This document shows positions 1 through 64,000 of a stretch of DNA of 64,000 nt, piece by piece (positions within the stretch are counted from its first letter, which is position 1; each line of letters begins with the position of its first letter). This DNA is from Paracoccaceae bacterium (lineage in GTDB: Bacteria > Pseudomonadota > Alphaproteobacteria > Rhodobacterales > Rhodobacteraceae): positions 1 to 64,000 of the forward strand of contig JASJAR010000009.1 in assembly GCA_030066905.1 (NCBI GenBank). The letters are read 5' to 3'. Position numbers and translations under genes: made by a program. A model generated the notes under the pieces. That model worked only from the letters and a program-made list of their open reading frames with translations. It ran no database searches and had not been told where the DNA came from.

Positions 1-110
1 GATATTTGAGGTCTCCGCGCGTCCCAGCCTGCTAATCGCCTAGGTGGGTCCCGTTTCAAACGGCCAAACGGGGCACTTTTGAACCGGCGTTGACATTGTG
101 AGGCCCGCGT

Positions 111-1775
111 ATGAGTACCGAATGTAAAACCCAACCCGATGTGAAAGAGGCGGTGATCTATTGCCGCGTCTCTTCGAAACGGCAGGTCAAAGAGGGCCAC
201 GGCCTCGACAGCCAAGAAACCCGCTGCCGCGAACATGCAAAGCGCCTTGGTTACACCGTTCTTGAGACCTTCCCAGACAAAGCGGTGTCAGGCGGCAAGC
301 TGCACCGTCCGTCATTCAATCGCTTGCTCGCCTATGTCGAAGCACAGGAACATCCCGTTGCGGTCATCATCGACGATATCAGCCGCTTCTCGCGGGACAT
401 TGAAAGCCACTGGGCGTTGCGCCGGGCACTCAAAGCGGTGGGCGGCAAGCTGGAAAGCCCCTCGGTCCAGTTTGGGGAGGATGCCCATTCGATCCTGATC
501 GAAAACCTCCTCGCTTCGGTCAGCCAACACCAGCGGCAGCACAATGGCGAGCAAACGCGCAACCGGATGGAGGCCCGGGCCAAGAACGGCTTTTGGTGCT
601 TCCCGCCGCCGCCCGGCTTCGCCTTCGAAAAACGCCCCGGCCAAGGGAAAGTAATGGCCCGCCACGAGCCCATGGCGACGATCATCCAAACGGCACTTGA
701 GGGCTTCGCCTGTGGTCGGTTTGAGACGCAAGCCGAGGTGAAGCGCTATCTCGAAAGGGAACCGGACTTTCCAAAGAACAAACGCGGCGAGGTGCGCTAT
801 GAAGAGGTCGTCCGCCTCCTGACGCGCCCCATCTACGCGGGCTACATCGATATTCCCAATTGGGGCATCCGCATGATCAAAGGGCAGCACGAGGGCTTGG
901 TGGGCCTTCAAACCTATCAGCGGGTGCAAGAGCGGATCAGCGAAGGGGCCCGCGTCCCGGCCCGCAAAAACATCGACACCGACTTTCCGCTGCGCGGCTT
1001 CGTGACCTGCGCTGATTGCGAGAAGCCGCTGACGTCCTGCTGGTCGAAAAGCAAGACTGGCAAGAAGCACCCGTACTACATGTGCTTCAACAAGGAGTGC
1101 GAGAGCTACCGCAAATCCATCCGCCGCGATGTCCTTGAGGGGCAGTTTGAAGATGTCTTGAAGTCCATCACGCCCGCGCCAAAACTCACCGAACTGGCGC
1201 GCGCGATGTTCAAAAAGGCGTGGGACCTACAGCTCGGCAAAGCCAAGAAGGTCCAAGACAGCCTGCGGCGCGAATTGGCACGATTGGAAACGCAAATCGA
1301 CGAGAAGCTTGACCAAATCGTCGAATGCTCATCGCTCACGGTACAGCGGGCCTTTGAGCGCAAGGTCGAAAAGCTCGAACGCGAAAAGCTTCTGATCGAG
1401 GAAAAGCTGGCCCAAAAGCCCGGTCCCAAACGCAGCTTCGAGCAAATGTTCGAACTCGCGATGCGCTTTCTCGCAAGCCCTTGGAATCTCTGGACCTCAC
1501 CCCGCATCGAAGACAAGCGAACCGTCCTCAAACTGGCGTTTTCCGAGCGCCTCGCCTACAGCCGGAAAACAGGGTTTCGAACCCCAAAAACCACCATGCC
1601 GTTCAATGTGTTAGGAGGAAACCACATGCAAATGTGTGAAGTGGCGGAGGAGGTGGGATTCGAACCCACGGTACGCTTTCACGCACGCCGGTTTTCAAGA
1701 CTTATGCCACCGTCCCAGCAGAAGCCAGCAGAAACCAGCACAACCCTTAAAAACCCTTACGAATCAGTGGCTTGA
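111..1775 (+). CDS. Large serine recombinase (site-specific integrase/resolvase family)
   Basis: Site-specific recombinase that would cut and rejoin DNA through a serine nucleophile. The N-terminal resolvase domain (about residues 12-160) has the YCRVSS motif with the likely catalytic serine at residue 21, and the conserved IDDISRFSRD stretch. A 'recombinase' domain follows, then a zinc ribbon with paired cysteines (CADC, about residue 300) and a charged coiled coil, the usual order of large serine integrases. The last 50 or so codons are not normal protein: the frame runs through the 3' half of a tRNA-Ser gene (the VGFEPT segment is its T-arm) and ends on a stop supplied by the neighbouring island. 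The native C-terminus is therefore unclear. The rest of its own element must lie left of the window. Family call is firm; activity unknown. Confidence 0.9.
   Translation: MSTECKTQPDVKEAVIYCRVSSKRQVKEGHGLDSQETRCREHAKRLGYTVLETFPDKAVSGGKLHRPSFNRLLAYVEAQEHPVAVIIDDISRFSRDIESHWALRRALKAVGGKLESPSVQFGEDAHSILIENLLASVSQHQRQHNGEQTRNRMEARAKNGFWCFPPPPGFAFEKRPGQGKVMARHEPMATIIQTALEGFACGRFETQAEVKRYLEREPDFPKNKRGEVRYEEVVRLLTRPIYAGYIDIPNWGIRMIKGQHEGLVGLQTYQRVQERISEGARVPARKNIDTDFPLRGFVTCADCEKPLTSCWSKSKTGKKHPYYMCFNKECESYRKSIRRDVLEGQFEDVLKSITPAPKLTELARAMFKKAWDLQLGKAKKVQDSLRRELARLETQIDEKLDQIVECSSLTVQRAFERKVEKLEREKLLIEEKLAQKPGPKRSFEQMFELAMRFLASPWNLWTSPRIEDKRTVLKLAFSERLAYSRKTGFRTPKTTMPFNVLGGNHMQMCEVAEEVGFEPTVRFHARRFSRLMPPSQQKPAETSTTLKNPYESVA
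1642..1701 (-). pseudogene. 3' half of host tRNA-Ser(UGA), split by island insertion
   Basis: On the minus strand this reads from the anticodon loop (CTTGAAA) through the long variable arm, the T-arm (GTGGG/CCCAC around TTCGAAT) and the 3' acceptor strand CTCCTCC, ending G-CCA. It stops abruptly at the anticodon loop, where unrelated island sequence begins. The missing 5' half, with matching acceptor strand GGAGGAG, lies at 10256-10296. Joining the two rebuilds a complete tRNA-Ser. This half has no promoter of its own in the tRNA direction. Confidence 0.93.
1691..1701. other. attL core
   Basis: GTTTTCAAGAC, identical to the right-end copy at 10256-10266. On its left the sequence continues as the tRNA-Ser 3' half; on its right it turns into island DNA. 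In tRNA terms the core covers the anticodon loop (UGA) and part of the anticodon stem, a common crossover site for tyrosine integrases. Confidence 0.9.
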
Positions 1776-1820
1776 ACGAAGTAGAGGCCTGTCGTAACCT
1801 GCCCTAACCCGTAGCTGCCT

Positions 1821-1840
1821 GCTACAAATACGCTACAAGT
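1821..1840 (+). promoter_or_regulatory. Left integrase arm-site repeat
   Basis: Two GCTACAA-type units in tandem (GCTACAAATAC then GCTACAAGT), 18 bp upstream of the integrase start. A 20-bp near copy with one base different lies near the right end at 10036-10055, and a related inverted pair is at about 10097-10116. Paired repeats near both ends of an integrase element are the expected form of arm-type binding sites. Overlap with the int promoter would let the integrase repress itself; that is inference. Confidence 0.7.
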
Positions 1841-1857
1841 GAGAGGACGGGAACGAC

Positions 1858-3153
1858 ATGGCGAAGATTACACAGACCTTCGTGAGGGAGGTGAAAGCAC
1901 CCTCTGAAAGCTACGAACTGCATTGGGATGGCGGGTACGACCGAGCCGTCAAGGGATACGGATTGAGGGTGTCAGCCCCGTCCAAGCAATACCCGACTGG
2001 CAAGCGCGTCTATGTCGCTCACGGACGGGTTCGAGGGCGGCAGGTCAACCTCACCCTCGGTCCCATCGGAGAGATGACCGAAGCGGAGGCACGCGACAAG
2101 GCGCGGCGCGTGCTTCAACGGATGCGCGAGGGGATCGACCCCCGCGACGAGCGCAAACAGGATGAGGCGATGAAGGTGACGCTTCGTCAGGTGGCCGACA
2201 GCTACATGGGCAGGGTCGGCAAGCTGAAGGAGAGCAGCGCGGCGCAGATCGAGCGGCATGTGACCACAACCCTCGCCCACTGGGAGCACAAGCCTATCCT
2301 GTCCATCACCGAGGATGGGTGCCGCCAGCTTTACCGCAAGCTTATGACGAAGGGGTTGCGCGGCGACCGGAAGCAGGGGTCGCCGGGGCAGGCGAACCAG
2401 TCGCTTTCCATCCTCAAGGCATTGCTGAACTATGCAAGCCGCCAGTATCGCCGTGCCGACGGTAGCCCAATCATCGCCAGCAATCCGGTTGACGCACTGC
2501 GGGACGATTGGGTGGAGTTGAAGCCGCGCACCGGCCGCATCCCTGACAACCGTGTCGGCGCGGTGTGGTCAGCGCTAAAAGAGTGGCGTGCCGAGGCATA
2601 TACCCGCGACAGCCTTGCCGGGATTGACCTTGTCATGTTCCTCCTGCTGACCGGGTGCCGCCTGAACGAAGCTGCAAGCCTGCGCTGGGAACAGGTCAAC
2701 ATCGAAGACGACCCTGCCGCGTGCTGGTGGCACCTGCCCGACCCGAAAAACCGCAACCCCTTCTGGTTCCCCTGCTCCACGCAACTGGTGGACCTACTCA
2801 AGACCCGTGAGCGCTTTGAGGGTTCGCCCTGGGTGTTCACCACATGGAGCAAGTCAGGTCACATCGTCAGTCCGCGCGAACTGTTGAAGAAGGTGAGCAA
2901 GGTGGCGGGGACCAAGGTGACGAACCACGACCTGCGCCGCACCACCATCAACATCGGCGTCGGCCAGTGCGGCATGGACTTTTACAAAATCGAACTGTTG
3001 ACCGGGCACCTGCCGAAAACCGTCACCGCGCGCCACTACCTTGAGACCGAACGACTTGCTTACCTCTACCCCGAGGCCCAGCGCATCGCAGATTGGATTG
3101 AGGCTGAGGCAGCGAAAGCGAGCGGCGCAAACGTGGTGGCGATGCGTGCGTAG
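1858..3153 (+). CDS. Tyrosine integrase of the tRNA-Ser island
   Basis: Catalyses integration and excision of the island at the tRNA-Ser anticodon loop. The N-terminus (about 1-95) resembles the arm-DNA-binding domain common in proteobacterial island integrases (DUF4102-like). A SAM-like core-binding domain follows (about 105-225), then the catalytic domain. Catalytic residues are visible: Arg268 (TGCRLNEA), His357 and Arg360 (HDLRR), His384 (TGHLPKT) and the nucleophile Tyr394 (ARHYLE). At 431 aa it is full length for the family. It lies directly inside attL and is transcribed into the island, the normal position for an integrase. The ATG at 1858 follows a GAGAGGACGGGAA purine-rich stretch. 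Confidence 0.95.
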   Translation: MAKITQTFVREVKAPSESYELHWDGGYDRAVKGYGLRVSAPSKQYPTGKRVYVAHGRVRGRQVNLTLGPIGEMTEAEARDKARRVLQRMREGIDPRDERKQDEAMKVTLRQVADSYMGRVGKLKESSAAQIERHVTTTLAHWEHKPILSITEDGCRQLYRKLMTKGLRGDRKQGSPGQANQSLSILKALLNYASRQYRRADGSPIIASNPVDALRDDWVELKPRTGRIPDNRVGAVWSALKEWRAEAYTRDSLAGIDLVMFLLLTGCRLNEAASLRWEQVNIEDDPAACWWHLPDPKNRNPFWFPCSTQLVDLLKTRERFEGSPWVFTTWSKSGHIVSPRELLKKVSKVAGTKVTNHDLRRTTINIGVGQCGMDFYKIELLTGHLPKTVTARHYLETERLAYLYPEAQRIADWIEAEAAKASGANVVAMRA

Positions 3154-3218
3154 CGATGCTAATGCCGCCACGGCACGGCGTTATTGCCTGGCAGTAGTTC
3201 CAGCGAAGAGATGCAATT

Positions 3219-4292
3219 GTGGAGTTTTACTTTACTGAACCCCAAACCGAAATGGAGAAGCTATTCGGCGGCTTCTTCTGCATCAACGCAATTGGGAAAA
3301 TTGAGGCTGGCGACGACGCCAAGTTTCGCGAGTTTCTAATCAGAACGACTCCGCCGCCACGCTTGACCGTATATATCGACTCGATAGGTGGAGACGTTGA
3401 AGCAGCAATTGGCATCGGACGCCTAATTCGCGACCATTGGTTCTCAACATCAATCGGTCCATACACTTTGGACCACGAGCAAGAATCGTTCGCTATCCTT
3501 CCTCGGAAACATGCTGTGGGCACCTGCGCCAGCGCCGCCACACTCGTCTACCTCGGCGGACGACTCCGCTATTTCCCAAAAGACTCCGTCTTTGGTGTCC
3601 ACCAATTCTCTTTCAAAGACCCTTCTCCAAACGATGTAGGTCGCTCACAAGCGCTATCGGCGAGAATAGCCAGCTACGTTCACGACATGGGGATCTCGGC
3701 TGGCTTCCTTGAGCTGTCGTCAGCTACCGCAAGCACCGAAATTGATAAGGTTGGCGAGGAACAGCTTCGACAGCTTGGGGTTATCACCGACGGGCAAACG
3801 GAAGCGGAATGGACTGTCCAAGCGCGCAACCATATCATGTATGTTCGTGGTGAGCGTGACTCCCTGTTCGGGCACCATAAGGTCATGCTTTGCTACGCAC
3901 GAGGAACAGGTTTCCTGTTCTGGGCTGTGATCGAGTCTCAAGGACGAGAAGACGAACTAACAAGTTTCGGACTCGTTGAAATTGTGGTCAACGGTGAGGA
4001 AATACGCATTGACATTTCGGATCGGTGTGCGCGGCAGATCGAAGGCATCTACACGAACATCCTTTCTCCGATCACCGAAGACGAAGCCCGCGCAATTGCC
4101 TTTTCGGAAAGCTTCGGCGTGCAAGTTCGCTTTTCTTGTGAGGCTGAAATATTCTTAGGTATCGCGGCTATGTCGACGGAAAGTGGCAAGGAACAGTTGC
4201 ACACGTTCTTCAATACACTGTGCAAAGACGACCCTAGTGTAACACCGCCATCGGATGCGGATTCCCCAAATGCGGGCAAGCCCCCACAATAA
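3219..4292 (+). CDS. ClpP/crotonase-fold protein, putative serine peptidase
   Basis: The first 170 or so residues look like a ClpP-type fold: a YIDSIGGDVEAA strand-loop-helix, a possible nucleophilic Ser105 in the GTCASAATLV motif, and a possible catalytic His128 in FGVHQF. A third acid residue cannot be fixed by eye. There is no signal peptide or membrane span, so it is probably cytoplasmic. The C-terminal half (about 180-357) is not recognised. Translation probably starts at GTG 3219, 66 bp after the integrase. Related ClpP-fold proteins accompany integrases in many islands, but their role is not established. It could also be a non-peptidase member of the fold. Confidence 0.7.
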   Translation: MEFYFTEPQTEMEKLFGGFFCINAIGKIEAGDDAKFREFLIRTTPPPRLTVYIDSIGGDVEAAIGIGRLIRDHWFSTSIGPYTLDHEQESFAILPRKHAVGTCASAATLVYLGGRLRYFPKDSVFGVHQFSFKDPSPNDVGRSQALSARIASYVHDMGISAGFLELSSATASTEIDKVGEEQLRQLGVITDGQTEAEWTVQARNHIMYVRGERDSLFGHHKVMLCYARGTGFLFWAVIESQGREDELTSFGLVEIVVNGEEIRIDISDRCARQIEGIYTNILSPITEDEARAIAFSESFGVQVRFSCEAEIFLGIAAMSTESGKEQLHTFFNTLCKDDPSVTPPSDADSPNAGKPPQ

Positions 4293-4506
4293 CTTCGGTG
4301 AAATAAGGGCTTGTGCTGGCGTATACGCCGCTACTATGTTGTACGCCGTGCCGGAGACAGGGCACGCGAAGAATACTGTCTCCGCGAGCCGGTGAAGCAA
4401 GGGTAGCCAGTCCCCCGGGGCATCGGACACTGCCAGATCGGCATTCGGCTTGATCTGGTGCTGGTGACCACAGCGCAAGCCAACACTTGTCGCCGGAGTC
4501 ACCGCA

Positions 4507-4767
4507 ATGGACCACAACGACATGACCTTCGACCAGCTCTGCGAGCTGTTCGGATATGAACCCAAGCGCCGCCCGCTGGACGCGCGCGAAGCCGCTGCCC
4601 TTCTTGGCGTCCACCCCAGCACGCTTGAGGGCTACCGCTTGCGCGGCGGTGGACCCCGCTTCTTCAACCCGCCTCGCACCCGCGTCGTTCGGTATGCCGA
4701 ACGCGACCTGCTCGCGTGGCTGGTGGCGAGCGCACGAAGCAGCACCAGCGAAGCACTGTCAGCCTGA
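4507..4767 (+). CDS. AlpA/excisionase-like helix-turn-helix protein
   Basis: Small DNA-binding protein of 86 aa. Residues about 24-73 form a MerR-like winged helix of the AlpA/HTH_17 type: DAREAAALLGVHPSTLEGYR is the helix-turn-helix, followed by a wing and VRYAERDLLAWL. Such proteins act as recombination directionality factors or as activators of integrase and replication genes on islands. Its position upstream of the DUF3987 gene fits control of the element's replication module. A 213-bp non-coding leader (4293-4506) precedes it, which may carry its promoter. Family confident; exact role inferred. Confidence 0.8.
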   Translation: MDHNDMTFDQLCELFGYEPKRRPLDAREAAALLGVHPSTLEGYRLRGGGPRFFNPPRTRVVRYAERDLLAWLVASARSSTSEALSA

Positions 4768-4941
4768 GGCGGCACTAAACAATGAAACTAGCGTGGGTGC
4801 TTGGCAGGAACTGCCTGTTTCCAGACCGATGCCGCCATGTGCGGCGTCGGTGGACGGGCCACTTCCAGCCTATTCGTAGCCGCGCTCAAGAAAAGCGGCA
4901 GGGCGCATCACCACCCCGCCGCCTGAGAGGATAGTCGGGAC

Positions 4942-5019
4942 ATGACGATGGTAACGAATGCTGCCGATGGCAGCGACGAGGAATTGCACCTCGATACGAT
5001 GGAGGCGCAGCATGGTTAG
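4942..5019 (+). CDS. Possible 25-residue leader ORF overlapping the DUF3987 gene
   Basis: ATG at 4942 opens a 25-codon frame ending in TAG at 5017-5019. The start codon of the next gene (5012) lies inside this frame, in CATGGTTAG, so ribosomes finishing the short frame would sit on the next start. It is acidic (DGSDEE) and matches nothing I recognise. It may be a coupling leader rather than a functional peptide. Confidence 0.35.
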   Translation: MTMVTNAADGSDEELHLDTMEAQHG

Positions 5020-6622
5020 GGTTCCTCCAAATGAGACCTATTCCTTCGCGCCGGAACAGCAACGTGAAGCATTCGATCGACAAGGGTTCTTCTGGGAACA
5101 ACCCAAGTCAGACGATGAGTGGGCTTCGATCACGGAGAACATTGCCCGCGCGCGCGAAGCGCAGGAACGGATGGAGCTTCGCAAACAGACAGGCCAAAGC
5201 GTCGCGTTCGAGTTTCGTAAGCCAAGGGACGTGCTGCGCAAGGTCGCTCCTCCGCCGTTCGACTTTGATGACGTGTCGCCTCCTATTGGGCAATTTGCAA
5301 AAGCCTTTGCCTCGGCGACGGGCTTTGACCAAAGCGGCGTGATTGTTGCGAGCGTTACGGCAGCGGCATCGGTCATTGACGACCGATACAAACTGACGGT
5401 GAGACACGAGTCGAACTGGCACGTTTCAGCCCGCCAGTGGTCATTCCTCTGTGGAGGGCCGAGCGCAGGCAAGTCACCTGCCATCCGTGCCGCGTCCGCC
5501 CACGTCAAACTGATGCACGGTATTCTGCATGAGCGTTGGCGGTCGGCAAACGAGGGCAAGCCCCGACAGGACAAAGACCCTGCTCCTGCCCTCTACACCA
5601 GTGACACGACCGTCCCTGCTCTCTCTGAACGGTTGCAGGGCAACCCGCGAGGGTTGTTGATGCTGACGGAGGAATTTGCATCATGGGTCGGCAGCATCGA
5701 CAGCGGCGACCGAGGCGACGCGGTGAAGAACCGGGGTGACTGGTTGCAGCTACGGGACGGCGGCCCCCATCAGATTGACCGGGTGGAACGTGGTTCGGTG
5801 TTCGTGCCGAACTGGGGCGTCTCGGTGCTTGCCGCCTGCACCCCCGATGGTCTCGCCAAGCAGTTGAAGCATCTGCCCGAGGACGGCCTCATTCAGCGCT
5901 TTGTACCTTGCATCCTCGGTGCCCCCGACTTGGACGCAACGGGGGATGCTTCTGCCGCGATGACCACATGGGGGCAATGGCTCGAATGGGCCTATGGCGC
6001 GACGGCGCAGGGCTTCGACACATTCATCCAGTTCAGTTCCGACGCACGCGCCATGTTCGATGAAGAAGTGCGCGCGCTACGACAGCTCGTGATAGCGACT
6101 GAAGAGTTTGCACCCGCTTATGCGGCTCACCTTGGCAAGCATCCCGGAATGCTTGCTGAAGCAGCGCTGGTCTTCCACGTATTCACCGCGACCGCTGAGG
6201 GCGAACTTGCTCCGCAGGTGGGGGTTGGTGCCGTGGCCTACGCGATCCGCTACATGCGCAAGGTTCGGCGTCACGCATACACTCTCTATTCAAGCATCCT
6301 GAGCACCGCGCCAGCATTCGACCTGGCCCGTTCGTTGGCAAGGTCAATTGTTGCTGCCGAAACCCCTATGACCACAATCGGCAGGGCTGACATGTCGGCA
6401 ATGTGCGCTGAGTTTCGCAAAGCACCTGATATGTTGCGACGGGAGGCGGTGCAGCTATTGGAAGACGCAGACTGGCTGGAACCTACCGCCCGCTCTCCGT
6501 ATGGCGGCTGGCCACGCGAGTATGCGGTGCATCAGTCGGTGTTTTCAATTTTCGCTCGTGAGGGCGAGCAGTGGCGGGCGCGCAGGGCAGCGGTGAAGGA
6601 CGCTATCGGGGAAGCAAGGTGA
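5012..6622 (+). CDS. DUF3987 family ATPase, putative island replication protein
   Basis: Protein of 536 aa with a P-loop, GGPSAGKS at about residues 148-155, in the context WSFLCGGPSAGKSPAIR that is typical of DUF3987 proteins. Further family-like blocks follow: YTSDTTVPAL, LLMLTEEFASWVGS and RDGGPHQIDR, then a helical C-terminal part. Members occur on phages, satellites and plasmids next to primase-type genes and are thought to act in element DNA replication. No separate primase or polymerase gene is visible in the island, so this may be its only replication-type protein. The start at 5012 is chosen because GGAGG lies 7 bp upstream; an earlier in-frame start at 4958 has no such site. Confidence 0.8.
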   Translation: MVRVPPNETYSFAPEQQREAFDRQGFFWEQPKSDDEWASITENIARAREAQERMELRKQTGQSVAFEFRKPRDVLRKVAPPPFDFDDVSPPIGQFAKAFASATGFDQSGVIVASVTAAASVIDDRYKLTVRHESNWHVSARQWSFLCGGPSAGKSPAIRAASAHVKLMHGILHERWRSANEGKPRQDKDPAPALYTSDTTVPALSERLQGNPRGLLMLTEEFASWVGSIDSGDRGDAVKNRGDWLQLRDGGPHQIDRVERGSVFVPNWGVSVLAACTPDGLAKQLKHLPEDGLIQRFVPCILGAPDLDATGDASAAMTTWGQWLEWAYGATAQGFDTFIQFSSDARAMFDEEVRALRQLVIATEEFAPAYAAHLGKHPGMLAEAALVFHVFTATAEGELAPQVGVGAVAYAIRYMRKVRRHAYTLYSSILSTAPAFDLARSLARSIVAAETPMTTIGRADMSAMCAEFRKAPDMLRREAVQLLEDADWLEPTARSPYGGWPREYAVHQSVFSIFAREGEQWRARRAAVKDAIGEAR

Positions 6623-6633
6623 CCGCGTGCAAA

Positions 6634-6675
6634 GTTGGCAAAGAAGGAACTGACCCTAGCACCATCTTTGCCAAC
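6634..6675. promoter_or_regulatory. 11-bp inverted repeat after the DUF3987 gene
   Basis: GTTGGCAAAGA at 6634-6644 pairs exactly with TCTTTGCCAAC at 6665-6675 across a 20-bp loop. A related GGCAAAGAT occurs again at about 6751-6759. There is no T-run after the stem, so a simple terminator is unlikely. A repressor operator or an origin iteron for the island are alternatives. Confidence 0.45.
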
Positions 6676-6796
6676 GTTACCTTGCGCGCGCCATACAGGG
6701 AAGAAAATCACTCTCTTTTTTAGGAGTGTGCGGCGTGTGTAAGGTAAAGATGGCAAAGATCGCGTAATGCCTTTCTCCGCCTTACGTAGTCAATCG

Positions 6797-7228
6797 TCAG
6801 TTCTGCTTGCGTGTCAGTCCGTGAAACTTGCGCCATGCGTATAATTCGCACACCGCGTTGTTCACGTTCCAACCCCTCGCCAACGCCACCTCGCGCAGCG
6901 CCTTGCCCGTGGTCATTGGGTTCGCATCAAGGTAGTCCCACACCACCGCGCACTTGCCGCCAGCCCGAGGCCGCTTGCGGGGGCTGCCCTCGCTGTGCTG
7001 GCGCGTGGGGCGGGTGCCAGGGGCGCTCGCCGTAGTAGTGGCGGTTGCACCGCCTCGCCGCTGGGGTCGCCGCTTGTCGCCGGTGCCGGGGTCTACTTCC
7101 TTCCATCCAAAGCGCACCTCGCCGTCGCTCTTGTGGACGGTGATCTTGATCCGCTCGCGGGGCACGCCCGCAGCTACCCCAGCACGGCGCGCATTCTCAC
7201 GGCGGGTGTATGTGGTCATCGTCGTCAT
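6797..7228 (-). CDS. Hypothetical island protein with basic linker and helical C-terminus
   Basis: 143 aa. The N-terminal part (about 1-45) has a short charged segment and KITVHKSDGEVRFGWKEV, a possible beta hairpin. The centre is Arg/Thr/Pro-rich and low in complexity. The last 50 residues (CAVVWDYLDANPMTTGKALR onward) look like a small winged-helix-type bundle. It is the only island gene on the minus strand and diverges from the gene at 7433, so the 7229-7432 gap should hold two promoters; it could be the island's repressor or a DNA-binding accessory protein. Start chosen at 7228 because GGAGTGAC lies just upstream. No family recognised. Confidence 0.6.
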   Translation of the reverse strand: MTTMTTYTRRENARRAGVAAGVPRERIKITVHKSDGEVRFGWKEVDPGTGDKRRPQRRGGATATTTASAPGTRPTRQHSEGSPRKRPRAGGKCAVVWDYLDANPMTTGKALREVALARGWNVNNAVCELYAWRKFHGLTRKQN

Positions 7229-7432
7229 AGTCGTCACTCCATCAAAAGTTGAACGACCAGTTGCACGACAGGTCTCGGATGAAGCGCAACGAAAAACCGG
7301 ACTGACAAGCGGCATAAGTTTAGTAGACCGATGTGGGTTCGTATCTAAGTGTATGTAATCGTTGTGGAACTATTGGTGAAGCAGGTATCCTTGTCGCACA
7401 TTTCACGCCTTAGCAGGCATCGAGGGACGACA

Positions 7433-8146
7433 ATGAGCATCACAGACGACACTCCGGTGGACACCCGCATCACCCCGGCGCTGCATCCGGGGGTTGTTAG
7501 CAAGATCGACGGTTACGGCGAGGATACGAAAGCCGTGCTCGGTCAAGTCGAGACGGCCTTCAGCACCGCATACGAGGGCATCCGCTCCGTGTGGAACGCG
7601 CGCGAGAAAGTCGAGGCCGACACCTCCAAGACGGCAGATGCTCGCTTGCTCCAGCTGGACGGCTTCGCGCAGAAGAAGTTGGAGCACGCGGCGCGCACTT
7701 TCGACAGCACCAGCGCCACGGTCAAAAAGCAGATCGCATTCCTTGAGGGGGCGCTGGCTGAACCAATTGAGGAAAAGGCATCGGGTAGCGTTGCGGCTGA
7801 GATTCGTTCCCACGCAAAGGCACTGACGACCGACAAGCTGCACAAGTTCGTCAACGACGCGATTGAAGGCGGTGACCACGCTACCGTGGCGGCTGTTCTG
7901 GGCGGTCCCGCATACCTCAGTGGCCTGACACCCGACTTGCAGAAGACCTACCTCAAGCGTTGGAACCAGCAGCAACGCCCCGATCTGGCGAAGCGCCTGC
8001 ACGTCCTGCAACAGGCACAGGCAATGCTGGACAGGGACGCAACCAAAATCTTCAAGGCAATGGAGGATGCCGTGGGCGGCAGCAGCGCAAAGGCGAATGA
8101 GGTTCGCAAAGCGCAGGTGGCGGCTGACAAGGCTACCTCCGCCTGA
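7433..8146 (+). CDS. Hypothetical helical protein of the island
   Basis: 237 aa, strongly helical, rich in Ala, Lys, Glu and Gln, with long stretches resembling coiled coil (about 35-105 and 175-237). There is no signal peptide or membrane segment. Start ATG 7433 follows GAGGGACGACA. It heads a rightward set of short genes (7433-9870) with small gaps or overlaps, so the set is probably one transcript. Small terminase-like or scaffold-like phage proteins can look similar, but nothing diagnostic is present. Confidence 0.65.
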   Translation: MSITDDTPVDTRITPALHPGVVSKIDGYGEDTKAVLGQVETAFSTAYEGIRSVWNAREKVEADTSKTADARLLQLDGFAQKKLEHAARTFDSTSATVKKQIAFLEGALAEPIEEKASGSVAAEIRSHAKALTTDKLHKFVNDAIEGGDHATVAAVLGGPAYLSGLTPDLQKTYLKRWNQQQRPDLAKRLHVLQQAQAMLDRDATKIFKAMEDAVGGSSAKANEVRKAQVAADKATSA

Positions 8147-8178
8147 CCCCTGAACCGAAACTGTTGATGCAGGTGCCT

Positions 8179-8649
8179 ATGACGGACGTAATCAAACCAA
8201 GCTGGATGGAGGGTTTCGTGCCCGACCCTGCCCCGCCCGGTGGTCGCTGGCCCAAAGGTGTCAGCGGCAACCCTGCCGGTCGTCCCAAGGGATCGCTGAG
8301 CAAGAGCGACAAGATCGCCCGCGCTTTGGCAGAGGAAGGTCTGGACGTGGTGCGCGTCGTGCTGGATGCAGCGAAGGCAGGCGACATGGCGGCATGTGGT
8401 CACGTCCTCAATCGGATCGCGCCGAACCTCCGCAGCAAGTCGCAGCCCGTCGAGTTTGACTTTGACCCCAAGGCACCGATGACGGAGCAGATCGAGGCCG
8501 TGCTTGCGGGTGTCGCTGCCGGTCAGGTGCCCCCGGACGTGGGGCAAACGATCATTGCCTCCATCGGCACGCTGAACGAGGCGCGGTTGACCGAGGAACT
8601 GGCTCAAGAGCTGGAAGCGCTGAAGCGCGACAGGGAGGTGCGCCGCTAA
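8179..8649 (+). CDS. DUF5681 domain protein
   Basis: 156 aa. Residues about 17-37 carry the hallmark of DUF5681: GGRWPKGVSGNPAGRPKGS, a short Gly/Pro/Lys-rich segment. The rest is helical. DUF5681 proteins are common beside terminase genes in alphaproteobacterial prophages, and some are thought to relate to DNA packaging; no terminase is present here, which is one reason to suspect a phage satellite. In-frame starts also exist at 8164 (TTG) and 8167 (ATG); 8179 is preferred because GCAGGTG precedes it. Its stop overlaps the next start (TAATG). Confidence 0.75.
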   Translation: MTDVIKPSWMEGFVPDPAPPGGRWPKGVSGNPAGRPKGSLSKSDKIARALAEEGLDVVRVVLDAAKAGDMAACGHVLNRIAPNLRSKSQPVEFDFDPKAPMTEQIEAVLAGVAAGQVPPDVGQTIIASIGTLNEARLTEELAQELEALKRDREVRR

Positions 8650-9002
8650 TGTTCATCGAGACCCAACGCAACCGCGTCTACCTCGACCGACCGCTGCCAA
8701 CCGATACGGTTGTGGCCACATACATCAACTTCGTCGCTGGACGGGGTTACCTGCTCTGCGTCCAGCCAATCGAGCAGCACCAACAAGCCATCGACTGGGC
8801 GCTGAGCATGGCCGACTACATGCAAGGGCCCATCGTGGTCCGCTCCTGCGAGTCTGAGGAATGGCTCCACTATACGCATCTGTATTGCGACATGAGTGAA
8901 CTGGCTTTCGCAAGTGCTGACCCCGAGGTGCGGCGCGAGGCTTTCGAGGTGCTCACATCACTGGCGGACTGGGAGCCCATCAAGCACAGGAGGTTGCAGT
9001 GA
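8649..9002 (+). CDS. Hypothetical island protein
   Basis: 117 aa, no recognised domain. The first half reads as a beta-rich segment (NRVYLDRPLPTDTVVATYIN, GRGYLLCVQP) and the second as helical. Its ATG overlaps the stop of the DUF5681 gene, and its own TGA overlaps the next start (GTGA), so translation of three consecutive genes is coupled. Soluble, no signal peptide. Coding is supported by the overlaps and the uninterrupted frame; function unknown. Confidence 0.6.
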   Translation: MFIETQRNRVYLDRPLPTDTVVATYINFVAGRGYLLCVQPIEQHQQAIDWALSMADYMQGPIVVRSCESEEWLHYTHLYCDMSELAFASADPEVRREAFEVLTSLADWEPIKHRRLQ

Positions 9003-9277
9003 GACGCGACACATCCGAACTACCATTCACTGGCCGCGCATCGCGACCGACACAGATGCCCGATGACGACCAGCCCGTCACTTGGCACCAAGGGCGCGCT
9101 TTCCTCAACGAGTCGAGCATTAGCATCCCGAAGGACAAGCTGACGCAAGACGAGCGCGCCACGATGGATGCAAACCGGCTGGCTGAGGCAGAGGGGCGGC
9201 AAGCCCGTGCAGACGCCAACCTCGCCGCTGCGCTGCGCCTCGGTGCGGCATTGCGCGTTTTGAAGGGCGAGGATTGA
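8999..9277 (+). CDS. Small hypothetical island protein
   Basis: 92 aa from a GTG start that overlaps the previous stop by four bases (GTGA). The central and C-terminal parts (about 40-88) are helical and charged (ERATMDANRLAEAEGRQARA), a possible short coiled coil. No family recognised. It is accepted as a gene on the coupling with its neighbours. Confidence 0.5.
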   Translation: MRRDTSELPFTGRASRPTQMPDDDQPVTWHQGRAFLNESSISIPKDKLTQDERATMDANRLAEAEGRQARADANLAAALRLGAALRVLKGED

Positions 9278-9281
9278 CCAC

Positions 9282-9503
9282 ATGCCAAGTGCCCGGCACC
9301 TCCTCCGTCAGGCCAGACAGGTCAAGGATGCACGCGACAACCATCCCATTGCGCGGCTAGGGACGCCTGAGTTTGAAGCCGAGTTTCGGGCTTCAGTCGA
9401 GTCGAACAACCTCGACCGCATCGACATGTTCGGTGAGAACGGCAACGGTGGCGTGCTCGCCTGTCTACAGCGATGGGCGCGCGATCGGGTGTGGCTTGAC
9501 TGA
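9282..9503 (+). CDS. Small hypothetical island protein
   Basis: 73 aa, beginning 4 bp after the previous gene. It is mixed in charge (RHLLRQARQVKDARDNHP) and its last codons overlap the next frame. No recognisable domain, signal peptide or membrane span. It continues the rightward run of short genes. Confidence 0.45.
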   Translation: MPSARHLLRQARQVKDARDNHPIARLGTPEFEAEFRASVESNNLDRIDMFGENGNGGVLACLQRWARDRVWLD

Positions 9504-9870
9504 CCCCGAATGGTTAGTGCGATGGCGCGAGGGGCGCACCGCTGCACCAGCCCCGGCACAGCGGCAGGCCGCACCGGCTCAAGGGGGTAGCCGCGCGAAG
9601 CGCAATGCAGCCCCTACGCGCGACCCCAGCAAACCGAAGCTCAACTACCAAGGGTTCGAGGAACCCGAACAATGGGAGTGGGATGAAGGGATGCGGCGTG
9701 AGGCCGTGCTTGACCATGACCACAACCCGCCGCGCGTCATCCGCCGAGTCGGCTGGCGCGTTTGCATGAGGTGCATGGCACCGTTCTGGTCTGACGATGT
9801 GGTCAGCGTCAGGATGTGCGCCAAGTGCAAGACCCCTCCCGAGGGGTCACGTCGACCGAACAAGCCGTAG
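9496..9870 (+). CDS. Zinc-ribbon-like small protein of the island
   Basis: About 124 aa if translation starts at TTG 9496, inside TTGACTGA where it overlaps the previous stop; GTG 9517 and upstream codons are alternatives. The middle is rich in Ala, Pro, Gln and Arg. The C-terminal 45 residues hold two CxxC pairs (CMRC and CAKC, 17 residues apart), consistent with a zinc ribbon, in a setting WRVCMRCMAPFWSDD. It is the last gene before the terminator at 9994 and the tRNA end of the island. Function unknown; nucleic-acid binding is plausible. Confidence 0.5.
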   Translation: MTDPEWLVRWREGRTAAPAPAQRQAAPAQGGSRAKRNAAPTRDPSKPKLNYQGFEEPEQWEWDEGMRREAVLDHDHNPPRVIRRVGWRVCMRCMAPFWSDDVVSVRMCAKCKTPPEGSRRPNKP

Positions 9871-9993
9871 CGTTAGGAGTTGGCTTCGCTACGGCACGCG
9901 GTCTAGCCAGCCGCGCGTCCCATAGGCAACCGTTGGACGAAAAACAAACGGAGCCAGCCGTCAGCGATCATTCTCCTTGTCGCTCGCAACGGT

Positions 9994-10026
9994 AAGCGCC
10001 TCGGGACATGCGTCCGGGGCGCTTTT
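9994..10026 (+). terminator. Rho-independent terminator of the rightward island genes
   Basis: Stem AAGCGCC-TCGGGAC with GTCCGGGGCGCTT, loop ATGC, one imperfect position, followed by a short T-run. It lies after the last rightward island gene and before the arm sites and tRNA-Ser, so it would keep island transcription out of the tRNA region. Confidence 0.7.
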
Positions 10027-10035
10027 CGTGACGGT

Positions 10036-10055
10036 GCTACAAATCCGCTACAAGT
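10036..10055 (+). promoter_or_regulatory. Right integrase arm-site repeat
   Basis: GCTACAAATCC followed by GCTACAAGT, one base different from the 20-bp repeat at 1821-1840 next to the integrase gene. A further inverted pair (TGTAGCAAGCTTGTAGC) lies about 40 bp downstream at 10097. Together these look like the right-arm integrase sites. Confidence 0.7.
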
Positions 10056-10160
10056 CGCGCTACCGCACCAGCCCCCGCCACCCTGAACAGCCAGCATGTA
10101 GCAAGCTTGTAGCAGGGTGGCGGCGGGAGGTACGAACTAACGGTAAGTGGCTGTTGTTAT

Positions 10161-10248
10161 TGGCGGAAGGGGTGGGATTCGAACCCACGGATGCTTGCAC
10201 ATCGCCGGTTTTCAAGACCGGTGCATTCGACCACTCTGCCACCCTTCC
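10161..10248 (-). tRNA. Island-borne complete tRNA-Ser(UGA)
   Basis: On the minus strand: acceptor GGAAGGG pairs with CCCTTCC, the D-arm reads GTGGTCGAATG, the anticodon stem-loop CCGGT-CTTGAAA-ACCGG has anticodon UGA, then a long variable arm, a T-arm (GTGGG TTCGAAT CCCAC), discriminator G and an encoded CCA. All stems pair. It differs from the split host copy in the acceptor stem and variable arm, so it is a separate allele and not a simple duplication. It begins 7 bp after the attR core, directly downstream of the host tRNA 5' half, and could use the host tRNA promoter. Confidence 0.95.
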
Positions 10249-10255
10249 TACATTA

Positions 10256-10266
10256 GTTTTCAAGAC
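10256..10266. other. attR core
   Basis: GTTTTCAAGAC, identical to the left core at 1691-1701. The same 11 bases also occur inside the island's complete tRNA-Ser (10206-10216), which gives a third potential crossover site. Confidence 0.9.
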
Positions 10267-10296
10267 CGGTGCATTCGACCACTCTGCCACTCCTCC
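10256..10296 (-). pseudogene. 5' half of host tRNA-Ser(UGA), split by island insertion
   Basis: Minus strand: GGAGGAG acceptor strand, D-arm, and the 5' side of the anticodon stem into the loop, where it meets the island. It matches the 3' half at 1642-1701; the two together form a complete tRNA-Ser with seven acceptor pairs. It should still carry the original promoter upstream (to the right), so a transcript would run through this half into the island's intact tRNA-Ser. Confidence 0.93.
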
Positions 10297-10504
10297 GCAG
10301 CCTTCTCCCGATACCCGCCGGCACCGGCTTTGGCCAGAGCGCCTCGGCCCGTTCCTGCCGGCGATGGTGCCGAAAGGCTTCCCTTGAAAGAGCCAGATGG
10401 CTAGACTGCGCGCGACCGGCGCGAACAGGCCGGAATATCGGGCATCAAACGCCGGGAGACGGTCCACCAAGGGCCGCAGCACACGGCGCGGGCGGAGAGG
10501 CGAA

Positions 10505-11353
10505 ATGGCAAGAACGAGCGGGCGTATTCTCGGAGTGGCGGTTCCGGCCATCGCGATACTGGCATTGGCGGGCTGCGAGGGCGGGTTCGAGTTTCCGGGC
10601 TTCGGAGCGTCGGGGACGGAGGACACCGGTCGGCAAAACCTCGCGGCGGGCGGCGGCGAGGAACGCGACGTCGAAGCGCCCGAGGTCTTCCAGACCAGCG
10701 AAACCGGTCTCTGGGACGGCCGGCCCTCCCTTGGCGGCGTCTGGGTCGCCCATCCCGATGTGACCGATCCCGAACGGGTCATCATCGTCAACGAGGCCAA
10801 CGGCCAGTCCGTAATCGGAGCGCTGTTCCGGCGCGAGCGCGAGAACCCGGGGCCCCGGATTCAGGTTTCCTCGGATGCGGCGACGGAACTCGGCCTTCTG
10901 GCGGGACAGCCGGTGCCGCTGACCGTGACTGCGCTGCGCCGCGAGGTCGTCGAAGCGCCGGTCGCGGCCGCCTTGCCGGAGGCCGAACCGATCGAAACCG
11001 CGGCGCTCGACGACGATCCGCTGGCCGCCGCGGCCGCCGCCATCGACGAGGCGGAAGGCACCGGGCCGGCCATTCAGCCGGCTGCAAGCGCGCCCGTGGC
11101 GGCAGCCGCCCCGTCGTCGCTCGAAAGGCCCTTCATCCAGATCGGCATCTTCAGCGTCGAGGCCAATGCCAACAACACGGGCGCGAGCCTGCGGAATGCC
11201 GGGATCGTCCCGACGATCCTGAGGCAGGAAAGCCAAGGCAAGGTCTTCTGGCGCGTCATCGTCGGGCCGGCAACCTCTGCCGCCGAACGGGCCGAGGTGC
11301 TCGCGAGCGTGAAGTCGCTCGGCTTCACCGACGCCTATTTCGTCACCAACTGA
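10505..11353 (+). CDS. SPOR-domain lipoprotein
   Basis: Envelope protein of 282 aa, likely anchored as a lipoprotein: the N-terminal signal ends in a LALAGC lipobox at about residue 21. The C-terminal 75 residues, from PFIQIGIFSVEANANN to DAYFVTN, form a SPOR domain, which binds glycan strands lacking stem peptides at division sites and septal peptidoglycan. The middle is Ala/Pro/Glu-rich. Start ATG 10505 is chosen over 10397 because it begins the signal peptide. The D-Ala-D-Ala carboxypeptidase gene follows after 15 bp, which fits a joint role in peptidoglycan remodelling. An RlpA-like double-psi barrel may be present near residues 60-140, but I cannot confirm it. Confidence 0.85.
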   Translation: MARTSGRILGVAVPAIAILALAGCEGGFEFPGFGASGTEDTGRQNLAAGGGEERDVEAPEVFQTSETGLWDGRPSLGGVWVAHPDVTDPERVIIVNEANGQSVIGALFRRERENPGPRIQVSSDAATELGLLAGQPVPLTVTALRREVVEAPVAAALPEAEPIETAALDDDPLAAAAAAIDEAEGTGPAIQPAASAPVAAAAPSSLERPFIQIGIFSVEANANNTGASLRNAGIVPTILRQESQGKVFWRVIVGPATSAAERAEVLASVKSLGFTDAYFVTN

Positions 11354-11368
11354 CCGGAGCGTTCGCCC

Positions 11369-12532
11369 ATGGCGGCTTTCCTCAGACCCCTTCTCGTCAT
11401 CGCCCTCGCCCTCGCCGCCCCGGCGGCCCATGCGGCCTTCGAGACCCGGGCCAAGGCGGCCTATCTCTACGACGTGACAACAGGTACGGTGCTTTTCGAA
11501 AAGAATGCCGAGGACCCCCTGCCGCCGGCGTCGATGTCGAAGCTGATGACGCTCTACATGCTGTTCGAGGCGCTGCGCGACAGCCGGGTGACGCTCGACG
11601 AGGAATTCGCCGTCTCGACGCGCGCCAAGAACATGGGCGGCTCGACGATGTTTCTCAACGAACTCGACCGGCCGACGGTTGAGGAACTGATCCAGGGCAT
11701 CATCGTGTCGTCGGGCAACGACGCCACGGTCGTCGTCGCCGAAGGGCTCTCGGGCACCGAGGACGCCTTTGCCCGGCTGATGAACCAGCGGGCCCCCGAG
11801 ATCGGGCTCACCAACTCCACCTTCACCAACGCCTCGGGCTGGCCGGACCCGAACCAGCGGATGAGCACGAAAGACCTTGCCACGCTGGCCGTCCGCCTGA
11901 TCGAGGATTTCCCCGAATACTACGGCTACTTCGCCCAGCAGGAATTCGACTACAAGGAGCGCAGCCCCGCCAACCGGTTCAACCGCAACCCCGTTCTCGG
12001 CATGGATATCGGCGCCGACGGCCTCAAGACGGGTCATACGCAGGCGGCGGGTTACGGCCTTGTGGGCTCGGCCCGGCAGGGCAACCGCCGCCTCGTTTTC
12101 GTCGTGACCGGCCTCGACAGCATGGCCGATCGGTCGCAGGAGTCGCGCTCCATCGTCAACTGGGGTTTCCGGCAATTCGTCGAGAACACGGTCGCCGAGG
12201 AAGGCGACGTGATTGCCGAGGCCGCCGTTTGGATGGGCGATCACCAGACCATCGGGCTTGTGGCACCCGAGGACATCACGCTTCTGGTTCCGGCGGCCAA
12301 CCGCGACGCGGTGAACGCCCGGGTCGAGTATCGCGGGCCTCTCGATGCGCCGATCGCGGCCGGCGACACGGTGGCCGAGCTTGTGATCGATGTCGAAGAC
12401 CTTCCCGAAAAGCGGCTTCCGCTCGTCGCCGACAGGGACGTGGTGCGCGGCGGGTTCGTTCCGCGGCTCCGCTCGGCGGTGACGATCCTCTGGCGGTCGG
12501 CCCTCGGCCAGGCCACCGCCATCGGGGGATGA
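11369..12532 (+). CDS. dacC: D-alanyl-D-alanine carboxypeptidase (S11 penicillin-binding protein)
   Basis: Removes the terminal D-alanine of peptidoglycan pentapeptides in the periplasm. It has an N-terminal signal peptide (cleavage near HAAFE, residue 22). The three active-site motifs of the S11 family are present: SMSK at residues 55-58, SGN at 115-117 and KTG at 220-222. A C-terminal beta domain (PBP5_C-type, about 285-360) and a final hydrophobic/amphipathic segment would hold it to the membrane. 387 aa is normal length. Its stop overlaps the tmk start (ATGA). The symbol follows usual practice for this neighbourhood; dacA or dacF would be equally reasonable. Confidence 0.93.
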   Translation: MAAFLRPLLVIALALAAPAAHAAFETRAKAAYLYDVTTGTVLFEKNAEDPLPPASMSKLMTLYMLFEALRDSRVTLDEEFAVSTRAKNMGGSTMFLNELDRPTVEELIQGIIVSSGNDATVVVAEGLSGTEDAFARLMNQRAPEIGLTNSTFTNASGWPDPNQRMSTKDLATLAVRLIEDFPEYYGYFAQQEFDYKERSPANRFNRNPVLGMDIGADGLKTGHTQAAGYGLVGSARQGNRRLVFVVTGLDSMADRSQESRSIVNWGFRQFVENTVAEEGDVIAEAAVWMGDHQTIGLVAPEDITLLVPAANRDAVNARVEYRGPLDAPIAAGDTVAELVIDVEDLPEKRLPLVADRDVVRGGFVPRLRSAVTILWRSALGQATAIGG

Positions 12533-13152
12533 GCCGAGGCCGCTTCATTACCTTCGAGGGGATCGACGGGTCTGGAAAATCCACCCAGGCGCGGCTTCTG
12601 GCCGAGGCCCTCGCGGCCGAGGGCCGGGCGGTGCACCTCACCCGCGAGCCGGGCGGCTCGCCCGGGGCCGAGCTCATTCGCCGGCTACTGGTCGAGGGGG
12701 CGCCCGACCGGTGGTCGCCGGAGACCGAGATCCTGCTTTTCACCGCTGCCCGGCGCGACCATCTGGAAGTCACGATAGAACCGGCGCTCGAGGCGGGTAA
12801 GACCGTCGTCTCCGACCGGTTCGCCGACAGCACGCGGGTCTATCAGGGCGCGGCCCGGGGCGAGCTCAGAGCGCTGGTCGACCGGCTCCACGAGATGATG
12901 ATCGGCTGCGAACCGGACCTCACAATCGTCATCGACATGGACCCCGAACTGGCCCTCGCGCGCGGTCTGGCGCGGCGGTCGGGCGAAGACCGGTTCGAGG
13001 ATATGGGTGCGGCGTTCCAGCACCGGCTCAGGGACGGGTTTCGCGCGCTTGCCGGCAACCATCCCGACCGGTGCCGCCTCGTCGACGGCAACCGGGCGGA
13101 GGCCGAGGTCGCGGCGGAGGTCCGGCGTCTGGCCATGGGCCTTCCGGGATGA
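12529..13152 (+). CDS. tmk: Thymidylate kinase
   Basis: Phosphorylates dTMP to dTDP for DNA synthesis in the cytoplasm. The P-loop GIDGSGKS lies at residues 11-18, the DRF motif (VVSDRFADST) and an Arg-rich LID segment (ARRSGEDRFE) follow. 207 aa is the standard length. The ATG at 12529 overlaps the dacC stop; a longer frame extends upstream but lacks family similarity. The stop overlaps the holB start, so dacC, tmk and holB are translationally coupled. Confidence 0.97.
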   Translation: MSRGRFITFEGIDGSGKSTQARLLAEALAAEGRAVHLTREPGGSPGAELIRRLLVEGAPDRWSPETEILLFTAARRDHLEVTIEPALEAGKTVVSDRFADSTRVYQGAARGELRALVDRLHEMMIGCEPDLTIVIDMDPELALARGLARRSGEDRFEDMGAAFQHRLRDGFRALAGNHPDRCRLVDGNRAEAEVAAEVRRLAMGLPG

Positions 13153-14219
13153 GCGACGGCGAGGACCGCCCGGAGCCCGACCGCATCGACGGCGCGCCCC
13201 ATCCGAGGATGGCCGGCAGGGTCGTCGGCCACGCTCGGGCAGTGGCGGAGGTCGATGCCGCGATGGCCGGAGCGATGCCCCATGCCTGGCTCCTGAGCGG
13301 GCCGAAGGGTGTCGGCAAGGCGACCTTCGCCTGGACTTTCGCGCGCCGCCTGCTCGGCGCCGATGCCGACCCCCAGGTCGCCGCGCGTGTCGAGGCGCTT
13401 TCCGAGCCGCGCCTTGCCCTGGTCCGGCGGGCCTGGGACGACCGCGCCAAGCGGCTCAGGACCCAGATCACGGTCGACGAGATTCGCAAGCTGCGGGATT
13501 TCCTCGGCCTGTCGGCGCCCGACGGCGGGCGGCGGGTGATCCTGATCGATGCCGCCGACGAGATGAACCCCGCCGCCTCCAACGCGGTGCTGAAGCTCCT
13601 CGAAGAGCCGCCGCCCAAGACCGTGTTTCTGGTGATCTGCCACAACCCGGCCGGCCTTCTTCCGACGATCCGCTCGCGCTGCCGTCCGCTTCGGTTCGAC
13701 CCGTTGCCGCCCGAGGACCTCGGCGCGGCGCTCGCGGGGCTGGGAATCGAGAGCCCCGACGGGGCGGCGGCGATCACGGCGCTTGCCGGGGGTTCGGTGG
13801 GACGGGCGGTGGGGCTCATCGAAGGCGACGGGCTCGGGCTCTACGCGACCCTCATCGCGCTTCTCGCAGGATGCCCGAACCTCGACCGGAGCGCAGCGCT
13901 GGCCTTTGCCAATGCCGCCTCTGCCCGGGGGGCCGAAGCCAAACGCGACATGGTCTTCGCCCTGATCGAGACGGCGCTCGCGCGCCTCGCCCGTGCCGGC
14001 ACCGGCGCGGCTGGAACGACGCCCGTGAGCCCCGCCGAAGCCGAAACCTTCGCGCGCCTCGCCCCGGGGCCGGCGGCTGCCCGGGCCTGGGCCGAGCTTG
14101 CCCAAACCGTTACCGCCCGCGCCGCCCACGCCCTCGGGGTCAACCTTGACCCTTCCGGTGTCATCCTCGATATCCTCTTCAAGATCAACGAAACGGCGGG
14201 GCGCGTGGCCCGGCCCTGA
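13149..14219 (+). CDS. holB: DNA polymerase III subunit delta'
   Basis: Clamp-loader subunit that helps place the beta sliding clamp on DNA. The N-terminal AAA+ fold starts with the RVVGHARAVAEVDAAM segment, a Walker-A-like GPKGVGKATF, the IDAADEMNPAASNAVLKLLE sensor region and an SRC motif (TIRSRCRP). The C-terminal helical collar domain completes 356 aa, a usual length for alphaproteobacteria. The start overlaps the tmk stop. The tmk-holB-tatD order is widespread in bacteria. Confidence 0.95.
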   Translation: MSDGEDRPEPDRIDGAPHPRMAGRVVGHARAVAEVDAAMAGAMPHAWLLSGPKGVGKATFAWTFARRLLGADADPQVAARVEALSEPRLALVRRAWDDRAKRLRTQITVDEIRKLRDFLGLSAPDGGRRVILIDAADEMNPAASNAVLKLLEEPPPKTVFLVICHNPAGLLPTIRSRCRPLRFDPLPPEDLGAALAGLGIESPDGAAAITALAGGSVGRAVGLIEGDGLGLYATLIALLAGCPNLDRSAALAFANAASARGAEAKRDMVFALIETALARLARAGTGAAGTTPVSPAEAETFARLAPGPAAARAWAELAQTVTARAAHALGVNLDPSGVILDILFKINETAGRVARP

Positions 14220-14228
14220 CCGGCAGCC

Positions 14229-15038
14229 ATGACACCAGCGACACCGCTCACCGACAGCCACTGCCATCTCGACTTCCCCGATTTCGACGGGAAGCTCGCG
14301 GAGACCGTGACCCGCGCGAAGGCGGCCGGGGTGCACCGCATGGTGACGATCTGCACCCGGCTCCGCACCGAGCCGACCGTCCGGGCGCTGGCCGAGGCCG
14401 AACCGGCGGTGTTCTATGCCGCCGGAACCCACCCGATGAGCGTCGCCGACGAGCCGATGGCCGCGGCCGACGACCTCGTTGCCCTCTCGGCGCATCCGAA
14501 ATTCGTCGGGATCGGCGAAACCGGGCTCGACTATCACTACACGGCCGAAACCAAGGCGGCCCAGCAGGAGAGCCTTCGGCTGCATATCGAGGCGGCGCGG
14601 CGGACGCGATTGCCGCTCATCGTCCATGCCCGGGATGCCGACGAGGACATGGCCCGCATCCTGTCAGAGGAGCACCGGGCCGGGGCGTACTCATGTGTCA
14701 TGCACTGCTTTTCGTCCGGCCGGGCGCTTGCGGAAGCCGCCCTCGATCTGGGATTTTACCTGTCGATGTCGGGCATCGCCGCCTTCCCAAAATCCCGGGA
14801 GTTGCGCGAGATCTTCGCCGCCGCCCCGCTCGACCGGGTACTCGTCGAGACCGACAGCCCCTATCTGGCCCCTCCGCCCCATCGGGGGAAACGCAACGAG
14901 CCGGCTTTCGTCGCCCATACCGCCAGGGTCGGAGCGGAGCTGTTCGGGCTGAGCTTTGAGGACTTCGCGGCCGCGACCGAGGCGAATTTCGACCGGCTCT
15001 TCGCCAAGGCCGCCGCCTGGCAATCGGCCGCCGCCTGA
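14229..15038 (+). CDS. tatD: TatD family metal-dependent hydrolase (deoxyribonuclease-like)
   Basis: 269-aa TIM-barrel hydrolase. The metal-binding DSHCHLDF motif is at the N-terminus; GIGETGLDYHY, a VHARDADED segment, VMHCFSS and the ETDSPYLAPPPHRGKRNEP block are all present, so the full TatD signature set is visible. Members show 3'-5' exonuclease activity and act in DNA repair, though the physiological substrate is often unclear. It follows holB by 9 bp, and its stop overlaps the next start (TGATG). Confidence 0.95.
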   Translation: MTPATPLTDSHCHLDFPDFDGKLAETVTRAKAAGVHRMVTICTRLRTEPTVRALAEAEPAVFYAAGTHPMSVADEPMAAADDLVALSAHPKFVGIGETGLDYHYTAETKAAQQESLRLHIEAARRTRLPLIVHARDADEDMARILSEEHRAGAYSCVMHCFSSGRALAEAALDLGFYLSMSGIAAFPKSRELREIFAAAPLDRVLVETDSPYLAPPPHRGKRNEPAFVAHTARVGAELFGLSFEDFAAATEANFDRLFAKAAAWQSAAA

Positions 15039-15841
15039 TGGCGAAGCGCCGGTTCACGATCCTGGGCTGCGGCTCGTCCGGCGGGGTGCCGAGGCTCGGC
15101 GGGCTTTGGGGCGCCTGCGACCCCGACAACCCCAAGAACGTCCGCAAGCGGTGCTCGCTGCTGATCGAACAAGAAGGCCCGGGGGGCACCACCAGAGTGC
15201 TGATCGACACCTCCCCCGATCTCAGGCAACAGCTTCTCGATGCCGGGGTCGGGACGCTCGACGGGGTCGTTTACACCCATTCCCATGCCGATCATGTGCA
15301 TGGGATCGACGACCTTCGGATGGTCGTCTTCAACATGAAGTCCCGCCTCAGGGTCTGGGCCGACGGGCCGACGCAGGAACGTCTCTACGGCAGTTTCGGC
15401 TATGCCTTCGTCCAGCCCGAAGGCTCGCCCTACCCGCCGATCCTCGATATGCACACGATTGCCGGGGACGTGGCGATCTCGGGTGCCGGCGGGGATGTGA
15501 CCCTGACCCCGTTCAGGGTCGGGCACGGGTCGATCGATGCGCTGGGGTTCCGGGTCGGCGACGTGGCGTACCTGCCGGATGTCGCAACGATCCCCGATGC
15601 CACCTGGCCTGCGCTGGCCGGGCTCGATTGCTGGATCGTCGATGCGCTGCGCAGAACGCCGCATCCGACCCACGCCCATCTCGACCGCACCCTCGAATGG
15701 ATCGAACGGGCCGCGCCGAGGCGGGCGGTGCTGACGAACATGCATATCGATCTCGACTATGCCGAGGTCGAGGCGGAGACCCCGGCCAATGTGACGCCGG
15801 CCTTCGACGGGATGGTGATCGCGGTCGAGGACGGGCGGTGA
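15038..15841 (+). CDS. MBL-fold metallo-hydrolase, PhnP-like
   Basis: 267-aa metallo-beta-lactamase-fold protein. The N-terminus reads FTILGCGSSGGVPRLGG, and the dinuclear metal motif HSHADHVHGIDDLR is intact; a later TNMHIDLDY block supplies further ligands. This pattern fits the PhnP / phosphoribosyl cyclic phosphodiesterase and RNase Z-like group. It is the last gene of the dacC-tmk-holB-tatD string, and its start overlaps the tatD stop. Substrate unknown from sequence. Confidence 0.9.
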   Translation: MAKRRFTILGCGSSGGVPRLGGLWGACDPDNPKNVRKRCSLLIEQEGPGGTTRVLIDTSPDLRQQLLDAGVGTLDGVVYTHSHADHVHGIDDLRMVVFNMKSRLRVWADGPTQERLYGSFGYAFVQPEGSPYPPILDMHTIAGDVAISGAGGDVTLTPFRVGHGSIDALGFRVGDVAYLPDVATIPDATWPALAGLDCWIVDALRRTPHPTHAHLDRTLEWIERAAPRRAVLTNMHIDLDYAEVEAETPANVTPAFDGMVIAVEDGR

Positions 15842-15940
15842 GCAGGACGGGCACGGGGGGGCCCGGATCGTCGGCAACCGGCCCGGAACGGACGTTTCCG
15901 CCGGATCATGGGCCACGCCGCTGCGCTTTGCGATGTGCGC

Positions 15941-16165
15941 GCCCCGGACGTGGTCCGGGGCCTAGGGTCAAGCCAGGCCGGGCCGGGGCAAGTCGAACGA
16001 CGCCCGTGTTCCGCCAAGGCACGGAAGACCCCCGACCGGCCGCCGTGCAAGTGAGAAGGATGAACCTTCCGGCCTGAGCGCGGGACGGACGTGACCGGGG
16101 CCTGACCGAGGCTCCGCGCGCCTCGTGCGGCAGAGACGTCGCGGTCCCGGGTCGGGCCCCGGGAC
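15941..16165. repeat. Extragenic palindrome pair (copy 1)
   Basis: GCCCCGGAC-GTG-GTCCGGGGC at 15941-15961 is a perfect palindrome; a second one, GTCCCGGG...CCCGGGAC, lies at 16144-16165. The same arms recur in three other gaps of this window. It fills most of the 352-bp gap (15842-16193) between the convergent MBL and mannosidase genes, so it may also help end transcription. Confidence 0.7.
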
Positions 16166-16193
16166 GTGGCTCCGGCAGGGATCCGGACACGCC

Positions 16194-19100
16194 TCAGGGC
16201 GCGAACGCCACGCGGAGCGTCTTGATCTCGTGGGGGCCGAGCGCCACGCGGAGCGCGCGGTCGGAGACGAGAGGAAGCGCCGCGAGCGGGTCCTCAAGAA
16301 GGTCCGTGAGCGTCGCCCGGGCGACATCGCGGTCGAAGGTCAGCGTGGCCTCGCCGCGGCGTCCCTCCGCCTCGTAAAGCCGGAAGACCACGCCCTCGCC
16401 ATCATCGGCCGGTTTCACCGTTTCGACGATCACGTTCTGGCGGGAGACCGTGACGAGTGGTTCCCCCTTCCCTGCCCGGCCGGTCGCCGCGACCGGCTTG
16501 GCGTAGACCCGGCTGTTGAGGTCCGCGGCCGCGGCGCGCACGCCGTTCGTCCAGCCGCCGGTATGGGGGTAAAGGCTGTAGGTGAAGACATGCCGCCCGT
16601 TATCCGCCCCGGGGTCGGGCATGGTGGCGCATTTCACGAGCGTCAGGCGCATGACGCTGTCGCGCACGTCATAGCCGTATTTGCAGTCATTGAGCAGCGC
16701 CACGCCATAGCCCGCCTCCGAGAGATCGCACCATTTGTGGCCCGGCACCTCGAACATCGCGTAATCCCAGGACGTGCGGCGGTGGGTCGGTCGCTCGACC
16801 GTACCCCACTGGATGTCGTAGGTCGCCTTGCGGCTGCGCACGGCCACCGGAAAGGCGGCCTTCAAAAGGAAATGGCTCTCGTGCCAGTCGAGTTCGGTGG
16901 CAAAGTCGATGCGGCGCGAGTTGTGCCAGAGCTGGATCCGCTGGCGCACCCGGGAGCGGCGGAAAAGGTGTTCGACCAGCACCGTGGCCCGGAGCGGGCC
17001 CTGCTCGATGAGCTCGAAGCGGACCGGGTTGTCGATGTCCTCGCGGCGGTCCTCGAAGAAGGCGTCGATATCCCAGGCGTCCCAGGAGATCGGACGGTCT
17101 TCGAAGAGCTGAAGCTGGTTCCCCGGCGCGTCCCCGGTGATGACCTCGCGGTCGGCGGCGAGATCCTGCAAGGAAACGACCCGCCCGGATCGGTCGAGCC
17201 GGAGCCGCAGGAGCGGGTTTTCCAGCACCGCCCCGGCCCCGTCGAGCACCGCGCGGAGCCCCGTCTCGGCCCCCGCCGGCGCCGCGGTGCGGCCGAGGGC
17301 GCGCAGGGAGTACGGGGCGGCCCCCGGGACCTCGACCAGCATACCGCGCGCGGTCTTCTGGCAGGGAAGGTCGGCGCCGGTGTCGAGGTCGCGGAAACCG
17401 AGGCCGTCGTCGGGGGCGCGGACCATGACATTGCGGCCGTGGGGGATGTCGTTGACGACGAGAAGCTCGGCCTCTGCCGGCAGGCTCGGCGCGAGCGCGG
17501 TGAGCGCCGCATCCTCGACGGTCCGGGCGGTGGCCTCGATCTCTTCGTAGTCCGCCCGGGCATCGAGATAGACCTCTGGAACCGAGGTGCCGGTGAGGAT
17601 GTCGTGGAATTGGTTGAGGCAGAGAAGTTCCCAGGCGCGGGTGAGGTCGGCCGTCACCGGATTGCCCGCCGCGACCGCCTTGGCGGCGAGAAACTCCACA
17701 TGGTGCAAAAGCGCCTCGGCGCGCCGGTTGGCCCGCTTGATCCAGGCTTGCGAGGTGAGCACCCCGCGGTGGCCCTCCATGTAAAGCTCGTCGGTCCAGA
17801 CCGGCAGACGGCCGGCAACCTCTTCGAGCCCCTCGAAGAAATCCCGCACTGTGGTCATGCGAAGCCGCGGCGCGCCGGGATGGGACTTCAGCGCCTTGGC
17901 CTTGCGGATAAGCGCGTCCGTCGGCCCGCCGCCGCCGTCGCCGTAGCCGAAACAGATCGGCAGGTCGAAGACGGTTTCCTTCTCGGTCGATTTCTCCCAG
18001 GTGCCGAAGACCTCCGGAGCCGTGAGGTCGGATTTGTAGTTCGTCGGGAACGGCAGGTGCTGGACCTCGCGCGGGGTGGTGAGGAAATGGGCGAGCACCC
18101 GGGAGCCGTCGATCCCCTCCCACCAGGTGGTCGACGACGGCATCGGATTGTACTGGTTCCAGCTCATCTTGTTGGTGACGAACCAGCGGACGCCGGCGAG
18201 TTTCATCAGTTGCGGCAGGGTGGCGGGGAAGCCGAACGTGTCGGGCAGCCACAGGACCGGCGTTTCGGCCTCCCCGAATTTCTCGCGGTAATAGCGCCGG
18301 CCGAGAACGAGCTGGCGGACGAGGCTTTCGGCAGAGGGGATGTTGGCGTCCATCTCCACCCAGGCGCCGCCCATGACCTCCCAGCGGCCTTCGGCGACCC
18401 GCTTCCGGATCGCGTCGAAAAGGTCCGGCGTGTCTTCCTCGGTGTACTGGTAAAGCTGGGGCTGGGAATGGGAGAAATGGAACTCGGGGTGTTTCTCCAT
18501 CAGCCGCAGCACGTTGGAGTAGGTCCGCGTATTCTTCAGCCGGATCTGATCGACAGGCCAGAGATAGGCGATGTCCATGTGAGCATGGCCGATGCCCGCA
18601 AGATCGACCTCCATGGGCGGCCCCGCTTCGGCGAGCCCGGCGTCGAGAATGCCGAGCGCGGCGGGCACGGAGGCATGGAGCGCGGCGCCGATGGGATCGC
18701 GGGTGTCGAGGGCCAGGAACGCGCGGTCGAGCGCGTTGAGGATGCGGTGTTTCTCGGGCCGCGCGTCGCCCAAATAGCGCGCCACGTCGAGGGCGGCTTC
18801 GGCTTTGGAGACGAAGGCTTCGAGGGTTTCGTCGAGCTCGACGATCGCGCATTCGCGCATGAAGAGCTTCGACTTGTCTTCGGGGTCCGGCGGCCAGCCC
18901 GAGAGCCCCGTCCAGCCATGAAGCGCGATCTCGTGGCGGCTGCGGTCGGCGAAGCGGGCGTCGATCTCGATGGTGTGGTGGTACCGGTCAGCCGAGGCGA
19001 CGGGCGCGCCGTCGATGTAAAGAAGCGCTTCTGGGTGGGTGAAAATGTCCCCCGCGACGCCCATCGGCAGATGAAGGGCGAGCGGGCCTTTCCAGCCGCG

Positions 19101-19337
19101 CGGGACCAGGAAGGACGAGCGGAGCACGAAGTCGATATCCGGCCCGCCCCAATAGCTCGACCATTTGATCTCCGGCCAGCGGGTCGTCGGCCCGGTGATG
19201 GGGGCTGGGTCCATCGTCTGTTTCAGCGCGTGGAACCGGAACGGCGTGATCGGTTTCCGCCGCCGGTGCACGAAGGGGCGAATGAGCGCGATCCGCTTGC
19301 CGATCTTGTCGGCGGTATACCTCAGGCGGTGGCTCAT
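16194..19337 (-). CDS. Alpha-mannosidase, glycoside hydrolase family 38
   Basis: Large hydrolase of 1047 aa that would remove alpha-linked mannose. The central region carries the GH38 pattern: GIGHAHMDIAYLWP (metal ligands His and Asp), a VEMDANIPSAESLVRQLVLG block with the likely Asp nucleophile region, and LWLPDTFGFPATLPQ. The C-terminal two thirds are the beta-rich domains of the family. There is no signal peptide, so it is likely cytoplasmic and acts on imported substrate. It is the last gene of the minus-strand cluster with the Opp-type transporter (22 bp after it), which suggests that the transporter brings in a mannose-containing glycan or glycoside. Confidence 0.92.
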   Translation of the reverse strand: MSHRLRYTADKIGKRIALIRPFVHRRRKPITPFRFHALKQTMDPAPITGPTTRWPEIKWSSYWGGPDIDFVLRSSFLVPRGWKGPLALHLPMGVAGDIFTHPEALLYIDGAPVASADRYHHTIEIDARFADRSRHEIALHGWTGLSGWPPDPEDKSKLFMRECAIVELDETLEAFVSKAEAALDVARYLGDARPEKHRILNALDRAFLALDTRDPIGAALHASVPAALGILDAGLAEAGPPMEVDLAGIGHAHMDIAYLWPVDQIRLKNTRTYSNVLRLMEKHPEFHFSHSQPQLYQYTEEDTPDLFDAIRKRVAEGRWEVMGGAWVEMDANIPSAESLVRQLVLGRRYYREKFGEAETPVLWLPDTFGFPATLPQLMKLAGVRWFVTNKMSWNQYNPMPSSTTWWEGIDGSRVLAHFLTTPREVQHLPFPTNYKSDLTAPEVFGTWEKSTEKETVFDLPICFGYGDGGGGPTDALIRKAKALKSHPGAPRLRMTTVRDFFEGLEEVAGRLPVWTDELYMEGHRGVLTSQAWIKRANRRAEALLHHVEFLAAKAVAAGNPVTADLTRAWELLCLNQFHDILTGTSVPEVYLDARADYEEIEATARTVEDAALTALAPSLPAEAELLVVNDIPHGRNVMVRAPDDGLGFRDLDTGADLPCQKTARGMLVEVPGAAPYSLRALGRTAAPAGAETGLRAVLDGAGAVLENPLLRLRLDRSGRVVSLQDLAADREVITGDAPGNQLQLFEDRPISWDAWDIDAFFEDRREDIDNPVRFELIEQGPLRATVLVEHLFRRSRVRQRIQLWHNSRRIDFATELDWHESHFLLKAAFPVAVRSRKATYDIQWGTVERPTHRRTSWDYAMFEVPGHKWCDLSEAGYGVALLNDCKYGYDVRDSVMRLTLVKCATMPDPGADNGRHVFTYSLYPHTGGWTNGVRAAAADLNSRVYAKPVAATGRAGKGEPLVTVSRQNVIVETVKPADDGEGVVFRLYEAEGRRGEATLTFDRDVARATLTDLLEDPLAALPLVSDRALRVALGPHEIKTLRVAFAP

Positions 19338-19359
19338 CGGCTCGCAAACGGCTCCCCGG

Positions 19360-21102
19360 TCAGGCGGCGAAAGACCGAAGGGTGAAGCCGTCCACCTCGC
19401 CGCGGAAGATGGTTTTCCGCTCCTCGGCCATCTTCTTCAGAGCCAGCACGTCGTCATCGGCTGACCGCGAGGTGCCCCAACTGCGGTTCATGTCCGGCCA
19501 GGGGATCGAGTCGATGAGAAGCTGGGTATAGGGGTGCCGGGGGGCGCCGATGACCTCCTTCGGCGGCCCGGCCTCGGCGACGGATCCGTGGTAGAGAACG
19601 ATCACATAGTCCGAGACGTGGTAGGCCGTGGCGAGGTCGTGGGTGATGTAGAGGATCGAGATGCCGTAGCGGTCTTTCAGGTCGTAGATGTTCTTAAGGA
19701 TCGTCGCGCGGAGGCTCGCATCGACCATCGAGACCGGCTCGTCGGCAATGAGGAGCTTCGGTTGCAGCATCAGCGCCCGGGCCACGATCAGCCGTTGACG
19801 CTGGCCGCCGGAAAGCTGGTGGGGGTAGCGGCCGAGGATGAGGTCGGGGTCGAGCCCGACCGCCACGCAGGCGTCCTCCATCGCCCGCTGGGTGTCGGCC
19901 GCGCCTTTCGAGAGGCCGAAACGCTCGTAGGGGAACTTCAGCGCATGGTTCACCCGGTAGAACGGGTTGAAACAGGCGTAGGGGTCCTGGAACACCGCCT
20001 GGACGTCCTTGCGGAAATGGAGGCGCTCGGCGGGCGAGAGCCGGGAGACGTCCTTGCCTTCGAAGAGGACCTCGCCCGAGGTGGGCGCGTTGAAGCCGAG
20101 CATCAGCGAGCCCATCGTCGACTTCCCAGACCCGGACTGGCCGACGATGGAGATGATCTGCGGCACGGTTCCATCGAGCGCGAAGCTCATCGGGTGAAGG
20201 GCGGTGTTGGCGCCGTAGACCTTGGAGACCTCGCGGAACTCCAGCAGGGGTTCGGCCGAGCTTTTCTGGCTCGACGGGGCGCCGATGGCGGGGCTGAGAA
20301 AGCTCTCGCCGCCCACCAGTGGCACTGAATGGATCAGTTCTTGGGTGTAGGGATGCTCCGGGCTCTCGATGATCTGGCGGGTGAGGCCGTGCTCGACGAG
20401 TTCGCCGTCTTTCAGGACCGCAAGCTCGTCGACCGATTGCGCCATCAGCCCCATGTCATGCCCGATGAGAATGAGGCCCGACCCGATCTCCGCCTGGACC
20501 TTGGTGAGCGTCTGCATCACATGGCGCTGGGTGACGACGTCGAGCGCCGAGGTGGGCTCGTCGGCGATGATGAGTTCGGGGGTGAGGATCACCCCGAGCG
20601 CGATGCAGACCCGCTGTTTCATCCCGCCCGAAAGCTCGTGGGGGTAGAGGCGGCCCGTATGGGCGGGCAGCCCGACGCTTGCGAGTGCTGCATCGGAGCG
20701 GCGTTTAAGTTCGCCCGGGTCGGTCTTGCCCTCATGGGCGACGATCCCGTCCCAGAGCTGGTTTTCGATCCGCATCACCGGGTTGAGCGAGTTCATCGCG
20801 CCTTGGGGGATGTAGCTTACCCGCGAAAGGCGGGTCTTGCGCATGGCTTCTTCGTCGAGGGAGAGGACGTCGGTCTGGTCCCGCCCCAGTGCGATGCTAC
20901 CGCCCGCCACCCGGCCCGGCTCGGCGAGCATCCGCATGATCGCGAGTGCGGTGGTGGTCTTGCCCGAGCCGCTTTCGCCGATGAAACCCACCCGGCGACC
21001 GCTCTGGATGGTCAGCGACACGTCGCGGACCGCGTGGACGAGGCCGGTCGGAGTGGGGAAATCGATGGAGAGGTCTTTGAGGGTGAGGACGGGTGAGGTC
21101 AT
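19360..21102 (-). CDS. Fused dual ATP-binding protein of an Opp/Dpp-type ABC transporter
   Basis: 580 aa with two complete ABC ATPase domains, equal to OppD and OppF joined. Domain 1 has Walker A GESGSGKTTT and signature LSGGMKQR; domain 2 has GQSGSGKSTM and LSGGQRQR. Both are followed by DEPTSALD/DEPVSMVD Walker B blocks and by the C-terminal extension typical of oligopeptide/dipeptide ATPases. It powers the permeases encoded at 21245 and 22177. Start taken at 21102 (MTSPVLTL); the longer upstream frame is repeat DNA. It lies between permease and mannosidase in one minus-strand operon. Confidence 0.93.
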   Translation of the reverse strand: MTSPVLTLKDLSIDFPTPTGLVHAVRDVSLTIQSGRRVGFIGESGSGKTTTALAIMRMLAEPGRVAGGSIALGRDQTDVLSLDEEAMRKTRLSRVSYIPQGAMNSLNPVMRIENQLWDGIVAHEGKTDPGELKRRSDAALASVGLPAHTGRLYPHELSGGMKQRVCIALGVILTPELIIADEPTSALDVVTQRHVMQTLTKVQAEIGSGLILIGHDMGLMAQSVDELAVLKDGELVEHGLTRQIIESPEHPYTQELIHSVPLVGGESFLSPAIGAPSSQKSSAEPLLEFREVSKVYGANTALHPMSFALDGTVPQIISIVGQSGSGKSTMGSLMLGFNAPTSGEVLFEGKDVSRLSPAERLHFRKDVQAVFQDPYACFNPFYRVNHALKFPYERFGLSKGAADTQRAMEDACVAVGLDPDLILGRYPHQLSGGQRQRLIVARALMLQPKLLIADEPVSMVDASLRATILKNIYDLKDRYGISILYITHDLATAYHVSDYVIVLYHGSVAEAGPPKEVIGAPRHPYTQLLIDSIPWPDMNRSWGTSRSADDDVLALKKMAEERKTIFRGEVDGFTLRSFAA

Positions 21103-21123
21103 GACATCACTCCAGCAGGATAC

Positions 21124-21236
21124 CCGTCCCGGGCCCGACCCTGCCTGCCCCGGACCTGATCCGGAGGGACCTCGATGGTCAGCGTTGCAGCGCAAGGGTC
21201 GGGGCCCCGGATCAGGTCCGGGGCGGGTGTTTCTTG
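21124..21236. repeat. Extragenic palindrome pair (copy 2)
   Basis: CCCCGGACCTGATCCGG at 21148-21164 is the exact reverse complement of 21207-21223, with 42 bp between. It occupies the short gap between the ATPase and permease genes inside an operon, so the transcript could form a strong hairpin there and lower ATPase expression. Confidence 0.75.
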
Positions 21237-21244
21237 CCGCCCCG

Positions 21245-22180
21245 TCATGACAGCTTCCTCAGGCGCGGGTTCGACACTTCGTCTAGCCCCAGATTGATCA
21301 GGAGAAGCCCGATGAACATCACCGCCAGGAGGGCCGTCGGGATGCCCCACCACCACCAGAGGTTTTGGATGAGGGCGCCGGCGTTGATCGCCTCGTAGAT
21401 CGTCCGGCCCAGGGTGGGGATGCGCTGGGGCCCGAGGCCCAGAACCTCAAGGCCCACCGCCGTCACGATGGAAGTCGTGACGTTTGCGATGAAGGACCCG
21501 AAGAGATAGGGCACGAGATTGGGCAGCATCTCGCGGAACATGATGTGGAAGGTCGAGGCCCCCGAGAGCCGCGCCATCTGCACATAGCCGGACTCCCGCA
21601 TCGACAGGACCTGCGCGCGGATCAACCGTGTTGGCGACTGCCAGACGAAGCCGGCGATCAGGAACGCCATCATCGTCAGGCTGACATCGCCGAAGGCCGA
21701 CTGGAAGACGACGAGGATGAGCAATGGCGGGATGGTGATCATCACATCCGACAGGACCCGGATCACGTCGTCGGTGCGCCCGCCGACGAATCCAGCGGTG
21801 AAGCCGAGGAAGATGCCGAGCCCCATGCCGATCAGGGAGGCGAGGACACCCACGAAGAGCGAATTCGGCGCGCCGATGATAAGGAGCGCCAGCACATCGC
21901 GCCCGCCGCCATCGGTCCCAAGGGGGTTGGCGAGCGTGCCCGCCTGGCCGCGCAGGTTCTCGAACCCGACGGGCGGGAGTTTCAGCATCGCCGAGCCCGT
22001 AAAGACGAGGTCCGGGTCCCAGAAGATGCGCCCGAGGATGCCTAAGGCGACGATCCCGAGGAGCAGCCCCGCGCCCCAGAAGAGCTTGGGGTTGAGCCAG
22101 GGGTTGTCGAAGCGGCGCATCTGGCGCGCCGTCTTGCGGGCCTCTGCGGCGGTCGGGGTGGGCTCGATGGACGCCGTCAT
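21245..22180 (-). CDS. ABC transporter permease, DppC/OppC type
   Basis: 311 aa inner-membrane protein with about six membrane spans and an N-terminal cytoplasmic tail; the LNPKLFWGAGLLLGIVALG span is the first. The binding-protein-dependent transport motif region (RLSGASTFHIMFREMLPNLVP) for docking to the ATPase is visible. It pairs with the DppB-type permease at 22177, with which it overlaps by four bases. Substrate is probably an oligosaccharide or glycoside, judged from the adjoining mannosidase. Confidence 0.92.
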   Translation of the reverse strand: MTASIEPTPTAAEARKTARQMRRFDNPWLNPKLFWGAGLLLGIVALGILGRIFWDPDLVFTGSAMLKLPPVGFENLRGQAGTLANPLGTDGGGRDVLALLIIGAPNSLFVGVLASLIGMGLGIFLGFTAGFVGGRTDDVIRVLSDVMITIPPLLILVVFQSAFGDVSLTMMAFLIAGFVWQSPTRLIRAQVLSMRESGYVQMARLSGASTFHIMFREMLPNLVPYLFGSFIANVTTSIVTAVGLEVLGLGPQRIPTLGRTIYEAINAGALIQNLWWWWGIPTALLAVMFIGLLLINLGLDEVSNPRLRKLS

Positions 22181-23193
22181 GCCGAAACCCTTTCGTGCCG
22201 GATACGTGGGTCGATCAGCGGATAGACGAGATCGACGACAAACACCGCCAGCGCGGTCATCAGGATGATGACGAAACTCACCCCCTGGATGACCGGGAAA
22301 TCCTGATCGAGGATCGCGTCGTAGAGAAGCTTGCCCATCCCGTTATAGGCGAAGATCCGTTCGACGAGGACCTGGCCCGCGACCAGAAGTCCGATCTTCA
22401 GCGCAAACGCGGTGATCTGCGGCAGGATCGCATTGCGGATCATGTATTTGTAGAGAATGTAGCGCGGTTTCAGCCCCTTGGCCTCGGCGAGCTTGGTGTA
22501 ATCCTCCCCCTGGACGGTGATCATCAGCCCCCGCATGCCGAGCGCCCAGAACCCGAAGGTGACGATGACGATCGACATCGCGGGCAAAAACCCGTGGTAG
22601 AGTACCGACTGGACGAAATCCCAGGACCAGCCGGGCTCCACCGTGAGCCCGTAGGCGCCGGTGAGCGGGAACCATCTGAGTTTGGCCGAGAAAATCCACA
22701 TCAGGAGGAGGCCGGAAAGGATCGGCGGAATGGACGTGAAGACCATCGCCGCCGGGATGGCGACCTTCACGAGCTTCGGCGAGCGCTCCCAGACCATCAG
22801 AGCGCCGAGGAGGTTGCCGATGACGAAGGTGATGACGAGCGACAGGATCATCAGCCCGAGCGTCCACGGAAGAGCGGCGGCGATGAGCGAGGAGACGGGC
22901 GTGGGGAACGAGGCCGTCGAGAGCCCGAAATTGAATGTCAGCGTGTTCCAGAGGTATTTGAGGTATTGCAGGATCAGCGGGTCATCGAGCCCGAAATTGG
23001 CCCGGAGCTGGGCGAGGATTTCCTCGGAGTTCGCCACCGACCCGGCTCCGGCTGCCATGCGGCCGAGCATGATGTCGGCGGGGTCCACCGGCGAGAGCCG
23101 GGGGATGATCCAGATGAGCGTGGCCGCGATGAACACGGTGAGAGAGAGCGTCACCAGCCGGTTCATCAGATAGGATGCTGGGATCTGTCCCAT
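22177..23193 (-). CDS. ABC transporter permease, DppB/OppB type
   Basis: 338 aa inner-membrane protein with six predicted spans. The N-terminal ASYLMNRLVTLSLTVF helix and the large periplasmic loop (PADIMLGRMAAG...) are typical of DppB/OppB; the ATPase-contact loop reads KGLKPRYILYKYMIRNAILP. The start at 23193 is chosen because it opens the first membrane helix, and the upstream extension is not protein-like. Partner of the permease at 21245. Confidence 0.92.
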   Translation of the reverse strand: MGQIPASYLMNRLVTLSLTVFIAATLIWIIPRLSPVDPADIMLGRMAAGAGSVANSEEILAQLRANFGLDDPLILQYLKYLWNTLTFNFGLSTASFPTPVSSLIAAALPWTLGLMILSLVITFVIGNLLGALMVWERSPKLVKVAIPAAMVFTSIPPILSGLLLMWIFSAKLRWFPLTGAYGLTVEPGWSWDFVQSVLYHGFLPAMSIVIVTFGFWALGMRGLMITVQGEDYTKLAEAKGLKPRYILYKYMIRNAILPQITAFALKIGLLVAGQVLVERIFAYNGMGKLLYDAILDQDFPVIQGVSFVIILMTALAVFVVDLVYPLIDPRIRHERVSA

Positions 23194-23246
23194 CTCCCCT
23201 CCCCTTTTGTTGTCGCACCCCGCTCTTGGCGGCGGGGTTGCTGGTT

Positions 23247-24014
23247 TCAGGCGGCCTCGCCGGCCGCTTTGCGCGAGAGCCCATGGTTCCAGCCCCGGAG
23301 TACCATGCGCTCGTCGGGATGAGTGTTGCCGGGCTCCACCGTGTCGGTGCCCGCGTAAAGCTGGCAAAGCACGGTCTTCCGGGTTTTCGCGGCCCGGTTC
23401 GGCATCGACCCGTGGAGCGTGAAGTAGTGGAAGAACACCACATCGCCGGGCGCGCATTCGACCGGCGTGGCCCCCTCGATCGGATAGCGGTCAAGGACCG
23501 CGTTCTCCCGCCGCCCGTCGCTGCCCTTGATGCGCCCGAGCTTATGCGAGCCCGGGTAGACGCGCAGGCAGCCCATCTCGTCGCTGGCCTCGGAGACATG
23601 GATGATCCCGGCGATCATGCTGTCATGGAGTGTCGGGAAGTACGGCCAATCCTGATGCATCGGAAAGGGCGAGCCGTTCTCGGAAGGCTTCTGGAAGAGC
23701 TTCGAGTGGTGGAGCACAACGTCGGGGCCGATGATCGCCTCGGCCACGTCGAGAAACCGTTCGTTCAAAAACGCATTGAGCCAGATCCGCGAGTATTTCT
23801 GAACGTTGTGGGTATGGAGGATCACATCTCCCGGACGGGCGATCTTCTCGGCCTGCCCGCCGTCCCACGTCGCGTCCACATCCTCGCCGCTCGCCGTGAG
23901 CTGCGCGACGATCCGGTCGAAGTCAGCCGCAAGGGCAGCGACCTCATCGGGCCGAAAGAGCCCCCGGGCCACGTAATAGCCCTGCTCTTCGAATGCGTCC
24001 CTGATGGCGGGCAT
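23247..24014 (-). CDS. Phytanoyl-CoA dioxygenase family protein (Fe(II)/2-oxoglutarate)
   Basis: 255-aa oxygenase of the PhyH superfamily, expected to hydroxylate a small molecule with Fe(II), O2 and 2-oxoglutarate. The metal triad is visible: His120 and Asp122 in PMHQDWPYF, and His201 in TLHGSMPNR, with an Arg at about 212 for 2-oxoglutarate binding. It has no signal peptide. The gene lies between binding-protein and permease genes of the ABC system, so its substrate is probably the imported compound or a product from it. A second PhyH-type gene sits at 26567. The actual substrate cannot be told from sequence. Confidence 0.88.
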   Translation of the reverse strand: MPAIRDAFEEQGYYVARGLFRPDEVAALAADFDRIVAQLTASGEDVDATWDGGQAEKIARPGDVILHTHNVQKYSRIWLNAFLNERFLDVAEAIIGPDVVLHHSKLFQKPSENGSPFPMHQDWPYFPTLHDSMIAGIIHVSEASDEMGCLRVYPGSHKLGRIKGSDGRRENAVLDRYPIEGATPVECAPGDVVFFHYFTLHGSMPNRAAKTRKTVLCQLYAGTDTVEPGNTHPDERMVLRGWNHGLSRKAAGEAA

Positions 24015-24068
24015 CGGCTTTGCTTTCGTTTGAAGCCGGGCGGGGGACAGCCCCCGCCCGCGTGGGCC

Positions 24069-25802
24069 CTACTCGGCCTTTTCGAGGTTGTGGATGATCT
24101 GGTGGGCATGGTTCCACCAGAAGAACGGATGGTTGTAGTAGTTCTCCGCCGTCGGCCAGCCTGTCCAATAGGTGGTGTTGAACGGCAGAAGCTTTGCCGA
24201 TTGCACCAGCGGAATGAACGGCATCTCCGCGTCGAGATGGCTGTAGGCTTCCGCGACGAGCCCCGGAACCTGCGGATCGCCCAGGGGCAGATCGCCGATC
24301 CTGGCGACGATCTCCGAATAGGCCTCCGCCGCCGGGCCGTCCCAGCGTGCGGTGTTGTTGAACCCGGGCGACCGCTCGCCGACGGGGACAACATCTTTAA
24401 CCGTGTACCGGCCCATCGAAGCCCAGGGCTCGTTGACCGACCCGCAGGAGAGCCACGAATAGCTCATCTCGTAGGAGCCGAAGGGCAACACTTCGCCCCA
24501 AAACACCCCGTTCTCCACCGGGATCGACCGCGCGGCGATCCCCGCCCGGTTGAGCTGTTCGACGATCATGTCGATGGTCTTGGTGTATTCGATGGAGGCG
24601 GAGTTGACGTGGATGTCGACCGAGAGGTCCTCCCCGTCCTTTTCGTAGATGCCGTCTGAGCCCATCGTGTAGCCCGCCGCCTCAATCAGTGTCTGTCCGG
24701 CTTCGACATCCGCGGTCGCCGGCAGCCCGTAGCCGGCTTCGACCACCGCATCGATGAAGGGCGCCATCGAGCCGTATTCGGCGAACATCGTTTTCGACGG
24801 CACCGTCGCCCCTTCGATGGCGATGTTCACGATCTGCGTCCGGTCGATGATTTGGGCGACGGCCCGGCGCATATTCGCGTCATCCCAGGGCGGGATCGTG
24901 GTGTTGATCTCCAATTGCCGCGCGCAGGGGTCGGCGGCGGCGAAGGGGTAGGTGTCGTACCAGGCGATGACGGCAGGGTTTTGCGCCTGGATCGCCTCGA
25001 AGGTTCCGACCGAGACGTTCTGGGCGGCATCAAGCTCGTTGGCGAGCATGAGCTGCGCCCGGCTTTCCTCGCCGCCGGATTCGAGAAAGATCACCCGCTG
25101 GGGTTCGGGGAGGTCTTGGAAGCTCGTTTGAGCCCCCCACCAATCGTCGTTCCGGTCCCAGATCATCCGGTTGGTCGCCCCGGATGTGTAAGTGTAGGGC
25201 CCGGTCCCGATGGGCGGATAAAACGCGAAGGTCGCAGGGTCTTCGCCGGCCCAGACATGCTCGGGCATGATCAGGAACGAGCCGAAGATGCGCACCCCAA
25301 AGTTTTCCACCGCAAAGCGGGGGTTGGGGGCGTTGAGGGTGAAGGTGACGGTGAGGTCATCGACCTTCTCGACGCTCGCCACCTGGGCGCGCACGGTCGA
25401 GGCTTCGCGGGAGGAAATCTCCTCGTTCTCCAGAGCCATGTTCACCGTGAAGACCACGTCATCGGCGTTGAACGCCTCGCCGTCGGACCATGCGACGCCC
25501 TCGCGGAGGCTCAGCGTCCAGACATCGCCCGCCTCGTTCGAGGTGATCGCGGTGCCGAGCCAGGGGTCGAGCTCACCGGTGCCGTAGTTGAGGATGAAAA
25601 GCGGCTCCCACATCACCTGATGGGCCCCGTGCATCCGCTTGGTGCCAGGCGTGAACCAGTTGAAGTTCTCGGGGTCCTTGATCGTCCTGTCGAGGTCGAA
25701 GATGACCGTGTCTTCGCGCGCCACATCCTGGGCGGCGATGGCCCCGGCGCTTGCCGCCAGAGCGATGGCGGAGACGGTCACAAGGTTGCTTAGCGATCTC
25801 AT
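24069..25802 (-). CDS. Extracellular solute-binding protein, family 5
   Basis: 577-aa periplasmic receptor of the Opp/Dpp type. It has a signal peptide (LSNLVTVSAIALAASAGAIA, cleavage near residue 24). The body has typical family-5 blocks: the DPWLGTAITSNE and WTLSLREGVAWSDGEAFNADDVVFT regions. The start at 25802 follows GAGGATC and opens the signal peptide. It would capture the substrate for the permeases at 22177 and 21245. Family-5 proteins also bind oligosaccharides, which fits the mannosidase neighbour. Confidence 0.93.
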   Translation of the reverse strand: MRSLSNLVTVSAIALAASAGAIAAQDVAREDTVIFDLDRTIKDPENFNWFTPGTKRMHGAHQVMWEPLFILNYGTGELDPWLGTAITSNEAGDVWTLSLREGVAWSDGEAFNADDVVFTVNMALENEEISSREASTVRAQVASVEKVDDLTVTFTLNAPNPRFAVENFGVRIFGSFLIMPEHVWAGEDPATFAFYPPIGTGPYTYTSGATNRMIWDRNDDWWGAQTSFQDLPEPQRVIFLESGGEESRAQLMLANELDAAQNVSVGTFEAIQAQNPAVIAWYDTYPFAAADPCARQLEINTTIPPWDDANMRRAVAQIIDRTQIVNIAIEGATVPSKTMFAEYGSMAPFIDAVVEAGYGLPATADVEAGQTLIEAAGYTMGSDGIYEKDGEDLSVDIHVNSASIEYTKTIDMIVEQLNRAGIAARSIPVENGVFWGEVLPFGSYEMSYSWLSCGSVNEPWASMGRYTVKDVVPVGERSPGFNNTARWDGPAAEAYSEIVARIGDLPLGDPQVPGLVAEAYSHLDAEMPFIPLVQSAKLLPFNTTYWTGWPTAENYYNHPFFWWNHAHQIIHNLEKAE

Positions 25803-25876
25803 AAAGATCCTCCCAGATGTTCGGGCCATTTGAATGGGCCCCGTGATGGTCCGGCCTTCGACGGCCGGTTTGCCCC

Positions 25877-26557
25877 TCACCGCACGTAATCCATAACCAG
25901 GACCCGGGTGCGGCTTGGAATGTCGTCATGTGTGATGTCGACGGTCGGTGCGAAGGCGAAGTCGACATCTTCGTCTTTGAAATGGCTGAGGAAACTCTCG
26001 ATCCACATCGTGTTTCTCGGCCGGTATGTCAGCGTACGAAAATGCATCGGAATGACAAGCTTTGGCCGCACCCGGTGGATCATCGCCATGAGGTCGGGAA
26101 GCTCGATGGTCAGATACCCGCCCGCGAGCGCGAAGAGGATGTCGACATCCTCGAAGAATGTAATCTGGGCGTCGGTCAAGGGGTTGCCCACATCGCCCAT
26201 ATGGGCGCAGGCGATCCCGTCGAGCGTGAAGCGGTACATGCCGTTCTGCCCGGGCACGGCGTGCTCGGGGTGGCGGTCCCATTCGGCTGCCTCGATGGCC
26301 GCGATCTCCAGCCCCGCAGCCGTTGTGTTGCCGCCGTTCTGGGCCACTTCGAGCGCGTTGACCACGTCGGGGCTGCCGGGGATCAGGTCGGCCCGGCAAT
26401 GGGCGTCGTCGTCATCCGATGAGATCAGGACGAGATCGGCGGTGTCGGCAATCGGGGCATAGCCGACCCCTTCCGGCGTATAGGGGTCGGTGATGACCCT
26501 TGGCCCCTCGGCCGGCGTAAGGCGGAACGCCGCATGTCCGTACCATTTGATCTCCAC
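25877..26557 (-). CDS. UlaG-like MBL-fold protein with degraded metal motif
   Basis: 226 aa of the metallo-beta-lactamase fold related to UlaG lactonase: MEIKWYGHAAFRLT at the N-terminus, CAHMGDVGNPLTD, and IPMHFRT near the end. In the place of the usual HxHxDH metal motif it has SSDDDDAH (residues 46-53), so most of the histidines that bind zinc at that position are missing. It may bind a different metal, have lost catalysis, or use other ligands. It lies between the second PhyH gene and the solute-binding protein gene in the same operon. Function unassigned. Confidence 0.8.
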   Translation of the reverse strand: MEIKWYGHAAFRLTPAEGPRVITDPYTPEGVGYAPIADTADLVLISSDDDDAHCRADLIPGSPDVVNALEVAQNGGNTTAAGLEIAAIEAAEWDRHPEHAVPGQNGMYRFTLDGIACAHMGDVGNPLTDAQITFFEDVDILFALAGGYLTIELPDLMAMIHRVRPKLVIPMHFRTLTYRPRNTMWIESFLSHFKDEDVDFAFAPTVDITHDDIPSRTRVLVMDYVR

Positions 26558-26566
26558 CCGGCCCTC

Positions 26567-27397
26567 CTAGTTGTTCCCGATCACGTGGGGGCTCGATGTG
26601 GCCCGGATGTCGTCGTTGTCGGGTCGCGGATGGTGGGTCCAGTGCCCGGTGGGGTCCTCGCCCCGGCAGATGATCGCCTCTACGCCCCGCGCCCAGTCCG
26701 GATCGGTAACCCGCACCTCGGGCGGGCAGTACCGCAGCGTCAGCCCGCAGCGGCGACGGGTCGAGCGGTTCACGTCCGAGCCGTGGACCAGCATGTCGGC
26801 ATGCATCGAGAACTGCCCGGCCTTCAGCGCGTTGACGAAAGGCGTACCCATCGCATCGGCCCCGGCGGTCTCCTGGTGAAACACGGCCTCGGCACCGGTC
26901 GCCTGGATCGGCAGCGCCCCCTGGCGGTGGGTGCCCGGGATGAACCGCATCGCGGAGTTTTCCGCATCCGCATCGTCTATGGCGAGCCAGACCGTGACGG
27001 TCCGCGCGGGGCTCAGCCTCCAGAACGCCGCATCCTGATGCCAGGGCACTTTGCGGGAGCCCTGGGGGCGTTTCGACAGGATCGCGGAGGCCCAGCAGAC
27101 GATGTCGGGGCCGAGGATGTCTTCGACATGATCGAGAATGACCGGGTGCGTGGCGATGTCCCACAATCCGCCGAGCCGGGCCTGGTAGCAGTTGATGCCA
27201 TAGCCGCCGGCCTCGCCCATATCGGCGATGAGACGGTCGGCATAGGCGCGGACCCCGTCGATCTCGGCCGGCCGATAGGCGGTGAAGGGCTGGACGAACC
27301 CGAGCGCATTGTACTGGTCGATCTGCGCCGGGCTGAGGCGCCGCGGCGCCGGATTGGTCACCGGCGCGAATGTCAGATCGAGCGGCTCGTCGAGCAT
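26567..27397 (-). CDS. Phytanoyl-CoA dioxygenase family protein (second copy)
   Basis: 276 aa, first gene of the minus-strand catabolic operon. Fe(II) ligands His120 and Asp122 (VPWHQDAAF) and His205 (LVHGSDVNRS), with Arg residues at 214-216 for 2-oxoglutarate, are in place. It differs a good deal from the copy at 23247, so the two probably act on different substrates or steps. Start at 27397 (MLDEPLDL) follows GGGAGGGACG; an upstream start is possible but falls in the intergenic promoter region shared with the divergent AraC gene. Confidence 0.88.
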   Translation of the reverse strand: MLDEPLDLTFAPVTNPAPRRLSPAQIDQYNALGFVQPFTAYRPAEIDGVRAYADRLIADMGEAGGYGINCYQARLGGLWDIATHPVILDHVEDILGPDIVCWASAILSKRPQGSRKVPWHQDAAFWRLSPARTVTVWLAIDDADAENSAMRFIPGTHRQGALPIQATGAEAVFHQETAGADAMGTPFVNALKAGQFSMHADMLVHGSDVNRSTRRRCGLTLRYCPPEVRVTDPDWARGVEAIICRGEDPTGHWTHHPRPDNDDIRATSSPHVIGNN

Positions 27398-27519
27398 CGT
27401 CCCTCCCCCCAAGGCGTCGCAAAACGTTAGCCAGCGCGCACGGCCCGGGAAACGCCGCCGCTTGACAATTTCTTGCTCTACTTTGATTTTTGGCATCAAA
27501 TCTGGGGCGGAAAGCCTGA

Positions 27520-28380
27520 ATGTTGAGCAGAATGAAAACCCGTCTCTTTACAATCGACGCCTATCTTCGCCCCGGCGCGCATTTCCATTTCGCCCGCAAG
27601 ACGCTCGACGACGCGGGGCCCCGGTTTGCCCATTATCACGATTTCTTCGAGGTTCTGCTCGTGGAGACCGGAGCGCTCGATCACTGGATCAACGGGCGCT
27701 GGGAGCGGCTGTCACGCGGGGCGCTTCTGTTTGTCAGACCGGCCGACACCCATGCGCTTTCGGCGGTGGCGGGCAGCCGCGCGCGGATCGTGAACATCGT
27801 CGTGCGGCCCGACACGGTGGACCATCTCGGGGCACGCTACGGCGCGGATCTCGGGCAACGGTTCTTCTGGTCGACGGCCCGGCTGCCCGACGCCCGCCAG
27901 CTCGACGGGCCGCGCATCGAACGGGCGGTCAACACGGCGATGGACCTTCAGACCGACGACCGAAGCCTTGCGCGCATCGAACAATTCCTGCTGGCGCTGA
28001 TGACCCGGGTCGTGGACATCTCGGTCGACCCCACAAGCGCCGCGCCCGACTGGCTCGCCACCGCCTGCCTCGCCGCGCGCGACCCGCAGGTGTTCCGGCG
28101 CGGTGCGGCGGGGCTCGTCGAGGCCTCGCGCCGGGGGCATGAACATGTCTGCCGGGCCGCCAAGCGACATCTGGGCATGTCGCCGACCGATTACGTCAAC
28201 CGGATCCGCATGGAGCACGCCGCGATGCTGCTCGGCGACGGGCGGATGTCCATCGAAGAGGTGGCCGGCGATTGCGGGTTGGCGAACCTCAGTTACTTCT
28301 ACCGCCTCTTTCGCGCCCATTACGGGACGACGCCGAGGGAGTACCGCCGCCGCCACGCGGTCGAGACGCAGGCGGTTTGA
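27520..28380 (+). CDS. AraC family transcriptional regulator
   Basis: 286 aa. The N-terminal part has a cupin-like sensor (HYHDFFEVLLVETGALDHWINGRW), and the C-terminal third carries two helix-turn-helix units ending in the AraC signature (VAGDCGLANLSYFYRLFRAHYGTTPREYR). It is divergent from the dioxygenase/transporter/mannosidase operon, with about 120 bp between starts, so it very likely controls that operon in response to a sugar or related ligand. Start may be 27520 or 27532. Confidence 0.9.
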   Translation: MLSRMKTRLFTIDAYLRPGAHFHFARKTLDDAGPRFAHYHDFFEVLLVETGALDHWINGRWERLSRGALLFVRPADTHALSAVAGSRARIVNIVVRPDTVDHLGARYGADLGQRFFWSTARLPDARQLDGPRIERAVNTAMDLQTDDRSLARIEQFLLALMTRVVDISVDPTSAAPDWLATACLAARDPQVFRRGAAGLVEASRRGHEHVCRAAKRHLGMSPTDYVNRIRMEHAAMLLGDGRMSIEEVAGDCGLANLSYFYRLFRAHYGTTPREYRRRHAVETQAV

Positions 28381-28483
28381 CGGGGGACCGCGACCGGGAC
28401 GGGAGCGGCACCGTTCGAGACCGCTCGTTAGGTTTGGGCTGAAGGGAACGTTTGGCGCGCGCTCCAAAGCCATAACGCAACAC

Positions 28484-28557
28484 GCCCCGGACCCGATCCG
28501 GGAGCCCCATCCACCGGGGTGCCAAGCCTATCGAGCTCCCGGGTCAAGCCCGGGACG
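28484..28557. repeat. Extragenic palindrome pair (copy 3)
   Basis: Two palindromes, GCCCCGGACCCGATCCGGG at 28484-28502 and TCCCGGGTCAAGCCCGGGA at 28537-28555, in the gap between the convergent AraC and isomerase genes (28381-28646). Same family as copies at 15941, 21124 and 58066. Confidence 0.75.
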
Positions 28558-28646
28558 CGGCGGTCTTTGGGCAGGGGCGGACAGAATGAACGCCCCCTCT
28601 AGGCCAAAACCCAGCATCTGGTTCAACCCGCGGCCCATCATGTGCC

Positions 28647-29501
28647 TCAGGCATAGCGGAAGCCCGCCACCTCAGCCGCGCGGTGGAGATGCGCCAGGCC
28701 CTTGTCGATCACGTCACCGGGGGTTTCGGCCACCGGCCGCCAGATCGCGAGGCCGGCCGCAATCGCCGGGTGGACATGGTTCATGCTTTCGAGCGTCGTG
28801 ATCCCGTCGAAGCCGACGTCGACAAGAGCGGCGAAGGCGGCGGCCCAGTCGACCATGCCCGCCCCCGGCGCGCCGCGATTGCTCTCGGAGAGATGGACGT
28901 AGCCGAGCCAGCCGCCGCAAGTCCGAAACGCCTCGGCAAACGACACCTCCTCGATGTTCATGTGATATGTGTCGAGATGGATGAAGACGTTCTTCGCCCC
29001 GCTGGCCTCGCAGAAGGCGCGGGCGTCGGCGGCGGTGTTCATGAGGTGGGTCTCGTAGCGGTTGCAGGGCTCGACCCCGAGCTTCAAGCCGAACTCGGCC
29101 GCCCTGGCCCCTGCCCGGCCGATGAAGGCCGCCGTCGCGTCGAACTCGCGCGCAGTACGCGGGGCGCCGGAGGTTCGACCGATGGTCCCGTACGTCACGC
29201 CCGAAAGCGCCGTCGCCCCGACCGCGGCGGCCACCTGGAAGGCCGGTTCGAGAAAGGCGAGACCGGCTTCGGGGTCGCTGACGACGTCGATCTCCGGCGG
29301 CAGACCTAGAGAGCAGACGGGCTCAATTCCCACCTCTTCGAGAAACACCCGGGTTTCGTCGGTGTCGATCTCGCGCGGGTCGAGAAGGGGGATTTCGAGC
29401 ACCCGGACCTTCTGCGCATGGAGCTTCGGCAGCAGCGCCCGCATCGTCGGGACGTCCCATTTCGCGGCGGTGGCGAAGGTGTGAAGACCAAGCCGCGCCA
29501 T
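28647..29501 (-). CDS. TIM-barrel sugar isomerase/epimerase family protein
   Basis: 284 aa of the xylose-isomerase-like TIM-barrel family (AP endonuclease 2 superfamily). Visible blocks include LGVEPCNRYETHLMNT with a probable metal-binding Glu, FIHLDTYHMNIEE, GYVHLSESNRGAPGAG and ITTLESMNH. These supply the Glu/Asp/His/Glu ligand set expected for sugar or sugar-phosphate isomerases. It is the last gene of the operon with the CUT2-type ABC transporter, so its substrate is probably the imported sugar. The 3-epimerases of ketoses (tagatose/psicose type) are the closest in feel. Confidence 0.88.
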   Translation of the reverse strand: MARLGLHTFATAAKWDVPTMRALLPKLHAQKVRVLEIPLLDPREIDTDETRVFLEEVGIEPVCSLGLPPEIDVVSDPEAGLAFLEPAFQVAAAVGATALSGVTYGTIGRTSGAPRTAREFDATAAFIGRAGARAAEFGLKLGVEPCNRYETHLMNTAADARAFCEASGAKNVFIHLDTYHMNIEEVSFAEAFRTCGGWLGYVHLSESNRGAPGAGMVDWAAAFAALVDVGFDGITTLESMNHVHPAIAAGLAIWRPVAETPGDVIDKGLAHLHRAAEVAGFRYA

Positions 29502-29507
29502 CGGCCC

Positions 29508-30278
29508 CTAGCCCCGCGCTTCGTGGGCGGCTGCCTCGGCCATGTCCCCGCCGCCGACGATGGCCGAGACGACCTCGGTCATGTCGGTCTCGGCGGTCTT
29601 GAGATTGGCCGCCGCATGGCCGTGGTTCAGAACCACGATCCGGTCGGTGACCGACAGAACGTCGTTCAGACGGTGGGAGATGAGGATCACCCCGATCCCG
29701 TCGGCGCTGAGCTGGCGGATGAGGTCGAGCACGCTTTGCACCTCGCGCACGGCAAGGGCCGCGGTGGGCTCGTCCATGATGACGATGCGGGGCTCGAAGG
29801 TCAGCGCCCGGGCAATGGCGACCGATTGCTGCTGGCCGCCGGAGAACGAGCCGACGGGCCGGTTGATCGCCGGGAGCCGCGCACCGAGCCGGTCGATCAT
29901 CGCCTGGGCGTCGCGCTTCATCGCGGAGCGGTCCACAAAGCGCATCCCGAGGACCGACCGTGTAGGCTCGCGGCCGAGGAAGATGTTGGCGGCCACGTCC
30001 TGTTGCCGGGCGAGGGCAAGGTCCTGGTAGATCATCTCGATCCCCATCCGGCGCCGCTCGCCCGGGGTCCGGTCGCTGATCGACTGGCCGTCGAGGGTGA
30101 TGTCGCCGCCATCGGCGGTGTACATGCCGGTGACGATCTTCATGAGCGTGGATTTCCCCGCCCCGTTGTCGCCGACGAGGCCGACGACTTCGCCCCGGTC
30201 GACCGAAAAATCGACGCCGTGGAGGACGTTGACGGGCCCGAAGCTCTTCTCGACCCCCTTGATCTCAAGAAGGCTCAT
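29508..30278 (-). CDS. Sugar ABC transporter ATP-binding protein (single-domain, FrcA-like)
   Basis: 256 aa with one ABC ATPase domain: Walker A GDNGAGKST, signature SFSGGQQQS, Walker B IVIMDEPTAAL. Ribose-type transporters mostly use a double-length ATPase; the single-domain form is known from alphaproteobacterial fructose/ribose transporters. It overlaps the permease stop by four bases and precedes the isomerase by 6 bp. Confidence 0.92.
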   Translation of the reverse strand: MSLLEIKGVEKSFGPVNVLHGVDFSVDRGEVVGLVGDNGAGKSTLMKIVTGMYTADGGDITLDGQSISDRTPGERRRMGIEMIYQDLALARQQDVAANIFLGREPTRSVLGMRFVDRSAMKRDAQAMIDRLGARLPAINRPVGSFSGGQQQSVAIARALTFEPRIVIMDEPTAALAVREVQSVLDLIRQLSADGIGVILISHRLNDVLSVTDRIVVLNHGHAAANLKTAETDMTEVVSAIVGGGDMAEAAAHEARG

Positions 30279-31282
30279 ACCCGGCTCTCCTTCCGGAGCT
30301 GCCACTGGTCGATGAAGACCGCGAGGATCAGCACCGCGCCGATGGCCATCTGCTGGTAGTAGCTCTGCACCGCAAGGAGGTTCAGCCCGTTCTGGAGAAC
30401 CCCCATGATGAGCGCCCCAATCAGCGTGCCGAGGATCGAACCGCGCCCGCCGAAGAGGTTCGTCCCGCCGATAATGGCGGCGGTGATGGCGGTGAGCTCA
30501 TAGGTGATCCCCGCCGTGGGGTCGCCGGAATTGATCCGGGTCGCAAAGAGCAGCCCCGCGAGCCCGGCGAGCCCGCCCGAAAGCGTGTAGAGCGACAGGC
30601 GGTGGCGTTCGACGTTGATACCGGCGGTGCGCGCGGCGTTTTCGTTGTCGCCGATGGCGAGCGTATGGCGGCCATAGCGGGTGTAGGCGAGGATGATATG
30701 CATCACCACCGCCGCGGCGATGAAGATGATCACCGGCATCGGAATGCCGAAGGGCCGGCCCTGGCCGAGATAGACCATCGCCTGGGGGAGCCCGTAGATC
30801 ACCCGGCCGTCGGAGATCACCAGCGCCAGCCCCCGGGCGATGCCGAGCATCCCGAGCGTCACGATGAAGGCGGGCACGAATGCGCGGGTGATGATGAGGC
30901 CGTTCACATACCCCGCCGCCGCACCCGCACCTATGCAGGCGAGCACCGCGACCGGTGTCGGCATCCCCATCTTGACGGCCACCGCCGCGCCGACGACGCC
31001 CGAGAGCCCCATCACCGAACCGAGCGAAAGGTCGAGCCCGCCCGAGCTCAGAACGAAGGTCGCCGCGATCGCCAGCACACCGATGGTGGAGGTGGCCAGC
31101 AGGATGTTCATGAAATTGCTCACCGACAGAAAGAACGGCGACAGAACCGCCATCATCGCGGCCAGCACGAAGAGCACGATCAGGCTTTCAAGCCGGATGT
31201 GAAGCTGTTCGATGGAGCCCACCTGGACCCGGGTCCAGAGGTTCGGCTTTGGGGCCGGCGTGCGGGTATCGGCTGTACTCAT
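30275..31282 (-). CDS. Sugar ABC transporter permease, RbsC-type
   Basis: 335 aa with eight to ten membrane helices, in the order of the ribose/xylose permease family (BPD_transp_2). The GLSGVVGAAVAVKMGMP and ATRINSGDPTAGITYELTAI segments are typical. It forms the membrane channel with the ATPase at 29508 and takes sugar from the binding protein at 31353. Confidence 0.93.
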   Translation of the reverse strand: MSTADTRTPAPKPNLWTRVQVGSIEQLHIRLESLIVLFVLAAMMAVLSPFFLSVSNFMNILLATSTIGVLAIAATFVLSSGGLDLSLGSVMGLSGVVGAAVAVKMGMPTPVAVLACIGAGAAAGYVNGLIITRAFVPAFIVTLGMLGIARGLALVISDGRVIYGLPQAMVYLGQGRPFGIPMPVIIFIAAAVVMHIILAYTRYGRHTLAIGDNENAARTAGINVERHRLSLYTLSGGLAGLAGLLFATRINSGDPTAGITYELTAITAAIIGGTNLFGGRGSILGTLIGALIMGVLQNGLNLLAVQSYYQQMAIGAVLILAVFIDQWQLRKESRV

Positions 31283-31352
31283 CAGGCCCTCTTGGCGGGG
31301 GAACGGCGGGAGAAGGTGCGGCGGGGCCCGAAGGCCCCACCGCCAGGGAGGA

Positions 31353-32330
31353 TCACTTCACGAATTCCAGAAGCGGTTCGGTGCCCGCCTCCATCACCTC
31401 TTTGGTCAGCACCAGCGTGGGCACGATGATCTGGTCCTCGACGCTGCCGCCCTCGGCCGCCATCTTCACGTTCTCGACGGCCTGCTTGCCGACGAGATAG
31501 GGAAGCTGGGCCACCGAAGCGGTGAGGCGCCCGTCCTGGATCGACTTGACCGCATCGGAGTTCCCGTCGACGCCGATGATGATCACATCACCGCCCTTGC
31601 CGGCGGCGAAGACGCTCTCCACGGCACCGAGCGCCATGCCGTCATTGGCCGCGAAGATGCCCACGAGGTCGGGGTTCCGGGTGAGGATGTCGTTGGTGAT
31701 GTTGGCCGCCTTGCCCCGGTCCCAGTCGCCGGGCAGGGAGGCGACGATTTCGAGCCCCGGTGCGAGTTCGCCGAGCCGGTTGGCAAAACCCTCGGCGCGC
31801 ATCTGGCCGGTGATGTTGCCCGACAGCCCCTCGATCACGAGCACAGGGCCGGTGGCGTCCGCGCCGAGTTGCCCGACCATGAACTCGGCCCCTTGGGCGC
31901 CCGCGAGCACATTGTCGGACCCGATCCGGAAGGTGATGTCGATCCCTTCGGCGTCGAGGATCGCCGGGTCGAGGTTGCCGTCGAGATCGACCACCGCGAT
32001 GCCGGCCTCTTGCGCGGATTTGAGGCAGGGCAGAAGGTTCGTGGAGTTGATCGCGGCCGTGATCATCGCCACCGGCTGGCGTTCGAGCATCGTGTTGCAG
32101 ACGTTGAGCTGGCTTTCGGCCGCCTGATCGCTCTCGACCGCCTGCATGAAGTAATCCACGCCGGCTTCCTTGGCGCCATCCTCGACGCCCTCGCCCATCG
32201 CGCCCCAGAACGGGTTGGCGAGGGTCTTCATCAGAATGCCGTATTCGCCTTCGGCCTGCACCGGGGCGGCGACGAGAAGCGCCGCTGCGACGGCGGCGCC
32301 GATGGTCAGTTTCGTCTTCGGTTCGGTCAT
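31353..32330 (-). CDS. Sugar ABC transporter substrate-binding protein (CUT2, type 1 periplasmic)
   Basis: 325-aa periplasmic receptor. A signal peptide occupies residues 1-26 (GAAVAAALLVAAPVQA). The mature part has the ribose/galactose-binding pattern: MKTLANPFWGAMGEGVEDGA, MITAAINSTNLLPCLKSAQE, VVDLDGN, and a GIFAANDGMALGAV hinge block. First gene of the transporter operon, 35 bp after the LacI regulator. Start at 32330 follows GGAGAA. Confidence 0.93.
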   Translation of the reverse strand: MTEPKTKLTIGAAVAAALLVAAPVQAEGEYGILMKTLANPFWGAMGEGVEDGAKEAGVDYFMQAVESDQAAESQLNVCNTMLERQPVAMITAAINSTNLLPCLKSAQEAGIAVVDLDGNLDPAILDAEGIDITFRIGSDNVLAGAQGAEFMVGQLGADATGPVLVIEGLSGNITGQMRAEGFANRLGELAPGLEIVASLPGDWDRGKAANITNDILTRNPDLVGIFAANDGMALGAVESVFAAGKGGDVIIIGVDGNSDAVKSIQDGRLTASVAQLPYLVGKQAVENVKMAAEGGSVEDQIIVPTLVLTKEVMEAGTEPLLEFVK

Positions 32331-32365
32331 GGTTTTCTCCTCCGTTGGAACCGTCTTGGTCTTGG

Positions 32366-33433
32366 TCATTCGCCGGGCAGCGAGGATTGCGCCGGTACGC
32401 TCCGGCTCAGGGTCGACTCCCGCTCGATCACCTTGCAGGGTTCGAGATGCTGCACCGGAAAGGCGCTGCTGCCGGCCTCCACGCGCGCCAGAAGGGTTGC
32501 GACGGCGCGTTCGGCAATGGCCTCGACGGGCTGGGCCACCGCCGTGATCGCCGGCCATGTCGTATGCATCCACTCGGCGTCGTCGAAACCGACAAGCGCC
32601 ATATCGTCCGGCACCCGGACCCCCCGGCGGCGCAGCTCCGACAGAACGAGAAGCGTCGAGTATTGCGAGAGCGAGAACACCGCCGTCGGGCCCTTGCCCG
32701 CCGCAAACCCGTCGAGGTAGTCGCGGATCGCACGCCGCTGGGTTTCGGTGTCGTCATCGGACAGAAGCCGGTCGACCCGGACCGACGGATCGAGTGCGGC
32801 GGCCCGGTCGGCGAACCCCGCGAGCCGGGTGCGCACCGACTTTGAGACCTGCGTCGCCCCGTGGAGCAGGACGTGGCGGTGCCCGGCCGACAGCAGCAGT
32901 TCCGCGACCGAAGCCGAGGCGGCGTAATTGTCCGCCGTCACCGTGTCGAACTCCCCGTCTGCCGTGACCCTGTCGACGAGGACCGCCTGCATCCCAAGGG
33001 CGCGAAGCTGCTCCGCGCCCCGCCCGCGCTCGGAGCGCACCGGCATCAGGACCGTGCCGGCCACACGCCAGTCGTTCATCCGCGCGACCAGATCGGCCTC
33101 GCGGTCTTCGCTCTCGCGCGAACTTGCCACGATCATCGCATAGCCCGCCGCCTCGGCCGCCCGTTCGAGACCGGTGACGAGCGCCCCGAAGAACGGGCTT
33201 TCGAGGTCGGGCACGACCGCCCCGATGATCTTGCGGTTTTCGTTTCTGAGCCCCGAGGCGAGCGGGTCCATCCGGTAGCCGAGCTGGGCGACGGCCTCGC
33301 GCACCCGCTGGGCGTTTTCCTGCTTCACCGAACCGACGCTGCGGAGTACCTTTGACACCGTGGCCGCGGAAACGCCGGCGACGCGGGCGACATCGTGAAT
33401 GGTCGCGCGCTTCGGCTTTTCCTCCCGTGCCAT
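32366..33433 (-). CDS. LacI family transcriptional regulator
   Basis: 355 aa. An N-terminal LacI helix-turn-helix (ATIHDVARVAGVSAATVSKVL) is followed by a hinge and a periplasmic-binding-protein-like ligand domain. It lies upstream of the sugar ABC operon on the same strand and is divergent from the 2-hydroxyacid dehydrogenase gene. The 98-bp gap between the two holds two centre-CG sites that fit LacI operators. It probably represses both transcription units until the transported sugar or a derivative binds. Start taken at 33433, with 33451 possible. Confidence 0.93.
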   Translation of the reverse strand: MAREEKPKRATIHDVARVAGVSAATVSKVLRSVGSVKQENAQRVREAVAQLGYRMDPLASGLRNENRKIIGAVVPDLESPFFGALVTGLERAAEAAGYAMIVASSRESEDREADLVARMNDWRVAGTVLMPVRSERGRGAEQLRALGMQAVLVDRVTADGEFDTVTADNYAASASVAELLLSAGHRHVLLHGATQVSKSVRTRLAGFADRAAALDPSVRVDRLLSDDDTETQRRAIRDYLDGFAAGKGPTAVFSLSQYSTLLVLSELRRRGVRVPDDMALVGFDDAEWMHTTWPAITAVAQPVEAIAERAVATLLARVEAGSSAFPVQHLEPCKVIERESTLSRSVPAQSSLPGE

Positions 33434-33477
33434 CGCAGCCCTCCCCAGCAACCGATCACGGCTCGAATCGCAGCATT

Positions 33478-33506
33478 AATCGGTTTAAGCTGAATGTAAA
33501 TCGATT
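33478..33506. promoter_or_regulatory. Candidate LacI-family operator pair
   Basis: AATCGGTT at 33478-33485 and AATCGATT at 33499-33506. Both have the central CG typical of LacI-family operators, and they are 21 bp apart, two helical turns, in the divergent promoter region between the LacI gene and the dehydrogenase gene. Binding here would control both directions. Assignment is by pattern only. Confidence 0.55.
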
Positions 33507-33531
33507 CATTCGTCATGGGGAGGGGCGAGAA

Positions 33532-34563
33532 ATGGGATCCAAGACCAAACCGGTCGTCATCAGCGCACCTGAGCCGCGCACGCTCGATCTGATCTTTACG
33601 CCGGAGAAGATGGCCGATCTTCGCGCGCGTTACCACCTCGTGGAGGCCCGCGCCGAAGAGGTCGCGTCGCTCGACGCGGCGGTGCTGGCAGAGGCGCGCT
33701 ACGTCCTCGGCCAGCCGCCGATCCCGTCCGAAACCCTCGCAAGGATGACCTCGTTGCGCGCGGTGCTGAACGTCGAGTCGAACCTCCTCGACAACATGCC
33801 TTACGACGAAGTCTTCGCCCGCGGGATCCACGTTTTGACGACCGGCGCGGTCTTCGCCGTTCCGGTCGCCGAGATCGGTCTCGGCTTCGCGCTCGACCTC
33901 GCCCGCGGCATAACGGCGGCGGACACCGCCTTTCGCGCCGGCGAAGAGAAATGGGGCGGCGACGGGAATGCGGCCGCCCGGGTCATTACCGGGTCGGAGG
34001 TGGGTATCGTCGGGTTCGGCGATCTCGGCCGCGCCCTCCACCGCCTGCTGACGGGGTTTCGGTGCACCATCAGGGTCTGCGACCCATGGCTGCCCCCGTC
34101 GATCCTGAAGGATGCCGGTGTGATCCCGGCGGACCTCGACACGGTACTCTCGGGCTCCGACTACGTTTTTGTCGTGGCCGCGGTCACCGCGCAGAACCGC
34201 GGCTTCCTCGGCGCCGAGGAGTTCGCCCGAATGCGCAAAGGCGCGGGCTTCATCCTGCTCAGCCGGGCCGATGTCGTGGATTTCGACGCTTTGATGAACG
34301 CGGTGCGCGAGGGCCATGTTCTGGCCGCGAGCGACGTCTTCCCCGAAGAACCTCTACCTCTCGACCATCCGGTGCGCAGTCTCGACGGGTTCCTCCGTTC
34401 GGCCCACCGTGCCGGCGCCCTCGACGTCGCCTTCAAGGGCATGGGGGACATGGTGCTCGAGGATATGGCGCTGATGGATCGCGGGCTCCCGCCGCTTCGT
34501 TGCAAGCGGGCCGAGCGGGAGACCGCCGGTCTCATGCGGTCGCGCCCCGTCGACAATAACTAA
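33532..34563 (+). CDS. D-2-hydroxyacid dehydrogenase family protein
   Basis: 343 aa. NAD-binding Rossmann motif VGIVGFGDLGRALHRL in the middle; the catalytic set Arg (LLSRADVVD), Glu (DVFPEEPLP) and His (SAHRAGA) is in the expected order. It should reduce or oxidise a 2-keto/2-hydroxy acid with NAD(H). The residues after the His block differ from ordinary phosphoglycerate dehydrogenase. It is divergent from and probably co-regulated with the sugar-transport operon by the LacI protein, suggesting a step in the same sugar-acid pathway. Start at 33532 follows GGGGAGGGGCGAG. Confidence 0.88.
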   Translation: MGSKTKPVVISAPEPRTLDLIFTPEKMADLRARYHLVEARAEEVASLDAAVLAEARYVLGQPPIPSETLARMTSLRAVLNVESNLLDNMPYDEVFARGIHVLTTGAVFAVPVAEIGLGFALDLARGITAADTAFRAGEEKWGGDGNAAARVITGSEVGIVGFGDLGRALHRLLTGFRCTIRVCDPWLPPSILKDAGVIPADLDTVLSGSDYVFVVAAVTAQNRGFLGAEEFARMRKGAGFILLSRADVVDFDALMNAVREGHVLAASDVFPEEPLPLDHPVRSLDGFLRSAHRAGALDVAFKGMGDMVLEDMALMDRGLPPLRCKRAERETAGLMRSRPVDNN

Positions 34564-34696
34564 CCCCGAGCCGCGCGACCCCGGCACCGGATCGGGACCC
34601 CGAAACCTTTTGCACAGCAGGGGGTAGGTGGGGCGGTGTAAGCCCTATCCGAGAGGATTACGCCCAATTTTTTTGCTCTTCAGTGACAGCGATCAA

Positions 34697-34709
34697 TGAC
34701 GCAGCGTCA
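34697..34709. promoter_or_regulatory. Palindrome upstream of the LuxR-type gene
   Basis: TGACGC-A-GCGTCA, a perfect 13-bp dyad in the 195-bp gap upstream of the regulator at 34759. It is well placed as an operator for that gene, possibly for its own product. Pattern evidence only. Confidence 0.4.
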
Positions 34710-34758
34710 ACCACGGTGCATGATAGGTAGGTGGTAATGTTGGTACCTAGGGGGGAAA

Positions 34759-35562
34759 GTGAATTATCTCAATGAGTTCGGGCATGTTTGGCCGACATAT
34801 CCGGAGCACGTCAAGCCAACCGGAATCGAGATTGACCGCATTGCGTCTGGAGCCGAGCATCGCCCTCTCATCCTGATCGAGGATGAGGGTCTGCTGGAGC
34901 GCGAATGCCTCGGCCGCGCCCTTCAAGCCTTCAGCCCGGAATTCCGGGTTGTAACCCGGCCGACGCGCGCCGAAGCGCCGGAGGACATCCGGCCGGATGC
35001 GGTGGTGGTCGGCGTCGATTCCGATGGCGGCGACTGCGAGGCCGCCGCGGAATTGCTGCGGTCGCTTCAGAACGGGCTGCCCAATGTGCCGATCGTCGTG
35101 CTGGCCGAAGACGCCGAGGCGATGACCGCCACGGCGGGTCTTTGCGACATCGGGATCAGTGGATGCCTTTCTCATTCCGTCGGCATCGAGGGGCTGACAA
35201 AGGTCCTCTGGCTGGTGCTCCACGGGGGCGCGTGCTTCCCGAGGCGGAGTATCTGCCAACGTCGCGCGGCCACGGTGCAGGAGGGCCAGCCGGCCCCCGA
35301 AAACCAGCGCGCCGACGCCGAAGTCTCGGCGGCCCCGATGGCCGGGCTCGGCCTGACCGAGCGCGAGCGCGACGTCGTGGGCAAGCTGCGGATGGGCAAG
35401 CCCAACAAGATCATCGCCTATGAACTCGGCATCTCGATCTCGACCGTGAAGGTCCATGTCCGCAACATCATGCGAAAGACGGGCGCGACCAACCGGGTCG
35501 AGGCCGCGCTGCTGCCGGGCAAACCGGCTTTCGGGCCGGCAATGGCCCATACCGGTTCCTAG
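34759..35562 (+). CDS. LuxR-family regulator with non-canonical receiver domain (CsgD-like)
   Basis: 267 aa. Residues about 34-160 resemble a receiver fold (RPLILIEDEGLLERECL, VPIVVLAEDAEAM), but the usual phospho-acceptor Asp context is replaced by VVVGVDSDGGD and a clear Thr/Lys pair is missing. The C-terminus (about 195-255) is a LuxR helix-turn-helix: LTERERDVVGKLRMGKPNKI then ISISTVKVHVRN. An unorthodox receiver plus LuxR HTH is the layout of CsgD and VpsT, regulators of matrix genes. Starts at GTG 34759 after GGGGGGAAA. It stands immediately upstream of the Asn-Gly repeat genes and is the likely regulator of that cluster. Confidence 0.85.
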   Translation: MNYLNEFGHVWPTYPEHVKPTGIEIDRIASGAEHRPLILIEDEGLLERECLGRALQAFSPEFRVVTRPTRAEAPEDIRPDAVVVGVDSDGGDCEAAAELLRSLQNGLPNVPIVVLAEDAEAMTATAGLCDIGISGCLSHSVGIEGLTKVLWLVLHGGACFPRRSICQRRAATVQEGQPAPENQRADAEVSAAPMAGLGLTERERDVVGKLRMGKPNKIIAYELGISISTVKVHVRNIMRKTGATNRVEAALLPGKPAFGPAMAHTGS

Positions 35563-35614
35563 GCCGTCCGGCCGCCGGGCAAGTGTTTGTGTGTACGATA
35601 GGAGGGGGAATTCC

Positions 35615-36688
35615 ATGTCATCGGTTCTAACGCGCATCGTTGCGCTCTTCGTGGTACTGCTGCCTGCGTTTTCGGCGCCGGCCGTGGCCGCGACGATCAC
35701 CCATTGGTTTCAGGGCTCGCTCATGGCGGACGGGACCTGGGTGGCCGACGAGAACGGCAATCTCGGCTTCGGCAATGTCGGCCAGGGCAACACGGGCATC
35801 GGCAATGTCGGCAGCGGAAACACCGGCATCATGAATGTCGGGCAGGGCAATGTCGGCCGCCACAATGAGGGGACCGGGAATTACGGCATCGGCAACGGTG
35901 TCAACAGCCCGAGCCCGACGTCAGGCAACTACAATACCGGGATCCTGAACGGCCGGAACAACAGCGGCGACTTCAGCGGCAACGGCAATACCGGCATCAT
36001 GAACGGCAACAACAATGCCGGCGACCACAGCGGCAACGACAATTACGGTTTCGCCAACGGTAATTTCAACGGGATCGGCAGCCACGACCCGACGAGCGGA
36101 AACTTCAACGGCAACCGAAACGCCGGCATCTACAACGGAAACTTCAACGGTCTCAATAACATCGGCCCGAACAGCGGCAATGCCAACGGCAACGACAACG
36201 TCGGCACGTTCAACGGCAACTTCAACGGTCTCGGAAACGAAGGCGCCGACAACGGCAACGCCAACGGCAACTTCAACGATGGCACGTTCAACGGGAACTT
36301 CAACGGGATCGGTAATTTCGGACTGGACAGCGGGAATTTCAACGGAAACGCGAACATCGGCGTGTTCTCGGGCAATTTCAACGGTCTGGGCGAACTGGCC
36401 AGCCCCGCCTCGGCGGGCGCGGCGACGAGTTTTTTCGAACTCAGCCTCGAGATCATCCTCGGCGAGCCGCTGGAGCGCTTCGGCGTGTCGTTCTGGAACG
36501 GGTTGTTCTCGGTCGACGAAAGCGTGCCCAATCATCTGGCCTGGAGCGACCTTCTGACCGGCATGTACCAGCATGTCTACTACTCCGAGCCGCTCGATAC
36601 GACTGTGATCCCGCTGCCGGCGTCGGTTCTGCTGATGCTGGGGGCGATCGCGTCGCTGATCCTGACACGGAGACGGCGGACGGCCTGA
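35615..36688 (+). CDS. Exported Asn-Gly repeat protein with VPLPA-CTERM sorting signal
   Basis: 357 aa. Signal peptide at residues 1-25. Residues about 47-95 are pentapeptide repeats of the form G-N-x-G-x (GNVGQ, GNTGI, GNVGS). From about 105 to 275 the unit lengthens to 18, 22 and then 26 residues, each built on N-x-N-x-G-x-x-N-G-N-x-N-G. A non-repeat region (about 280-325) follows, and the protein ends in IPLPASVLLMLGAIASLIL plus a basic tail, a VPLPA-CTERM signal known in Rhodobacterales and processed by an exosortase/rhombosortase-type enzyme, none of which is in this window. Pentapeptide repeats of this kind fold as beta-solenoids. Probably a cell-surface or matrix protein; function is inferred. 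Confidence 0.85.
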   Translation: MSSVLTRIVALFVVLLPAFSAPAVAATITHWFQGSLMADGTWVADENGNLGFGNVGQGNTGIGNVGSGNTGIMNVGQGNVGRHNEGTGNYGIGNGVNSPSPTSGNYNTGILNGRNNSGDFSGNGNTGIMNGNNNAGDHSGNDNYGFANGNFNGIGSHDPTSGNFNGNRNAGIYNGNFNGLNNIGPNSGNANGNDNVGTFNGNFNGLGNEGADNGNANGNFNDGTFNGNFNGIGNFGLDSGNFNGNANIGVFSGNFNGLGELASPASAGAATSFFELSLEIILGEPLERFGVSFWNGLFSVDESVPNHLAWSDLLTGMYQHVYYSEPLDTTVIPLPASVLLMLGAIASLILTRRRRTA

Positions 36689-36850
36689 GACCGGCGCCGG
36701 CAAACCCCGGGGGGCCATCTTTATACCTCCCGGGGACGCCTCCCAGACTTACACCGAAAGGCCAAATGGACGCTGGGCCGGATTCGGCGCCACGCTGCGA
36801 GGCAAGTCCCAGCGGCAGCCCGGGTTGCCAGTATTCTCAGGAGGTTCACG

Positions 36851-37393
36851 ATGCGCAGCGCAGGTCTATCAATTCCAATTGTTCTGATCGGGGCCGGTCT
36901 GCTGGCCGGACCCGCAGCGGCCGAGATCATGAGCCGTGCCGAACTCGACGCGACCCTCGGCGGTCAGTGCCGTACCTGCGGCAACGGGAACGGCAACGGC
37001 AATGTCGGCTCGGGCAACGGCAGCGGCAACGGGAACGGCAATTCCGGGGCCTGGAACGGCAACGGCAACGGGAACGGCAACTCGGGCGTCGCCAATGGCA
37101 ACGGCAATGGCAACAGCAACGTAGGGGCCGGTTCCGGCAATTCGAACGGCAACTGGAACAGCGGCTCGATGAACGGCAACGCCAACGGCAACGGCGCGCC
37201 GGATGCCAACGGCAATATCGGCTACGGCAATGGCGGAACCGGCAATATCGGTGCCTGGAACGGTCGCGGGAACAGCTCGTCGACCTCGGGCAACAACAAC
37301 ATCGGCGCCTATAACGGCAACAACAACGGCGGCCGGTTCAACGGAAACGGAAACATCGGGTCGTTCAACGGGAATTTCAACGGCAACAACTGA
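36851..37393 (+). CDS. Exported Asn-Gly 13-residue-repeat protein with CxxC
   Basis: 180 aa, start ATG after AGGAGGTTCACG. Signal peptide 1-24 (cleavage near AAAE). The mature N-terminus has a CxxC (QCRTCGNGNGNGNVG) nearly identical to that of the protein at 39264. After it come 13-residue units NGNSGAWNGNGNG, NGNSGVANGNGNG, NSNVGAGSGNSNG and NWNSGSMNGNANG, a degenerate middle, and two more units near the C-terminus. It has no sorting signal. A secreted beta-solenoid or amyloid-like subunit is plausible. It belongs to the same run as the genes at 35615 and 37556. Confidence 0.8.
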   Translation: MRSAGLSIPIVLIGAGLLAGPAAAEIMSRAELDATLGGQCRTCGNGNGNGNVGSGNGSGNGNGNSGAWNGNGNGNGNSGVANGNGNGNSNVGAGSGNSNGNWNSGSMNGNANGNGAPDANGNIGYGNGGTGNIGAWNGRGNSSSTSGNNNIGAYNGNNNGGRFNGNGNIGSFNGNFNGNN

Positions 37394-37555
37394 GCCTGGG
37401 CGGGGCCCCCGGGGGGCGCGAAAGCGGTCGCCGGCGGGCCCCGATGGCGAGGCGGCAGGCGCCGTCTACCACCTTTGGCCAAGTTGGCGGCGGCGCCGAA
37501 AGGCACTCGAATTGGGCAAGCCGCCATGCCCCACGCAAACGATGAGGAGACAGCA

Positions 37556-38170
37556 ATGTACAGCCTGGCAACAATCGCCGTCTCGGCTGCGCTGGCCGCC
37601 GGCCAACCCACCCTTCCGGCTCTGCCGCCCGGTGCCGACGATCTCGATATGCTCGTCCCGATGGACTTTCACGGAGACGTCGAAAAATCGGTGAGGGAGG
37701 CCGTGCGCGACGCCATCAGCACAGCAAACGCCTCCGGCGGAACCAGCGGCCGTGGCAACGGCAACGGTAACGGCAATGTCGGCAACAACAACGGGAACAA
37801 CAATTCCGGGAACAACAACGGCAACAACAATTCCGGCAGCAATAACGGGAACAACAACACGACCGACAACAACGGCAACAACAACCGGAGCGACGGCAAC
37901 GGCAATGGCAGTGCGGCCCAGAAGACCAGCACCGCCGCGGCACCGTCGGCGACCTCCGGGGGCGGCTCGGCCGCGTCGGACCGTGCGGTCCAGCGGGCAA
38001 AGGAGGCCGCGGGCTCTGCGGTTGCGATGTCGGGATCGAGCGCCCATGGGTCGGGCAAGTCGTCCGGCGCCAGGCGCGACGATCGCGCGGTCACCAAGAT
38101 GCAGACCCGTCGCCCCGTGCCATGCGTGCGCCGGAGTTTCCTCGGCATCGTCATCGAGGACTGCAAGTAG
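37556..38170 (+). CDS. Exported Asn-rich repeat protein, 9-residue period
   Basis: 204 aa. N-terminal signal-like segment (MYSLATIAVSAALAAG). Residues about 67-115 are Asn-Gly rich with a 9-residue period (GNNNGNNNS twice, GSNNGNNNT, TDNNGNNNR). The C-terminal half is Ser/Ala/basic, with two cysteines near the end (VPCVRRSFLGIVIEDCK) that could pair. The repeat differs from the 13-residue type of its neighbours, so it may be an accessory or nucleating component. RBS GAGGAGA precedes the ATG. Confidence 0.75.
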   Translation: MYSLATIAVSAALAAGQPTLPALPPGADDLDMLVPMDFHGDVEKSVREAVRDAISTANASGGTSGRGNGNGNGNVGNNNGNNNSGNNNGNNNSGSNNGNNNTTDNNGNNNRSDGNGNGSAAQKTSTAAAPSATSGGGSAASDRAVQRAKEAAGSAVAMSGSSAHGSGKSSGARRDDRAVTKMQTRRPVPCVRRSFLGIVIEDCK

Positions 38171-38634
38171 CGACAGGGCCACGCCTTGCCGGGCATGGAG
38201 GTCGCCCCATTCAACACACCGCCAACATCAAGGTCTTTCTGTCCTCCGACCGCCGGCTTTTCGCCGATTGCCTGTCGCACCATTTTGCGACGGCCGCGCC
38301 GCAATTCGAACTTGTCGCCGACCCCGCCGACGGGGCCGGTTCGCCCTACCCAGTGGTCTGCGTTCGCGATGTCGGGAGGGCGGACCTTGGCGGCAATGCG
38401 CGCGCGCATATCGTCGACGAGCTCCGCCGGACCGCTCCGGCGGCCCGCATCCTCATCGTCTCGAGCCGAAAGAACGCCCAGGACGCGCGGGGCTGGATCG
38501 TCGCCGGCGCCCATGGCTACCTCCCGGCGCATTCGACGCCGGATCTCCTGACGGCGGCCGCCGTGGTGGTCGCAGCGGGGGGCGTTTTTCTGCCCGAGGA
38601 ACTGGCACGCAGCCTGTCCTACCCCGATGCCTGA
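38122..38634 (+). CDS. Orphan receiver-like protein lacking an output domain
   Basis: Up to 170 aa. From about residue 35 (NIKVFLSSDRRLFADCL) it follows a receiver-like alpha/beta pattern, ending RILIVSSRKNAQDARGWIVAGAHGYLPAHSTPDLLTAAAVVVAAGG, similar to the N-terminal domain of LuxR regulators. No helix-turn-helix follows. The phospho-acceptor Asp is not obvious. The start is unsure: ATG 38122 overlaps the previous gene by 49 bp, and no better start is in frame before the domain. Its stop overlaps the C39 gene. It may bind or antagonise the CsgD-like regulator at 34759; that is inference. Confidence 0.65.
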   Translation: MRAPEFPRHRHRGLQVATGPRLAGHGGRPIQHTANIKVFLSSDRRLFADCLSHHFATAAPQFELVADPADGAGSPYPVVCVRDVGRADLGGNARAHIVDELRRTAPAARILIVSSRKNAQDARGWIVAGAHGYLPAHSTPDLLTAAAVVVAAGGVFLPEELARSLSYPDA

Positions 38635-39154
38635 CGCGATGCGCCTGGCGGTCCGTCTGACGCTGGTGGCCGCACTCTGCACGGAGGCCGCCGCAGACGT
38701 ATCGCCGGCGCAGGCCTTCCTCGCCGATCACCCCGTCATCCGCCAGACCGAGGACGTCACCTGCGGGCCGGCCGCGCTTGCCAACCTTCTCGGCCTCCAG
38801 TTCGGGCTCGCGCTCACCGAGGCCGAGATTGTCGCCGACATGCTGGCGGGGCGGCCCCTCGCAGCGATCCGGCAACGCGGCGGGTTCTCCCTGCTCGAGA
38901 TCGCCGAATTCGCCGAGTCGCGCGGCTATGCGGCAAGGGGCGAACGCGGCCTCGACACCGAGGCGCTCGCGGAGCGGCTGCCGGCGATCGCCCAGGTGGC
39001 CCTCGCCGGCGGGGGCCTGCATTTCGTCGTCGTCGCCGAGCGCGACGGCGCCCGGTTTGCCGTCCTCGATCCGGCCACCGGCGCGCATTGGGTCGCGGCG
39101 ACAGCGTTCGACCGGCACTGGACCGGCGTCGTGCTGACCCTTTCGGGCCCCTGA
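38627..39154 (+). CDS. Exported C39-family cysteine peptidase-like protein
   Basis: 175 aa. Signal peptide 1-23 (LAVRLTLVAALCTEAAA). The mature part is a C39 (bacteriocin-processing type) domain with the full triad: Cys46 in EDVTCGPAALANLL, His132 in GGGLHFVVVAERD, and Asp148 in AVLDPATGAHW. It has no transporter part, so it is a stand-alone periplasmic or secreted form. C39-like peptidases of this kind (FapD) belong to Fap functional amyloid operons in pseudomonads. Here the gene sits among Asn-Gly repeat genes, so it may process or gate export of those proteins. It overlaps the receiver-like gene by eight bases. Confidence 0.83.
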   Translation: MPDAMRLAVRLTLVAALCTEAAADVSPAQAFLADHPVIRQTEDVTCGPAALANLLGLQFGLALTEAEIVADMLAGRPLAAIRQRGGFSLLEIAEFAESRGYAARGERGLDTEALAERLPAIAQVALAGGGLHFVVVAERDGARFAVLDPATGAHWVAATAFDRHWTGVVLTLSGP

Positions 39155-39196
39155 TCGATTTTCGATTTTCGGAAAGAACGTCCCGTCGGGACAAAA

Positions 39197-39229
39197 CTCG
39201 GCCGCCCAGAGGGGGAGAGGGCGGCCGAG
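39197..39229 (-). terminator. Terminator between the convergent C39 and Asn-Gly repeat genes
   Basis: CTCGGCCGCCC at 39197-39207 pairs exactly with GGGCGGCCGAG at 39219-39229. On the minus strand the stem is followed by TTTTG, as for a Rho-independent terminator of the gene at 39264. A second small stem (GTCCC-GTC-GGGAC, 39180-39192) follows. Confidence 0.75.
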
Positions 39230-39263
39230 ACGGAACGGGTTATCGTTCCTGGCAGGGTTCGGA

Positions 39264-39695
39264 TCAGCTGCCGTTGCCGTTGCCGTTGCCGTTCCCGTTT
39301 CCGATTCCGGAGTTGAAGTTGCCGTTCACGTTGCCGTTGTTGCGGCCCCAGTTGGCGTTGCCGTTCCCGTTGCCGTTCAGCCCGCCCCAGTTGCCGTTGC
39401 CGTTGCGGTTGCCGTTGCGGATACCGGTGTTGACGTTGCCGTTCTCGTTCCCGTTGGAGATGCCTCGGTTGCCGTTGCCGTTGCGGTTGCCGTTCAACGC
39501 ACCCCAGTTGCCGTTGCCGTTGTCGTTGCCGTTGAAGGCACCAACGTTGTCGTTGCCGTTGTAATTGCCGTTGCCGGCGCCAACGTTGCCATTGCCGTTG
39601 CCATTGCCGCAGCTGAAGCACTGGGCGCTCGCGGGCATGGCAGCCGCGAGGGAGGCCAGGGTCGCCGCAGCCAAAAGAATGGGTCTGATTTTCAT
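39264..39695 (-). CDS. Exported Asn-Gly 13-residue-repeat protein with CxxC (second paralogue)
   Basis: 143 aa. Signal peptide 1-24 (ASLAAAMPASA). The mature protein begins QCFSCGNGNGNGNVG, matching the start of the mature protein from 36851. It then has seven consecutive 13-residue units such as NGNWGALNGNRNG, NGNRGISNGNENG and NVNTGIRNGNRNG, the most regular array in the window. No membrane or sorting segment at the C-terminus. Its opposite orientation gives it its own promoter in the 39696-39950 gap, shared with no other start. Probably the cleanest form of the structural subunit of the locus. Confidence 0.82.
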   Translation of the reverse strand: MKIRPILLAAATLASLAAAMPASAQCFSCGNGNGNGNVGAGNGNYNGNDNVGAFNGNDNGNGNWGALNGNRNGNGNRGISNGNENGNVNTGIRNGNRNGNGNWGGLNGNGNGNANWGRNNGNVNGNFNSGIGNGNGNGNGNGS

Positions 39696-39950
39696 TTGAA
39701 TTCTCCATCATCAGGTCGTCGTGCCGGCCGTGTCACGCCGCGATTATCGGTGCCGGCACTGGCATCGTTGACCAGTGTGTCGTCGTGACATCCGAAGTAT
39801 TCGGCAGCCCCGAGATGAATTCGATTTGGCTTTGAGTCTTAAACCGGTCGTACGCCCCGGCGGCGCGGGTCCCGCAGTGGGCGGCCCCCGGACGTACCCC
39901 CGACGTACCTCTGCCCTACCCCCGGCACCGCCGCAGGCCTCGACGGCGGT
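39696..39950. other. Non-coding gap upstream of the second CxxC repeat gene
   Basis: 255 bp between the repeat gene at 39264 and the 3' end of the Crp/Fnr gene; it should hold the promoter of the repeat gene. The half nearer the regulator has repeated GTACCCCCGACGTACC-like steps (about 39891-39910) and CCTACCCCC. GGGGGTAGGTGG also occurs upstream of the CsgD-like gene (about 34619). A shared regulator site is possible but unproven. Confidence 0.35.
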
Positions 39951-40682
39951 CTAAGACAGCTTTGCGGCGCCGGCGCCGGCGACAAGCGCCCCCGGCGCCT
40001 TGATGTGGATCAGGTCGGGTTTGCGGATTTCGATGTCGCCCCGATCCGCGAGGGCGCGGAAGGCGCGGGAGATGGATTCGGGCCGCGAGCCCAGAAGGTG
40101 CGCAAGGTCCATCCGGCTGATCGGGATCCGGACGTCGATCCCGGCGGCCGTTCGTTTCTCGATCACGGCCTCGTTGTCAGCAAACCGCGAACACAGGACA
40201 AGCAGAAACCCCGCCAGGCGGTCCGTCACCCTCTGCCGCGACAGGATGGTCATCCAGTCCCGCGCGCGGTCGCGTTCGCCAAGAACGTTCATCAGGAGCG
40301 CCCGGTCGAGGTCCGGCGAACGTCGCACGATCTCGTCGAACGGGCGCCGCCGGAACGCGCAGATTTCCGCAGCCGTCGCCGCCTCCACCGCATAGGTCTG
40401 CGGTGCGCCGAAGGCATGGCCGAACATGTCGCCCTCGGTGAGCAGCTCGAAAATGGGCTGCCGGCCATCGGGCAGCGTCCGGCGCAGGCGCAAAAAGCCC
40501 TTGGTCACGCAGCCGACGAACTCGGGCGGCTCGCCTTCGTGAAGCACGCTCTGATCGGCGCGGTAGCATCGCAGCCGACTGATCTGGGCAAGCTCGGTGA
40601 GCGTCTCCTCGGCCAGCCCGGCAAATTGCGGCAGTCCCCTCCAACGCGATGAATGGTCGACAACAAAAACCTCAGACTGCAT
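39951..40682 (-). CDS. Crp/Fnr family transcriptional regulator
   Basis: 243 aa. Cyclic-nucleotide-binding fold in the N-terminal half (LHEGEPPEFVGCVTKGFLRL...GDMFGHAFG), a long dimer helix, and a C-terminal winged helix with MDLAHLLGSRPESISRAFRAL as recognition region. The Fnr iron-sulfur cysteine cluster at the N-terminus is absent, so an oxygen sensor of the Fnr type is unlikely. It is located between the Asn-Gly repeat locus and the Mrp antiporter operon. The target is unknown; the palindrome at 40827 in its upstream gap is one candidate site. Confidence 0.88.
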   Translation of the reverse strand: MQSEVFVVDHSSRWRGLPQFAGLAEETLTELAQISRLRCYRADQSVLHEGEPPEFVGCVTKGFLRLRRTLPDGRQPIFELLTEGDMFGHAFGAPQTYAVEAATAAEICAFRRRPFDEIVRRSPDLDRALLMNVLGERDRARDWMTILSRQRVTDRLAGFLLVLCSRFADNEAVIEKRTAAGIDVRIPISRMDLAHLLGSRPESISRAFRALADRGDIEIRKPDLIHIKAPGALVAGAGAAKLS

Positions 40683-40826
40683 GAAAAGCCCCCCCCATGC
40701 TCGTCACTTGCAAATCGGCTTGGAAACAGCGCGGACGAACCCGTCCCCAGTGTTTCGATAATGCGGAGACCATAGCAGAAACAGGCGAACATTCGCCGAC
40801 CCATCGACGGCGGGAAGCCCTTGGCA

Positions 40827-40844
40827 TCGGCGGAAATCCGCCGA
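40827..40844. promoter_or_regulatory. 18-bp perfect palindrome between the Crp/Fnr gene and the Mrp operon
   Basis: TCGGCGGA-AA-TCCGCCGA in the 379-bp divergent gap 40683-41061. It is not a Crp or Fnr consensus. As the only strong dyad there it is a reasonable operator candidate for either gene set. The rest of the gap shows no reading frame I would support. Confidence 0.45.
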
Positions 40845-41061
40845 TAATCGGCCGAGACGGGACAGAAGGGCCTCCATGGCCGGCATCGGCCCTCCGCCTC
40901 GGCAGCATCGTGCTTCGCAAGCGGCCGGGACCGTCGCCCGGCGCGCCGGCATGCCGCCGACCTGCGCACGTCGAAACCGCTCGCACGCCCCACGACCGTA
41001 TGCTCTATAGCAGGCGGGACGCCTTTCCCAGAAAGTCTAACGGGTTGCGCAAAATCGAGAC

Positions 41062-43920
41062 ATGAGCCACGGGGGCATTCTGCTTTTTCTGATCGCGCTT
41101 GCGCCCTTCATCGGGGCGCTCCTGCCCGGTCTCATGATCCGGGCCGGACGGACGACATGCGCGGTCTCGACCGCGATTCCCACCGCGCTCGCGCTCACGA
41201 TGCTCCTGATCCTGGCCCCCGGGGTTCTGCGCGGCGACATCGTGCAATTCGAGCTCCAGTGGTTGCCGCAGCTCGGTCTGTCGGCCTCGTTTTTCCTCGA
41301 CGGGCTGGGCTTGCTCTTTGCGGGGATGATCCTCGGTGTCGGGCTGCTCATCACGCTCTACGCGCGGTTCTATCTGTCGACCGACGACCCGATGGGGCAG
41401 TTCTACACCTATCTGCTGCTGTTTCAGGGGGCGATGCTGGGCATTGTCCTTTCGGACAACATCCTCCTTCTTCTGATCTTCTGGGAGTTGACGTCGCTCT
41501 CCTCGTTTCTGCTGATCGGCTACTGGAAACACCTGCCCGAGGGCCGCCAGGGGGCGCGCATGGCGCTGACCGTGACCGGCGCGGGCGGGCTGGCGATGAT
41601 CGGGGGGATGCTGATCCTCGGAAACGTGGCCGGCAGCTACAACCTCACCGATATCCTCGCGGCCGGCGAAGAGATCCGGGCTTCGGACTGGTACATCCCC
41701 GCCCTCCTGCTGATCCTGCTCGGAGCCTTCACGAAGTCCGCTCAGTTCCCGTTCCACTTCTGGCTGCCCCATGCGATGGCCGCACCGACGCCGGTTTCCG
41801 CCTATCTGCATTCGGCGACGATGGTGAAGGCCGGCGTGTTTCTGATGGCGCGGATGTGGCCCGCCCTCGCGGGCACCGATGCCTGGTTCTACATCGTGGC
41901 GACCACGGGGCTCGTGACGATGGTGGTCGGGGCGGCCATCGCGCTCTTCAAAGACGATCTGAAGGCGCTTCTGGCCTTCTCGACGGTCAGCCATCTCGGT
42001 CTTCTGACGATGCTTCTGGGCTTCGGCACCCAAGCCGCCGCAGTCGCGGCGGTGTTTCACATCATCAACCATCTGACATTCAAGGCCGCGCTCTTCATGA
42101 CCGCCGGCATCGTCGACCACGAAACCCACACCCGCGACATCAAACGACTGGGCGGGCTCAGGCATCTGATGCCGATCACCTTCCTCATTGGCACGGTCGC
42201 GGCTCTTTCGATGGCCGGGATACCGCTTCTGAACGGGTTCCTCTCGAAGGAGATGATGCTCGAAGAGGCCTCCCATACCGGCTGGCTCGGGAGCCCGTAC
42301 GCCGTTCCGGTACTCGCCACGCTTGGCGCGCTCTTGTCGGTGGCCTACTCGTTTCGGTTCGTCGCGCATGTCTTCCTCGGGCCCCGGCGCGACGACTACC
42401 CGCACACGCCCCACGATCCGCCCTTCGGGTTGTGGGCGGCTCCTGCGCTCCTTGTGGTGCTGGTGGTGGCGATCGGCGTCGCGCCGGTCCTGGCCGAAGG
42501 CATCGTGACGGCGGCGGCCAGTGCCGTGACGGGAAGCGATCTGCACCCCCATCTGAAGATCTGGCACGGTGTAACCCCGGCGCTCTGGATGTCGGTCATC
42601 GCGATCCTCGGCGGTGGCGTTCTTCTGGCCGTCCACGCCCCGCTCGACCGGGCCTGGGTCGCCGCGAAACGCCCCGAGGCGAAGGCGATCTTCGACTGGC
42701 TGATGGCTGCCGCGGTCGCCGCCGGGCGTTCGGTCACCGACGTCACGCATAACGGTGCGATCAGCCGGTATCTGGCGATCTTCACCGTCTCGGCCGTTGG
42801 CCTGGGATGGATCGCCTATGCGGGCAGCGGCCTTCCGGCGCCGACGCGCGATCTCCTGCCGGTGCCGCCCGTCATCGCTGTCGGCTGGCTTATGCTGATC
42901 GCGGCAACGGTGTCGGTCGTGGCGATGCACCGCCACAGGTTCCGCGCCCTCGTGCTGATCGGCGTGATCGGCCTGTCGATCTCGGCAGGCTTTGTCTATC
43001 TCTCCGCACCCGACCTCGCGCTGACGCAGATCTCGGTCGAGACCGTCACGATCATGCTCCTGCTCCTGGCCCTGCACTTCATGCCGCAGATGACGCCGAA
43101 GGAAAGCCCGACGGGCCTGAGGCTGCGGGACGGAGCCATCGCGCTCGCCGCCGGCGGCGGTGTGGGAGCGCTGGCCTACGCTTTCCTGATGCGCGACGTC
43201 GGCACGATCTCGGACTACCACGTTGCCAACAGCTACGAAGGCGGCGGCGGGACGAACGTGGTCAACGTCATCCTCGTCGACTTCCGGGGCTACGACACCT
43301 ACGGCGAGATCATCGTGCTCGGCATCGCGGGGCTCGTGATCTACGCGCTGATGCATGCCCTCCTCGGCGGCCCGGCGGCCCGGCGGCTGAAACGGGTGGT
43401 CTACGATTACGACCGCTCGCGCGACCGCCATCCCCTGATGATGGTGGTCGTCACCCGTGTGCTGATGCCCATCGCCGTCCTCGTCGGCGTCTACATCTTC
43501 CTTCGCGGCCATAACCAGCCGGGCGGCGGCTTCGTCGCCGGCCTCGTGATCGCCATCGCCCTTCTGATGCAGTATATGGCCTCGGGATTTGCCTGGACCC
43601 AGGAACGCAAACGCATCGAGTATCACACGCTGATCGGGCTTGGGGTCGTGATCGCTGGCCTCACGGGCGTCGGCGCCCTGATCGCGGGACAGCCGTTTCT
43701 CACCAGCGCCTTCACCTACATCCACCTGCCGCCGATCGAGGAGTTCGAACTGGCCACGGCGATGCTCTTCGACCTTGGTGTGTTCCTGACCGTGCTCGGC
43801 GCAGTGATGCTGATGCTCTACAGCCTGTCGCGGATCGCCCGGTTCGCCGGCGAGACGGTGAACGTCGAACCGATGGACTACGACCCCGGCGCCCATGCGG
43901 ACGAAAAGGCGGAGGCCTGA
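41062..43920 (+). CDS. mrpA: Mrp/Mnh Na+/H+ antiporter, fused subunits A and B
   Basis: 952 aa, about 20 or more membrane helices. The N-terminal 500 residues are the proton-antiporter domain related to respiratory complex I NuoL (FWELTSLSSFLLIGYW, KSAQFPFHFWLPHAMAAPTPVSAYLHSATMVKAG region); a middle domain follows, and from about residue 780 (VTRVLMPIAVLVGVYIFLRG) the MrpB/MnhB domain is joined in frame. The A+B fusion is known in alphaproteobacterial Pha/Mrp systems. It exports Na+ (or K+) in exchange for protons as a multi-subunit complex with the five genes that follow. Confidence 0.95.
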   Translation: MSHGGILLFLIALAPFIGALLPGLMIRAGRTTCAVSTAIPTALALTMLLILAPGVLRGDIVQFELQWLPQLGLSASFFLDGLGLLFAGMILGVGLLITLYARFYLSTDDPMGQFYTYLLLFQGAMLGIVLSDNILLLLIFWELTSLSSFLLIGYWKHLPEGRQGARMALTVTGAGGLAMIGGMLILGNVAGSYNLTDILAAGEEIRASDWYIPALLLILLGAFTKSAQFPFHFWLPHAMAAPTPVSAYLHSATMVKAGVFLMARMWPALAGTDAWFYIVATTGLVTMVVGAAIALFKDDLKALLAFSTVSHLGLLTMLLGFGTQAAAVAAVFHIINHLTFKAALFMTAGIVDHETHTRDIKRLGGLRHLMPITFLIGTVAALSMAGIPLLNGFLSKEMMLEEASHTGWLGSPYAVPVLATLGALLSVAYSFRFVAHVFLGPRRDDYPHTPHDPPFGLWAAPALLVVLVVAIGVAPVLAEGIVTAAASAVTGSDLHPHLKIWHGVTPALWMSVIAILGGGVLLAVHAPLDRAWVAAKRPEAKAIFDWLMAAAVAAGRSVTDVTHNGAISRYLAIFTVSAVGLGWIAYAGSGLPAPTRDLLPVPPVIAVGWLMLIAATVSVVAMHRHRFRALVLIGVIGLSISAGFVYLSAPDLALTQISVETVTIMLLLLALHFMPQMTPKESPTGLRLRDGAIALAAGGGVGALAYAFLMRDVGTISDYHVANSYEGGGGTNVVNVILVDFRGYDTYGEIIVLGIAGLVIYALMHALLGGPAARRLKRVVYDYDRSRDRHPLMMVVVTRVLMPIAVLVGVYIFLRGHNQPGGGFVAGLVIAIALLMQYMASGFAWTQERKRIEYHTLIGLGVVIAGLTGVGALIAGQPFLTSAFTYIHLPPIEEFELATAMLFDLGVFLTVLGAVMLMLYSLSRIARFAGETVNVEPMDYDPGAHADEKAEA

Positions 43921-43921
43921 G

Positions 43922-44284
43922 GTGGAGGTCATCGTCGCAAGCTCTGTTGGCGTGCTCACCGCGGGCGGGGTCTACCTTCTGCTCCGGCTGCGCACCTTTC
44001 CGGTGATCCTCGGCCTCGCCCTTCTGTCCTATGCGGTGAACGTGTTCCTCTTCGCCAGCGGACGGCTCGCCATCGACATGTCGCCGATCCTGTCAACCTA
44101 CGGCGAGGCCTCCTATACCGATCCGCTGCCGCAGGCGCTGGTTCTGACGGCCATCGTGATTTCCTTCGGGATGACGGCGGTTCTCGTCATGATCGGTCTC
44201 GGGGCCTTCCTTGAAGCCGACGACGACCGGATCGATGTCGATCTCCTCGACAGCGAGGACGATGCCGGGGATGCCGCGCGATGA
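43922..44284 (+). CDS. mrpC: Mrp antiporter subunit C
   Basis: 120 aa from GTG 43922, 1 bp after the mrpA stop. Three membrane helices, NuoK-like: VGVLTAGGVYLLLRLR, VILGLALLSYAVNVFLFASG and ALVLTAIVISFGMTAVLVMIG. The TDPLPQALVLTAIVI block is the family signature. Its stop overlaps mrpD (ATGA). Confidence 0.95.
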   Translation: MEVIVASSVGVLTAGGVYLLLRLRTFPVILGLALLSYAVNVFLFASGRLAIDMSPILSTYGEASYTDPLPQALVLTAIVISFGMTAVLVMIGLGAFLEADDDRIDVDLLDSEDDAGDAAR

Positions 44285-45804
44285 TGCACTGGATCATCGT
44301 CCCCGTGGTTCTGCCGGCCCTTCTCGCACCGCTCATCGCCTTCGCGATGCGCCACGACATTACCCTTGCCCGGACGGCATCGACGGCTGGCACGGTTCTG
44401 CTTCTCGGGGTCGCCGTCGGCCTCGTCCTCGTCGCCGCCGACGGACAGACCCATGTCTACCGGTTGGGCGACTGGCCGGCGCCGTTCGGGATCGTTCTGG
44501 TGCTCGACCGGCTCTCGGCGCTCATGGTGGTCCTGACGGCGACGCTTGCCCTCCTGGTGCTGATCCATGCCATGGCGACCGGGTGGGATGCCCGGGGGCG
44601 GCATTTCCATGCCCTCTTCCAGTTTCAGCTTATGGGCATCTGCGGGGCCTTCCTCACCGGCGACGTGTTCAACCTCTTCGTCTTCTTCGAGGTCCTTCTG
44701 ATCGCGTCATACGGGCTGATGATCCATTCGGGGGGGCGCGCACGGATTCAGGCCGGCCTGCAATATGTGGTGATGAACCTCGCCGGCTCGACGCTGTTTC
44801 TCTTCGCGCTCGGCACGCTCTATGCCGCGACGGGGACGCTCAACATCGCCGACCTCGCCACCCGCCTTGCGGAGATACCCCAAGGCGAGGCAGCGCTGGT
44901 GCGTGTCGCCGTGATCCTTCTGATGATCGTCTTTGCGGTGAAGGCGGCGCTCTTTCCGGTTCAGTTCTGGCTGCCCAATACTTACGCTAACGCGCCGGCG
45001 CCGGTGGCAGCCCTCTTCGCGATCATGACCAAGGTCGGGGCCTATGCGATCTTGCGGGTCCATACGATTGCCTTCGGTCCGGGCATCGCGGGAACCGAGG
45101 ACATTGCCCCGACCTGGCTTCTGCCCGCCGCCATCGTCACTATCGCCGTCGGCGCCTTCGGCGTACTCGGCGCGCGACGTCTGATGCCGCTCATCGCGTT
45201 TTCGGTCGTGGGTTCGATGGGCACGTTGCTGGTCGCCGTCGCCGCCTTCTCGCCGGCCGCGACGACGGCGGCGCTGTACTACATGGTGCACTCGACCTTC
45301 GCCGCCGCCTGTCTGTTCCTGATCGCCGATCTTGTCGTCACCCGGCGCGCGGCAGATACCCTGCGGCCGGCCCCAGCGACCGCCCAGAACGGCCTCTTCG
45401 CCGCTCTCTTCTTCGCCGCCGCCATCGGCATGGCCGGGATGCCGCCGCTGAGCGGGTTCCTCGGCAAGCTCCTCGTTCTCGACGCGTTGCGGGAGCCCGG
45501 AACCATAGCCTGGGTCTGGTCGGCGATCCTCATCGGCTCGCTTCTGACCATCATCGGCTTCGCCCGTGCGGGCAGCACTCTGTTCTGGAAGTCCACGGCC
45601 ATCGGGGGCGTTCGCGGAGAGGTCGCCACGGCCCCCCGGGCGACACCGATGGAGATCGCGCCGACAATGGCGGCCCTCGCCACACTGGGACTGCTCGCCG
45701 TCTTCGCCGGGCCGGTCGCCGCCTATCTCGACGGCACCGCCCAGCAACTCTTCGACCGCGCCGGTTACGTCTCGGCCGTGCTCGGCCCTTCAGAGGAGGG
45801 CTGA
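44281..45804 (+). CDS. mrpD: Mrp antiporter subunit D
   Basis: 507 aa, about 14 membrane helices, a second antiporter-like subunit related to NuoM/NuoN. Typical blocks are FNLFVFFEVLLIASYGLM, VKAALFPVQFWLPNTYANAP with the functional Lys, and AGMPPLSGFLGKLLVLDAL. It starts inside the mrpC stop. Second proton channel of the complex. Confidence 0.95.
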   Translation: MMHWIIVPVVLPALLAPLIAFAMRHDITLARTASTAGTVLLLGVAVGLVLVAADGQTHVYRLGDWPAPFGIVLVLDRLSALMVVLTATLALLVLIHAMATGWDARGRHFHALFQFQLMGICGAFLTGDVFNLFVFFEVLLIASYGLMIHSGGRARIQAGLQYVVMNLAGSTLFLFALGTLYAATGTLNIADLATRLAEIPQGEAALVRVAVILLMIVFAVKAALFPVQFWLPNTYANAPAPVAALFAIMTKVGAYAILRVHTIAFGPGIAGTEDIAPTWLLPAAIVTIAVGAFGVLGARRLMPLIAFSVVGSMGTLLVAVAAFSPAATTAALYYMVHSTFAAACLFLIADLVVTRRAADTLRPAPATAQNGLFAALFFAAAIGMAGMPPLSGFLGKLLVLDALREPGTIAWVWSAILIGSLLTIIGFARAGSTLFWKSTAIGGVRGEVATAPRATPMEIAPTMAALATLGLLAVFAGPVAAYLDGTAQQLFDRAGYVSAVLGPSEEG

Positions 45805-45807
45805 GAC

Positions 45808-46299
45808 ATGCTGATGCGCCTCGTCCCGCACCCGCTCCTGAGCCTAACCCTCGTCGTTGCATGGCTTGCCCTCGTCAACACCTTCACCCTCGGCAATCTC
45901 ATCCTCGGCACTTTTTTCGGTCTGATCATACCGCTTCTCACGGCCGCCTACTGGCCGGACCGCCCGAAGATCAGGCGGCCGCTGAAGGCCGCCGAATACG
46001 GGCTCGTCGTGCTCTGGGACATCATCGTGGCGAACGTCCAGGTCGCGAGCATCATCCTCTTCAAGCCCGAACCCACGATCCGGTCCCATTGGGTCGTCGT
46101 GCCGCTGGAGCTCACCTCCGCCGAAGCCATCACCGTGCTTGCGGGGACAATCACGATGACCCCCGGAACGGTTTCGGCGATGCTGTCGTCCGACGGCGGC
46201 TGCATTCTCGTCCATTGTCTGCACACCGATAACCCCGACGATGTCCGCGATGCGATCAAATCGCGGTATGAACGCCGCCTCATGGAGATCTTCCCGTGA
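45808..46299 (+). CDS. mrpE: Mrp antiporter subunit E
   Basis: 163 aa, two or three N-terminal membrane helices and a soluble C-terminal part (SAEAITVLAGTITMTPGTVSA, the MrpE signature, then LVHCLHTDNPDD). Needed for assembly or activity of the complex. It starts 3 bp after mrpD and overlaps mrpF by four bases. Confidence 0.94.
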   Translation: MLMRLVPHPLLSLTLVVAWLALVNTFTLGNLILGTFFGLIIPLLTAAYWPDRPKIRRPLKAAEYGLVVLWDIIVANVQVASIILFKPEPTIRSHWVVVPLELTSAEAITVLAGTITMTPGTVSAMLSSDGGCILVHCLHTDNPDDVRDAIKSRYERRLMEIFP

Positions 46300-46565
46300 T
46301 CGAATACGCCCTCATCTTTTGCGCACTTTGCTACGGCGCCGCCCTGCTTCTCGACCTCTGGCGCATCGCCGCCGGACCGGATGCGGCCGACCGCATCCTG
46401 GCTCTCGACACGATGGTCATCAACGTCATCGCGCTCCTGGTTCTCTACGGCATCTGGCGGGGGACGGCGGTCTACTTCGAAGCGGCAATGCTCATTGCCA
46501 TGGTCGGGTTCGTCTCGACGGTTGCCTATTGCCGCTACCAATTGCGCGGCGACATCATCGAGTGA
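46296..46565 (+). CDS. mrpF: Mrp antiporter subunit F
   Basis: 89 aa, three membrane helices. The loop GPDAADRILALDTMVINVIAL is the MrpF signature. Start overlaps the mrpE stop (GTGATCG context). Small structural subunit of the complex. Confidence 0.94.
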   Translation: MIEYALIFCALCYGAALLLDLWRIAAGPDAADRILALDTMVINVIALLVLYGIWRGTAVYFEAAMLIAMVGFVSTVAYCRYQLRGDIIE

Positions 46566-46574
46566 GGTAGCGCC

Positions 46575-46949
46575 ATGCATCCTGCCGCCGAAATCGTGAT
46601 CGCCATCGCTCTCGTCATCAGCGGGGTCTTCGGCTTTGTCGGCTCCTATGGGCTGATCAAACTGAAGGACACCGTGCAGCGGCTCCACGCCCCGACCAAG
46701 GCCACGACGCTCGGCGTCGGCGGCGTCCTGATCGCCTCGATGGTCTATTTCGTCGCCGACACGGAACAGATCTCCATCCACGAATTGCTGATCACGCTGT
46801 TTTTGTTCCTTACTGCGCCTATCACCGCGAACTTCATCGCCAAGACCTACATGGCGCGTAATCTCGAGGACGACGAGCTGCCGCGGAGTGTCGGCAAATT
46901 CGGGTGGTCGGTCTACGACGCCCCCCCCGATGGCGGGATGGAGCGCTGA
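46575..46949 (+). CDS. mrpG: Mrp antiporter subunit G
   Basis: 124 aa, three membrane helices with the signature LKDTVQRLHAPTKATTLGVGG and a C-terminal tail (PRSVGKFGWSVYDAPPDGG). Last gene of the mrpABCDEFG set, 9 bp after mrpF. It ends 13 bp from the convergent gene at 46963. Confidence 0.94.
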   Translation: MHPAAEIVIAIALVISGVFGFVGSYGLIKLKDTVQRLHAPTKATTLGVGGVLIASMVYFVADTEQISIHELLITLFLFLTAPITANFIAKTYMARNLEDDELPRSVGKFGWSVYDAPPDGGMER

Positions 46950-46962
46950 CGAGGCGGCCCGC

Positions 46963-47709
46963 TCAGCGCAGCTCGACGTCGGCCACGGCGGCCAAAACCG
47001 CCTCGGCGTTCGCGCCGTTGATCGGTTGGCACACCGCATGGGTGATCTGCGGATAGAAGCCGAGGAACTTGATGCGCTTGCCGTAAAAGCGCACCTTGCA
47101 TCCGTTCTCCTCGGAGACGAAGGCGCCGGCCAGCTCGCCGGGGTAATGCGGCTGAAAGTACCGGATGTAGGACACCACATCGAGGTAGATGCTGTCGCGG
47201 ATGCGGAACTCGACCGAGTCGAACTGCGCCTCGCAGGGGTAGCGCCGGCAGGCGTAGACCACCAGCTCGCCCGGACGGCCCTCGACGCTGTTGGGCTGGC
47301 TGAAAACCAGAACATCCGCATCCGCCAGGAGGTTGATCGCCAAGGCGTCGTAGGTGAACCGCGCGGCCATCGGAATCGCGTTCACGATGAGGTGGAAGCC
47401 GAAGAACACCGTGAAGAGCGCAAGGGCGAAGATCGTCGCCGCGCCGCGGGGTTTGCTGTACCTGCCGTCCGCGTCCTTGGCGAAGGCGTGGAAGAGGCGT
47501 TTGCAGAGCGACCAGTATTTTCGGACGGGCCAGCTGAAGAGCGCCCAGACGCGCCGGAGGTACCTCCGCCAGAGGATCGACCCCGTGCCGACCGCCCGGT
47601 CGATCGCAGCGAGCGGAGAGCTTTCCGCCGCGGTCTCCTTGGCCTTCCTGCGGCGCTGTTCGTCGCGCAGAAGCTCCTCGGCGCGGGAAAGGGGATCGTC
47701 GTCATTCAT
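46963..47709 (-). CDS. Unrecognised single-span membrane protein, part of the AAA+/coiled-coil operon
   Basis: 248 aa from ATG 47709 (an earlier start at 47763 would overlap the previous gene). The N-terminal 90 residues are charged and cytoplasmic-looking (RAEELLRDEQRRRKAKET). One clear membrane span (IFALALFTVFFGFHLIV, about 95-115) follows, then an extracytoplasmic part with four cysteines (ACRRYPCEA; NGCKVRF; AVCQPING) that could form disulfides. It is the last of three minus-strand genes after the coiled-coil and HSP100-like genes, with the start 26 bp from the previous stop. No family recognised; likely the membrane anchor of the system. Confidence 0.75.
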   Translation of the reverse strand: MNDDDPLSRAEELLRDEQRRRKAKETAAESSPLAAIDRAVGTGSILWRRYLRRVWALFSWPVRKYWSLCKRLFHAFAKDADGRYSKPRGAATIFALALFTVFFGFHLIVNAIPMAARFTYDALAINLLADADVLVFSQPNSVEGRPGELVVYACRRYPCEAQFDSVEFRIRDSIYLDVVSYIRYFQPHYPGELAGAFVSEENGCKVRFYGKRIKFLGFYPQITHAVCQPINGANAEAVLAAVADVELR

Positions 47710-47734
47710 GGCCGGCGCTTTCGAAAAAGGCGCA

Positions 47735-49912
47735 TCACGCCGCCTCCGCCAAGAGGTCGACAACCCCGCCCTGTTCGCCGGTATAGGTGATCGTCAGCCG
47801 GTCGACGGTATCGGGTTCCGACAGGAGCTTCCTCGCGATCCGGGGGTAGACCTCGGCGGCAAAGAAGCCGGGGATGCCCCGTGCCCCGTGTATCGGATTG
47901 TACCGGTCCCGGCACAGGGCGGAAACCGCTTCGGGTGCCATATGGATGGTCACTTCGCTGCCGCCATCGGCAATCCGGCGATTGACCTTCTGAAGCTCCC
48001 GGACCGCGATTTTCTCGATCAGCTTCAGCGGCAGGCGGTTGAAGCCGATGATGTTCTGGCGGCCGGCGAAGCGGTTCAGGAACTCCGGCCGGAAGCTCTC
48101 TTCCAACTCGTCCATCGTGGCCGCCATCGCTTCGTCGTAGCTCAGGCTGTCGTCGAGAAACTGGGACTGCCCGATATTGGTGGTCATCAGCACGATGCAA
48201 TTGGCAAACGACACCGTGAGCCCGCGGTTGTCCGTCAATCGGCCGTCGTCGAGCACCTGAAGAAAGACGTTGAAGACGTCCGGATGGGCCTTTTCGACTT
48301 CGTCGAACAGGACGATGGAATGGGGGTTGCGGCGCACCGAGTTCGTCAGGATGCCGCCCGCCTCATACCCTTCGTAGCCCGGCGGGGCGCCGATGAGTTT
48401 CGCCATCGCGTGCTTTTCCATGTATTCGGACATGTCAAAGCGCAGCATCGCCTTTTCGCTGTCCTTAAGCGCCCAGGCGAGGGATTTGGCGATCTCGGTT
48501 TTGCCCACGCCTGAGGGGCCGCAGAACATGAACGAGCCCTGGGGCTTGTCGGGCTCTTTGAGGCCGGCATTGGCCATCATCACCGCCCCGACGAGCTTTT
48601 CCACGGCGTGATCCTGGCCGTAAACCCGCTCCTTCAGCGCGTCTTCGAGGCCGAGCAGCTTCAGCCGCGTGTCCTGATTGAGCTTGTCGGCGGGAATGCC
48701 GGAGATCGCCGAGAACTCCTCTGTGACCGCGGTGTCGGTCAGTTCGAGCCCCTGGTTGATCTGTTCCGTCAATGCCTCGAAGGCGGACCGGTTGTCGGCG
48801 ATGGCACGCACGGCGGTACGGATCTCTTCGTTGATCCGCGCCTCTTCCTTCGTCCCGAACCCCGCCTGCCCGAGCTTGGCCGAAAAGCCCGTGCGCTCGA
48901 CCGGCTCTTCGGCCGCACCGACTTGGCGGGCCTGCTCCTTTGCAAGTTCGTCTTCGAGCGCCAGGAGCAACTCCTCGCCGGCCTTTTGCGCCTGATGGAG
49001 CGACGACAAGCGCCTATGCTTCTCCGCCCAGTCCCGCTGCGCCGCTTGCAACTCCGCCTCGAGGGCGGCGCGCCTGGCGGAAGCCACGTCGCCGGCCTCC
49101 CCGGGCAGCTCCGAAAGGGCAGCCCGCAGACGTTCGATCTCGGCGGGTTCCGCATGGTAGCGCTGGCGGTATGCGGTCAGCGCACGGTCGAGCAGGTTGA
49201 GCGTGCGCTCGGGCTGGGCCCGGCTGAGGCTCATATCGCTCAGGTCGTATTTGCCGGTCAGTTCGATGGCCGCGTCGATGGCGGCTTCGGAGAGCGGAAT
49301 GCGATGATGCCCATGGAGCGCCTTCGCCACCTGCAAGGCGATGTCGCGCAATGCCTCCGGCGTCGGCTCACGCACGTCGATCATCGTGAAGATCTCGCGC
49401 ATGTTGGAATGGCACTTCAGCACCACTTCGAGGTCGTCGTCGCGCGCTTCGAGGATGCACTGGAAGCGCTGGTTGTGAACGTCGCGCATGATCGCGTTGA
49501 TCAGGTGGGTCGACCCGTTGTTGCGGGCCGCATCGATGAAGTCCCGCGCGTCGTCGACGATCAGGACACTGTTTGCCGTGCGCAGGAGCGTGCGGCGCAG
49601 CCGCTCGAAGGCCGCCGAGATCACCGATTGGACGCCGGACGAAAACAGCCCGTCCGTGTCGAGCCAGAACAGCCGCTTCGAGATGATGTCGAACGGCATC
49701 GTCGGATCGTCCTTCGCGGCCTGAAGGCCAAGGCAGATCGATGAGCATCCGACCCCTCCGGGCCCCACCAGAAGCACGTTCGAGGCATGTTTGCGCATCA
49801 GCATGCCGCAGATCTTCTTCAGTTCGGCTTCCCGCCCGACGAGGCGAAATCCGGGCCTGGCCGCCAGAACGTCGGCGCCGCGAATGAGGTAGTCCCTGAC
49901 CTGATCGGGCAT
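47735..49912 (-). CDS. HSP100/Clp-like AAA+ protein with degenerate first ATPase site
   Basis: 725 aa. It lacks the usual Clp N-domain: the first AAA region starts almost at residue 24 (LVGREAELKKICGML). Its Walker A reads GPGGVGCSS with Cys56 in place of the invariant Lys, and the Walker B reads VLIVDDA rather than a DE pair, so this site is probably unable to hydrolyse ATP. A coiled-coil middle part (about 255-330) follows. The second AAA domain is intact (GPSGVGKTE near residue 465, SIVLFDEVEKAHPDVFN), with ClpB-type D2-small end. No adaptor or ClpP-binding loop is seen, so it is likely a remodeller not a protease part. Middle gene of the three-gene operon. Confidence 0.85.
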   Translation of the reverse strand: MPDQVRDYLIRGADVLAARPGFRLVGREAELKKICGMLMRKHASNVLLVGPGGVGCSSICLGLQAAKDDPTMPFDIISKRLFWLDTDGLFSSGVQSVISAAFERLRRTLLRTANSVLIVDDARDFIDAARNNGSTHLINAIMRDVHNQRFQCILEARDDDLEVVLKCHSNMREIFTMIDVREPTPEALRDIALQVAKALHGHHRIPLSEAAIDAAIELTGKYDLSDMSLSRAQPERTLNLLDRALTAYRQRYHAEPAEIERLRAALSELPGEAGDVASARRAALEAELQAAQRDWAEKHRRLSSLHQAQKAGEELLLALEDELAKEQARQVGAAEEPVERTGFSAKLGQAGFGTKEEARINEEIRTAVRAIADNRSAFEALTEQINQGLELTDTAVTEEFSAISGIPADKLNQDTRLKLLGLEDALKERVYGQDHAVEKLVGAVMMANAGLKEPDKPQGSFMFCGPSGVGKTEIAKSLAWALKDSEKAMLRFDMSEYMEKHAMAKLIGAPPGYEGYEAGGILTNSVRRNPHSIVLFDEVEKAHPDVFNVFLQVLDDGRLTDNRGLTVSFANCIVLMTTNIGQSQFLDDSLSYDEAMAATMDELEESFRPEFLNRFAGRQNIIGFNRLPLKLIEKIAVRELQKVNRRIADGGSEVTIHMAPEAVSALCRDRYNPIHGARGIPGFFAAEVYPRIARKLLSEPDTVDRLTITYTGEQGGVVDLLAEAA

Positions 49913-49921
49913 CGGCCGGCC

Positions 49922-51625
49922 CTAGGACTTGCCAAGGCCGAAGGGGCTTTCGGGCGCTTCGGCCGCATCGCCCTCGCCGGTGCCGCGGTCGCGCGTAACG
50001 CCGCCCTTGCCGCCGGCGACATCCGCGGCGACATCGAGCGATTCCTTGACCGCCGCCTGGGTGTCGGCGGTCTGGCGCTCGATCTGATCGAGAAGCTCGC
50101 GGGTCTCGGTCAGACCTTCGCGGGTAATGCTCGTCGCCGCGCGGATCGTCTCGCCGTATTCCGAGAGATCCGACAGCGCCTTCGACAGGTCCTCGTTGAG
50201 CTCCTTGGTCCCGAGGGCGACACGGATCACCTCGCGCTGACTGAGATCGCTCGTGGTCCGGTTCATCCGTTCGAGCGAGATCTTCGCAGCTTCCGAAGAC
50301 TCGCCCAGCGCCGCCGCCGAGACCGCCTGCAAGACGGTGCTCAACTGGTCCGCGACCCCCGCCACCCCCGAGGTGTGCAGCGCGCGGGTCTTGGCGACCT
50401 GCTGTTCGTTCGCCTCGCGCATCGAATGGATCCGGTGCCCGGACGCCGTCAGTTCGGCCAGCACCGACGTCGTATCCACGCTCGAACGCCCGAGCGACGA
50501 GATATGCCCGTTCAGATCGCGCTCGAGCCGTTCCTGATTAAGCCGTTCAAGGTCGCTGTCGGACTTTTCGATCGCCGCCTTGATCTCTTCGCGCCGGGTT
50601 TCGTTCGCCCCTTCGGCCCCTTTGATGGCATCGTTGAGGATCGCGTACATCCCCCGCATCGTGAAATTGGCTTCGTCGAGATTGTCGATCTGCCCGTTCA
50701 TGCCGTTGAAATGGGACAGAACGCTCGACACCCGGGTCTCGGTCGTGTCGATAAAGGCTTGCGCGCTTTCGACGAGGGCGACCTGGCGCGCCTGATGGTC
50801 TTCGGAGGAGATGTCGAGAAGCTCGCGGAGCTTCTCCTTTTCTTCCGCGAACTCGGCGAACTCGCTGGCGGAGCTGCTCGCCTCGTCCAGAGCCCTGATC
50901 CGGTCGACGAGCGACTGCATCGCTCCGGTCTGCTCCTCGATCTTGCCCTCATTGACCGCGATCATCTCACGGGCGGATTTCTTGGTCCCGCCGAGACCGA
51001 AGAAGGACTTGTCCTCCTCGAGCCGCTTCGACTCCAGTCGGAGACCGTGGATGAGCTTTTCAAGCTCGCCGAGCTTACCCTTGAGCTCGGCCTTCTCGGC
51101 CTCGCGCTTCTGCTGCTCTTCGCGCTCGCGCAGCAATTCCGCGAAGACGTCGAACGTTACACCGTTCATGCGCAGCGTGTAGACGGCATCGACGATGTCC
51201 GTCAGCGGGCCGATCTGGTCTTCGAAAGTCAGAAGCGCGGTGTTGATGTCCTCAAACACGCTCTTCAGCTCGGCAAAGGCCTCGGTGTCGGTTAGCGCGA
51301 TGATCTCCTGGGCCATCCGCTTCCGCTCGAACTGAAGGAACTCCTTGAAGCTGTTGAACGCCGCCAGGGTTTCCCGGGCCTGCTCACGGTCGTCGGCAAA
51401 GGTCAGCGCCTCGGTCACCGCCTTGAGTTTTTCCTCCGGCGAGCGCGCATCGTCCAGCATGACCTTGTAGAACGGGTTGCTCTTGATGTCGGCAAAGCGC
51501 GCGGCATCGGTCTGGGCCGCGGGCTGCGCGCTTTCGGCGACCGCTTCGGTTCGGCGGGACTGGGCGGCAATGAAATCCTGGGCCGATTTGATCTTGGCTG
51601 GCTTTGGCTTGGCGGCGTCTGACAT
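49922..51625 (-). CDS. Unrecognised long coiled-coil protein, first gene of the AAA+ operon
   Basis: 567 aa from ATG 51625 (MSDAAKPKPAK). Nearly all helical and very charged, with heptad-like stretches at about 150-210 (EREEQQKREAEKAELKGKLG), 240-330 and 360-540. There is no signal peptide or membrane span. The tail is Gly/Asp/Glu rich (GGKGGVTRDRGTGEGDAAEAP). A conserved-looking head (FADIKSNPFYKVMLDDARSPE) may be a small folded domain. It lies 9 bp upstream of the HSP100-like gene, so it may be the substrate, adaptor or scaffold of that ATPase. I recognise no family. Confidence 0.8.
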   Translation of the reverse strand: MSDAAKPKPAKIKSAQDFIAAQSRRTEAVAESAQPAAQTDAARFADIKSNPFYKVMLDDARSPEEKLKAVTEALTFADDREQARETLAAFNSFKEFLQFERKRMAQEIIALTDTEAFAELKSVFEDINTALLTFEDQIGPLTDIVDAVYTLRMNGVTFDVFAELLREREEQQKREAEKAELKGKLGELEKLIHGLRLESKRLEEDKSFFGLGGTKKSAREMIAVNEGKIEEQTGAMQSLVDRIRALDEASSSASEFAEFAEEKEKLRELLDISSEDHQARQVALVESAQAFIDTTETRVSSVLSHFNGMNGQIDNLDEANFTMRGMYAILNDAIKGAEGANETRREEIKAAIEKSDSDLERLNQERLERDLNGHISSLGRSSVDTTSVLAELTASGHRIHSMREANEQQVAKTRALHTSGVAGVADQLSTVLQAVSAAALGESSEAAKISLERMNRTTSDLSQREVIRVALGTKELNEDLSKALSDLSEYGETIRAATSITREGLTETRELLDQIERQTADTQAAVKESLDVAADVAGGKGGVTRDRGTGEGDAAEAPESPFGLGKS

Positions 51626-52004
51626 TGGGTTCCATCTGTTTCTGGGCGGATCGGCCTGCGGTTTTGGATTTCTACATGCCAAAAAGGCGAAATCATGGTC
51701 GCCATGAGTGTCGGCGCTGCAATTGCTGACGTATAGAGGCCGCCGGGCGTTTCGTCAGGGTTGTGGCCATCACAGCATAGCCGCACCGGCTCGTCGTGAC
51801 CGCGAAATCGGGGCCTCGGTATCGGATGGATCCGGCCGGTCGGGACATGTCTGCCGCCAAGAGGTGCGACCCGGACCCTGCACCTCGGCCGCAGCCAGCG
51901 CAAAGCGCGGTCGGCAAGACAGGAATTGGTGCGGGTAAGAGGATCGCCCTGGACCCCGTACCCCGCGCTCAAGTGGACCGAAGGCCAGTAGCGCAAGATA
52001 AGAG
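51626..52004. other. Non-coding gap between the coiled-coil gene and tRNA-Leu
   Basis: 379 bp that should hold the promoter of the three-gene operon (minus strand). I see no gene, strong palindrome or terminator that I would support; short open frames on both strands overlap each other and have no family features. Confidence 0.4.
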
Positions 52005-52091
52005 TGGTGCGGTCGAGAAGACTCGAACTTCCACGGGAGTTACCCCACAGCGACCTCAACGCTGCGCGTCTACCAATTCCGCCACGACCGC
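52005..52091 (-). tRNA. tRNA-Leu(GAG)
   Basis: Minus strand: acceptor GCGGTCG pairs with CGACCGC, the D-arm carries TGGTAGACGCGC, the anticodon stem-loop CAGCG-TTGAGGT-CGCTG gives anticodon GAG, a long class II variable arm follows, then the T-arm (AAGTTCGAGTCTT) and an encoded CCA. Both the GAG anticodon and the long variable arm mark it as leucine. Confidence 0.94.
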
Positions 52092-52194
52092 ACGCAAGCC
52101 TTACGTAGACTGGCGCGCCGTATAGCCGGTGATTCTGTCGATGTGAAGGGGCTGAAGGACGGGGCGGCGAGGTTTTTCCCGCCGCCCTGTTGGC

Positions 52195-53676
52195 TCATTC
52201 GGTGATCGTGAAAGTGACCAGCGGCTGGTCCCCGGCCGCGGCCGGAACCACCGGCGGCGTCGCTGCCGACCCGCCGTTCATCGCCGCCCGGATCACCTCG
52301 ATCCGCTCGGGCTGACCGGGGGCGAAGAGCGGCTTGGCGGAGGCCGCTTCGAGGCCGATCTCGTACCAAGGTCCGGCCCGTTCGGCGGATTTCGTCGTGC
52401 CGAAACCCTGGCTCAGGTGATGGCCGATGAGTTCGCCGTAGGCCCGTTCGCCGAGCGCCGTCAGGATCAGCCCGGTGCCGAGGGCGACGCCCATGTCATC
52501 TGTGCGGTAGCCGACGCCAAGGCAGATCCGGGCAGTTCCCGCGAGATCCGCCGGCTGGAGCCCGGTCCCCACGACGAAGCTCGCCACATCCTGAAGCACC
52601 GCGTCGCGATCTTTCAGCGGGAGAGCTGCGACCTGGGCCGACAGCGCCCCCCCGAAGGCGCCGCATTGCGCCTCGATCTCCCCGGCCGACACGCCCTGGA
52701 CCTGGCCCGCGAGCTCCTGGCCGGTTTCGATCGCATAGGTCCGCGCAAGGCAGAATTGCTCGGACAGTGCAAAGTCGACATCCGTCACCGCCGTGGCCTT
52801 GGTGAACCCGCCATTGGAATTGGTCTGGAGCGACACCGTGTTGCAATGGCTTGCAAGGGACGGCGCCTGACCGGTGGCCATGAAGTTCGGCAGCGCTGTC
52901 GCCGCCGGTGCGGGACCGGTCGCGGCAACCTCCGCTGCCGGCGGCGGAACCGGCTGGGCCTGCTGGCCGCCTCCGAGGAGCGGCTGCTGGGTCGTGGCCG
53001 CCGCTGCCAATGCCGGCTGACCGCCGGGGGCGGGCGCCTGGTTGAGCGGCTGCTGGCCGATGGGGGCCGGTTGACCCGCCAGCGTCTGCTGGCTGCCGAG
53101 GGGGGCCGGCTGCACGCCGAGGGGCTGCTGCCCGACCAGCGACGGCGCCGGTGCGAGGCCCGGCTGACCCGCGAGCACCGGCTGGCCGCCGGTCATCGAG
53201 CCGCCCGCCATCTGGCTTTTGTAGGCCATCAGGAGTTGCTGGCCAAAGAGCCCGGTCTGCTGCTGGCCGCCATTGTCGGCCCAGTAATAGGCCGCCATCA
53301 GGTTCTCGAACTGGTAATCGGGGAAGTCCCGGCCGTTGATCGGATAGCCCATCGCGGCCTGGTAGCGCTCGATTGCGGCCCGCGTGCCGCGGCCAATCTG
53401 GCCGTCGACCGCGCCGGCATTGTAGCCGAAATAGTTGAGCGCGGTCTGGGTCTGACGGCCGCGTTCGGTGACGGGTATGCGCGATGCCGACGGGGCCGCC
53501 CGGCGGACCGTCGTGGTCTGCTGGCGACTTCTGTTGGCTTCCTGCACCGCGAGCGTGCCGAGCACGCCCACCGCCGCGCCGGCGATAAAGTCGCCCGCAT
53601 CGGCTTCCGCCCTATCGGTCGGGGCCACCGCCACCGCGCCGACAACCGCGACCGTCGTCATGAGCCTTGCAATCAT
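52195..53676 (-). CDS. Exported protein with peptidoglycan-binding domain
   Basis: 493 aa. Signal peptide (LMTTVAVVGAVAVAPTDRAEA). Residues about 60-125 carry a PG_binding_1 domain: QTALNYFGYNAGAVDGQIGRGTRAAIERYQ. A Pro/Gln/Gly/Ala-rich linker (about 130-270) contains PLGQQ/PAPLG-like short repeats. The C-terminal part (about 280-485) has four or more cysteines and is helical, not recognised. Start at 53676 is chosen for its GGAGGAAGG site; 53694 is possible. Likely periplasmic and cell-wall associated. A GC-rich hairpin lies just past its stop (52162-52187). Confidence 0.8.
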   Translation of the reverse strand: MIARLMTTVAVVGAVAVAPTDRAEADAGDFIAGAAVGVLGTLAVQEANRSRQQTTTVRRAAPSASRIPVTERGRQTQTALNYFGYNAGAVDGQIGRGTRAAIERYQAAMGYPINGRDFPDYQFENLMAAYYWADNGGQQQTGLFGQQLLMAYKSQMAGGSMTGGQPVLAGQPGLAPAPSLVGQQPLGVQPAPLGSQQTLAGQPAPIGQQPLNQAPAPGGQPALAAAATTQQPLLGGGQQAQPVPPPAAEVAATGPAPAATALPNFMATGQAPSLASHCNTVSLQTNSNGGFTKATAVTDVDFALSEQFCLARTYAIETGQELAGQVQGVSAGEIEAQCGAFGGALSAQVAALPLKDRDAVLQDVASFVVGTGLQPADLAGTARICLGVGYRTDDMGVALGTGLILTALGERAYGELIGHHLSQGFGTTKSAERAGPWYEIGLEAASAKPLFAPGQPERIEVIRAAMNGGSAATPPVVPAAAGDQPLVTFTITE

Positions 53677-53870
53677 AACCTTCCTCCAATGCACAGAGAA
53701 TCCCGCATCTAACTTAGTCTACCACGGCATGGCCGGCGCGGTAGGGCAAATCCCGGGCGTGACCTCGTTGGCCGCGCCCTGCCCGCCCGACCCGCCGCGC
53801 CGGCGGATTGCAGCTGACGCGGGCGGCGGGTAACGTCCAGCCGGTCCAACAGAAAGCACGCCGTTCCGTC

Positions 53871-54515
53871 ATGGTCACCTGGCTTAACTCCGACGCACCC
53901 GTTCCCTATACGGCCGCCGAGGCGGAGATGGAGGCGCGCGTGGAGGCGATCCTGCGCGGCGCGGGCGACGAGACGGTCTGGCTCCTGGAACACCCGCCGC
54001 TCTATACCGCTGGCACGTCCGCACGCCCCGAGGACCTCCGCGACCCCGACCGGTTCCCGGTCTACCCCACCCGGCGCGGCGGCCAATATACATACCACGG
54101 CCCCGGCCAGCGGGTCGCCTACACGATGCTCGATGTGGCCGCCCGCGGCCGCGACGTCCGCCGCTTCGTCTGGTCGCTCGAAGACTGGGTGATCCGCACC
54201 CTCGACCGCTTCAACGTCAAAGGCGAGCGCCGGGAGGGCCGGGTCGGGGTCTGGGTCGTCCGGCCCGAGCTGCCGCCGGGGCCGGACGGCAGCCTCCATG
54301 AGGCCAAGATCGCCGCCATCGGCGTGCGTCTGCGCCGCTGGGTCTCGTTTCACGGCATCTCGATCAACGTCGAGCCCGATCTGTCGCATTTCGACGGTAT
54401 CGTCCCCTGCGGCATCGCCGAGCACGGGGTCACATCGCTTGTGGACCTCGGGCTGCCGGTGACGATGGCGGATGTGGACACCGCACTGAAGGAGGCGTTC
54501 GCGGAGGTGTTCTAG
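53871..54515 (+). CDS. lipB: Octanoyl-[acyl-carrier-protein]:protein N-octanoyltransferase
   Basis: 214 aa. Transfers octanoate from ACP to lipoyl domains, the first step of lipoate synthesis. The LipB signature [18 protein letters not shown] is present, with the catalytic Cys in [13 protein letters not shown] and the Lys of [13 protein letters not shown]. Start at 53871; an upstream in-frame start adds sequence of no family likeness. Its stop codon overlaps that of the convergent amidohydrolase (shared CTAG). Confidence 0.95.
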
Positions 54516-55936
54516 TCGCCCTCAAGCGCTGCGCGAAGAGCGGCGAGCGCTGCGGTGTCGAACACACGACCGTTGGCGATGACCGCCCTTGGATCGCGCA
54601 GGGTGGCAAGGCCCTCCAACGGGTTGTCGCCGACAATCAGGATGTCGGCCCGCCGGCCCACGGCAATCCGGCCATCCTGATCGGAGAGCCCGAAAAATCG
54701 CGGCGGGGTCACGGTCGCCGTGACCAGGGCCTCCTGCGGTGTCAGGCCGATATCGACATAGCGGTCGAGCTCGTCGAGGAGCGAGAATCCGTGAAAGATA
54801 AACGGATTGGCATATGAGGCGTCGCTTGACGCGATCATCGGCACGCCAGCGGCATGGGCCTTCCGGAACACCGCGTGATCGAGCGCAAGCGAGCGGTCGG
54901 CCAGCACGCGCAACTCGTCGGTCATCCCCTCCAGCCGGAAATCGGGCCGGTTCCAGGCCGCGCGGACCTCGTCGGGCAGCAGCCGCATCCGCAGAGCGTC
55001 CTCGGCCGGACGCTCGCCGATGTAGAAATCGGCCACGACCAGCGTCGGAGAGACATGGAGCCTTGCCTCGGCCATCCGCGCCAGGACAGCCTCGCACAGG
55101 TCTTCGTCGAAGGTTTCGAGCATTATCGCGGTGTGCCCGGTCATCTCGGCGATCATCGCGGCAAGGGGCTCGTCGGCGGCCAGAGCGATGCGTACGCCCG
55201 CGACCATCTCCGCCTCCCGGGTCGAACAGGCCTTCGCCACCCGCCCGAAATGCTCGATGCCCGACTGGCCGGCCTCCATCGCCGTGTCGAGGGTCACGGT
55301 TTCGGGCACATGGCCGACCACCGGCAGACCGATGCGCCTGGCTTCCGCGACAAGGGCGCGGTAGGGGGCCGGGCGCAGCATCGAATAGGTCTTGATCGCG
55401 GGATAGCCGGCTGCGGCCACGTCTTCGACGACCGCCCGCGCCTCGGCTTCGGTGTCGGCCAGCCGCATCCCCGGCCAGGAGCCGGGCGACGCGTCGACCC
55501 AGGCCCCCGAAATCACGATGCGCGGACCGGTCCGCCTGCCGGCCTCGATCTCGGCGGCGATCCGGCGCTGGTCGGCGAGCGGCACGAGCGCGCCCATGTC
55601 GCGGATGCCGGTGACCCCGTTCAGAATGTAGCTCGGGAGGGCCGTGTCGGCCTCGGTGGGGCTCGAAAAGACATGGACATGCCCGTCCCAAAGCCCCGGG
55701 AGGGCATAGGCGCCGCGCCCGTCGAACACGCGCTCCCCGGCCCGGGGCTCCAGCGCCCCGGCCTCTGCGATCTCGGCAACAAGCCCGCCGTCGACCCGAA
55801 GATCGCGCGGCGCCGAGACAGTGCCGGCTTCGACATCGACGATCCGCACGCCGGCGATCAGGTCGGCCTTTGCGGAGGGGGCGGCCACGGCCAGCACGGC
55901 GGCGGTGACCACGGCCCGGAGGGGGGTGCGTCGCAT
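54512..55936 (-). CDS. Exported amidohydrolase family protein
   Basis: 474 aa with an N-terminal signal peptide ([18 protein letters not shown]), so periplasmic. The amidohydrolase metal motif [10 protein letters not shown], an internal [11 protein letters not shown] and GIEHFGR block, and the C-terminal [20 protein letters not shown] and [15 protein letters not shown] segments are all present. These resemble the imidazolonepropionase-like/Xaa-Pro type of amidohydrolase. The substrate is not apparent. Start at 55936, which opens the signal peptide. Confidence 0.88.
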
Positions 55937-56162
55937 GTGAGCCGATCTCCACGATTGGGAATGGGACATGGCTACCGGGCTCTGCGGGGCGCGGCCGTGA
56001 CACATATCAAGGCCCCGACCGTCGCCTGCCGCCCGCCCCGGCCCCCGCGTCACTTTATCCCCCTGCGCGGCAGCATCGCGCATTGCCCCCACCGGGCGGC
56101 CCCTTTAGACACGGGTGAAACGTTGCGGGCACACCGCGCCAAGGGGAATCAGGAGGGTAGGC

Positions 56163-57902
56163 ATGGCTGACGCAGCCGTCCACGGCCACGATCACGAGGA
56201 CAAGCGGGGCTTCTTCACCCGCTGGTTCATGTCGACGAACCACAAAGACATCGGCATCCTCTATCTCTTCACCTCCGGCATCGTCGGCTTCATCGCGGTG
56301 GCCTTCACGATCTACATGCGCATGGAGCTCATGGAGCCCGGCGTGCAGTATATGTGCGCCGAGGGCGCGCGGATGATCGCCAATGGCGAATGCGCCGATC
56401 CGAACGGACATCTCTGGAACGTGCTGATCACCGGCCACGGCATCCTGATGATGTTCTTCGTGGTCATCCCCGCGCTCTTCGGCGGGTTTGGCAATTATTT
56501 CATGCCTTTGCATATCGGCGCGCCCGATATGGCCTTCCCGCGGCTCAACAACCTCTCGTATTGGCTCTATGTGGCGGGCACCTCGCTGGCAGTGGCCTCG
56601 CTCCTCTCACCGGGGGGCAACGGACAGCTTGGCTCGGGTGTCGGCTGGGTGCTCTACCCGCCCTTATCGACCACCGAGGCCGGCTATTCGATGGATCTGG
56701 CGATCTTCGCCGTCCACCTCTCGGGCGCCTCGTCGATCCTCGGCGCGATCAACATGATCACGACCTTTCTGAACATGCGCGCGCCCGGCATGACGCTCTT
56801 CAAGGTGCCGCTCTTTGCCTGGTCGATCTTCGTCACCGCCTGGCTCATTCTTCTGGCCCTGCCGGTGCTCGCGGGTGCCATCACGATGCTCCTGACCGAC
56901 CGCAACTTCGGGACGACCTTCTTCGACCCCGCCGGCGGCGGCGACCCGGTGCTCTACCAGCACATCCTGTGGTTCTTCGGGCACCCGGAAGTCTACATCA
57001 TCATCCTGCCGGCCTTCGGGGTGATCTCCCATGTGATCGCCACCTTCTCCAGGAAGCCCGTCTTCGGCTACCTGCCCATGGTCTGGGCGATGATCGCCAT
57101 CGGCGCCTTGGGCTTCGTCGTCTGGGCGCACCATATGTACACGGTTGGGATGTCGCTCCGGCAGCAGACCTATTTCATGCTGGCGACCATGGTCATCGCG
57201 GTGCCGACAGGGGTGAAGATCTTCTCGTGGATCGCGACGATGTGGGGCGGCTCCATCGAGTTCAAAACCCCGATGCTCTGGGCCTTCGGCTTCCTCTTCC
57301 TCTTCACCGTTGGCGGGGTGACGGGCATCGTCCTCTCCCAGGCCGGCGTCGACCGGGCCTATCACGACACCTACTACGTCGTCGCCCACTTCCACTACGT
57401 GATGAGCCTCGGCGCCGTCTTCGGCATCTTCGCCGCGATCTATTACTGGATCGGGAAGATGTCGGGGCGCCAATACCCCGAATTCTGGGGCAAGGTGCAT
57501 TTCTGGATGATGTTCATCGGCTCGAACATCACCTTCTTCCCCCAGCACTTCCTCGGCCGCCAGGGGATGCCGCGGCGCTACATCGACTATCCGGAGGCCT
57601 ATGCCTACTGGAACTACATCTCCTCGATCGGCGCCTTCATCGCCTTCGCCTCGTTCCTTCTATTCATCTGCATCGTGTTCTACACACTGACCCGGGGGGC
57701 TCGGGTCACCGAGCCCAACTACTGGAACCCCCATGCCGACACCCTGGAATGGACCCTTCCCAACCCGCCGCCGGAGCACACCTTCGAGACGCTGCCCAAG
57801 CGTGAGGATTGGGACACTGATCACGGTCATTACCCAACCGTTCAGGAATGGGCCGAAGGGAGCCATCCCGAAAGCGCGGCACCCGAAGCGCTCAAGCCTT
57901 AA
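56163..57902 (+). CDS. ctaD: Cytochrome c oxidase subunit I (aa3 type)
   Basis: 579 aa, 12 membrane helices. Catalytic subunit that reduces oxygen and pumps protons. Haem and copper ligands are in the usual blocks: [37 protein letters not shown] with the His-Tyr cross-link site, [10 protein letters not shown] (Cu-B histidines) and [13 protein letters not shown]. Start ATG 56163 has AGGAGGG upstream. The other oxidase subunits are not next to it, a common arrangement in this family. A terminator follows at 57925. Confidence 0.97.
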
Positions 57903-57924
57903 GGGTCAGCGACTGAGCACCGGG

Positions 57925-57952
57925 AGGCCCCGATACCCTCGGGGCCTTTTTT
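57925..57952 (+). terminator. Rho-independent terminator of ctaD
   Basis: AGGCCCCGA pairs with TCGGGGCCT across a 5-base loop, followed by six T. It lies 23 bp after the ctaD stop, so ctaD is probably transcribed alone. Confidence 0.92.
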
Positions 57953-58065
57953 CGTTCTGACCGGCCGACGCGCTTTCGGCGGTGTTGGACGTGTCGGTAT
58001 CGCTTCGATGTGCTTGGAGCCATTTCAGGCTTGAGCGGACGTTGGGCCCGCGCCTTTGAGAACCC

Positions 58066-58139
58066 GTCCCGGGCTCGACCCGGGACCTCCATCGGCATCG
58101 CGCTTCACGGGGTTCGAGGCCCCGGGCCAAGCCCGGGAC
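58066..58139. repeat. Extragenic palindrome pair (copy 4)
   Basis: GTCCCGGGCTCGACCCGGGAC at 58066-58086 and a related palindrome with CCCGGGCCAAGCCCGGG at 58121-58137. It fills part of the 323-bp gap between ctaD and the convergent SDR gene. Same family as the copies at 15941, 21124 and 28484. Confidence 0.78.
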
Positions 58140-58225
58140 GCGTGCCCTTGCCAATTCGCCGTCCGACGTTTCCAAGCTCGCTCAAGGGCGGCAACGCGCG
58201 ATCCGTTTCAGGCGACGCGCATCCC

Positions 58226-59077
58226 TCACGCGCCGTTCCCGGCGATGAACGCCGCGAAAGCCTCGGTGTAGTCGGGATGCCAGCGGCTGAGCGGCGGCCG
58301 GTTCTCGATGATATCGCCGATGGCCCAGGCCATGCGCTTTTCGTCGAGGTCCCGCGGCACGTCGTTGTCGGGGCACAGAATATAGAAATCCCGCCGATTG
58401 AGGCTCTCGATGAAGAACTCCGCGGTCTCGTCGGGCGTCCAGGCCGCGGCGGGTTTGGGGTCGCCCTCCTTCGCGCCTGTCAGCGGGGTAAAGACGTAAC
58501 CCGGGATCAGAAGATGGGCGGTGAGGGCCGCGCCTTCTATGTTGCGCAACTCATGGGCCAGAGCCTCGGTAAACGCTTTCAGCCCGGCCTTGGAGACGTT
58601 GTAGGCCGGGTTTCCGGGCGGCGTGGTGATCCCCTGTTTCGAGCCGGTGTTGACGATGGCACCGGGCCGGCCCCGTTCGATCATCCGCGGCGCGAAGACC
58701 TGGGTGCCGTGGATCGGGCCCCAAAGGTTCACGCCGAGCGTCGCCGCCCAGGGGTCCTCCGACCCGATGCAGGAGGAGCCGATCTCCATGCCTGCATTGT
58801 TCATCAGGATGTCGGTGCCACCGAAGCGCCCGGCGACCGCGGCCTCCAGCGCCACCAGCGCCGCGCGGTCCGAGACATCCGTCACCGCAGTCAGGACCTC
58901 TGCCGCCCCCGCTTCGGCGAGGGCCGTCTCCGCGGCGGCGAGCCTGTCCTCGGCGCGGTCGGCAATGGCGACCCGCATGCCCATCCCGGCAAAGCGCTTC
59001 GCTGCCGCGAGACCGATGCCGGAGGCGCCTCCGGTGACCACGGCGACGGATTGGGCTGTCAGGGCGGGATGGGTCAT
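58226..59077 (-). CDS. Short-chain dehydrogenase/reductase (SDR)
   Basis: 283 aa. NAD(P)-binding motif TGGASGIGLAA near residue 15 and the catalytic YNVSKAG (Tyr-x-x-x-Lys) are present, with the NNAG (MNNAGMEIG) motif between. Acts on an alcohol or ketone; substrate unknown. Probably cytoplasmic. Its start is divergent from the DUF2244 gene (59260). Confidence 0.92.
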   Translation of the reverse strand: MTHPALTAQSVAVVTGGASGIGLAAAKRFAGMGMRVAIADRAEDRLAAAETALAEAGAAEVLTAVTDVSDRAALVALEAAVAGRFGGTDILMNNAGMEIGSSCIGSEDPWAATLGVNLWGPIHGTQVFAPRMIERGRPGAIVNTGSKQGITTPPGNPAYNVSKAGLKAFTEALAHELRNIEGAALTAHLLIPGYVFTPLTGAKEGDPKPAAAWTPDETAEFFIESLNRRDFYILCPDNDVPRDLDEKRMAWAIGDIIENRPPLSRWHPDYTEAFAAFIAGNGA

Positions 59078-59259
59078 TGGCGGGTCCTCCTTGCTGGGAC
59101 GAGCCTATGCCAAGCGGATCAGGGATGCGACCGGCTTCGGTCGGCATAGGCCGGACCCCAACAGGCGACCTCGCCCGGCCCGCGCGGCAACGTCGCACCG
59201 GATTTCGCTTTCGCGCCCGTTCGCTATATTTCCTGCAACCGACCGGACAAACCGCCAAG

Positions 59260-59730
59260 ATGCCCTACCGCTGGACCGAAACCCCGACCGAGACCACGCT
59301 CGACCTCTGGCCCCACCAGTCGATGACCCCGCGCGGGTTCACCTGGTTCATCGGCGCCACCGCCGCGCTCCTTGCGCTGCCGCTGATCGCGCTTCTGGGT
59401 TCCCCGGTGGTCTGGGTTCTCCTGGCGTTCTTCCTTGCCACCCTTGCCGCCCTCTGGTGGGCGCTCAGCGCCAATGTCGCAGCCCGGCACAGCCGGGAAG
59501 CCCTCACCGTTTCGCCGGACCGGATGCATCTTGCGCACCTGCCCGCGCGGGGCCCCGCCCTCGAATGGGAGGCGAATCCCCACTGGGTAACCGTGCATCT
59601 GCATCAGGACGGACCGGTGGAAAAATATCTCACCCTGCGCGGTAACGGGCGGGAGGTGGAACTGGGGTCCTTCCTAAGTCCCGAGGAACGCGAAGGACTT
59701 TTCGAGGACCTCACTCGCCTCCTGCGATAG
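59260..59730 (+). CDS. DUF2244 family membrane protein
   Basis: 156 aa. N-terminal soluble part (TPTETTLDLWPHQSM), then two membrane helices (GFTWFIGATAALLALPLIAL and VWVLLAFFLATLAALWWAL), then a soluble C-terminal domain with the family block PALEWEANPHWVTVHLHQDGP and LGSFLSPEEREGL. DUF2244 proteins occur near cytochrome oxidase and other respiration genes in Alphaproteobacteria; function undefined. Start at 59260 begins the family sequence; the upstream extension is not family-like. Confidence 0.87.
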   Translation: MPYRWTETPTETTLDLWPHQSMTPRGFTWFIGATAALLALPLIALLGSPVVWVLLAFFLATLAALWWALSANVAARHSREALTVSPDRMHLAHLPARGPALEWEANPHWVTVHLHQDGPVEKYLTLRGNGREVELGSFLSPEEREGLFEDLTRLLR

Positions 59731-59925
59731 CGCGGCAGAAACACAACAGGTAGGGGGCAGACTTATCCACAAGCGGCAGATATAGTTGCCGCGCTGCGGC
59801 AAATCCCCCAGAATTGGCCTGTTCGCGCTACCTGGGTGCGAATCGAGGCAGTTTACGAGTGACAGAGTTCGGTATCCTCTGCCATCAGGCGGCCGGTCCG
59901 GGTGGGCCGGTCGCCACTGGCCTCC

Positions 59926-60390
59926 TCACTTCGTCAGACGCGCCTTCACCTCGGGGCCGACCTGGCCGAAATCGAGTTGCCCGGTGTACTTGCCCTTGAG
60001 CTCGGCCATCACCCGTCCCATGTCGCGGATGCCCTCGGCTTTGGTCCTCGCGATGGCAGCGTCGATCGCAGCCGAGGTCTCGGCGGGGTCAAGCTGCTTC
60101 GGCAGGAAGGCTTCGAGCACCGAAATTTCCGCCTGTTCGGATTCGGCGAGTTCGAGCCGCCCGCCCTCTTCGTAGGCACGCACGCTTTCCTGCCGCTGTT
60201 TGACCATCTTGCCGAGGATCTGAAGGACATCGCCGTCGTCGATCCCCGTTTCGCTGTCGTCGCCGCCGCGCCGGGCGATCTCGCGATCCTTGATCGCGGC
60301 GTTGATCAGCCGCAGGGTCGATACCCGCACGCTGTCCTTGGCCTTGATCGCTTCTTTCAGGTTCTCGTTGATCTTGGTTTGCAAGTCCAT
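59926..60390 (-). CDS. GatB/YqeY family protein
   Basis: 154 aa, a YqeY/GatB C-terminal tail domain. Blocks MDLQTKINENLKEAIKAKDS, STLRLINAAIKDREIA, LEAFLPKQLDPAE and MGRVMAELKGKYTGQLDFGQ are characteristic. It is thought to relate to tRNA-dependent amidation, but the role of stand-alone YqeY is not settled. The start at 60390 suits the CCAGGGG site at 9 bp. Divergent from carA, a common arrangement in this group. Confidence 0.92.
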   Translation of the reverse strand: MDLQTKINENLKEAIKAKDSVRVSTLRLINAAIKDREIARRGGDDSETGIDDGDVLQILGKMVKQRQESVRAYEEGGRLELAESEQAEISVLEAFLPKQLDPAETSAAIDAAIARTKAEGIRDMGRVMAELKGKYTGQLDFGQVGPEVKARLTK

Positions 60391-60563
60391 TGTCGTCATC
60401 CCCTGGGACGCCACGAGCACCGGCATATAGGGGATCGGCCGCGGGCAGACAACCGCCCGCCGCGGCCAAGGCCCTGTATTCAAACAAAAACCCAATCATA
60501 CCAGCGGCTTGACCCGGGATTGGCTGCAAACTAGGTTCGCCCAACCCTGCCCGGAGCGCCCCC

Positions 60564-61724
60564 ATGCCAGACCAGAGACCGCCGACCGCCTGCCTCGCCC
60601 TCGCAGACGGGACGTTGTTCTTCGGTCAGGGCTTCGGGGCGACGGGGCATGTGACGGCCGAGCTCTGCTTCAACACCGCGATGACGGGCTACCAGGAGAT
60701 CATGACCGACCCGTCCTATGCCGGTCAGATCGTAACGTTCACCTTTCCGCATATCGGCAATGTCGGGGCGAACACCGAGGACGAGGAGGCGACCGACCCC
60801 CATGCCGCGGGCATGGTCGTCCGCTGGGACCCGACGGACCCCTCGAACTGGCGGGCGGCGGACCATTTGTCGGACTGGCTGGCCCGCCGGGGCAAGCCCG
60901 GGATCGGCGGCCTCGACACCAGGCGGCTGACGCGGGCGATCCGCCAGCAGGGTGCGCCCCATGTGGCACTCTCCCACGATCCCGGCAGCGCGTTCGACAT
61001 CGAAGCGCTCGTCGCCGCCGCGCGCGCCTTCCCGGGGCTCGAAGGCGCCGACCTCGCCCGGGAAGTCACCTGCGCCCAGTCCTATCGCTGGGACGAGACC
61101 CGCTGGGCCTGGCCCGACGGCTTCGGCAAGCGCACCGGCCCCGGCCACAAGGTCGTCGCGATCGACTATGGGGCGAAGCGCAACATCCTGCGCTGCCTGG
61201 CCTCGGCGGGCTGCGACGTGACGGTGCTGCCGGCAACGGCGACGGCGGAGGATGTCCTCGCCCAGACCCCCGCGGGGCTCTTTCTGTCGAACGGGCCGGG
61301 CGACCCGGCGGCAACCGGCACCTACGCCGTCCCGATGATCCGCGAGGTTCTCGAAAGGCGCGACATCCCGGTCTTCGGCATCTGTCTTGGCCACCAGATG
61401 CTGGCTCTCGCGCTCGGCGCAAAGACGATCAAGATGAACCACGGGCACCACGGCGCGAACCACCCGGTAAAAGACGTCGAGACCGGGAAGGTCGAGATCA
61501 CCTCGATGAACCACGGCTTCACCGTGGACGCGCAGACGCTGCCGCAGGGCGTTGTGGAAACCCATGTTTCGCTCTTCGACGGGTCGAATTGCGGGATCCG
61601 GATGAAAGACCGGCCGGTCTTTTCGGTGCAGTACCACCCCGAAGCCAGCCCCGGTCCGCAGGACAGCTACTACCTGTTCGAGCGGTTCGCGGCGGCGATG
61701 GACGCGGTGCGGAGCCCGGCCTGA
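60564..61724 (+). CDS. carA: Carbamoyl-phosphate synthase small subunit
   Basis: 386 aa. Supplies ammonia from glutamine to the CarB subunit for arginine and pyrimidine synthesis. The N-terminal CPSase_sm_chain block (GTLFFGQGFGATG, FNTAMTGYQEIMTDPSYAGQ) is followed by a class I glutaminase with the catalytic Cys in FGICLGHQ and His/Glu in VQYHPEASPGP. Full length. carB is not in this window. Confidence 0.97.
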   Translation: MPDQRPPTACLALADGTLFFGQGFGATGHVTAELCFNTAMTGYQEIMTDPSYAGQIVTFTFPHIGNVGANTEDEEATDPHAAGMVVRWDPTDPSNWRAADHLSDWLARRGKPGIGGLDTRRLTRAIRQQGAPHVALSHDPGSAFDIEALVAAARAFPGLEGADLAREVTCAQSYRWDETRWAWPDGFGKRTGPGHKVVAIDYGAKRNILRCLASAGCDVTVLPATATAEDVLAQTPAGLFLSNGPGDPAATGTYAVPMIREVLERRDIPVFGICLGHQMLALALGAKTIKMNHGHHGANHPVKDVETGKVEITSMNHGFTVDAQTLPQGVVETHVSLFDGSNCGIRMKDRPVFSVQYHPEASPGPQDSYYLFERFAAAMDAVRSPA

Positions 61725-61795
61725 CCTGCCGCACTTAACCCCGCCTTAACCACGAGGCCGCTACGCCCCCGGACAGACTGGACGGGAGCAAGGGC

Positions 61796-63547
61796 ATGAG
61801 CGAGAGGTCGGGGCGGATGCCCGCTTGCCCGTCGCCGGTCCGGCAGCAGAGACCTTTCGCAGACAATCTGCCCCATCCGCCGCAGCGTCCGGCGGGGGTG
61901 CCCGAACCGACCTACGGGCGCTTGCCTTTCCCGGAAGGGGGCCCGGATGCGGGGCTTCTCGATGCGTTGGGGGCGGACCGGGCGATCCGCGACGGGGTTC
62001 TGCCCTGGCGCCGGGCGGGTGCTGTGACAATCGTCGGGGCGACCTCGCCGTCGCAGGCTGAACGCAAACGTGGCGCGCTCGAAGCGCTTTTCGGCCCGGT
62101 GGCCCTGGCAGAAACCTCTTTTGCCGACATCGAAAGCGCGGTCCTCGCAATCCGCCGCGGCTGCCTCGCCAGCCGCGCCGAAGAGCGGACGGACGAAGCC
62201 CTGAGTTGCCGCGGGATCGGGCAGGGTCGATTGCCTTATGTGCTGGCGGCGGCGGCGGCGTTCACCGCCCTTGCCCTTCTCCTCGCACCGGCGACGGTCG
62301 CGGGCGTGCTGGTCTTCTGGGCGGCAGGCTGGCTCCTGGCCTCCACGCTCCTGCGGCTGGCGGCCGCCTTCGCAGCGGAGCCCGACAGGCCGCCGCCCCC
62401 GGCCCTCCCCCCCGACGGCCTGCCGACGATCTCCTGCCTCGTCCCGGTCTTTCGCGAACGCGACATCGCGGGCCATCTCATCGACCGTCTGTCGCGGCTC
62501 GACTACCCGCCCGACAAGCTCGAAATCTGCCTCATCGTCGAAAAGCGCGACGTGATCACCCGCGCCGCGATCACGCGGGCGGACCTGCCCCGCTCCATGC
62601 GCCTCATCGTCGTGCCTCCCGGCAACCTCCAGACAAAGCCCCGGGCCCTGAACTATGCCCTCGATTTCACCTCAGGAGACATCGTCGGGATCTACGACGC
62701 CGAAGACGCCCCCGCATTTGACCAGCTCCGGGTCGTGGCCGAGCGCTTCGCGACGGCGGGTCGGGACGTTGCCTGCCTCCAGGGGCGGCTCGACTTCTAC
62801 AACCCGCGGACCAATTGGCTCGCGCGGTGCTTTGCGATCGATTATGCGGTCTGGTTCCGGGTCATCCTGCCGGGGTTGTCGCGCCTCGGCCTGCCGGTAC
62901 CGCTCGGCGGGACCACGCTCTTTTTTCGCCGCGACGTTCTCAACCGCCTGGGCGGGTGGGACGCTCACAATGTGACCGAGGATGCCGATCTCGGCCTGCG
63001 CCTGTCGCGCATGGGATGGCGGACCGAACTCATCCCGACGGTGACCGAGGAAGAAGCCAATTGCCGCCTCTGGCCCTGGATCCGCCAACGCTCCCGCTGG
63101 ATCAAGGGGTATGCGATGACCTGGGCGGTCCATATGCAGCGGCCCCGGACGCTGCTTTCCGACCTCGGTCTTTGGGGTTTTGTCGGGTTTCAGATCGTGT
63201 TTCTGGGCTCGCTCTCGCAGTTCGTTCTGGCACCGTTTCTGTGGTCGTTCTGGCTCGTCTTGTTCGGCGCGCCGCATCCGGTGGCAAGCGCCCTGCCGCA
63301 CGGCGTCATCGTGGCGCTGGCGACCCTGTTTCTGGCGGCCGAAGTCGGCAACGTCGCCCTCGGCGCATGGGCCTGTCGCGGACCGCGCCACCGCTGGCTG
63401 ATCCCCTGGGTTCCGACGATGCATTTCTACTTCCCGCTCGCCGCCGTCGCCTCCTGGAAGGGCCTGGCCGAGATCGTGTCCCGCCCGTTTTTCTGGGACA
63501 AGACCGAGCACGGCGAACACGGCACCGACATGGTACCGGAGACCTAG
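61796..63547 (+). CDS. Membrane glycosyltransferase, GT2 family
   Basis: 583 aa. Residues about 30-140 may be a regulatory N-terminal domain similar to the MshEN/GspE type (EGGPDAGLLDALGADRAIRDG). Two membrane spans (about 145-185) precede the GT2 catalytic domain: the DDX-like YDAEDAPAFDQL, the TEDADLGLRL and QRSRWIKGY motifs (D, ED and QxxRW of processive synthases). Several C-terminal spans (from LLSDLGLWGFVGFQIVFLG) follow. Likely makes or exports a surface polysaccharide. The product is not identifiable. A short gap separates it from carA. Confidence 0.88.
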   Translation: MSERSGRMPACPSPVRQQRPFADNLPHPPQRPAGVPEPTYGRLPFPEGGPDAGLLDALGADRAIRDGVLPWRRAGAVTIVGATSPSQAERKRGALEALFGPVALAETSFADIESAVLAIRRGCLASRAEERTDEALSCRGIGQGRLPYVLAAAAAFTALALLLAPATVAGVLVFWAAGWLLASTLLRLAAAFAAEPDRPPPPALPPDGLPTISCLVPVFRERDIAGHLIDRLSRLDYPPDKLEICLIVEKRDVITRAAITRADLPRSMRLIVVPPGNLQTKPRALNYALDFTSGDIVGIYDAEDAPAFDQLRVVAERFATAGRDVACLQGRLDFYNPRTNWLARCFAIDYAVWFRVILPGLSRLGLPVPLGGTTLFFRRDVLNRLGGWDAHNVTEDADLGLRLSRMGWRTELIPTVTEEEANCRLWPWIRQRSRWIKGYAMTWAVHMQRPRTLLSDLGLWGFVGFQIVFLGSLSQFVLAPFLWSFWLVLFGAPHPVASALPHGVIVALATLFLAAEVGNVALGAWACRGPRHRWLIPWVPTMHFYFPLAAVASWKGLAEIVSRPFFWDKTEHGEHGTDMVPET

Positions 63548-64000
63548 CCTTCGCTTTCGGCCACCCGCTCGAGCCGGGTTTCGAAGGCCTTCGAGATATG
63601 CGCCTTCAGCGCGGCATAGGCGGCATCCCCGTCCCGGGCCTCGATGGCATCGACGATGGCGACGTGCTCGCCAAGCGCCCGCTCGCCGCGGCCCGTCGCC
63701 GAAAGCGATGTCGTGGCCATCAGCGCCATCGACCGGTAGACGAGGTCGAGCTGCTGGACGAGATAGCGGTTGTGGGAGGCCAGATGCACTTGCCGGTGAA
63801 ACCGCCGGTTCGCCCGCGACAGGGCCGCCGGGTCGCCGAGAAGCCCCCGGTCGTCGGCGATCATCCGGCGCAGGACCCGCACCTCCTCCTCCGTGGCGTG
63901 CTGCGCGGCGAGGCGGGCGGCGAGCCCCTCGAGCTCGGAGCGCACCACATAGAGCTCGGCCATCTGGTTGTGGTCGAGCGAGGCGACGATCAGGCTCCGC
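63544..64000 (-). CDS. GntR-family regulator, C-terminal FCD domain (N-terminus outside window)
   Basis: Open frame running off the right edge; 151 codons visible and still open at 64000. Visible part is an FCD ligand-binding domain (MAELYVVRSELEGLAARLAAQ; NRRFHRQVHLASHNRYL; EHVAIVDAIEARDG), which normally follows an N-terminal winged helix of the FadR type. The histidines in the last two blocks fit metal-binding sites. Its stop overlaps that of the convergent glycosyltransferase. The regulatory target is unknown. Confidence 0.88.
   Translation of the reverse strand, partial: RSLIVASLDHNQMAELYVVRSELEGLAARLAAQHATEEEVRVLRRMIADDRGLLGDPAALSRANRRFHRQVHLASHNRYLVQQLDLVYRSMALMATTSLSATGRGERALGEHVAIVDAIEARDGDAAYAALKAHISKAFETRLERVAESEG

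Follow-up and report, generated by a model that had tools for sequence, protein, structure and literature searches.

Exported Asn/Gly repeat proteins at a Paracoccaceae locus: a candidate regulated matrix or fibre system

Positions 34759 to 39695 of the window, the 64,000 nucleotide stretch of a Paracoccaceae bacterium contig that was analysed, encode four exported Asn/Gly-rich repeat proteins (NG proteins). These are accompanied by an exported C39 peptidase, a degenerate orphan receiver and a regulator of the LuxR type. With moderate confidence the locus is read from its sequence as a regulated secreted Asn/Gly repeat-protein matrix or fibre system, in which fibres are predicted to form. Three repeat types were distinguished, NG-A with 13-residue units, NG-B with a composite repeat and NG-C with 9-residue units, and all three recur across loci. 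Every gene described in an earlier sequence-only reading of this DNA was found at the coordinates listed here.

34759..35562, plus strand: LuxR/NarL-type regulator with a GTG start, a degenerate receiver-like N-terminus and a GerE HTH.
35615..36688, plus strand: P0002, NG-B-like exported repeat protein; pentapeptide-like stretch at the N-terminus, VPLPA-CTERM-like tail.
36851..37393, plus strand: P0003, exported NG-B repeat protein, 13-mers followed by a GGTGNIGAxNGxxNxSSTSGNNNIGA block.
37556..38170, plus strand: P0004, exported NG-C-like repeat protein with a 9-residue period and a basic C-terminus; possible alternative start 37526.
38122..38634, plus strand: P0005, receiver-like orphan protein, degenerate, with an uncertain start.
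38627..39154, plus strand: P0006, exported C39 cysteine peptidase, a distant FapD/FilB relative with an 8-base overlap with the P0005 end.
39264..39695, minus strand: P0007, exported NG-A repeat protein of eight tandem 13-residue repeats.

Export of the locus proteins was judged by eye from N-terminal signals. On reading, all NG types start with a hydrophobic export signal, which is short in P0004. P0007, being on the minus strand, lies outside any single operon with the other locus genes.

The proposal that three exported proteins share a 13-residue motif was confirmed. The strict motif NxNxGxxNGNxNG occurs four times in P0002, five times in P0003 and eight times in P0007, far above 2000 composition-preserving shuffles per protein with signal regions excluded (means 0.0005-0.023, maximum 1). 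The fourth Asn-rich exported protein, P0004, is present but has no strict motif (0 copies) and a 9-residue period of its own, with a self-match at lag 9 of 0.76. The motif minus its last G occurs in it three times, compared to a shuffle mean of 0.0005. Lags 9 and 18 were within the top three for the NG-C proteins of L033 (two), L063, L065, L067 and L097. P0004 is assigned by its period to the third repeat type as NG-C-like, and a homology search with it gave no match. All NG types are composed, on reading, of four-residue NGNx and nine-residue NGNxNxGxx pieces. The NG-A proteins P0007 and P0008 are 61% identical in a MAFFT alignment and match in HMMER (E 5.4e-23), in contrast to BLASTP, which gave no alignment. 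P0003 matched P0009 of Methylobacterium (BLASTP E 1e-13), alignment A5 comprised P0003 and 10 NG-B proteins, and P0002 was found by two NG-B profiles (E 2.2e-13 and 3.1e-15). Strict units ranged from 5 to 8 per protein among 12 NG-A proteins from Methylobacterium and L033. The VPLPA-CTERM signal proposed for P0002 survives as a similar tail (E 2.1e-5), but its 24.4 bits are just below the curated cut-off of 25.35.

No Pfam, NCBIfam or PHROG family was above cut-off for the tested NG proteins (PHROGs without P0002). A sequence search of solved structures with P0003 gave no match up to E 1. No paper on the NG protein family was among the literature matches listed, preprints and most subscription papers being outside their scope. 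Part of P0002 and of NG-B reads NxGxGNxG, presumably like mycobacterial PPE-MPTR and Pentapeptide_2 proteins. No Pfam pentapeptide or PPE match was found up to E 5 for P0002, P0003, P0009 and two further NG-B proteins.

Structure prediction of the repeats, suggested earlier as a check, was partly informative. AF2 placed strands about 13 residues apart in NG-A (P0007, pLDDT 70-74 at residues 51-100, mean 60), but the models were weak and NG-B had a mean pLDDT of 39 with no usable fold. Foldseek found no significant fold match to the NG-A model, with a best E of 6.4. Five chains, which we take to be left-handed beta-helices, aligned to the NG-A model in VIA-align 2 with Z 7.4-8.6 at 9.6-10.0 Å rmsd. 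This resemblance of a predicted model should not be read as a fold assignment.

The regulator had been described as CsgD-like. Its DNA-binding domain is clear (GerE, PF00196, 63.1 bits) but the NCBIfam CsgD model NF007505 scored 40 bits (cut-off 250), on the HTH portion only. The regulator is 31-33% identical over 216-228 aa to the NG-adjacent regulators of three g364 genomes, and a LuxR-HTH regulator is present in 16 of 17 NG stretches. As LuxR regulators are common, their proximity alone is modest evidence for a functional link. The orphan receiver-like protein P0005 is there as described but is degenerate, with Response_reg PF00072 at 17.1 bits, below the cut-off of 30.2, and NarL/NarP-type receiver models at 21-27 bits. 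At L021, L031 and L032 an orphan receiver adjoins the LuxR gene too. Orthology between P0005 and the g364 orphan receivers found no support in the sequences, with 29% identity over 52 aa to P0013 and no match at E 1e-6; the best matches of P0005 in that comparison were LuxR N-termini. The two appear to have arrangement alone in common.

A search for the same gene set in other Rhodobacterales had been suggested as a check. Within the window's own family the set is not conserved, NG-A being found in one of 295 sampled genomes. Lack of joint conservation in relatives was half of what the sequence-only reading had said would refute it, and that half appears to hold in this family. Related NG loci were found in nine of 99 Methylobacterium genomes, in four of 149 genomes of family f70 and in G964. 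Related repeat proteins adjoin LuxR-HTH regulators in Methylobacterium, in genera g364 and g591 of f70 and in genus g614 of family f174. Across the class, an NG-B profile found one of 385 genomes (the window's) and a P0008 query found two (the window's and G363). These searches were not exhaustive, as the NG-B profile missed G363. In 14/14 scorable other loci (11 Methylobacterium loci, L033, L031 and L097; types by reading) NG-A immediately precedes NG-B on the same strand; L021 and L032 are unscorable at contig edges. The window order is rearranged compared to this. The loci were collected via NG proteins, so NG-B is mostly present by selection, while the partner genes are free of that bias. 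Sequence comparison supports the locus genes as a probable real unit.

P0006 contains a Peptidase_C39 domain (PF03412) at 59.7 bits, with a cut-off of 22. By eye, its Cys46, His132 and Asp148 align with the C, H and DP of solved C39 domains; of the three solved chains aligned, one has no Cys there. P0006 is classed as a C39 family member on this domain and the predicted catalytic Cys, His and Asp. It had been likened to FapD. The C39 domain is solid, but FapD equivalence is not, with 62.1 of 330 bits on the FapD model; the FilB model gave 54.8 of 475 bits. No C39 gene was found in the 16 other NG stretches, an absence that is weaker for L021, L032, L064, L065 and L067, which end at contig edges. 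C39 was therefore rejected as a core or defining gene. The idea that the genes act together is supported by the related clusters that recur with LuxR-HTH regulators; C39 as a defining part is not supported. Within the window's family C39 matches occurred in three of 295 genomes: the window genome, G268, where its neighbour is a FapF-like barrel scoring 54.6 of 700 bits, and G226, where the match is inside a 742-aa open frame. Plasmid C39 relatives are not informative: all 585 records are below 60% identity, and among those listed many carry an ABC transporter annotation.

An exporter adjoins the NG genes elsewhere. At the Methylobacterium and G768 NG loci a single run of genes specifies an adaptor of the HlyD/MacA kind, an ABC ATPase and, as a gene separate from the ATPase, a MacB_PCD+FtsX permease. 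This likeness to MacAB-TolC (MacB/FtsX family) belongs to those loci and the window locus is without it. L033 and the Methylobacterium loci qualify as MacAB, on Pfam for the L033, L016 and L066 examples and on BLASTP for the remaining loci. A MacA-type adaptor is present in 10 of 11 Methylobacterium loci. In eight of the nine Methylobacterium NG genomes the NG-locus copy is the sole MacB match at E<=1e-30. The G768 permease scored 232.8 of 966 bits, below the NCBIfam MacB equivalog cut-off. MacAB is absent from the window locus, L031 and L097, and the three g364 genomes had no MacB match at E<=1e-30. The only MacB match of the window genome is on contig C23, away from the locus. It was not counted; its neighbourhood is unrelated, with a P-type ATPase/Hsp20-like run on one side, a sensor-kinase-like gene on the other and no NG genes. 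Among plasmid MacA relatives (24 records) no NG protein was found in three neighbourhoods, the gaps of one being read as ORFs.

C39 peptidases and MacAB-type pumps are both familiar from peptide export. The NG proteins could then give rise to or carry exported peptides (bacteriocin/RiPP-like), with C39 and MacAB as the processing and export machinery, a reading that we consider very improbable. P0006 does match NHLP transporter peptidases at 40.1 bits, and the available text of PMC8277102 reports a Sec-exported polypeptide leaving the E. coli periplasm via MacAB-TolC. However, inspection by eye showed neither a double-glycine leader nor a core peptide in the NG proteins, and it picked out no modification enzyme or immunity gene. 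Repeats occupy almost all of mature NG-A and the unit number varies, and C39 and MacAB co-occur in 0/17 stretches. It is also quite unlikely that the NG proteins form a periplasmic or outer-membrane coat or spacer while the adjacent MacAB and C39 act on other substrates. Such a role would suit the VPLPA-CTERM-like tail of P0002, the lack of MacAB at L031 and L097, the candidates seen in the window genome (C39, and MacB on another contig) and the porin found next to the regulator at each of the three g364 loci. However, Methylobacterium loci that differ in part of their outer flanks still keep MacAB next to the NG genes, and so does G768.

A regulated secreted matrix or fibre system invites comparison with curli and Fap. 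Like curli, the locus combines small exported repeat proteins with a LuxR-HTH regulator whose N-terminus is receiver-like, but its repeats differ, with periods of 9 and 13 residues. The repeat had been called unlike those of CsgA or FapC. P0002, P0003, P0004 and P0007 have no PF07012 match and, on reading, no NQQ; the window genome gave no Curlin_rpt match. No CsgG-like gene was recognised among the locus ORFs. With the Fap amyloid of Pseudomonas and the putative FilB/FilC pilus system the window locus shares a stand-alone exported C39 beside exported Asn/Gly repeat proteins. The part of PMC5557850 available describes FapD as a periplasmic C39 protease required for FapC secretion and gives the Fap repeat as GN-X-G-N-X2-AG-X2-NQQ-X-N, which shares a GNxGN...G...N flavour with the NG repeats. 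The window C39 scores well short of the cut-offs for FapD and FilB, and no FapF match was found among P0001-P0007 up to E 1. The G268 locus of the same family, with C39 beside its barrel, is more Fap-like than the window locus. On the best reading the locus would work like curli and Fap yet falls outside both by their membership tests.

The NG cluster of G676 (g364) includes two curlin-repeat proteins. Curlin_rpt was above cut-off in the genome search (21.9 bits), and curlinB has four QxGxxN compared to a shuffle mean of 0.28 and maximum of 3. These genes suggest a link to fibre biology that is independent of the window. They also count against secreted NG proteins that do not polymerise and serve as a soluble hydrated hydrogel, a cryo- or desiccation-protectant or an ice- or mineral-binding repeat protein, as do three distinct repeat types that stay together under LuxR-type control, which resemble multi-subunit assemblies. 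We regard such a soluble role as unlikely. It would account for the extreme Asn/Gly content of the repeats and for NG-B being without a confident fold, and plant surfaces are a Methylobacterium habitat (PMC5017803, available part). The insoluble extracellular matrix of nacre also contains proteins with short Asn-Gly repeats (pearlin/N16), whose NG-repeat domains are hypothesised to affect crystal growth, according to the accessible portion of PMC7677314. These are animal proteins with conserved cysteines and an NG stretch about 10-20 residues long, and homology with the NG proteins is not implied.

In the proposed matrix or fibre system the LuxR-type regulator, modulated by its receiver-like partner, would turn the NG set on, and the NG proteins would cross the inner membrane via Sec. 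Exit from the periplasm would be via the MacAB-type pump in Methylobacterium and G768. In the window organism it would be C39-assisted through a putative outer-membrane channel, none being recognised at the window locus. Outside the cell the NG proteins may stack through ladders of Asn/Gly beta-turns to form fibres or a gel, which P0002 may anchor to the envelope via its VPLPA-CTERM-like tail. Tentatively, the NG proteins may represent a new class of extracellular structural polymer in bacteria, in which three co-encoded Asn/Gly types, one of 13-mers, one of 9-mers and one composite, would assemble at the cell surface with exchangeable secretion (MacAB-type pump or periplasmic C39 step) and curlin co-assembly in one genus. 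To our knowledge there are few Gram-negative protein matrix systems for which subunit, exporter and regulator are all known. The conserved 9- and 13-residue repeat locus, with the adjacent exporter of Methylobacterium, would be a new test case for outer-membrane crossing by repeat proteins and gives a testable role to proteins without a family in the searched libraries. The NG system may help account for matrix formation on plant surfaces.

The G+C content of the locus is 0.651 and that of the window 0.653, so composition gives no hint that the locus was recently imported, and a foreign origin was rejected on this basis. Neither a tblastn search of plasmids with NG proteins nor a viral_contigs scan gave a match. 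These nulls are weak evidence of absence because the BLAST low-complexity filter probably masks NG-like proteins. P0010 had no match on plasmids. An NGN match on contig C17 was rejected as an NG gene, being a short frame of non-coding composition that overlaps flagellar-type genes. In eight pairs from relatives, all Methylobacterium and g364, dN/dS was 0.03-0.32, and the NG genes of these relatives appear to be under purifying selection. Several Methylobacterium loci have one flanking gene in common, which is NMT1-like in L066.

The window lies on contig C28 of a 3.69-Mb genome. The locus of Asn/Gly-rich (NG) exported repeat proteins occupies 34759-39695 and encodes, in order:

P0001, LuxR-type regulator
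P0002, NG-repeat protein with a VPLPA-CTERM-like tail
P0003, second NG protein, type NG-B
P0004, Asn-rich exported protein
P0005, orphan receiver-like protein
P0006, exported C39 peptidase
P0007, minus strand, fourth NG protein, type NG-A

The locus is flanked by a 2-hydroxyacid dehydrogenase and a Crp/FNR-type regulator, neither with an evident link to it. Recombinase-like and phage-like ORFs were seen by eye at window positions 111-9000 (e.g., 111-1775 and 8164-8649). Their GC3 is mostly below that of the remainder and the region is probably a mobile element.

Three repeat types were distinguished: 13-residue (NG-A), composite (NG-B) and 9-residue (NG-C). The motif NxNxGxxNGNxNG occurs four times in P0002, five in P0003 and eight in P0007, compared to a mean of ≤0.023 and a maximum of 1 in shuffled proteins (2,000 shuffles per protein), confirming the sequence-only reading that three exported proteins share it. 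The P0007 array is made up of eight 13-residue units in tandem. Self-match analysis gave a period of 13 residues in P0007 and two NG-A relatives (L016 and L097), and of 9 residues in P0004 and all six NG-C proteins tested (two from L033 and one each from L063, L065, L067, and L097). P0004 is present as the fourth Asn-rich exported protein of that reading but has no strict 13-mer; because its period is that of NG-C it was placed as the NG-C-like third type of the set. By reading, each 13-mer consists of the 9-mer NGNxNxGxx and the 4-mer NGNx, and 13-mers and 9-mers are combined in P0003. The NG-B block GGTGNIGAxNGxxNxSSTSGNNNIGA is recognisable in two alignments of NG-B proteins (A3 and A5). 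P0003 and P0007 have the head QCxxCGNGNGNGNVG in common, which suggests that they act together. Its CxxC part stands directly before the repeats (QCRTCG in P0003, window 36965-37010; QCFSCG in P0007, 39585-39625). P0008, the first-found Methylobacterium NG-A protein, is without this CxxC head.

The NG proteins tested had no match over the cut-off in Pfam, NCBIfam, or PHROGs. The nearest matches were a sorting signal in P0002, just below cut-off, and TafF for P0004 (E 0.34, insignificant). An AlphaFold2 model of P0007 with one homologue had a mean pLDDT of 60 (70-74 for residues 51-100) and strands at residues 37-46, 50-58, 62-68, 75-81, and 88-94, a spacing of ~13 residues. The model agrees with a stacked beta repeat without proving one. 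The NG-B model was unusable (pLDDT 39), and Foldseek gave no significant match.

Sixteen other stretches were retrieved by NG-A or NG-B search, and one of these two types is hence present in each by selection. They comprise 11 loci from nine Methylobacterium genomes (L016 and L062-L071), which are not independent, L033 (genome G768), L031, L021, and L032 (genus g364), and L097 (G964). With the window they represent four or five lineages, G964 being the fifth unless its family, f174, is that of Methylobacterium itself. Genes of the relatives were called by a simple script, NG types were assigned by reading, and N-terminal export signals were judged by eye. The three repeat types, with these putative export signals, occur together beside LuxR-HTH regulators. 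NG-B was directly downstream of NG-A on the same strand in 14/14 scorable other loci; L021 and L032 were not scorable as their contig edges fall just after NG-A. The order is not kept in the window, where NG-A is on the opposite strand. NG-A of L031 is an NGS variant with no strict and five relaxed 13-mers. Two Methylobacterium genomes, G838 and G842, have two NG loci each (L064, L065, L067, and L068), and transposase-like genes seen by eye near L064 and L068 suggest duplication or mobility.

Eight NG pairs, drawn only from Methylobacterium and g364, were compared codon by codon and gave dN/dS of 0.03-0.32; the repeats of these two groups are therefore translated and constrained. No close relative of the window's own NG genes was found.

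A LuxR-type HTH regulator was present in 16 of the 17 stretches including the window, the exception being L064. Pfam identified the regulators of L031, L062, L097, and the window; the remainder were called by BLASTP to these Pfam-tested proteins or to the L016 regulator, which is FixJ-like. Taken alone this proximity is modest evidence because LuxR regulators are common. P0001 is 31-33% identical to the g364 regulators over 216-228 residues. An orphan receiver adjoins the g364 regulators; by sequence, P0005 is not a close relative of these receivers. A porin gene also adjoins the regulator in all three g364 loci (L021:1916-3292, L031:11979-13355, and L032:1287-2720), identified as Porin_2 by Pfam on the L031 copy only.

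The NG system is rare and patchy in occurrence. Conservation of the gene set within the window's own family was not borne out, NG-A being found in just 1/295 genomes, the window genome itself. Class-wide searches were positive in 2/385 genomes with P0008 (window and G363) and 1/385 with an NG-B profile, and a phylum-wide search in 3/359 (window, G964, and G676). In the family of G363 4/149 genomes were positive, namely G363, G676, and G753 (all g364) and G768, as were 9/99 in the genus to which Methylobacterium sp. J-067 belongs. These counts are incomplete, the class-wide NG-B profile search having overlooked G363. The programs used for the NG searches are biased against low complexity.

Partner genes differ by lineage, with a MacAB-type exporter in two, curlins in one genus, and C39 in the window. 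A MacA-type adaptor was found in 10 of 11 Methylobacterium loci; in the remaining one, L064, part of a MacB lies at the end of the contig. L033 also carries MacA, ABC, and MacB; none of these was found at L031, L097, or the window locus. In eight of nine Methylobacterium genomes the NG-locus MacB was the sole MacB match at E ≤ 1e-30. The ninth, G838, where both NG loci reach contig ends, and the three g364 genomes had no match at this threshold. A Sec-exported polypeptide substrate of MacAB is on record (PMC8277102). A MacA/ABC/MacB set on a plasmid of Sinorhizobium fredii is directly preceded by a small, Cys-rich exported peptide (L075:6266-6673), perhaps another substrate of such a pump.

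The C39 peptidase had been taken as a defining member of the gene set, and this was abandoned as 0/16 other NG stretches carry one. The window C39 is a distant relative of FapD (62.1 of 330 bits) and FilB (54.8 of 475 bits), and its predicted catalytic residues Cys46, His132, and Asp148 are in place by alignment. FapD is described as a C39 protease of the periplasm, and FapC secretion requires its activity (PMC5557850). The best other C39 match within the sampled family was in G268. It has a FapF-like barrel as its neighbour (54.6 of 700 bits), and this locus is more Fap-like than that of the window. G268 has two C39 matches of equal score and identity, at L022 and L012. The L022 copy adjoins the FapF/FilC-like barrel and, by eye, a transposase-like gene; the Fap/Fil-like cassette (L022:6175-8544) may be duplicated.

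Two curlin-repeat proteins adjoin the NG genes in L031 (G676). They scored 18.5 and 18.1 bits against Pfam Curlin_rpt (cut-off 20.7), and the G676 genome search gave 21.9 bits, above cut-off. CurlinB has four copies of QxGxxN, against a mean of 0.28 and a maximum of 3 in shuffles, and curlinA has three, against a mean of 0.21 and a maximum of 3. The same curlin is at the start of another G363 contig (84% identical, 21.4 bits). No Curlin_rpt match was found in the genomes of the window, G268, G753, G768, or Methylobacterium G675. A csgG gene and curli cluster are reported for some plant-derived Methylobacterium strains (PMC5017803).

NG proteins would leave the periplasm via MacAB or with C39 help and assemble outside the cell into a fibre or gel, with P0002 giving partial anchoring. 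In outline its working would resemble that of curli and Fap, but by the tests made the NG system is a member of neither. The locus is best filed among secreted repeat-protein matrix systems. A non-amyloid or MacAB-secreted polymer would make the system categorically new.

A further exported protein was observed near six Methylobacterium NG loci (L016:10319-10957, L062:3033-3629, L066:16676-17347, L069:14657-15370, L070:13425-14048, and L071:16487-17146). It has a short NG stretch and a conserved C-terminal domain (APGLAAAGIESCLGS...CNDP). Two of these proteins were tested against PHROGs and both matched phage family phrog_20531.
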